Shown here in pieces: positions 1-25,388 of a DNA stretch of 25,388 nucleotides. The stretch is from a virus. Numbering within the stretch: the first letter of the stretch is position 1; the number at the start of each line of letters is the position of its first letter. The notes under the pieces are model-generated. The model saw nothing but the letters and a program-made list of their open reading frames with translations. It did not search any database and was not told where the DNA came from. The translations under genes and the position numbers were made by a program. The DNA lies in IMG/VR virus record IMGVR_UViG_3300028608_000075, positions 1-25,388 of that record; one strand, written 5' to 3'.

Positions 1-76
1 CTTGCGCCCATTGCGGAAAAGCCGGGCCGATGCCCCTCTTTTGCCCCACACCTTTCGACGAGTTTTCCGATCCCCG

Positions 77-133
77 ATGAATAAAGCACTCTCCGACCTG
101 TCCTCCCACACGCCGATGATGCAGCAGTACTAA
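77..133 (+). pseudogene. mutS: 5' fragment of mutS (mismatch repair), cut off at the prophage junction
   Basis: The plus strand reads ATG at 77 followed by 17 more codons, MNKALSDLSSHTPMMQQY, then TAA at 131-133. The block HTPMMQQY is the conserved start of MutS mismatch-recognition proteins (E. coli has the same eight residues near its N-terminus), and MNKA-SDLS is the Pseudomonas form as I remember it. Full MutS is about 850 aa, so only the first 2% is here. In intact MutS a hydrophobic or aromatic residue and a basic stretch follow the Tyr; here a stop does, and the following DNA no longer looks like mutS. The simplest reading is that a prophage inserted within or beside the 5' end of mutS, leaving this piece at one attachment site. 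Whether a complete mutS survives at the other prophage end cannot be seen. Confidence 0.8.
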
Positions 134-297
134 CGGAAACAGGCTGCAGGTCACGTTTCACAAAGGTATGCATTACGAGCTGTCTAAAACTCTAACCCGA
201 TTTAAGCGCGTTTCGGACCAATGAAACCGAGCAGGGTCGAGGTAGTTTTAGACAGCGTTTTCCCTTCTCCGGCGTCCTGCCGAACAATAACCAATCC
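134..297. other. Prophage end: non-coding stretch between the mutS fragment and the spanin genes
   Basis: No convincing gene is present between the mutS fragment and the Rz stop codon on either strand. The stretch contains the 13-bp inverted repeat described separately. As the outermost phage DNA it should hold one arm of the attachment site. I could not define the crossover core, because the other prophage end is outside the window. Positions 1-76, left of the fragment, look like the natural upstream region of mutS and carry no ORF that I could assign. Confidence 0.5.
179..256. repeat. Perfect 13-bp inverted repeat at the prophage end
   Basis: GCTGTCTAAAACT at 179-191 is repeated exactly in inverted form, AGTTTTAGACAGC, at 244-256, with 52 bp between the arms. 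Inside lies a smaller imperfect dyad (GTTTC...GAAAC, around 210-228). Neither side has a run of T long enough for an ordinary intrinsic terminator, and no flanking target duplication is visible. Its place between the last phage gene and the mutS junction suits recombinase or excisionase arm sites, or the 3' end structure of the late transcript. Its role is unknown. Confidence 0.65.
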
Positions 298-804
298 CTA
301 TTTTTGAAGCTCCCGCACATACGCCTGGCACGCCGCAAGCGCGATCAATCCTTGGTCGCCGGCGTCGGTGATGCCGATAATTCGTTGAGCATGCGCTGGG
401 TCAAGTTCGGCACGAACGGCTCCATGATCCACGCCGCCGGTGCCGGTGGCGGCAGGCACTGAACAGCCACTGCCTGAACCCTGGTCAAGGAGGACTGACA
501 GCCGCAGATCAGAAGTGGCAAGGCGATCGCGCAGGCGAGCCTGGTCTTTTTGGGCATTGGTCAAAGTCTCGTGGTGGGATTGGTCGCTGGCCGCCAGGCG
601 CTGCTCGAGAGCAAGACGCTTGTCCTGCTCGGCCTTTTGCGCGGCGGCGCCGACCATGGCCAACTGATTGAGGGTGTCGGTGTGCAACCGCGACTGTTCG
701 GCAAGCTGGGCACCGTATCGCCAGCCCTGAACCGTCCAGGCACTGAGAGCCCCGAGCATCACCAGCGCCAGTGCACCGGCAACCTTCCACGCTAGCGGGC
801 TCAA
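298..804 (-). CDS. Rz-like i-spanin (inner-membrane lysis protein)
   Basis: This 168-aa protein has one N-terminal membrane anchor (about residues 5-23, rich in A, L and V) followed by a periplasmic helical region rich in A, Q, E and R. That is the architecture of Rz-type i-spanins, which join an outer-membrane Rz1 lipoprotein to fuse the two membranes at the last step of lysis. The frame is open far upstream, but an AAGGA ribosome site 6 nt before a TTG at 804-802 marks the start. That TTG overlaps the endolysin stop (TTGA), giving translational coupling, and the protein then begins (M)SPLAWKVAGA. The Rz1 partner is encoded entirely within this gene in another frame. Family assignment rests on architecture and context; Pseudomonas versions may be catalogued under DUF2514. 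Confidence 0.75.
   Translation of the reverse strand: MSPLAWKVAGALALVMLGALSAWTVQGWRYGAQLAEQSRLHTDTLNQLAMVGAAAQKAEQDKRLALEQRLAASDQSHHETLTNAQKDQARLRDRLATSDLRLSVLLDQGSGSGCSVPAATGTGGVDHGAVRAELDPAHAQRIIGITDAGDQGLIALAACQAYVRELQK
345..557 (-). CDS. Rz1-like o-spanin lipoprotein, nested inside Rz
   Basis: This 70-aa protein begins MPKKTRLACAIALPLLICGC, a short basic start, a hydrophobic core and a lipobox (I-C-G-C) with the modified cysteine at residue 20. The mature part of about 50 residues is short and contains a proline-rich segment (LPPPAPAAW), as Rz1 proteins do. It lies wholly within the Rz-like gene in a shifted frame, as in lambda where Rz1 is embedded in Rz. The lipoprotein should sit on the inner leaflet of the outer membrane and bind the C-terminal end of Rz. 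The ribosome site before its ATG is weak, so translation may depend on ribosomes already reading Rz. Confidence 0.85.
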   Translation of the reverse strand: MPKKTRLACAIALPLLICGCQSSLTRVQAVAVQCLPPPAPAAWIMEPFVPNLTQRMLNELSASPTPATKD

Positions 805-1226
805 GGCACATCCTTGAAGAAGACATGCCCGCCCAGCTTCAGTGTCTGTTTCGCCTTCGCTGCCCACACGGGTGGCGTCTTCATGGCGATCGCGTAATAG
901 TGCGTGGCGCCGCCGGTGGGATCTGGCACCTTGCCGTCGATAACCTGGTCGGCCACGACTCGACACTGTGCCAGTTCGCGGAACGGGATCTGCTTCAGCC
1001 CGATCAGGAACTGATAGTTGGTGTCGGTCTTGTTCCAGCAGCTGAACTGGTACGGCCTTTGGCACACACTGGCATAGCCCTCCCCCCACCATGACTTTTC
1101 CTTTCCATCGAACACGCGATTGCGGATCGTCCAGGCCACGGCCACCTGGCCAGCCGTGGTTTCGCCTCGGGCCTCACCCCAAATCGTTCGCGCGAGGATG
1201 TCGCGGTCTTTTTCGGTAACTGGCAT
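801..1226 (-). CDS. SleB-like cell wall hydrolase (endolysin)
   Basis: This 141-aa enzyme resembles the Hydrolase_2/SleB family, which cuts the glycan strands of peptidoglycan. It shows the family's IWGEARGE block with the likely catalytic Glu at residue 18, the following AGQVAVAWTIRNRV, and the C-terminal GGATHYYA motif. No signal peptide or membrane segment is visible, so export should depend on the holin. The frame also offers a GTG three bases upstream, but GGAG lies 7 nt before the ATG at 1226, which I take as the start. An intrinsic terminator (1242-1267) sits immediately upstream. The gene is followed directly by the spanins and is about 20 kb from the holin. Confidence 0.85.
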   Translation of the reverse strand: MPVTEKDRDILARTIWGEARGETTAGQVAVAWTIRNRVFDGKEKSWWGEGYASVCQRPYQFSCWNKTDTNYQFLIGLKQIPFRELAQCRVVADQVIDGKVPDPTGGATHYYAIAMKTPPVWAAKAKQTLKLGGHVFFKDVP

Positions 1227-1241
1227 CACTTTTCTCCAGGC

Positions 1242-1267
1242 AAAAAAATACCCGCTTGATGGCGGGT
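1242..1267 (-). terminator. Intrinsic terminator between the tail fibre assembly gene and the endolysin
   Basis: On the minus strand ACCCGC, a 6-nt loop and GCGGGT form a perfect 6-bp stem, followed by TATTTTTTTG. The SD of the endolysin gene begins a few bases after the T-run. The endolysin can then be reached only by read-through or by terminator-resistant polymerase. Confidence 0.8.
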
Positions 1268-1297
1268 GCGTGTTGCGGGTGCTGTTCGTTAAACGGC

Positions 1298-2014
1298 TTA
1301 GGCTGGTCGCGCTTCTGGGTCAGCGACGATCACCGGGATAGCAGGCGCAACCGGCCACACCGGCGAGGCATGCCAGCCAGGCTGTTTGGTCACCTTCCCC
1401 AGGGCGAATTTGTATCCCTTCCATGCCGCCAAGCTGGCCACCAACGCCGCCTGCTCGGCCACGTCTTCTTCTGTTGCCTCCCCGGCATCGATTCCATAAC
1501 CGATTGTGTCTATCCGGTCTTGAATCCTAGCGATCTGCGCGATTGACTGGGCGTTGCGCGCGGCAAGCTCAGTCTTCATCAACACCAGATGCTCCGCATC
1601 GGCGGCAGCATCCTTCATAGCTTTCGTGATGCACCGGTCCCAGTGAATGACGCCAGTCGCGGTAGTCTCCGGAATAGGCGGGAGACCAGGATAATTGCCA
1701 TCGCCATCAGGGAGTGGTTGCGGGAACTCTATGCGGCCGTCCGGCACATTCAACAGCGGATCGGGAAATGCCTGCTCAGGGCTGTAGTTCCATGGGTTTG
1801 GCAGATTCAAAGAAATTACCAGGTGCCCATTCAAGCGCTCAACGGTGGCCGTGTCCGGAAACCACTCGCTGGCAACCGAGCCAAAGGGCAGCGTGTCACC
1901 CTCGCTCAATGGCGTGAAATCAAACAGCTCACCATTGATAGCCAAGCTATCACCGTCCTTCACCACAACCAGATCAACATCATCCATGCGCTTGCCGTAA
2001 AGATTGATCTGCAT
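1298..2014 (-). CDS. Tail fibre assembly protein (chaperone)
   Basis: This 238-aa protein fits the Caudo_TAP/tail fibre assembly family in its C-terminal half: a helical region rich in A and E, then AAWKGYKFALGKVTKQPGW and a WPVAPAIP tail. The N-terminal half is Pro- and Gly-rich and variable, as in relatives. Such proteins help trimeric tail fibres fold or attach. It directly follows the fibre gene with a TAATG overlap (fibre stop TAA 2016-2014, start ATG 2014), and a GGGAGG site inside the fibre gene lies 8 nt upstream. An upstream in-frame GTG at 2023 is less likely because it lies inside that ribosome site. Confidence 0.75.
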   Translation of the reverse strand: MQINLYGKRMDDVDLVVVKDGDSLAINGELFDFTPLSEGDTLPFGSVASEWFPDTATVERLNGHLVISLNLPNPWNYSPEQAFPDPLLNVPDGRIEFPQPLPDGDGNYPGLPPIPETTATGVIHWDRCITKAMKDAAADAEHLVLMKTELAARNAQSIAQIARIQDRIDTIGYGIDAGEATEEDVAEQAALVASLAAWKGYKFALGKVTKQPGWHASPVWPVAPAIPVIVADPEARPA

Positions 2015-2982
2015 TACTTCCACCTCCCGAAAGCCATTAAGTCCATCTCAACAGTGCCTGATACGCTCACATGCGTGAACACGGCCCAAGTTCCCCAACT
2101 AGACAGCGACTGCAACGTCTGCAAGCTGCCCCAGCCACCGCCCGAAGATTGAGAGAAGCCGCATGGGACGATGATGGGCGTTTCCCCGACGAAGTTGACC
2201 GGGAAGCCAGCTGCTTGCGATAACACCAGGCTTTTGAATACAGAGCCAGCTACTGATGTTCCTCCGCCTGCGGTCATAACTGTCCTGGCTATCATCTGGC
2301 CATTGGCGTATTTCCAAGCCTGCCCGCCAGAGTTACTGACGTACTCCATCAATGCCCCGCCAGGCAGCCCCGCCGTATCGAACACCGATCCCACAACATT
2401 TGACCGATCGTAGGCGAATGCAGGCGACTTACCATTGGCCGGTGTGTAGCGCAGGCACAACCAATTGCCGCTACCAAGACTCACAAATTCAGCCGTGTCG
2501 TTGACGGCCGTGGTTATGTTGGCCGCGGTTGGCAGGATCAGTGACGTCACGTTGTAGGTCAGGGTCAGGCTGGCGAGAAAGCGAACTGTGCGCCGGGCGC
2601 CGGCGGCAATGGTTCCAAGTCCGGTAATTGGCGTCGTACCGCTGATGTACACCACATTTGACGTAGCGACCCCGATATCGGTCGTCGTCGCCGACGCGAT
2701 CGTCTGAGGTGTAGCGTCATTAATTGGACCGGTCAGCGTGCCGCCGCTGATCAGCAGATAGCTCAACGCGTCGAGCGGCCCCATATCAATCCAGGCTGAG
2801 TTGGCGCTGTTGCGACGTCTCAGCCTGTTCCCGGTTGTGTCCCCCCACCATTGGCAGGGAAAGGTTGTAGGGGGAGACAGCGGACCAACGCTGTTCGACG
2901 CCAGCGCCTGTAGGGCGTTGTTCATATCCGCCCGGAATGTTGCCCCGGGCCCGTTGGCAACATCCATATCGTGCTGCGACAT
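2014..2982 (-). CDS. Tail fibre / receptor-binding protein
   Basis: This 322-aa protein opens with a module common at the start of Pseudomonas phage fibres: MSQHDMDVANGPGATFRADM, then NNALQALASN, a QWWGDTT block and a SANSAWIDMG block. This N-terminus is thought to attach to the tail. The middle is rich in T, A, G and V, as in beta-structured fibre shafts. The last 100 residues, with many Ser, Gly and Trp, are probably the receptor-binding tip. The start lies 3 nt after the gene J stop, with AAGGGG inside the end of J as ribosome site. The fibre assembly gene overlaps its stop codon. Confidence 0.75.
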   Translation of the reverse strand: MSQHDMDVANGPGATFRADMNNALQALASNSVGPLSPPTTFPCQWWGDTTGNRLRRRNSANSAWIDMGPLDALSYLLISGGTLTGPINDATPQTIASATTTDIGVATSNVVYISGTTPITGLGTIAAGARRTVRFLASLTLTYNVTSLILPTAANITTAVNDTAEFVSLGSGNWLCLRYTPANGKSPAFAYDRSNVVGSVFDTAGLPGGALMEYVSNSGGQAWKYANGQMIARTVMTAGGGTSVAGSVFKSLVLSQAAGFPVNFVGETPIIVPCGFSQSSGGGWGSLQTLQSLSSWGTWAVFTHVSVSGTVEMDLMAFGRWK

Positions 2983-2985
2983 AAA

Positions 2986-5900
2986 TCAGTACCCCTTAGA
3001 GATGTAGTCAATCGAGCGGCCTGACTGGGCGACCCCGCTGGAATTGCGAATGAAGACCGTGAAACCCGTTACGGTCTTTGCAGAAACATCGAAGTAGTCC
3101 CCAGGCGACAAACCTTGCGCGGTGAGGCTGACGGCGGGTGTGCCTTTGAAAGGCGGTGAGTAGCTGACCGCCAGGCCGGTCACTGGCACGGGGATGTCGT
3201 TCCCGCTTTCAATCCGATCAGGCATGTCGATCACGACTTCCAATGTGGTGACATCAATCCAGTTGGATGGCTGAGTCACCGAGCCGCGAAGCTGGAAGTC
3301 GTACTGTCGAGCCCGGTAGTCTCCAACCACAAAAGGCTTCCAGGCCGACCAGACTGCAGGCGACACATCGGATGTGCGCACCCACAGTGAAAGCGATGCA
3401 CCGTTCGGTGGATCACCGTCGAGACTGATCAACGAATCAAAGTCGGCAATGGTGTCGACGTAAGTCCCATCGTCATAAAGCGCTGCCACCACATTGGCCG
3501 TCAGCCGGCAGTCATAGACGGAGCCAAGATCAGCCGGCGCAGCGAAGCTGTAAGTCATCGACAGCGAAGATCCTCCGAACTTGTCGATTTCGCCCAATAC
3601 CGCGTCGACGTCTGCCACATCGTCAAACAGTCCATTAGCGGCCATTTTCAAGACGCCGCCGCCCGCCGCCGCGTTGACCACGGCACCGGTAAAGGCAGGC
3701 GACTCGGTGATTGTCAGGACAACGTTTGCAGGCAGTGGTACTTGCGCGTCTGACCAGACCTCTATTACCGGCCCACCAACACCCGATGAGTCGACCGCCC
3801 GCGCCAGGTATTTCCCGGGTAGCAGCGACACGACGGTGGACGTCGACCGGCCTGCCACTTCGGTTAGTGGCAGAGCTGAGTCCCACGTCGCCGAGATGCT
3901 GCGCGAATGGCGGATGTTGATGCTGCCGCCGAGCTTCACATCGAGCTCGGGTACCGGCTCCCACGCCAGCGTGGCTACGCTGTTGATCACATCAAGCCTG
4001 AGCCCCACAAGCGCCGAAGGCGGAGCCAGCAGAGCCTGAGCGGTGTAAGTCTGAATCGATGCAGGGCCAGAAAGCCCCAGCACCGATTTCGGCGTGATAC
4101 GCAGTGACCACAATCCTGACGAAGCCGAGTCGAAATCGATGCTCGGTGTCGCCACTTCACCGAAGTACTCCCAGTTCCCGCCAGGCTTCATTACTTCGAC
4201 TTGATAACGCATGGCACGCGCCGGCGGTGTCCAGCTCACTGTGAGGCGAGCTGCCGCCAAACCTGTACCCGTGTCGTAAAGCGACTCAAGAAACGCCAAC
4301 TGACCAATTGCAGCAGGCGCACTCAGGTTTACGTTGCTGATCGGGTTGTCGACATCTGGCGTGCCGTACTCGATCTGGTTGAATTTATCCGGGTCGTAAG
4401 CCACCGCACTGATCGCATAGGTGCCGTCGTCACCCTCACTGACACCGACTACACGGAACTTCTGATTGTCCAACGCTGCTGTTGAAAAAATCCAAGGTGC
4501 TGTTGCAAGTGGTGCAGGTGACAGTGGCGGCGATACCGTGATCGATGTGGCGCCAGCGCTGGCAGTCACAGAAACCGTCGCATAGTTGCCGTTGGGCATC
4601 ATTACGCCAACGACGCCGGTGCCGCCAACCCCGAGTGGAGCATCGAGCAACAGGGTGGATCCAGTAGTCCCTGCCAGCAACCGGCCGCCATTGCGAGCAC
4701 CGGCCCTGTTCGCATCTGCCACTTCGATGACATCGCCCGGCAACGGAATAGCACCGTCGGCGCCCACTGCAAACGTTACGGCTTCACTTTCTGCATAGAG
4801 CAGCCAGCGGCCAAGACGCCGAGCTTGTCCCTTCGACGTGCAGCCAATAGCCACAACATCGCTTTGCTGGATCCTGTTCCATTTGGCGATGAGCTCAGGG
4901 CGCTCGACCAGCTCGATGGACTGTTTGTATTGCTGCTGCGGATCGTTCCAGGTGACAGCCGCTACGTTGTAGCGTTGGTCGGAAGCGACAGATTGGTAAT
5001 TAAACTCGCCACCAACTACGGTGGAGTTGTTGAACAAGTAGCGACTGGAGCGCGGGGCATCTTGCACAGCCGTCAGAGAACCGCCAGCCCAAAAGCAAAT
5101 CGCCCGGAACACCGAAACCAGGTCGTTGACCAACTTCCATGCATCTTGCTGCGAGGTCAGCGCAATGTTGCATGTGAATCGAGGTTCTACCCCCCCGTAT
5201 CCATTCGGCACCAGCACATCGCAGTACTGCGCAATGCTGTACAGCGCGTATTTATCGATCAGCGTCGAATCGAGCAAACCACCCAACCCGTAACGGGTAT
5301 TGGTCAGCACGTCATACCAGACCCAGGCCGGGTTATCCGTCCAGGCGCGAACAAAGGTGCCGTTCCAAGACCCAGTGTAAGTTCTGCTCTGGGGATCGTA
5401 GTTGCTCGGGACCAGCACTTTGATGCCCGACACCAGGAAAGACATGCGCGGGATGCTGGCGAACTGTTGGGCGTCGATTGAAATGCCCAGCAGTGCGGTA
5501 TTTGGGTAGCGAAGTTTCTCGTCCCAGATCAGCGTAAATGAATCAAAAAAGGTGCGGTTCTGGATGGCCGCGCTAACCGAGTCTGGAGACAGCCTGGTCA
5601 GCCTGATAAAACGGGTTTCGCCACCCGAAGGATACAAGCGCAGGTAGTACGACAGCTGCGTACGGCTCATGGTTTTACCGCTGATGGTCAGATCGAAACA
5701 CAGTGGCAGCCATGCGCCAGCGCCGACCTTACCCTCAATGCGGAACATAGCCGTCGAACCGTTGGTGTCACCGTTCTGGGTGTTCTGCTCGGAAAATTGA
5801 GGAACGCTCACCGTTACGCGGACAGCATCAACATCCACATCATTAATGGCGCGCTCGATTGCCACGCCCGCTTTCAGCTCGACCCCAACCGACTGTTCCG

Positions 5901-6195
5901 CTTCAAGCCCGGTGAGAGGCATGTATGACTGCCACTGCGTGCCATTACGGACGTCGATGCTGAAGGCCGAGAAATTGAGGCTCAAGTCCTCATTGCGTAA
6001 AGGCACATCATCGAAAAAAACGCCTTTGTCGCCACCGGCAATCCCGAGGATTTCGCCCTCGGAAATTGCGTGAAGGATCCGCACATGCTGGCGCGAGCGA
6101 AAGCTGTCCGGGGCTTCTACTGCTGCGCGTGCAGAACCACCTCCACCGCCCCCCTTCCCCCCGCCGCCGCCTCTTCCGACAATTACTTCGCTCAT
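2986..6195 (-). CDS. Tail tip / host specificity protein, lambda J-like
   Basis: At 1069 aa this matches the size of lambda J (1132 aa). It begins with a glycine-rich leader (residues 8-20), followed by HVRILHAISEGEILG, the family's start of the hub domain. Further on are conserved J blocks such as YPNTALLGI, SRTYTGSWNGTF, a TRYGLGGLLD block, ALYSIAQYCDVLVPNGYGG and GCTSKGQARRLGRWLLYAE. Fibronectin type III-like segments come after about residue 600, and a C-terminal region of about 250 aa is less recognisable. J closes the tail tip and contributes to host binding. The start is the ATG at 6195, overlapping the gene I stop as ATGA; the open frame extends 7 codons further but without support. 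Confidence 0.93.
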   Translation of the reverse strand: MSEVIVGRGGGGGKGGGGGGSARAAVEAPDSFRSRQHVRILHAISEGEILGIAGGDKGVFFDDVPLRNEDLSLNFSAFSIDVRNGTQWQSYMPLTGLEAEQSVGVELKAGVAIERAINDVDVDAVRVTVSVPQFSEQNTQNGDTNGSTAMFRIEGKVGAGAWLPLCFDLTISGKTMSRTQLSYYLRLYPSGGETRFIRLTRLSPDSVSAAIQNRTFFDSFTLIWDEKLRYPNTALLGISIDAQQFASIPRMSFLVSGIKVLVPSNYDPQSRTYTGSWNGTFVRAWTDNPAWVWYDVLTNTRYGLGGLLDSTLIDKYALYSIAQYCDVLVPNGYGGVEPRFTCNIALTSQQDAWKLVNDLVSVFRAICFWAGGSLTAVQDAPRSSRYLFNNSTVVGGEFNYQSVASDQRYNVAAVTWNDPQQQYKQSIELVERPELIAKWNRIQQSDVVAIGCTSKGQARRLGRWLLYAESEAVTFAVGADGAIPLPGDVIEVADANRAGARNGGRLLAGTTGSTLLLDAPLGVGGTGVVGVMMPNGNYATVSVTASAGATSITVSPPLSPAPLATAPWIFSTAALDNQKFRVVGVSEGDDGTYAISAVAYDPDKFNQIEYGTPDVDNPISNVNLSAPAAIGQLAFLESLYDTGTGLAAARLTVSWTPPARAMRYQVEVMKPGGNWEYFGEVATPSIDFDSASSGLWSLRITPKSVLGLSGPASIQTYTAQALLAPPSALVGLRLDVINSVATLAWEPVPELDVKLGGSINIRHSRSISATWDSALPLTEVAGRSTSTVVSLLPGKYLARAVDSSGVGGPVIEVWSDAQVPLPANVVLTITESPAFTGAVVNAAAGGGVLKMAANGLFDDVADVDAVLGEIDKFGGSSLSMTYSFAAPADLGSVYDCRLTANVVAALYDDGTYVDTIADFDSLISLDGDPPNGASLSLWVRTSDVSPAVWSAWKPFVVGDYRARQYDFQLRGSVTQPSNWIDVTTLEVVIDMPDRIESGNDIPVPVTGLAVSYSPPFKGTPAVSLTAQGLSPGDYFDVSAKTVTGFTVFIRNSSGVAQSGRSIDYISKGY

Positions 6196-6815
6196 GCCGG
6201 GATAGCCTCCGCCCAAGTGCCAACCGCAATAACGCTCGAGCCAACCAGATGGGTGCCGTAAACGAGAGGCACAGGGAGTCCTTGCTGTGTCGAGTTGAAC
6301 GCGCCATTGAACAGGTAGCTCGGCTTGTTTTCGCTTTCAGCTTGCTCTGCTTGGCTGCCAGTTTTCGGCACTGGGGTGAGCATTTGCACAACCCCACCAA
6401 TGATCATGGCAATACCGACTTTTGCCAGGATTCCACCCAGCGGGGCGGCCCCACCGAAACTCAGGGTGCTCACAAAGGCACCAGCAACGATCAGGGCAGC
6501 CCCCAGAACAACTTGAAAAAGGCCACCGTTCTTGCTGCCAGCGATGATAGGGACGATGCGAATTTCGGTCGTTCCGCTTAATGCAAACCCGTCCTCTCCA
6601 ACGTTTTTGCGGTTACGAAAAATTGCATAACGCAGGCCGCGTCTCGCAGAGTCACGAATGAAATCTTCAAACCCGATGATGGTGTGCTTCAGGGCGCTGA
6701 ACGCCTCGCTGGCTGTACCTGTTTCCAGAAGGCGAACATGCTTGCGTCCGAAGGCTTGGGCCAAGCTGCCAGACAGCAAAATGGTGGTCATAGGCTGAAC
6801 GTTGGCAGCGCACAT
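6192..6815 (-). CDS. Tail assembly protein, lambda I-like
   Basis: This 207-aa protein corresponds to lambda gpI: an N-terminal ubiquitin-like domain (LLSGSLAQAFGRKHVRLLET, then SEAFSAL, IGFEDFI) and a strongly hydrophobic Gly/Ala-rich segment (about residues 105-145). After that comes a C-terminal stretch with QQGLPVPLVYGTHLVGS, typical of the family. It helps tail tip assembly together with K. I chose the ATG at 6815 because GGAG lies 6 nt upstream, whereas the later ATG at 6791 has no ribosome site. The SD is 8-bp complementary to part of the terminator directly upstream, so translation may be gated (see the terminator entry). Confidence 0.87.
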   Translation of the reverse strand: MCAANVQPMTTILLSGSLAQAFGRKHVRLLETGTASEAFSALKHTIIGFEDFIRDSARRGLRYAIFRNRKNVGEDGFALSGTTEIRIVPIIAGSKNGGLFQVVLGAALIVAGAFVSTLSFGGAAPLGGILAKVGIAMIIGGVVQMLTPVPKTGSQAEQAESENKPSYLFNGAFNSTQQGLPVPLVYGTHLVGSSVIAVGTWAEAIPA

Positions 6816-6821
6816 ACTTTT

Positions 6822-6848
6822 CTCCGGGCAATAAAAAACCGCCCGGAG
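6822..6848 (-). promoter_or_regulatory. Possible SD-masking hairpin before tail gene I, exclusive with the terminator
   Basis: On the minus strand CTCCGGGC (6848-6841) is perfectly complementary to GCCCGGAG (6829-6822), with an 11-nt loop. The second arm contains the GGAG ribosome site of gene I. The first arm overlaps the upper stem and loop of the intrinsic terminator (6833-6855), so both hairpins cannot form at once. This is seen directly; regulation is an inference. Confidence 0.5.
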
Positions 6849-6855
6849 GCGGTTT
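6833..6855 (-). terminator. Intrinsic terminator after the lipoprotein gene
   Basis: On the minus strand AACCGCC, loop TCCG and GGCGGTT make a perfect 7-bp stem (8 bp with the flanking A-T pair) followed by T residues. It lies 16 bp after the lipoprotein stop and just before the tail gene I ribosome site. It would end a private lipoprotein transcript and stop late transcription not protected by Q. Confidence 0.85.
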
Positions 6856-6871
6856 GATGTTTTTTTGTTAC

Positions 6872-7207
6872 TTAAATGCAGGCTTTTGCGGCATCTTTCC
6901 ATCCGCTTGTTGCGGACCAGTCCATGGGTAGGAAGACCCGAACTGATGACCCTTTGTCGGCCTTGTCGATAATCGCCAACGCTACAACGCCAGTCATGTC
7001 GGACGACGCCGCAATCCTGTAACCATTTTCACTTTCGATTGAGCTGGTGGATGAGTTGTAAGCTTGCCACTTTGGACCCAGGCATTGCGCCAGCTGTTGT
7101 GGCGACTTTTCAGATTTACCCGAATATGCCGGCTGGTCTTTCTCAAGTCCTGATGTCGTGCACCCCGCCACAACAATGAGTGTCACGGCCGTTATAGCTT
7201 TGCGCAT
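6872..7207 (-). CDS. Small lipoprotein in the tail operon (moron candidate)
   Basis: This 111-aa protein starts MRKAITAVTLIVVAGC, a clear lipoprotein signal with lipobox V-A-G-C and the lipidated cysteine at residue 16. The mature part is polar, with one central Cys (QCLGPKWQAY) and one near the C-terminus (KACI), which could pair. I do not recognise the family. The gene sits between K and I, where lambda has no such gene, with a 58-bp leader, a strong GGAGG site 8 nt before the ATG and a terminator just downstream. That is the layout of a moron, an added gene often expressed in the lysogen. Surface lipoproteins of this kind in other phages (N15 Cor, T5 Llp) block superinfection; a similar role here is only a guess. 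Confidence 0.75.
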   Translation of the reverse strand: MRKAITAVTLIVVAGCTTSGLEKDQPAYSGKSEKSPQQLAQCLGPKWQAYNSSTSSIESENGYRIAASSDMTGVVALAIIDKADKGSSVRVFLPMDWSATSGWKDAAKACI

Positions 7208-7231
7208 CGCTGAGCCTCCAGTGTTTTGGCG

Positions 7232-7240
7232 ACTCTAACA
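7232..7240 (-). promoter_or_regulatory. Weak candidate extended -10 promoter for the lipoprotein
   Basis: The 58-bp gap before the lipoprotein contains TGTTAGAGT on the minus strand, a TGn-extended -10 element (TAGAGT matches TATAAT at 4 of 6). No good -35 element lies 16-18 bp upstream. The position, 25 bp before the start codon, suits a private promoter, but the match is weak. Confidence 0.25.
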
Positions 7241-7265
7241 GGGAAATTACGCACAAATACAGGGC

Positions 7266-8075
7266 CTATATGCGCGACACTCCATGGAATGTCCCGACCA
7301 CAGGCCCCATACCTTCAAAGCGAACGACACAATCTTTGATAGTCCTGCGATCTTCATCTGGGGCTTTAACGCCGATGTACCGCATGATGTGCGTTGTGCA
7401 CTCCCGGTAGGCCCGGCCGTATACCTCCTTGCAACTGAGGCGCCCGTAGAGGTGATGCAACAGCACGTCACCTTCCAGCCAGATCGCGCCATGGCACGGC
7501 GTCGTGCTGCCGATCGCCATGACGATCAAATCGCCTTCCTTTGGCGAATCGACAGGCACAAACCCGGTTTTGGCAAAGTTATCGACATACAGGTTCTCGC
7601 CGTTATTCCACCAGTCATCCTTGCGATGGAAGTCCGGCAGGGTAATGCCGAGGACTTGCCGATAATAGTCGCGGACAAGGGTGTAGCAATCGATGATCCC
7701 ATGGACAAACACCCGGCCTTCCAGCGGGAGTTCACCCTTGGCCGGCATTTCGCACCAGGTGGCAACGCCCTCTTTCAAGCCAACGATCCACCAGGCCAAA
7801 CGACTGACCGCATGACTGGCGAGGTCGTGAATGCTTGGCTCAGGGCCAGCGTCAGGATGGGAGTGCACCACAGCGACGATGTCCCCCAAGTCTTCTGCTG
7901 CGGCATAGTCCTCCGGGTGCAAAATGAAGTGATCCGGCTCTTCGGACTGATTGCGACACGAAACATACTGTGGCTTGCCGCGCACGCTGACGACCAGGCC
8001 GCACGCTTCTCTCGGGTACTCGGCCAAAGCATGAACTTCGGCATCTGCCAGGCACTTCTGGAATAAAACATTCAT
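7266..8075 (-). CDS. Tail tip assembly peptidase, lambda K-like (JAMM + NlpC/P60)
   Basis: This 269-aa protein has two recognisable enzyme domains. Residues 1-110 form a Mov34/JAMM metalloprotease-like domain with Glu23 (EACGLVV) and the zinc motif H71-S-H73-P...S81...D84. Residues 120-235 form an NlpC/P60 peptidase-like domain with Cys130 (DCYTLVRDYY) and His195 (CHGAIWL). Lambda K has this pair, and K with I helps form the tail tip; peptidoglycan cutting during DNA injection has also been proposed. The start is the ATG at 8075, two bases after the gene L stop. The open frame continues upstream through gene L and is not real there. The 35-residue tail after the P60 domain is of unknown role. 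Confidence 0.9.
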   Translation of the reverse strand: MNVLFQKCLADAEVHALAEYPREACGLVVSVRGKPQYVSCRNQSEEPDHFILHPEDYAAAEDLGDIVAVVHSHPDAGPEPSIHDLASHAVSRLAWWIVGLKEGVATWCEMPAKGELPLEGRVFVHGIIDCYTLVRDYYRQVLGITLPDFHRKDDWWNNGENLYVDNFAKTGFVPVDSPKEGDLIVMAIGSTTPCHGAIWLEGDVLLHHLYGRLSCKEVYGRAYRECTTHIMRYIGVKAPDEDRRTIKDCVVRFEGMGPVVGTFHGVSRI

Positions 8076-8077
8076 CG

Positions 8078-8770
8078 TCAAAGCCTCGGAACAAGAGCAA
8101 TGCCAGGGAACCCGCCAAAGGGAAGCTCGCCATTCACACCAAAGCGCAGCTTGCAGCCCGTTACGGTGCGACTGCATTGGTCCTGCGCAGGGTCAGTGGT
8201 TGGGCGATTGGTATAGTCGGCAACCGGGCCGCCGGCATAACTGCACTCGCCGGACCGGTAGGCCCACATGCACGTCCCGGCAATGATCTGGCGTCTCGGC
8301 AGCTTCACCCCCTGAAGATCAAGTGGGGAGCCCAACTCAAACTCAATTGCCAGTGGTGTTTCGCTCGCTTTGCGCGTGATGAACCAGGTTTCGACGGGAT
8401 ACTCCTCGGCTGGGTTGGCCGTTGGGTTTCCAGAAGTGAAGTTCACTGCGTCCAGGTACTTGACCAGTGTCCGATGGCGCTTGAGCTTCACGCCCAGTAG
8501 GTCGTCGTACTCTCGGCATAGCGCCGATACCGTGCCGCCGAAATTACCTACCTGAAGCTGCGGTCGCGCTGGCGATCCCTGACTGGGTGTGGCGAACTCA
8601 ACGGCATTAATCGGCCAAGGGGTATAGGTGTTGCCCTGCCAGATGACCGAGCCCAAATTTTCATTGGTCCCGGCATGGAAGCGAATCGTCTGGTCAGGCA
8701 ATACGAGCTCAAACCCCTCCCATATGACCAACCCAGTGGCCAGCGAGAGCTGGCCTTTCAACTCGCTCAT
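8078..8770 (-). CDS. Minor tail protein, lambda L-like, with iron-sulfur cysteines
   Basis: This 230-aa protein belongs to the phage tail tip L family. The N-terminal two thirds include QLSLATGLVIWEGFELVL and PARPQLQVGNFGGTVSAL, typical of the family. The C-terminal part carries four cysteines at 167, 176, 199 and 206. As I recall, lambda gpL binds a [4Fe-4S] cluster through four C-terminal cysteines with the same spacing (9, 23 and 7 residues). L follows M with an ATGA overlap and precedes K by 2 bp, the same order as in lambda (H-M-L-K-I-J). Confidence 0.92.
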   Translation of the reverse strand: MSELKGQLSLATGLVIWEGFELVLPDQTIRFHAGTNENLGSVIWQGNTYTPWPINAVEFATPSQGSPARPQLQVGNFGGTVSALCREYDDLLGVKLKRHRTLVKYLDAVNFTSGNPTANPAEEYPVETWFITRKASETPLAIEFELGSPLDLQGVKLPRRQIIAGTCMWAYRSGECSYAGGPVADYTNRPTTDPAQDQCSRTVTGCKLRFGVNGELPFGGFPGIALVPRL

Positions 8771-9096
8771 TCGAACACCTCATCGAAAGTTGTCGACAGA
8801 CCCTGCACACCAAACGAAATGTCGGTTCGCGTCCATTCGCGACAAACAAAAACCCCGGCTGGTTGGCCGGGGTGGGTGTACTTAAACGCTTCGACAGCGC
8901 CCCTCGCAGACAGAAAGGTCTCGATGTCGCTAATTTCCTCAGTCAAGCGCGTGAATTTCAGGGAAAACTTGCGAGGTTTGCGATTGATCCCGGACGCCTG
9001 CCGCTGCTCGTAGTCATCACCGAATTTTATGACTTTGACAGTCGGCGCAACGGTTTTGGTGGCGTCATAGCTCGCGAGCCACGTGAACTCCAGCAT
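8767..9096 (-). CDS. Minor tail protein, lambda M-like
   Basis: At 109 aa this equals lambda gpM in size. It shows the family pattern: a short N-terminal strand region, VKVIKFGDDYEQRQASGIN (the gpM signature around F-G-D-Y-x-Q), and a beta-rich C-terminus with YTHPGQPAGVFVCREW. M joins the distal tail and is needed for tip assembly. It starts 9 bp after the tape measure stop with a strong AAGGAG site 5 nt before the ATG. An intrinsic terminator-like hairpin lies inside the gene (8848-8873). Confidence 0.9.
   Translation of the reverse strand: MLEFTWLASYDATKTVAPTVKVIKFGDDYEQRQASGINRKPRKFSLKFTRLTEEISDIETFLSARGAVEAFKYTHPGQPAGVFVCREWTRTDISFGVQGLSTTFDEVFE
8848..8873 (-). terminator. Terminator-like hairpin inside gene M
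   Basis: Within the M coding sequence the minus strand forms an 8-bp GC-rich perfect stem (ACCCCGGC with GCCGGGGT, 6-nt loop) followed by TTTTGTTTG. It has the form of a strong intrinsic terminator although it encodes THPGQPAGVFV. It may simply reflect a conserved Pro/Gly motif, or it may cut unprotected late transcripts. Confidence 0.6.
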
Positions 9097-9105
9097 GATT
9101 GCTCC

Positions 9106-11949
9106 TTACCCTGCGAGTTGTCCGCCATTACGGCGCGACGTTGCGATTTCCTGCCTCACTACAACCTTGATGGCCTCAGCAAGTCGCGCAGGGTCTGGCA
9201 TTGCCGGCCCTTCGTTGGCGTCGACATTCACCTCGATGATGACTTGGCCTTGGCTGCCGGTGCGTGTTGTTGACTCCCTTTGCGCAGCTCCGGAACCGCC
9301 CGTTGACTCAGATCCAGAAGCCAGTCCGACATACCCGCCATCGGCGTACCCACGCTTGTTCAGGCTCACCAGGTAATCTTTCATTCCCGGGCGATCCACA
9401 ACCTCTTTGCGGATTACAACTTCGCCACCATGGACGATGCCGGCCGGCTCATACTTTCCACCGTTGCCGGTGTAGCCGCCATCATCGAAGCCGTAAGCAC
9501 CCGCGTAATCGGTGGTGGTATAACCGCTAGCCGATGCTGCAGAGCCGACATTCTGGGCGCCGCCACCGAAGTAAGCGCCGGCGGCAGACGTAGCCAATCC
9601 GAAGAGTCCACTCAACGCAGACGAGCTGGCCTGGCGCACCGCGATACGAGCCATATCGGCCAGCACTGACTTGGCAAAGTCAGCGAACGACAGCTTGCCA
9701 GTCATGGCGAAATTGACGATCGCGTCCTCCATCGAGCTGAAGGCGTTGGCGAACAGGCTTTTACTCTGCGCCGCGACATTCGCAGCACTGTCCATGTAGT
9801 CCTGATATGCCGATCTCGCACCCAGCGACCAATCGGCCTGAGCGGCGTCCAGATCGTCGTAGTACTTGGTCTGCATGGTCAAGCGCTGGTCAAGCGCTGA
9901 CTCCAATGCTGCCGTTTCCTGTGCGTACAGGCCGTCGCTGATATCGCCTTTGTTGTGCTGTGACTCCAGACGATCCAGCTGCGACTGGTAGGACTGCTGA
10001 ATGCTCAGCTGCTCCTGCAAACGCTGCTTCTGCCGCTCTCCCAGCCCCTGCCCCGCCAGACTATTGCTCAAACCAGTCTGGGCGCTGGACAACTGACTGC
10101 TCAGATTCTCCTGAAAGGCGAGCAACTTCTTCGCTTCGTCCGCCGCTTTCTTTCGGAGCTCAACTTCCGTTTCAAGTGAGGCATTGCGTTTCAGTTGCGC
10201 GGTGATCAATGCCTCGCTGGACAGAAGCGACTTCTGGTCAGCCGTCAAAACCTGCTTGGTTTTGATATCGGCGATCTGCTGCTCCCACTTCACCAATGCC
10301 TCGGCATTTTGGCCAAGGGTTTTGGTCTTTTCACCTTGGGCACCGATCAGCGCATCCTGAGCCTGAAGCGCAGCATATTGCTGCCGCGCCTGATCCAGCG
10401 CTCGGGTCCCCGCCTCCTCGGTGTATTTTTTTACCGCTGGGGCCTTGGGCTCCTTGTAAATAGGATTTTCACGAATAGCCTTTAGCGAGGCGGACTCAGC
10501 CTCTGGCGTAATTTTGTAGCCCGCCAAGCGCGCGGCGTTTATGCGCTTCTGTTCGTCTTCCAGCGCCTTGTCCATCTTCTGCCGTTTGGTGAAATTGGCT
10601 TCAACAGACTTCTGGAATGCCTCGTAGGCGACTTGACCCTCGCGCTGGATGCGAGCGTTTTCACCCTCAGTTTTGCCTTGAGCGGCAAGTGCATCTCGCT
10701 GCTTGTTGAGCAGCGCCAGCCGTTCCTCAAGAAACTTGGTCGACTCGCTGTTTTTCCCCAGGTCATCGGGAAACATTTTCGCCAGGACGCCTTCCTGACG
10801 ATCATTAATGAGCTTCTTGGTGTTTTCGATCTGCTGATCAAGTGATTGCTCGCGACCAACACCGAGAAGTTCGTCCCAGCCTTTTTTGGCGGCGCCGGCC
10901 AACGTCTGCCACGCCGATTCGATGGTGCCGAGGTTTTGCTTGATCTTCGCCGCGCGCTCCGACAGCGCACTGGCATAGGCGTCTTCGGCCATTGTCGCAG
11001 CCGCTTGTTTGTCGCCATTTTCCTGCAGTGCACGCACCTGCTCATACACCGACGCGGTCAGGAAATTGTATTTCTGATTCAGAACGCCAAGGGTTTTGAC
11101 CGGGTCTTCTGCGATCTTCGCAAACTCATCGACCGTTGTTTTCGTGGCTTTACCAGTGGCTTTTTCGTATTCAATCGCCGAGGTCGCAATTTTCTGGAAG
11201 CTGGCACTGGCAATGTTTCCGGTGCCAGCCAACTGAGCCAGCACCTCTGCGGCCTTGCCAGTGGTCCCTACCGACTTGCTGATTGTTTCCGCCATGAAGG
11301 CCAGTTGAGAGGAGCTGGTCCCGGCGGCATTACCTGTTGATACCAGCGCCACCCGGAATGCATCGGACTCTTTCGACCCTTGATAGTAGGCCAGAGCCAG
11401 TGTTGCAGAAGCTGCGGCGGCGGCAGTGAGCGGATTTACCAACCCCAGAACGTACCCGCCGAGCGCTTTTGCCGCAGGCCCGGTACCACCAAACATATCC
11501 TTGAGCTGGCCTCCTTGTTGCAGGAAAACGCTGAACGGATTTTGACCCGCCTGTAACGAGGTCACAATGTCGGTAAATTGAGCCGGCACACCTTGCAAGG
11601 CAGCGGCGTAGGCCTTCGCAGACCTGCCCCCTCTCAGCATGATTGCATCGGTTTGAGTCAAGGCATTGCGCTGGTCAGCTAGCTTGGCAAGGTAGTCTTT
11701 GAAATCGACGTCGTCCAAACGCCCGGCGGCGCGATGGGCGCGCAACTGGGCTTCCATTTTGTCCAGACGACCATAGGCGGCAATTACTGGGTCAATCTGG
11801 CCAACCAGTTTATCCAGCTGCCCAGCCTGATAAGCGGCCTCTTTGGTCGCTGATTTGAGCGCACGTTGTGCCCGGTCCATGCCCTTTTCAAAGCCGCCGG
11901 TGTTCGCCACCAGGTCGACTGTCAGTTGGCCAAGTGAATCAACTGCCAT
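9106..11949 (-). CDS. Tail tape measure protein, lambda H-like
   Basis: This 947-aa protein sets tail length and is ejected with the DNA. Residues 1-35 (MAVDSLGQLTVDLVANTGGF...) are the usual start. Residues 95-155 hold the conserved lambda H block with GVPAQFTDIVTSLQAGQNPF and VFLQQGGQLKDMFGG. A hydrophobic segment at about 164-190 is the expected membrane-active part, long coiled-coil stretches rich in A, E, K and Q fill the middle, and the C-terminal domain includes KLSFADFAKSVLADMARIAV. At about 0.15 nm per residue the predicted tail is close to 140 nm. The gene follows the G/GT chaperones, with the ribosome site GGAGG overlapping the GT stop codon. Confidence 0.95.
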   Translation of the reverse strand: MAVDSLGQLTVDLVANTGGFEKGMDRAQRALKSATKEAAYQAGQLDKLVGQIDPVIAAYGRLDKMEAQLRAHRAAGRLDDVDFKDYLAKLADQRNALTQTDAIMLRGGRSAKAYAAALQGVPAQFTDIVTSLQAGQNPFSVFLQQGGQLKDMFGGTGPAAKALGGYVLGLVNPLTAAAAASATLALAYYQGSKESDAFRVALVSTGNAAGTSSSQLAFMAETISKSVGTTGKAAEVLAQLAGTGNIASASFQKIATSAIEYEKATGKATKTTVDEFAKIAEDPVKTLGVLNQKYNFLTASVYEQVRALQENGDKQAAATMAEDAYASALSERAAKIKQNLGTIESAWQTLAGAAKKGWDELLGVGREQSLDQQIENTKKLINDRQEGVLAKMFPDDLGKNSESTKFLEERLALLNKQRDALAAQGKTEGENARIQREGQVAYEAFQKSVEANFTKRQKMDKALEDEQKRINAARLAGYKITPEAESASLKAIRENPIYKEPKAPAVKKYTEEAGTRALDQARQQYAALQAQDALIGAQGEKTKTLGQNAEALVKWEQQIADIKTKQVLTADQKSLLSSEALITAQLKRNASLETEVELRKKAADEAKKLLAFQENLSSQLSSAQTGLSNSLAGQGLGERQKQRLQEQLSIQQSYQSQLDRLESQHNKGDISDGLYAQETAALESALDQRLTMQTKYYDDLDAAQADWSLGARSAYQDYMDSAANVAAQSKSLFANAFSSMEDAIVNFAMTGKLSFADFAKSVLADMARIAVRQASSSALSGLFGLATSAAGAYFGGGAQNVGSAASASGYTTTDYAGAYGFDDGGYTGNGGKYEPAGIVHGGEVVIRKEVVDRPGMKDYLVSLNKRGYADGGYVGLASGSESTGGSGAAQRESTTRTGSQGQVIIEVNVDANEGPAMPDPARLAEAIKVVVRQEIATSRRNGGQLAG

Positions 11950-11952
11950 AAA

Positions 11953-12264
11953 TCACCTCCTAACCGACTGCAGCAGACGCATGATGTCGTCCGCCGAACC
12001 TACGACCGGTTCTTGCTCAACATCCCGAATGGGCAGGAAATCGGAAAGCTCGGCCGACCCACCATTCGCACGATTGAGTACGGTGGCGAGCAAAGCAAAG
12101 CCCTGCTCGATACGCTTACCAAGGTTGAGTGAACCGGTTTGCCTGACGTAGGACATCCACGAAATAGCCTCGGGGTAAGTGAGGCTGGCCTTCGCTTCCG
12201 CAATTGATCGCCCGCCAATGCCGTTGAGCACCAGCTCATGCCAGAACTCATCAGCGGGTTCTAT
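11953..12264 (-). CDS. T extension of tail assembly chaperone GT, made by -1 frameshift
   Basis: This frame has no supported start of its own. Reading -1 from the A8 run at the end of gene G gives IEPADEFWHELVLNGIGGRS at once, then IAEAKASLTYPEAISWMSYV. That is the typical GT domain of lambda-like phages, so the real product is a G-T fusion of 222 aa (119 + 103). In lambda G and GT bind the tape measure protein and recruit the tube protein during tail assembly. The open frame contains a GTG at 12231 that could be mistaken for a start, but it has no ribosome site and would drop the conserved EFWHELVLNG block. Confidence 0.85.
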   Translation of the reverse strand: MEPADEFWHELVLNGIGGRSIAEAKASLTYPEAISWMSYVRQTGSLNLGKRIEQGFALLATVLNRANGGSAELSDFLPIRDVEQEPVVGSADDIMRLLQSVRR

Positions 12265-12620
12265 TTTTTTTCAGCGTCTTCCTTACTGACACCGTTCGCC
12301 TGCTGAATGGCAGCCAGCAGAGCGATGGTGAGCTCCGCGGTGAGCGGGCCATGACCGGACTCTTCGGAGCCAAGGATATCTTCAACCGTGAAGACCGTCT
12401 CGCCGGCTTCGTTGCAGACACTGGTTGCGATACGGTGTGCCGTGGCGTCCGCGCCTTCACGCTGTTCTTCCCAACGCTTGGTCAGCGTATGAAATGAGTC
12501 CTGGCGGACGTAGATTGACGCCTTTTGCACATTGCCGTCGGCGTGCCAGCTGATGTCTTTTTTCACAGGCAGCGCGACGAACGCGCCGGCTGCCTTCAAC
12601 GCATTGATACTGAGTTCCAT
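12261..12620 (-). CDS. Tail assembly chaperone G
   Basis: This 119-aa protein lies between the tube and tape measure genes, the invariant place of tail assembly chaperones. It starts MELSINALKAAGAFVALPVK with an AAGGA site 6 nt before the ATG. A central helical region follows, and then an acidic C-terminus ending SKEDAEKK at the slippery run and TAG stop. Most ribosomes should stop here to make G; a small part should shift to give GT. The protein is a chaperone and is not expected in the virion. Confidence 0.85.
   Translation of the reverse strand: MELSINALKAAGAFVALPVKKDISWHADGNVQKASIYVRQDSFHTLTKRWEEQREGADATAHRIATSVCNEAGETVFTVEDILGSEESGHGPLTAELTIALLAAIQQANGVSKEDAEKK
12264..12271 (-). promoter_or_regulatory. 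Slippery A8 sequence for -1 ribosomal frameshifting
   Basis: The last codons of G read GAA AAA AAA TAG on the minus strand, containing the heptamer A-AAA-AAA, a standard -1 slippery site, directly before the stop. After a -1 shift the next codons are ATA GAA CCC and the frame stays open for 103 residues through the conserved T domain. Confidence 0.85.
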
Positions 12621-12629
12621 GAGGTGTCC

Positions 12630-13370
12630 TTAAGGGGTGATGACTTTCGGTACCAGAACGGGATCGCCGGACACTTGAATGCCAACGGTCGACTTCACCA
12701 CGTCGTTCAACGCGAAGCTGAACGGGAAGCTGTTCATGTAGCCTTCGAAGGTGATCCAGGTGCGAGTGGTCGGTAGATTGAAATCGACCTCCTCGTGGAC
12801 CACTGCGGTGGCCGCCGCACCGGTACCGGCACCGCCGGTGAGCCCAACAGTCGGAGCACTGGTGTAGCCGGTGCCTGGGTTGGTGATGGTGAAACCAGTG
12901 ACAGCCCCACCGGATACACTGGCGGTTGCGGTCGCACCAGTGCCACCGCCACCGGTGATGGCCACCGTCGGTGCGCTGGTGTAGCCGGTGCCGCCGGCGG
13001 TGAGATTCAACTCAGATAGCCCGCCGCCCAGAGCGACGGTTGGGGGAATACCAACATCATCTCCCGCGCCGTTGATGAATCGACCATCCGAAAGGCCAAC
13101 TGCCCACAGCAAACTGGTGCCGGCGGTTTTCAGTTGATGTAGGCGGATGTGCGCTGCGTTTTGTGGATCGATGTTGATACCAAACGACGCCGAACCAGGT
13201 TCAGCCAAACCGGCTTCATAGGTACGGGCCTTGGAGTTCAGGCAGGTGGTTTCGATCTGCGCAATGGTGGTGTCGATGCCGTCCAGCGAAGTGAAGCAGC
13301 CAACGACGAGAATGGTGCTGCTCGCCGGATCGATCGCGTAAAGATCGGTGCCTTGGGTTTTAATGGTCAA
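12630..13370 (-). CDS. Major tail tube protein with an inserted repeat domain
   Basis: This 246-aa protein resembles lambda-like tube proteins at both ends: [20 protein letters not shown] and [20 protein letters not shown] at the start, and [20 protein letters not shown] near the end. Between them, residues about 121-191 hold two copies of a Gly/Thr-rich repeat with a period of 39 residues ([10 protein letters not shown] at 127 and 166, each followed by GG-GTGA-ATA). Lambda V carries a surface Ig-like domain; here the added domain is of another type and sits inside the fold. The start is TTG at 13370 with GGGGAG 6 nt upstream. No ATG or GTG lies between an in-frame upstream stop and this TTG. 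It must polymerise into the tail tube under the control of GT and the tape measure. Confidence 0.88.
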
Positions 13371-13382
13371 TTGATACTCCCC

Positions 13383-13399
13383 GATTTTCTTGGAAAATC
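13383..13399 (-). promoter_or_regulatory. Hairpin just before the tail tube ribosome site
   Basis: The minus strand carries GATTTTC, loop CAA and GAAAATC, a perfect 7-bp stem directly before GGGGAG, the SD of the tail tube gene. Together with the upstream terminator it gives the tube gene a structured leader. Confidence 0.5.
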
Positions 13400-13415
13400 A
13401 CTGTTGGGCGGGCAT

Positions 13416-13437
13416 AAAAAAACCCGCCGGAGCGGGT
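13416..13437 (-). terminator. Intrinsic terminator between the DUF3168 gene and the tail tube gene
   Basis: On the minus strand ACCCGC, loop TCCG and GCGGGT form a perfect 6-bp stem running into seven T residues (the first inside the stem). It separates the head-tail joining genes from the tail tube gene. Confidence 0.85.
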
Positions 13438-13455
13438 CGTTCTTTTTGGTGCGGT

Positions 13456-13821
13456 CTACTGGCTCACAAGCCAGGCGACATCGAAACCTTTGCGGTAGTT
13501 GTGCGTGTCGTCGTCACGGGTATCGATGCCGAAACCGGTGATGTAGGCCCGCTGGGCAATCGCGCGCCGCAACGCAACCACCACAGCGTCAGCCGAGGAG
13601 GCGGTTTCGGCATACACGTCGACTTGTAGCCCGTATCGGTCCGTGTCCGGCACGCCATTGACGTAGTTGATCGGCGACCCGCTGACCACCTGCCACACTG
13701 CGTAGGGTTTAGCGGTGCCGTCCGGGGCTTCACCGTGCGGATACAGGCGAGTCGGCCCGACTCCAAGCAACGCGGTAACCGCTGGACTGGCGGCGCACAC
13801 CGCAAAAATGGGCGCGATCAT
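13456..13821 (-). CDS. Tail completion / tail terminator protein (DUF3168, gp17-like)
   Basis: This 121-aa protein fits DUF3168: an early PAVTALLG segment, TRLYPHGEAP, a central YAVWQVVSGSP strand and YGLQVDVYAETASSADAVV. After these come an RRAIAQR helix and a final strand FDVAWLVSQ. Proteins of this family cap the tail tube and join it to the head. The gene overlaps the gp10-like gene as ATGA and ends just before a terminator and the tail tube gene, its usual place. Confidence 0.85.
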   Translation of the reverse strand: MIAPIFAVCAASPAVTALLGVGPTRLYPHGEAPDGTAKPYAVWQVVSGSPINYVNGVPDTDRYGLQVDVYAETASSADAVVVALRRAIAQRAYITGFGIDTRDDDTHNYRKGFDVAWLVSQ

Positions 13822-14264
13822 CCATCCACCCCCAACTTAATCAGCTGATATTTGGCCGAGCTCAAAAACTCCCTGAACAAAGCCTCACGGTTGTTGGCCA
13901 ACGCGGGCCTGAGAAACGGTTTTGCCCGATTCTTTTCGGTACCCAACTCAACCCACCACCAGTAAAACGTGTTTCCGCCCTTCTGGCCGCGCTTGCGCAT
14001 TCGCACGCCCACGGAGATCACCACAGCGCCGACTTCCTCGCCGAGCGCCTTGCGTTCAATCATCGCCAGGTTGGCAGGGATGAAGTTGGCGGTTTCTGGG
14101 TCATCGATGCGCGTGGCGCGGTCTTTCGCGTCCAGCAACACGATCTCCATAGCATCCTTGGCGGCAGGTAACACCACCTTGCGACGCATCTCTTCGGTCA
14201 GGCTCTTGAATCTGGCGGACAATTCGTCGGCGCCCTTGAGGCTGTAAGTGACCCATTCAGTCAT
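13818..14264 (-). CDS. HK97 gp10-like head-tail joining protein
   Basis: This 148-aa protein resembles the HK97 gp10 family. It begins with GADELSARFKSLTEEMRRKV, then a helical VVLPAAKDAMEIVL segment, a variable loop, and the hallmark WWWVELGTEKNRAKPFLRPA (F/Y-x-x-x-E-x-G-T...PFLRPA). The product works at the head-tail interface, where its relatives are needed for tail completion. It overlaps the closure protein gene by 8 bp and the next gene by ATGA, indicating coupled translation. Confidence 0.9.
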   Translation of the reverse strand: MTEWVTYSLKGADELSARFKSLTEEMRRKVVLPAAKDAMEIVLLDAKDRATRIDDPETANFIPANLAMIERKALGEEVGAVVISVGVRMRKRGQKGGNTFYWWWVELGTEKNRAKPFLRPALANNREALFREFLSSAKYQLIKLGVDG

Positions 14265-14595
14265 TGCTCACCCCCGCGGCGACCATCAGCGTCAGGTACT
14301 GACGGCCAGAATCCTTATCGATCAACGGCGGCCCCTTGATTACATAAACTGTATCGCCGTGCAGGACGCGCATCGTGTCGAGCACACCAGGGCGATAGCG
14401 AATGACAATCCGGGCTGTGAATTCCGACTGATTGGCCTGAGCCTCCACAAATTCTCGGGTGCTCAGTGTCTCGATGGATGAGTAGACCTTGGCAAAAAGC
14501 ACCCATGCCTGGCCCAGCATTTCGCCGGTAACCGGATCCTGGACAAGCTCTCTGCGCTGGATTTCGACGAGGTGCCGCAGGCGCCCGAGCTTCAT
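14257..14595 (-). CDS. Head closure protein (HK97 gp7 / SPP1 gp16-like)
   Basis: This 112-aa protein starts MKLGRLRHLVEIQRRELVQD, the classic opening of the phage head-tail joining family, and contains VYSSIETLSTREFVEAQANQ, IRYRPGVLDTMRV and a VYVIKGPP strand. It closes the portal channel after packaging and receives the tail. The start is the ATG at 14595, overlapping the connector stop as ATGA; the frame is open far upstream without support. Confidence 0.9.
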   Translation of the reverse strand: MKLGRLRHLVEIQRRELVQDPVTGEMLGQAWVLFAKVYSSIETLSTREFVEAQANQSEFTARIVIRYRPGVLDTMRVLHGDTVYVIKGPPLIDKDSGRQYLTLMVAAGVSND

Positions 14596-15161
14596 GGCAG
14601 ACTCGGAATGCAGTAGGAGGACAGTAGCGCGTCGACCCCAAGCGGCACCGCGGTGAACGTACCCGTGGAGACCGCTTCGCGATTTTGGTCCAGGTGTCCG
14701 ATCAGCAGCAGAATGGCCGCAACGATGTCGGCCGGCACTGCGTCGTAGCCGGCCGTAAAGTCGACACGCAGCGCCATCGCCTGAGACGCCGTAACGGGCC
14801 AACATTTGCCCATCGCGGGAGTAATCTGACCGATCAACCCGAACGGATTGACCACATAACTTGCCTCATCCAACACCTGCTCAGCACCGTCAGCGTCGGT
14901 GTAGGTAATGGCCTCAACACTTTTCAGAGGCGGCAACGGAATCGATATCGCCCCCCTTGGAAATCTATCGAGGATCAGGCGCCAGCTTTGGATAGCAAGC
15001 GCCCTTTGCGTGATTTTCTCGGTGCGGGCCGTAGCCGACCGAATCAGACGCCCCACTTCAGCGTCCAGATCGGTGTCGGCCGGAGCGATGCGCAAGTGCT
15101 CCTTCGCCACCTCGAGTGACACGGGCTGCGTCGTCGGCGCCGTCAGAAGTTGCAGCCCCAT
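14592..15161 (-). CDS. Head-tail connector protein (HK97 gp6-like)
   Basis: This 189-aa protein belongs to the gp6-like connector family. It has PVSLEVAKEHLRI near the start, an acidic DTDLDAEVGRLIRSATARTE helix, LPPLKSVEAITYTDADG, VDFTAGYDAVPADIVAAILL and a C-terminal segment SYCIPSLP. The oligomer binds under the portal and forms the first adaptor ring. It starts 4 bp after the small upstream gene and overlaps the closure gene as ATGA. Confidence 0.9.
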   Translation of the reverse strand: MGLQLLTAPTTQPVSLEVAKEHLRIAPADTDLDAEVGRLIRSATARTEKITQRALAIQSWRLILDRFPRGAISIPLPPLKSVEAITYTDADGAEQVLDEASYVVNPFGLIGQITPAMGKCWPVTASQAMALRVDFTAGYDAVPADIVAAILLLIGHLDQNREAVSTGTFTAVPLGVDALLSSYCIPSLP

Positions 15162-15165
15162 GCCT

Positions 15166-15393
15166 TTATTCCTCGGTTTCAGATTCGACTTCGGGTTTGT
15201 GCTCGATCAACTCGAAACCTTCAGCCTTGCAAGCAGCCAGGGCGTCCTTGTGTGAGTCAACGCTGCCCGACTTTGCCAGCTGTTCGGCCAGGCCGGCGGG
15301 AAGGCCAACCAACTGCCCTGGTATGTAATGGATACCGTCGAGCGGGAAGCCGGACAAAATACGCACCGGCACCAGATCTTTTTTTGCAGCCAT
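15166..15393 (-). CDS. Small hypothetical protein after the capsid gene
   Basis: This 75-aa protein is not assigned to a family with confidence. Its first half has the compact pattern VPVRILSGFPLDGIHYIPGQ, followed by LVGLPAGLAEQLAKSGSVD, seen in many short phage proteins between the capsid and connector genes. The end is acidic (PEVESETEE). The ribosome site GAGGA lies 8 nt before the ATG. Its position suggests a role in head maturation or connection, but that is inferred from position only. Confidence 0.75.
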   Translation of the reverse strand: MAAKKDLVPVRILSGFPLDGIHYIPGQLVGLPAGLAEQLAKSGSVDSHKDALAACKAEGFELIEHKPEVESETEE

Positions 15394-15421
15394 GATTCAA
15401 ATCCTCATGCAGGAAGAGGCC

Positions 15422-15439
15422 GACGGGCCGAAGCCCGTC
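15422..15439 (-). promoter_or_regulatory. Hairpin with TTCG tetraloop after the capsid gene
   Basis: The minus strand has GACGGGC, loop TTCG and GCCCGTC, a perfect 7-bp stem with an especially stable tetraloop, 13 bp after the capsid stop codon. No T-run follows, so it may be a 3' mRNA stabiliser or processing barrier for the capsid message and not a terminator. Confidence 0.55.
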
Positions 15440-15451
15440 TGGCTCGTGGTA

Positions 15452-16666
15452 TCAGGTTGCCGAGTGCTGGTAGTACTTCACCGCACCAGTGTCGACGAGG
15501 TTGCCACCGCTGCGCATGAACGCCAGGAAGCCGACTTGTCCTTTCGACGCGTAGACGCTGTCGTCAAAACGCATCAGGTTGACCTGCATGGCGTCGCGGA
15601 TGATGTACTTCGACATGTCGCCGTAGATGATCGACTTGGCGTTCGCGGCTGGCGCTGGCATGTCATTGTTCAGTGCAACTTCCTTACCCAAGAGCAGGTC
15701 CGGTGCGCCAGCAGTGATGCCAGCTTCGTAGCCAGGAGTCCAGATTGGACGGCCGGCGGTATCCTTCAGCTTACGCAGCACTTTGCGGAGCGACTGGCTG
15801 AACATGAACTTGCACTTGCCGCCCAACTGGTAGGCTTCGTCGACCGATTCCAGCAGGTCGACCAGGTCGTCGAAAACAACCGACAGCGTTTGCCCGGTGG
15901 TACCGATCTTGCCCGACGACGCAGCGGTGACGATGCCACGCGGCTGACCGGTACCGGTGCCAGTGGTGAAGTGCTGGTTGGTGATGCGGCCGATTCGCTC
16001 GATGATGCGCTTGCGGATGAACGCCTCGATATCCACCGAACTGTCTTGCAACAGCTCAATCGGCACCGCGATGATTTTCGAGCTGTACTTGAAGACGTTC
16101 AGGCCAACGGTGCCGAATGCCGGATCTGCCGAGCTCGCCTGAGCGTTTTCAGCAAGGATTTCACCGACCTCGGACGTGCCATCGGTGGTGGGAAAGCTCA
16201 GCGGGTTGCCCTGGGCGGTGTTCAACAATTCAGCAACCGCACGCATGCCACCGAACAGCTTCAGCGAGTCGATCAGGCTGGAAGCCACAGCGGAAGGTAC
16301 GGTGTAGCCGCCCTCGGAGCCGGTGGTGGTGCTCATGGTGTTGTAGAACTTGGCGGCCTGCTCGGCGCTGAAGCCCTTTTCGCCGCGGCGGGTCCAAGTG
16401 TCGAAGATGCCGATTTCCGACAGCAAATCTTCGGTGTCGCGCTTGCCTTTTTTGTTAGCCGGCTCGGTGAAATGCTTTTCCGCCGCCAGATCGAGCACCT
16501 TCTGCTCGCGCTCGATACGACCGTCGAGGTCGGAAATCTCACCGGTGAGGGCGTCGTACTTCGTCTGGTTCTCGGGAGTCCACTTCTTGTCTTTCGTGTC
16601 GTCCAACAGCTTGCGCGCCTCGATGGCAATACCATTACGGCGCTCGCGCAGGGCTTGAATAGTCAT
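15452..16666 (-). CDS. Major capsid protein, HK97 gp5-like
   Basis: This 404-aa protein begins with a helical, charged delta-like domain (about residues 1-100) that should act as built-in scaffold and be removed by the protease. After GSEGGYTVPSAVASSLIDSL the HK97 fold follows: GGMRAVAELL, LSFPTTDGTSEVGEILAENA, KYSSKIIAVPIELLQDSSVD, TGTGTGQPRGIVTAA, a KCKFMFSQSLRKVLRKLKD segment and VGFLAFMRSGGNLVDTGAVK near the end. HK97 gp5 is 385 aa, so the length fits. GGAG lies 11 nt before the ATG, right after an intrinsic terminator, and a TTCG hairpin follows the stop. Confidence 0.95.
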   Translation of the reverse strand: MTIQALRERRNGIAIEARKLLDDTKDKKWTPENQTKYDALTGEISDLDGRIEREQKVLDLAAEKHFTEPANKKGKRDTEDLLSEIGIFDTWTRRGEKGFSAEQAAKFYNTMSTTTGSEGGYTVPSAVASSLIDSLKLFGGMRAVAELLNTAQGNPLSFPTTDGTSEVGEILAENAQASSADPAFGTVGLNVFKYSSKIIAVPIELLQDSSVDIEAFIRKRIIERIGRITNQHFTTGTGTGQPRGIVTAASSGKIGTTGQTLSVVFDDLVDLLESVDEAYQLGGKCKFMFSQSLRKVLRKLKDTAGRPIWTPGYEAGITAGAPDLLLGKEVALNNDMPAPAANAKSIIYGDMSKYIIRDAMQVNLMRFDDSVYASKGQVGFLAFMRSGGNLVDTGAVKYYQHSAT

Positions 16667-16684
16667 GCTTTCATTTCTCCAGAT

Positions 16685-16709
16685 AAAAAAAACCCGCTCA
16701 AGGCGGGCT
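16685..16709 (-). terminator. Intrinsic terminator between the protease and capsid genes
   Basis: On the minus strand CCCGC, loop CTTGA and GCGGG form a stem (extended by a G-T and an A-T pair) followed by eight T residues. It lies directly before the capsid ribosome site, so capsid mRNA from the main promoter needs read-through. Confidence 0.82.
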
Positions 16710-16732
16710 GGAATTACGCGATGGCGCGAGGC

Positions 16733-17443
16733 CTAGGGCGCGATTTTTTCGAGCAATGTAAGGCGACGCTCCAGGGCTTCGCGATCCACTGTGGGTTCGG
16801 GTTCAGGACGCTCTGTCAGCGCCTTTGGCGCATTGCCATAGGCGGCCAAGTTCCAGTGATTCTGTGTAGCGGTCTTACCTTCGGCCAATCGGTCGACAAA
16901 CCCGGCGGCCAGGGCTTCAGCGGCCGTCATCCAGGTGGTGGCATCCATCATCGCCAGGACCTCGGCGGTGGGCTTGCCAGTCTTTCGTTCGTAATCAGCG
17001 CTGATGCTGCCGTCGACCTTGTCCAGCAGATCCGCCTGCGCCCTAAAATCCTTGGCGTTGCCCATCTGCACGGTCCAGGCGTTGTGAATCATGAAAAAGC
17101 CGCCGTCGGCGATTTCCACTTCGTCAGCGGCAATCGCTACATAGGTGGCGGCAGACACGGCCTGACCATCGATGTGCGCGACCACCTTAGCCGGATGCTG
17201 CTTGATGGCCATGGCCATCGCTCGAGCATCGAACACATCACCACCAGGGCTGTTGATACGCAGGTGGATCACATCAACGTCGAGGGCTGCCAGTTTCGGC
17301 ACAAAATCCTTGGCAGAGACACCGCCGTACCAGTCCTCGCCGATGATGTCGTAGAGGTAGATCGTCGCCTCGCGCCCCTCGCTGACAATGCGGAACTCGC
17401 GCTTGGCTTTCTGGTTATTCTGAAACAGTTGAATCAGGTTCAT
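16733..17443 (-). CDS. ClpP-like prohead (head maturation) protease
   Basis: This 236-aa protein is a phage S14-type serine protease. It has the substrate-groove strand HLRINSPGGDVFDARAMAMA, the catalytic Ser97 in DGQAVSAATYVAIAA, His120 in GGFFMIHNAW and a probable Asp167 in the MMDATTWMTAAEALAAGFVD segment. It is expected to cut the capsid delta domain and itself inside the prohead. The start overlaps the portal gene by 29 bp. The region after about residue 190 is a charged tail that probably targets it to the prohead. Confidence 0.92.
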   Translation of the reverse strand: MNLIQLFQNNQKAKREFRIVSEGREATIYLYDIIGEDWYGGVSAKDFVPKLAALDVDVIHLRINSPGGDVFDARAMAMAIKQHPAKVVAHIDGQAVSAATYVAIAADEVEIADGGFFMIHNAWTVQMGNAKDFRAQADLLDKVDGSISADYERKTGKPTAEVLAMMDATTWMTAAEALAAGFVDRLAEGKTATQNHWNLAAYGNAPKALTERPEPEPTVDREALERRLTLLEKIAP

Positions 17444-18716
17444 TTGGCTGAGCCTCTGGAGCTATGGGGGCAGGCTGCTGGGCGGCAACCGAAAGTGGGA
17501 GCTTGTCGCCGCCTTCGACAGGTGGCAGGTTTTTAAGGCGTCGGGCTTCGTTCACGGTCATCCAGCCCTGTGTGCCAGGCCCTCCGAGCGACTTGCCGAG
17601 CACTTCCGATTCGGTCTTGCTGTCGCCGGCGAGCAGCCCGTCACGGTTGAACTCGGTGAAGAAGCGCATGGAGCGCGGCCAAAGCTTGCGATTCAGTTCC
17701 TGCTCAATACGGCGCAGGTGCGGACCAAGGGTGTAGCGAACGAAGCCGATTGACATTTGCTCAATCCCGGTGCCCCAACTTGTCGAGGCGGACGTCTCGC
17801 CGATCATGTGCGGCGGTGCGCCGAAGGCCCGGGCGATTTCCACTACCTGAAATTTACGGGTTTCCAGCAGTTGCGCATCTTCAGCCGAAAGGCTGACCGG
17901 CTTCACATCGCCGCCATTCACCAAAAGCATCGGCTTGTGGTGATTGTTTTGACCAACATAGCGGTCGGTAAACTGTGCTCGCAGCTGATCCTGCTGGTCC
18001 GCATTGGGCGACACGCCCTGCGGATAGGTGATCACCATGCTTGGGCTTGCGCCATTGCTGAAAAACTCGCCGGCAAACTCATCAGCCGCCAGCGCGGTGC
18101 CGACCGCCTGCCGCGCCGCGTAGCGAATCACCGACTCGCCCTTGGTGCCGTCGAAACCAAAGCCTGGGAAGTGCAAAACGTCCTCGGACTGTAGGCCGAA
18201 ATACTTGCCGTTGTCGTTGACGTAATAGTGCAGCGTGTCACCCACGCGCTCGATGGCGACACACTCGCGCGGAAGCGGCATCAGTCGCGTAGGTCGACCA
18301 CTTCGGTCGCGGACGATCTGCGCGATCCCGTCACCGCGTAGCAGCATCGAGGAAATCATCCACTCCCAGAACGAGCACGCCGTCAGGGTCGGGTATGGCG
18401 ACTCATTCAGCAGCCACCAGAGATCGTGCTCGACCTTTTTCCGGCCGCCCGCCTCTGTTCGCTCGTAGATCGGCAGCGGAAGCAGCGCCACGGCGCCGGC
18501 GATCAACCGGCAGCAGGCATACACGGCCGCGCTGCGCTTGGCAGTTTCAGTGGTGACCACCACGCCCGACGACGATGGGTTCGCGCCAAAGAAATCCGCC
18601 CATTGTGAGCGGTCCATTTCGTGCCAGGTCTGGGCACTATCCTTGATCTGTCCGATTTCTTCCCGCAGGGCTGTTACTTCCTGCTCAAGCTTTTTTGCTT
18701 TGCCAAAATTGAACAT
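17415..18716 (-). CDS. Portal protein, HK97-type
   Basis: This 433-aa protein matches phage portal proteins of the HK97 gp3 family: VYACCRLIAGAVALLPLPIY, WWLLNESPYPTLTACSFWEW, VLHFPGFGFDGTKGESVIRY, IARAFGAPPHMIGETSASTS, IEQMSIGFVRYTLGPHLRRI and EFNRDGLLAGDSKTESEV. The dodecamer forms the DNA channel at one capsid vertex. The start is the ATG at 18716, sharing one base with the TerL stop (TGATG). An in-frame GTG three bases earlier is possible. The C-terminus is Pro/Ala-rich and disordered. Confidence 0.95.
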   Translation of the reverse strand: MFNFGKAKKLEQEVTALREEIGQIKDSAQTWHEMDRSQWADFFGANPSSSGVVVTTETAKRSAAVYACCRLIAGAVALLPLPIYERTEAGGRKKVEHDLWWLLNESPYPTLTACSFWEWMISSMLLRGDGIAQIVRDRSGRPTRLMPLPRECVAIERVGDTLHYYVNDNGKYFGLQSEDVLHFPGFGFDGTKGESVIRYAARQAVGTALAADEFAGEFFSNGASPSMVITYPQGVSPNADQQDQLRAQFTDRYVGQNNHHKPMLLVNGGDVKPVSLSAEDAQLLETRKFQVVEIARAFGAPPHMIGETSASTSWGTGIEQMSIGFVRYTLGPHLRRIEQELNRKLWPRSMRFFTEFNRDGLLAGDSKTESEVLGKSLGGPGTQGWMTVNEARRLKNLPPVEGGDKLPLSVAAQQPAPIAPEAQPNEPDSTVSE

Positions 18717-20458
18717 CACAGCACCACAAAGAGGTCATTTAGGGGCTGCTCTTGCCCGGAAATCGACACGCCCACTGCCATCAGCAACGCGGCCATGTCA
18801 TCGATCTTGTCTGCTGAGCGCTTTTTGTCGGGGGCCATGTTCAAGTTGTCGTCGCGTCGAGCAATCAGGTTCGACGCGCACCAGTTCAGGACCATGTCGC
18901 CGCCGTGGACCAGGTTGCCGGCGATATACGCAAGCTCCAGCGCCTGCATCGCTGGGTGATATGACTTCGGCCCCTGGATGAATTCAATCATCGGCAGCTC
19001 GGCGGCCACCAGACGGTTAACCAAGTCGCTGGCGTTCCATTTGTCATAGGCAATCGCCTGGACGTTGAAGCGTTCGCAGACCGCTTTCACGTCCGCTTCG
19101 ATCACCGCGTAGTCGGTGACGTCGCCCTCGGTCTGCTTCAGCAAACCAGACTCGACCCATGAGGCATAAGGAACGGTGCCACGCTCGGTACGAAAAGCCA
19201 CCGCGCTCTCTGGAGCCCAGCGCCATCCGTAGGTGTAGAGCACGCCTTCAACGTTCCACACCAGCCGGAAAGCGGTGATGTCCGTTGTCGAAGCGAGGTC
19301 GAGACCGCCCCAGCATGGGTACTGTGAAAGCCAGTCGAGATCGACTTCACCGCCACAGCACTGCCATTTGTTCAGGTCAACCCAGCCATCGGCGGTCGAT
19401 GCCGGGCGATTCAGTCGCTTGATGCGAAACTCGGCCATCTTCGACGGCATCTGCTTCGCTTCCACCGACTCTTTCCGTATCGCCGCCATCAAGTGCGGGT
19501 TTACATCCATCAGCGGGTTGGCTTTGATCCAGCAGGATTCGTCAAACTCTTCGTCAGCCTTGATGCCGAGGCTCTTGTCCTCGTCGTCGACCGCGTAGAA
19601 CACCACCAGGAAGTGATCCGCTGTATTACCAAAAAGGCCAGACAGAAGCTTCTTGGCGAACATCCTGATTTCAGCCCACGGCCCGGGGTTCGTGTAGCCC
19701 TCGGTGGTGGTGTAAAGCCAAAGCGGGTTGCCCCGCGCGCCGGCGGCCGACGTCAAAACGTTCAGCAGGTCGGCAGTTTTGTGCGCGTGTATCTCGTCGA
19801 GGCCGACGTGCGAAGGGTTGAGACCGTCTTGGGTCGAGGCCTTTGCGTGAATCGGTTTGAAGCTAGCGCCCGTTTCCACCCGGCTGATGGACTTCGCCCA
19901 AACCTCGAGCCCAAAGTATTCCCTCAGGTCGGCGTTTTTCTCGACCATACGCTTGGCGGCATTGAAGATGATTGCTGCCTGGCCGAACGTGGTCGCAGCG
20001 CTGACGATCTGGGCGCCCTCTTCCGGCTCGCAGCATTCGCAGTACAGAAGGATCGCCGAGGACAATGTACTCTTGGCGTTCTTCCGAGCCACCGCGAACA
20101 GCGCCGAGGTGAAGCGGCGGGGATGGAACATCCCGTCACCACCCCAGCCTTCGGTGTATACCGCTTCGCGCTTGCGGAAGCCGAACAATTGCACCACGAA
20201 GAAGATGTGCGACGGGTGCATGACAATCGTCGGCTTATCCCACTTACCCTCAACGTGATGCAGCTTCTCGATGAAGTCGCACGGGTCATTGGCGTGCCAT
20301 GGGTCGAAGATGAACGAGCAGTCCTTCTTTTTTGCTCGCTTCAAATCATCAAGGAAACGCTTAGACGCCTCACGAATCAGTCGTCCGTGCTTTTTCCTTT
20401 TCTTGTCGGCCACCGCAGCCTTGGCGTAGTCGGTCGCGATCTTGACGAAATCACGCAT
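18716..20458 (-). CDS. Terminase large subunit
   Basis: This 580-aa protein is the packaging motor of the HK97/P27 type (Terminase_1). The ATPase half shows Walker A ARKNAKST at about residues 124-131 and Walker B VGLDEIHA with Asp221/Glu222. The motor coupling segment is LWLYTTTEGY. The nuclease half shows GGLDLASTTDITAF (Asp387), IAYDKWNA (Asp472) and KIDDMAA (Asp553/554), the expected metal ligands. GGAG lies 5 nt before the ATG at 20458, and I prefer this to the GTG two codons earlier. It follows TerS by 33 bp and shares its stop with the portal start. Confidence 0.95.
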   Translation of the reverse strand: MRDFVKIATDYAKAAVADKKRKKHGRLIREASKRFLDDLKRAKKKDCSFIFDPWHANDPCDFIEKLHHVEGKWDKPTIVMHPSHIFFVVQLFGFRKREAVYTEGWGGDGMFHPRRFTSALFAVARKNAKSTLSSAILLYCECCEPEEGAQIVSAATTFGQAAIIFNAAKRMVEKNADLREYFGLEVWAKSISRVETGASFKPIHAKASTQDGLNPSHVGLDEIHAHKTADLLNVLTSAAGARGNPLWLYTTTEGYTNPGPWAEIRMFAKKLLSGLFGNTADHFLVVFYAVDDEDKSLGIKADEEFDESCWIKANPLMDVNPHLMAAIRKESVEAKQMPSKMAEFRIKRLNRPASTADGWVDLNKWQCCGGEVDLDWLSQYPCWGGLDLASTTDITAFRLVWNVEGVLYTYGWRWAPESAVAFRTERGTVPYASWVESGLLKQTEGDVTDYAVIEADVKAVCERFNVQAIAYDKWNASDLVNRLVAAELPMIEFIQGPKSYHPAMQALELAYIAGNLVHGGDMVLNWCASNLIARRDDNLNMAPDKKRSADKIDDMAALLMAVGVSISGQEQPLNDLFVVL

Positions 20459-20491
20459 TCCCACTCCAGACTGGACAGCCAGATCATTCGA

Positions 20492-20914
20492 TTATTTGGC
20501 ACCCTGCTTGCGGCCGTTCCCGGCGAATGCGTTGCCCTTCGGTTTCTCGGAGCCAGACGAAACCTTGCGGCGGCTGGCGGGCGTCATTCCGAACTCTGAA
20601 AAAAGCGCCTTCAGTGCCGTGGTCTCTGCCGCTGTCGACTCCATGTCGGCCTTGGCTTTTTTCCGAAAGCACTGCCAGGCGAAGCAAAGTTGCTCCAGCG
20701 AATAAAGGTCAACGACCTGCAGCACCCTGGCGCTGACAAGCTGTCGGCCAAGTGATCGCCACATTTCCGAACCATCCACATTTAAGTGCTGAGGCGGATC
20801 TGGAAACTCGGCGACCAGGTCGAACTCCGGCGCGTCCTCCTCCTCGCGATCCGGGCGAGTTGTACCGGCCAGAACCTTGAGGTGCGGGGCCGTTGGCTTC
20901 CGTCCTCGGGTCAT
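20492..20914 (-). CDS. Terminase small subunit, P27 family
   Basis: This 140-aa protein begins MTRGRKPTAPHLKVLAGTTR, the family's typical opening, and continues with FPDPPQHLNVDGSEMWRSLG, then ADMESTAAETTALKALFSEF and FGMTPASRRKV near the end. Small terminases recognise the packaging site and load the large subunit. AAGGA lies 6 nt before the ATG. The 192-bp gap upstream is the natural place for cos, because small terminases of this type act on DNA next to their gene. Confidence 0.92.
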   Translation of the reverse strand: MTRGRKPTAPHLKVLAGTTRPDREEEDAPEFDLVAEFPDPPQHLNVDGSEMWRSLGRQLVSARVLQVVDLYSLEQLCFAWQCFRKKAKADMESTAAETTALKALFSEFGMTPASRRKVSSGSEKPKGNAFAGNGRKQGAK

Positions 20915-21106
20915 TTGTGGTCCTTCAATTTTGAAAAGCTAATTTTGACGGCGCGAAAAAACGCTTCGGGCGCGGTCTAGAAGCAAAAAGCCCCAGACTA
21001 TTACCCTCCCCCACCCCATCGAGCATGCCTATCGCACCACTTTGGTGCGAACAAGATGATATTGAGTCGCATTGCCGACAAGCGGTCGCACCACGAGCAA
21101 GCTGCA
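20915..21106 (-). other. Non-coding gap before terminase; candidate cos region
   Basis: The largest gap inside the head module lies between the HNH and TerS genes. It contains a perfect hairpin, TCGCACCA-CTT-TGGTGCGA (21032-21050), a strongly G-rich tract on the minus strand (around 21004-21019) and an imperfect GC-rich dyad around 20947-20977. HK97-type phages with a P27 TerS and an adjacent HNH protein usually have their cohesive-end site here. No known cos sequence was recognised, so this is a positional inference. Confidence 0.35.
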
Positions 21107-21439
21107 TCAGCCTCGCCTGACGTTGCCGAACCCGCCGTCCTCAGTCGCCGTCTTGGCCGAGTGGCACGGATGACAGAGGCCTTGCCAGTTCGTACGATCC
21201 CAGAAGAGCACCATGTCACCTCGGTGCGGGACGATGTGGTCGACATCGGTAGCAGCCTTCACGCGTCCTATCTGCTGGCAATGGACGCAGAGCGGATGCT
21301 TGGCCAGATAGCCCTTGCTCGCCTGCTGCCATCGATACGTGTAGCCGCGTTCGTTGCTGGTGCCTCGCTGCTGCTCAGGGGCCGCGTGCGTGGGCGTGAC
21401 TGGACCAGTCGGCTTGTGTCGTGGAGGCCTGACCGGCAT
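21107..21439 (-). CDS. HNH endonuclease (packaging-associated)
   Basis: This 110-aa protein is an HNH nuclease with a zinc site: CVHC at 51-54, the ATDVDHIVPHRGD motif (Asp67-His68), Asn84 and CHPCHSAKT with the last His at 93. Its place directly upstream of the terminase small subunit is shared with HK97 gp74, an HNH protein that helps terminase cut cos DNA. The first 35 residues are polar and Pro-rich. It begins 5 bp after the stop of the 43-aa gene. Confidence 0.92.
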   Translation of the reverse strand: MPVRPPRHKPTGPVTPTHAAPEQQRGTSNERGYTYRWQQASKGYLAKHPLCVHCQQIGRVKAATDVDHIVPHRGDMVLFWDRTNWQGLCHPCHSAKTATEDGGFGNVRRG

Positions 21440-21444
21440 AGCGA

Positions 21445-21576
21445 TTACTCGGTGGGTGGCTCGCTCTTGGCGGGCGGGTTACTCGGTGTCGTAGGCTTCA
21501 GACCAGCACGCTCGGCGGCAACCCTAAGCCACCGCAATGCCCTGTCTCGCCGGGCAGCACATCCGGCACATGCCAT
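21445..21576 (-). CDS. 43-aa CxxC microprotein
   Basis: Translation of the gap between the holin and HNH genes gives a 43-aa frame starting MACAGCAARRDRALRWLRVA and ending in a Pro-rich tail (SNPPAKSEPPTE). Its ATG shares one base with the holin stop (TGATG), and its TAA is 5 bp before the HNH start, so it fills the gap exactly. The CAGC pair with basic residues after it could bind a metal or a nucleic acid. Similar short CxxC proteins occur in tailed phages, but I know of no function. Confidence 0.6.
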   Translation of the reverse strand: MACAGCAARRDRALRWLRVAAERAGLKPTTPSNPPAKSEPPTE

Positions 21577-21905
21577 CACTCAGCACGCCGAGGCAGCTTG
21601 AAGTCGGCGAACCGATCCGCAAGGTCAGCGATCTTCTTCACACCCAGGAAGCCGATGAACACACCGGCGGCAGTAGCGAAGTTCTGAGGCAGGCCGAAGT
21701 ACTCCAGCAACGGAATCAGGCCGATGGTGATCAGCGTGCAGAGCGAGGCTTCAAGCAGCGCCTGTCGGCGAGTGCCACCTCCATAGATGATCCGCAAAGC
21801 AGCCACAACGAATGACAACCCGCCGGCGTAGATCGTTGGCGCATGCTGGCTCAGCCACGCGAGAACGAGCAGCCAGGTGTCTGGTTTGTCGGGCATGTTT
21901 GGCAT
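21576..21905 (-). CDS. Holin, lambda S-like, with possible dual start
   Basis: This 109-aa protein matches lambda S (107 aa) in length and layout: three hydrophobic segments at about residues 22-41, 52-70 and 75-90, and a basic C-terminal end. It shares PLLEYFGLPQNFATAAGVFI and GFLG with the DLLDFAGLSSNLAYITSVFIG region of lambda S. It begins MPNMPDKPD, with Met1 and Met4, parallel to lambda MKMPEKHD, where the longer form is the antiholin. A GGGAGGA site precedes Met1 by 7 nt. It is the first gene after the late promoter and terminators, far from the endolysin. Confidence 0.9.
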   Translation of the reverse strand: MPNMPDKPDTWLLVLAWLSQHAPTIYAGGLSFVVAALRIIYGGGTRRQALLEASLCTLITIGLIPLLEYFGLPQNFATAAGVFIGFLGVKKIADLADRFADFKLPRRAE

Positions 21906-21993
21906 CTCGGCTTCCTCCCTTTCGGGGAGCGAATAGATCCGACTCCAGCAGCACTCCCAGCTCGGAGCAATGGGTGTGGTGGAGCCGAAAACG

Positions 21994-22019
21994 AAAAAGC
22001 CCCAGCAAATGCCGAGGCT
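21994..22019 (-). terminator. Second terminator of the late leader
   Basis: On the minus strand a 9-bp stem with an ATTT loop (AGCCTCGGC with GCTGGGGCT, including two G-U pairs that exist only in the minus-strand RNA) runs into TTTT. It lies about 90 bp before the holin start, so it would stop leader transcripts that pass the first terminator. Confidence 0.8.
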
Positions 22020-22035
22020 CGATGAACTGCAGAAA

Positions 22036-22067
22036 GCAAAAAGCCCAACTCTAGGGTCGGGCTTTGC
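22036..22067 (-). terminator. First terminator of the late leader (tR'-like)
   Basis: On the minus strand AAAGCCC and GGGCTTT form a 7-bp stem around a 12-nt partly paired loop, followed by TT and GCTTTC. It lies about 25-30 bp after the expected start of the late transcript, as tR' lies downstream of lambda PR'. Confidence 0.75.
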
Positions 22068-22096
22068 TCGCGGAAAAACCGCAAAGTAACGTGAAA

Positions 22097-22123
22097 ACTA
22101 TAGATTCAAATCGATCCTGTCAA
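22097..22123 (-). promoter_or_regulatory. Candidate late promoter (PR'-like) overlapping the Q stop codon
   Basis: On the minus strand a perfect -35 TTGACA (22123-22118) includes the TGA stop of the Q gene. It is followed after 15 bp by TATAGT (22102-22097), a good -10. Spacing of 15 is short; TAGTTT at 17 bp is a poorer alternative. The two terminators immediately downstream and the Q gene directly upstream reproduce the Q - PR' - tR' arrangement. Confidence 0.6.
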
Positions 22124-22476
22124 GCAGCCTCTCGACGAAGATCGAGAGCGCCATCAATCCATGCGATCCCCGCCTTCCAGAGCCCTTGGGTCTTCCCGTA
22201 GCCGAAGCCAAGTCGCTTACCTACAGTCATCAGATCAATGTCGCGCGACCTGTAATAAGTGATGATCACGTTGCCTGCCTCGGGGTACCGATTGCGTAGA
22301 CGGCCGACCAGGCGATCCATCATCAAGGCATCGTCATCGGTGATCATCGGATCGGCGATCGTGTTCTCGCGGGATGCACAGCAGGACACGCCCGATCCAA
22401 GCACAACCCAACGCCCCCAATGCTCCAGCAGATCCTCAGCGGTGCGCTCGGTGAAGTTTTTTGTTCTGGCCATCAT
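22120..22476 (-). CDS. Late antitermination protein Q
   Basis: This 118-aa protein resembles the phage_antitermQ family (P22/21/82-type). It shows the start helix LLEHWGRWV, a MITDDDALMMDRLVGRL segment, then VIITYYRSRDIDLMTVGKRL and KTQGLWKAGIAWIDGAL. That region forms a sigma-4-like helical DNA-binding fold in relatives. Q binds DNA at the late promoter, modifies paused RNA polymerase and lets it pass the terminators that punctuate the late operon. Two consecutive ATGs follow the previous stop directly; GGGGG lies 5 nt before the first. Confidence 0.87.
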   Translation of the reverse strand: MMARTKNFTERTAEDLLEHWGRWVVLGSGVSCCASRENTIADPMITDDDALMMDRLVGRLRNRYPEAGNVIITYYRSRDIDLMTVGKRLGFGYGKTQGLWKAGIAWIDGALDLRREAA

Positions 22477-22800
22477 TCAATCCCCCGTGAAATTCGATCC
22501 GCCGACACCGCGGCGGTTGTTCTGGTGGTACTGCGCCGCTGGCCCTGACATCAAGGGCGCACGCTTCAGCGCTTCGATCTGCTGCTGGGCATGCTGCAAT
22601 TTCAAGCTCAGCTGGGTGACCAAGAACTCCAATGACAGCGCGTATCCGGTACCGGCCTCCACCCACCCAGAGGCATTGCACTGGGCGCAAGCCAGGTCGT
22701 GAAAAACGCCCTTGATGAACGCTTTCCCTTTGCATGCCGGACACGCTGCCAGCTCGATCTGTTGGGCGTTCAAGGCGGGGCCATGCTGCTTTTTCATCAT
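22477..22800 (-). CDS. Zinc-ribbon protein upstream of Q
   Basis: This 107-aa protein has one clear four-cysteine zinc ribbon in its first half (Cys20, 23, 38 and 41: CPAC and CAQC), like the DnaJ-type zinc motif. An amphipathic helix follows (YALSLEFLVTQLSLKLQHAQ and on), and then a Gly/Asn-rich tail. I do not know its function. Immediately before Q and after the recombinase (2-bp gap), it may act with Q or in recombination; zinc-ribbon proteins occur in other antitermination families. Confidence 0.75.
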   Translation of the reverse strand: MMKKQHGPALNAQQIELAACPACKGKAFIKGVFHDLACAQCNASGWVEAGTGYALSLEFLVTQLSLKLQHAQQQIEALKRAPLMSGPAAQYHQNNRRGVGGSNFTGD

Positions 22801-22802
22801 TT

Positions 22803-24083
22803 TTAAACCTCGCCTATGGTTGATTCTTGAATGGCCTCGCAGGCCTTGTTTTCCGTGGCTTCCAGAGCATTACCGGAATCTCCCGTTCTAAAGCCGGTCA
22901 ATCCGTGAATCAGGTCAAAGCCCCGCTGATCTAGATGCGCGTGCCACTTCTCCAAGGCATCGCGCTTGCGGCTCATCACGTCCGACTGGATGTACACCTT
23001 CACGTTGTGACCCATGGCGTGGTTGATCAACAGCTCACCGATCAGGTGGTCGACGCCGATGTCTGCCCAGCCGGTTCTGGCCACCTTGCGCAGGTCGTGA
23101 CTGGTCCACTCGCCCTTACCAAGCCTGGTGAACACGGCACTGGCCTGGCCTTCGCTCAGCGCCTTGCCGTTGCGAGCCGGGAACAGGTACTGGCCGTCGT
23201 AACCGTTCGCCCACTGGAGGTCGCGGTAATTGATCAGCAGCTGACGTACCTGGTCGGTCAGTGGCAGGTGATGCTCGACGCCGGTCTTGGTGTTCGCGGC
23301 CGGGATGAACCACTCGCGTTCGGCCAGGCTGATGTGCGACCACTGGGCCTGCCGGGTCTCGCCGATGCGCGTGCCGTGGCACAGCATCATCAGGGCGAGC
23401 ATGGCATCCGCCGGGGCACTGGCCTTGGCCTCCAACAGCAGGGCAATCAGGTCCTGCAACTGGGTGACGCGCAGTCGTGACGGCTTCACCCCGACCTTGG
23501 CCTTGGAGAAGTCGCTGAACTTGACGTCCTTCATCGGGTTGACCGCGATCAGTCGCAGCTTGAACGCTTGGCGGAAGGCCAGAGCCAGCAACTGGAATGC
23601 CGAACGCACGTAGTCGATGCCGATGGACTCTTGGGCCGGCCACATGAACTTGTCATCGAGCGTGGCCTTGTTGATGGATGCCAGAGGCACGTCGCCCAGC
23701 AGCGGCTTCAGGTGGCACTTGATCAGCGAGGCGCCAGTCTTCTTGCGCTTGCTCGACAGGCTGCGGTCGCGGGCCATCCGGTCGGCGTACCAGTCAAGCA
23801 ACTCACCGGTCAGCACCCACTTCGAAAGGTTGGAGCCCTCGCCCGCTTCCAGGCGCAGGCGAATGCCCGGGAGCGCCGCGACTACCTGTTTGGTGTTGAG
23901 GTCGGGGTAGTTACCGATCAGTTTCCATTCACCCTTGGTCACCAGGTACCACGACGCCCGGGCGCGATCGCGGGTGAAGCGCAGGTACAGGCCACGGTTT
24001 TCGATGTCGCGCAGATCGCGAACGGTGCCGGCGGCCTGCCGTTTAATTTCGGCGTCGGTGATCTTGAGGGCAGCGGTCGTCAT
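22803..24083 (-). CDS. P4-type tyrosine recombinase (integrase family)
   Basis: This 426-aa protein has an N-terminal arm-binding domain like that of P4-family integrases (GLYLRFTRDRARASWYLVTK, LIGNYPDLNTKQ) and a central core-binding helical domain. The catalytic domain shows Arg239 (HGTRIGETRQAQW), Lys266 (NTKTGVEHHLPL), His329/Arg332 (SHDLRKVARTGW), His355 and the nucleophile Tyr364, nine residues after that His as in lambda Int. The set of active-site residues is complete, so it should be able to cut and join DNA. Its ATG overlaps the previous stop as ATGA, making it part of the ninR-like operon. It may be the phage's integrase or a separate resolvase; the distance from the mutS junction is odd. 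Confidence 0.85.
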   Translation of the reverse strand: MTTAALKITDAEIKRQAAGTVRDLRDIENRGLYLRFTRDRARASWYLVTKGEWKLIGNYPDLNTKQVVAALPGIRLRLEAGEGSNLSKWVLTGELLDWYADRMARDRSLSSKRKKTGASLIKCHLKPLLGDVPLASINKATLDDKFMWPAQESIGIDYVRSAFQLLALAFRQAFKLRLIAVNPMKDVKFSDFSKAKVGVKPSRLRVTQLQDLIALLLEAKASAPADAMLALMMLCHGTRIGETRQAQWSHISLAEREWFIPAANTKTGVEHHLPLTDQVRQLLINYRDLQWANGYDGQYLFPARNGKALSEGQASAVFTRLGKGEWTSHDLRKVARTGWADIGVDHLIGELLINHAMGHNVKVYIQSDVMSRKRDALEKWHAHLDQRGFDLIHGLTGFRTGDSGNALEATENKACEAIQESTIGEV

Positions 24084-24352
24084 GCCGGCACCGCCTTGGA
24101 CTTCTGCTCCGTAGGAGCGAAGTCGCCACGCAGCGGCATCAGATTCTTTTCGTGCTTGATGGCCCACTCATTGCGGAAACGACACATCCATCCACCGACG
24201 CCCGCCGCAGGCCTAAATTGATATTTTTTTCCGGAGGTTGGCGACACCACCACCTCGTTCGGCACAACGAAATGGAGAAGCTCTGCTGTCTCGCCCAGGT
24301 ACCCACCGGATATCACCAGTGCGAAATCACCCGCCTTAAATTGATGGCTCAT
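24080..24352 (-). CDS. 90-aa hypothetical protein
   Basis: I do not recognise this protein. It starts MSHQFKAGDFALVISGGYLG and continues with short hydrophobic strands (ELLHFVVPNEVVVSP), a Gly/Trp turn (GVGGWMCRFRNEW) and a charged tail. The pattern suggests a small beta-barrel of SH3 type. The start is chosen at 24352 because it overlaps the VRR-NUC stop as ATGA, and its own stop overlaps the recombinase start in the same way. Confidence 0.7.
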   Translation of the reverse strand: MSHQFKAGDFALVISGGYLGETAELLHFVVPNEVVVSPTSGKKYQFRPAAGVGGWMCRFRNEWAIKHEKNLMPLRGDFAPTEQKSKAVPA

Positions 24353-24765
24353 GCGGCCACCACTGTAGGAGCGAGTCGAAGGTAGGCGCGGATCTGCTCC
24401 ATCGCATCGAAGTGCCCACGGCAAACAATGGCGAGGTAGCCCTGCTCAGTCAGTGCCTGAATGTATGCGTCCTGGCTTGGTGAAACTGCCGCATCATTCG
24501 GCGGTGCCGCCTTGAACTCGATGTACAGACCGAAGTAGCCGCCGCGGGCCATGGGCAGAACCAGGTCCGGTACGCCGGCCTTAACGCCCTGTTTTTTCAT
24601 TTCCCCGGCAACCTTCTTGTGTCGGTGGCCGCCATTGGGAACGTGGTAGATCAACTTGGCGACAACCGGGTACCGCATTGCGATCTCAATCAACAGTGCG
24701 GCCTGCTCCTGGCCTTCACGGTCGATGCGTTTGGCGCGTATTGGCTTGAGAGCGAACGGCTTCAT
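24349..24765 (-). CDS. VRR-NUC domain nuclease
   Basis: This 138-aa protein has the VRR-NUC form of the PD-(D/E)XK nuclease fold: GVKAGVPDLVLPMA with Asp67, FGLYIEFKAA with Glu83 and Lys85, and SPSQDAYIQAL with Gln98 as a later motif. NGGHRHKK is a typical basic loop. Such single-domain phage proteins are probably structure-specific nucleases acting on recombination or replication intermediates, like a Holliday junction resolvase. That role fits the neighbouring recombinase and YbcO-like protein. Start and stop both overlap neighbours as ATGA. Confidence 0.9.
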   Translation of the reverse strand: MKPFALKPIRAKRIDREGQEQAALLIEIAMRYPVVAKLIYHVPNGGHRHKKVAGEMKKQGVKAGVPDLVLPMARGGYFGLYIEFKAAPPNDAAVSPSQDAYIQALTEQGYLAIVCRGHFDAMEQIRAYLRLAPTVVAA

Positions 24766-24875
24766 TTGCGGTCACCACGTGATCTACGTTGCCGATCATT
24801 GAGGCGGCGGCAGACTTCGTAAAGCGCCCAGGTAGCGAGGATCATTAGGATAAGCAGGGTTTTGGGTTCGATCAT
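24762..24875 (-). CDS. 37-aa membrane microprotein between two nuclease genes
   Basis: The gap between the YbcO-like and VRR-NUC genes holds a complete 37-codon frame. It encodes MIEPKTLLILMILATWALYE, a likely membrane segment at about residues 7-19, followed by a short, highly basic tail (CRRLNDRQRRSRGDRK). Its ATG overlaps the upstream stop as ATGA and its TGA overlaps the VRR-NUC ATG in the same way. It fits the operon's coupling scheme exactly, which argues that it is a real gene. The function is unknown; the topology suggests a small inner-membrane protein with a cytoplasmic basic tail. Confidence 0.65.
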   Translation of the reverse strand: MIEPKTLLILMILATWALYEVCRRLNDRQRRSRGDRK

Positions 24876-25174
24876 GCTGCCCCCTTCACGGTGAGTATTC
24901 CGGCCCGGATCAGGGCCTCATGTGTTTCGGCGATGGCCCGCGGCATGTCGTACCAATCCACCTCGCCGGCGGCGCGACCATCGATCACGTCATGGCAGGC
25001 GCTGCATGCGTAAACGGCGACGGTGTCGAAGCCCTTCATGCCCATACCCTTCTGCCCGCACGGCAGGTGTGCGAGCACGGTCGTGGTCGGGTTGAAGTTG
25101 CAAGTGCCCGGCAGGCGGACGGTGCAGTCCTGGCCGTTGGCCGAGGCGCGGAGTTTCTTCGATGTCACACGCAT
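24872..25174 (-). CDS. YbcO / DUF1364 family nuclease-like protein
   Basis: This 100-aa protein matches the YbcO family (DUF1364, known from the DLP12 prophage): KKLRASANGQDCTVRLPGTC, then a VLAHLPCGQKGMGMKG segment and VAVYACSACHDVIDGRA. The zinc ligands appear to be Cys17, Cys25, Cys57 and Cys60, with His36 and His61 near the HNH-like centre. It is a putative nuclease typical of ninR regions. The ATG at 25174 is preceded by GGGGGAG about 6 nt upstream; the frame is open further but lacks support. It overlaps the upstream gene by 10 bp. Confidence 0.88.
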   Translation of the reverse strand: MRVTSKKLRASANGQDCTVRLPGTCNFNPTTTVLAHLPCGQKGMGMKGFDTVAVYACSACHDVIDGRAAGEVDWYDMPRAIAETHEALIRAGILTVKGAA

Positions 25175-25374
25175 ACCCGCTCCCCCGTGACGACATCGAC
25201 CACTTCGAAAGTGCCCGGCCACATCCACGCCCCGTAACGCTTGGCCATGGCCTGGTCTACGAACAGAGCAAGGGCATGGTCCGGCGTGGAACCCATATCG
25301 ACCTTGAAGGAGCAGCAGAACACCGCGAAGCGGTAGGTATCTATCTCGGGAACGGCCAGACGGCGATCAGACAC
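25165..25374 (-). CDS. 69-aa hypothetical protein at the right edge
   Basis: I do not recognise this small protein: MSDRRLAVPEIDTYRFAVFC, then CSFKVDMGSTPDHALALFVD, and a final beta-like segment WPGTFEVVDVVTGERVCV. The first codon is taken as the GTG at 25374, 5 nt after a GGAGG site; earlier in-frame GTGs at 25380 and 25386 fall on or before that site. It heads the visible part of the ninR-like operon. The frame's beginning is close to the window edge, so an upstream start cannot be fully excluded. Confidence 0.6.
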   Translation of the reverse strand: MSDRRLAVPEIDTYRFAVFCCSFKVDMGSTPDHALALFVDQAMAKRYGAWMWPGTFEVVDVVTGERVCV

Positions 25375-25388
25375 GGACACCTCCACGC

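Follow-up and report, generated by a model that had tools for sequence, protein, structure and literature searches.

A Pseudomonas prophage junction inside mutS, with the mismatch-repair gene probably rebuilt from a phage-supplied start

Main finding

The window, i.e. the whole stretch of DNA analysed, is a 25,388-base IMG/VR virus record that stops short of the second prophage boundary. Its first bases are best read as the attL of a lambda-like Pseudomonas prophage which integrates in mutS at the codons for HTPMMQQY, with mutS rebuilt at attR by a start that the phage supplies, a reading to which a probability of about 0.9 is given. Integration would be site-specific, at these codons, with a tyrosine integrase of ca. 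330 amino acids, encoded at the prophage end outside the window, exchanging strands in a core of ca. 24 bp common to attB and attP. The phage half of attP would bring its own start codon and the mutS codons up to the core, so that after integration an 18-codon orphan with the host start would stay behind at attL, and at attR mutS would acquire a new N-terminus and a new upstream region from the phage. The right end would then consist of a MRPRKKDRHLPACMY-type integrase followed by ...HTPMMQQYWRLKNQ in frame, and expression of mutS in the window's host would be set by phage sequence.

Related elements contain all the parts of this arrangement, namely attP, attL, attR, an intact mutS and an integrase upstream of it on the mutS strand. 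By analogy, the right end of the window prophage would resemble theirs, with mutS restored in frame and scarless excision, the excision being expected in frame because the core has the same reading frame on either side.

The left junction within mutS

The features of the junction are as follows.

1 to 76, plus strand: host mutS leader, 5' of the original start codon (75 of 76 bases identical to the leader of the intact mutS in contig L059)
77 to 130, plus strand: orphan host mutS codons 1 to 18, MNKALSDLSSHTPMMQQY (from the frame and identity to L059)
106 to 129, plus strand: putative strand-exchange region, att core CCACACGCCGATGATGCAGCAGTA (by analogy with attL and attR of Pseudomonas sp. 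ANT_H4 and attP of phage phiAH14a)
131 to 298, plus strand: phage attP arm, its first codon TAA (homologous arms in relatives; same position in the free phage phiAH14a)
179 to 191, plus strand: inverted-repeat arm 1, GCTGTCTAAAACT, probable integrase arm-type site (GTCTAAAA at equal core spacing in relatives)
244 to 256, plus strand: inverted-repeat arm 2, AGTTTTAGACAGC, probable integrase arm-type site (from the inverted repeat and the arm comparison)

The ATG at 77–79 opens the orphan frame (77–130), which is closed by TAA at 131–133. Positions 1–130 are identical at 129 of 130 bases to L059, a Pseudomonas contig with an uninterrupted mutS, in which the gene continues as TGGCGCCTGAAAAACCAGCA and the bases after the equivalent of position 130 are TGGCGC; this contig is a natural picture of the empty site. 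As the identity takes in both the host leader and the 18 codons, the match to mutS is not a chance one, an alternative that the sequence-only reading of this DNA had named and which is hereby ruled out. From 131 on the DNA is unrelated to mutS, with 131–298 resembling no part of the gene, and the junction falls at 130/131, immediately 3' of the HTPMMQQY codons. The earlier description of 18 mutS codons running into TAA and then phage DNA is confirmed by the frame, the identity to L059 and the phage arm from 131, and its placing of the prophage at mutS codon 18 is borne out by the position of the junction.

The arm at 131–298 is related to those of L204 (84% identity), Pseudomonas sp. ANT_H12B (80%), L084 (78%) and L077 (74%). 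Relatives have a common layout of ca. 51 variable bases, GTCTAAAA, ca. 52 bases and an inverted GT(T/A)TTAGAC repeat, which in the window forms a perfect 13-nt inverted repeat (179–191/244–256). The GTCTAAAAC / TTAGACAG repeats are probable candidates for integrase arm sites. Strict patterns of the exact window junction gave no match in viral contigs, because the bases 3' of the core differ among phages.

Two further observations concern the surroundings of the core. On the reverse strand of L204, the first 420 bases contain the att core CACTGATGCAGCAGTAC followed by the arm that resembles the window's, with non-mutS DNA before the core, which may mean that the element is in tandem, that the site is a secondary one or that the DNA was rearranged. 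LexA-like boxes (e.g. CTGTATACGCATACAG) lie just inside attL in L040, L075, L077 and L210, before a small gene adjoining attL; the window has no such boxes, its Rz gene directly abutting the arm.

The contiguous attachment site of phage phiAH14a

The record of phiAH14a (KU708004), an induced and sequenced phage whose attP carries a mutS start, has a mutS-type integrase at 262–1251 and an Rz gene that ends at the record's last base. Its integrase is 75% identical to the P. frederiksbergensis query. The contiguous attP (nt 1–262 of locus L285) precedes the integrase and consists of the phage start ATGACCGACCTCTCCAGCCACACCCCAATGATGCAGCAGTAT followed by the arm, with the phage's own mutS start reading MTDLSSHTPMMQQY and the att core at nt 169–183 on the minus strand. 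Base by base, this attP agrees with the ANT_H4 attR on the left side of the core and with the ANT_H4 attL on the right side, the arm being identical to that at the ANT_H4 attL over 126 bases. When attP, attL and attR are compared, the strand exchange maps to CCACACCCCAATGATGCAGCAGTA, which corresponds to positions 106–129 of the window. A second case of the core running into the arm, and not into mutS, is contig L227.

Because integrase, attP and arm occupy one end of the phiAH14a record and Rz the opposite end, the arm and the att site belong to the phage. The sequence-only reading had proposed that a copy of the mutS 5' end may be part of the attachment site, and the mutS start carried within the phiAH14a attP upholds this. 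The free genome with its contiguous attP also lends indirect support to excision as a circle. The searched text of the phiAH14a paper (PMC4936722) mentions neither mutS nor attP.

mutS and the second prophage end in relatives

The left-junction pattern was run over 84,980 species genomes and gave 8 matches, comprising 5 in Pseudomonas, 2 in Betaproteobacteria (Advenella and an Alcaligenaceae bacterium) and a chance pattern match in Nitrosopumilus (L206), which was discarded. All seven real cases have exactly one mutS above the family cut-off, full length and without stops. In ANT_H12B, ANT_H4, Advenella and the Alcaligenaceae genome a single contig carries both ends, at a distance of 16 to 55 kb; they fall on different contigs in P. 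lactis, P. frederiksbergensis and P. parakoreensis, where their pairing rests on single copies. The integrase in the Pseudomonas cases has 325–332 amino acids and lies upstream of mutS on the same strand, either 80–81 bp or ca. 1.1 kb before the core. The arrangement in Advenella (L207/L222) and the Alcaligenaceae bacterium (L212/L223) is alike, with an integrase ca. 50% identical to that of Pseudomonas. The first mutS 5' pattern used matches host starts but not attR starts (MTDLSS...), and so has no bearing on restoration.

The mutS integrase was also found in 9 of 299 Pseudomonas genomes drawn, six of them new to the comparison. Each of the six new genomes has one intact mutS, and five have exactly two copies of the core, 35.6–57.0 kb apart. 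Taken together, the 13 genomes with such an element (7 by attL pattern and 6 by integrase) all carry one full-length mutS with no internal stop, and in most complete relatives the right end lies 35–57 kb from attL.

Among viral contigs, 58 loci carry the mutS integrase. At 40 of these mutS follows the core, with no interruption of the frame from the phage-supplied start onwards, as in attR; 2 others are attP-like, and 16 end too early or are without a core. At 25 of the 40 attR loci the same-strand integrase gene ends 80–86 bp short of the core, and at the other 15 the gap is 0.5–2.4 kb. An attL is also present in 15 of the 26 viral contigs tested, with spans, given for 13, of 20.5–57.3 kb.

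Translation of the phage-supplied copy

Departures from the majority base were tallied by codon position (1/2/3) across 40 distinct phage-side sequences. The eight codons preceding the core gave 18/21/96, the core itself 0/0/16 and the adjoining arm 147/155/125. The bias towards position 3 points to coding constraint, which would be expected from translation of the phage copy as MutS; the counts are uncorrected for relatedness, and pairing with the host attB may account for part of the constraint.

In one clade (L227, L232 and L225), and likewise in P. frederiksbergensis, the only starts available to the restored mutS are GTG or TTG, which could mean a low MutS output in these relatives. Promoter scans, among them one of the integrase-mutS region of one relative, gave nothing above chance for mutS; read-through from the integrase is offered purely as a suggestion for the source of restored mutS transcription. 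In the attR of L229 and L268–L276 an arm-type repeat, ATGTCAAATAGACAG (e.g. L229) or ATGAGTATTAGACAG, contains the phage-supplied mutS start codon. Integrase binding at such a start-overlapping repeat could gate translation or transcription of mutS.

Phage genes of the window and the internal recombinase

The following phage genes of the window all lie on the minus strand.

298 to 803, minus strand: Rz spanin gene abutting the att arm (start approximate; stop at ca. 298–300), with the same order at the phiAH14a end
345 to 557, minus strand: Rz1-like lipoprotein gene inside the Rz gene (from gene calls)
801 to 1229, minus strand: endolysin, a cell wall hydrolase, which adjoins attL also in ANT_H12B, ANT_H4, L077, L084 and G010
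1298 to 20914, minus strand: tail, head and terminase genes of a lambda-like siphovirus, including the six that follow
2986 to 6216, minus strand: J
9106 to 11949, minus strand: tape measure
15452 to 16666, minus strand: capsid
17415 to 18719, minus strand: portal
18716 to 20464, minus strand: TerL
20492 to 20914, minus strand: TerS
22803 to 24167, minus strand: internal tyrosine recombinase, 454 amino acids (PF00589), distinct from the mutS integrase

The 454-amino-acid recombinase was considered as the mutS integrase and rejected, since blastp gave no significant match between the two (the best covers 14–15 residues, E ca. 0.02) and its relatives are internal in their genomes. In PseuP_224 a recombinase 71% identical to that of the window lies between the replication genes and Q, with a separate integrase at the genome end, and among 34 contigs with the mutS integrase, 11 carry a relative of the window recombinase as well. 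Close relatives of this recombinase occur in hundreds of viral contigs (598 encoding stretches), and in the window it adjoins Q and a VRR-NUC-type gene.

G311 provides a syntenic complete case, with attL at 25,726, the internal recombinase at 50,268–51,611 on the opposite strand, then the integrase, and attR at 66,463, i.e. 24.5 kb from attL to the internal recombinase within an attL-attR span of 40.7 kb. Since the window has a similar spacing from attL to the recombinase and an equal orientation, the early genes, the mutS integrase and attR should all lie in the part that it lacks. Two in-frame TGA codons are present in the G311 copy of this recombinase.

Alternative explanations

Viewed alone, the left end does resemble a truncation of mutS at codon 18 with TAA, in which case a headless mutS would lie at the right end and the lysogen would be a permanent mutator until the phage excises. 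Against this, none of the 13 element-bearing genomes has a broken or second mutS, the 40 attR sequences are in frame and the codon-position bias indicates that the phage copy is translated, making such a truncation very improbable. The loss of mutS that the sequence-only reading had left as an option thus finds no support, given the single intact gene in all 13 genomes and an attP that brings its own mutS start. It is less probable still that a non-phage island occupies mutS with the phage nested inside it. Chu et al. describe mutS elements of varied content (PMC5296598), but in the phiAH14a record integrase, attP and arm lie together at the end opposite to Rz, and the window Rz abuts the arm. 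A chimeric assembly, joining a mutS fragment to an unrelated phage contig, might be suspected of a virus record whose assembly history is not given, yet like junctions with equal arm spacing and adjoining lysis genes recur in several independent contigs and genomes, leaving this the least probable of the explanations weighed. By analogy with the relatives, then, disruption of mutS is unlikely, and its restoration with a new start and upstream region is the best reading.

A tentative possibility, and the likeliest of those set beside the main reading, is that mutS is restored while lysogeny alters its expression, the gene lying downstream of the integrase and arm sites, so that the mutation rate would differ between lysogen and cured strain or during induction. 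The short same-strand distance of 80–86 bp between integrase stop and core in 25 of the 40 attR loci is consistent with this, as are the arm-type repeats holding the mutS start codon in some phages (e.g. ATGTCAAATAGACAG in L229) and the switch between two regulatory regions proposed by Chu et al. (PMC5296598). The gap of 0.5–2.4 kb in the other 15 loci and the scarless excision reported for P. putida F1 (PMC5296598) argue the other way. The stronger version, in which mutS is read as a gene downstream of a phage integrase with arm sites at or over its start, and both the capacity for mismatch repair and the mutation rate would depend on the state of the phage (lysogeny, induction, integrase level), is doubtful.

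Relation to known systems

Mobile elements in mutS at HTPMMQQ, some of which are prophages and which include that of P. putida F1, were described from hundreds of Beta- and Gammaproteobacteria as elements that supply a start and promoter region for mutS (Chu et al., 2017, mBio, PMC5296598). The window prophage fits these elements, the basic phenomenon having been in print since 2017. An insertion in the HTPMMQQ motif and an orphan host-derived mutS start 5' of the element are both found in the window, and its relatives also have an element-supplied mutS start and an integrase adjacent to mutS. Excision is reported as scarless in P. putida F1, E. coli 536 and B. multivorans CF2, whereas in V. 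splendidus it leaves a 2-bp frameshift that produces a hypermutator (PMC5296598); unlike the latter, relatives of the window prophage predict scarless excision.

Among individual Pseudomonas phages, phiAH14a (KU708004, PMC4936722) is akin through its mutS-type integrase, a contiguous attP with a mutS start and lysis genes at the other end; at the DNA level only its lysis region matches the window. PseuP_224 (OP795451, PMC10305613) has the gene order of the window, from internal recombinase to Q, holin, terminase, head and tail; its internal recombinase is only 71% identical, and the likeness drawn here is one of gene order.

The parallel drawn by the sequence-only reading with S. pyogenes mutL holds in so far as the SpyCI islands (PMC3430984, PMC4689407) are also phage-like DNA at the 5' end of a mismatch-repair gene; otherwise it is loose. 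Transcription of mutL is reported to be blocked while the island is integrated (PMC4689407), whereas an element of the window type supplies a new start and rebuilds a coding sequence predicted to be intact both integrated and excised.

The mutS-cinA interval, a prophage and tailocin site which the same reading had invoked, proves to be a different locus, upstream of mutS (PMC2647930; L001), while the window junction is inside the coding sequence; as a candidate it was set aside for lying on the wrong side of the mutS start. The mutS-cinA tailocins and prophage 01 of P. fluorescens (PMC2647930; L001) occupy this neighbouring locus, between cinA and an intact mutS, and have related lysis genes. 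On one contig of 36,978 bases (L020 and L284), a tailocin-type lysis gene region lies beside a 20.5-kb mutS-inserted element, which suggests that the two sites can be occupied together. GInt islands (PMC5385486) were also considered and dropped, having a ginABCD operon with three integrases as opposed to the one integrase beside the restored mutS in relatives; the GInt paper makes no mention of mutS.

Biological meaning

For a temperate phage, a highly conserved housekeeping gene can serve as the site of attachment, the function of the gene being kept by means of the replacement start that the phage carries. The phage-derived sequence upstream of mutS makes a link between lysogeny and mutation rate testable in isolates, e.g. 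Pseudomonas sp. ANT_H4 and ANT_H12B.
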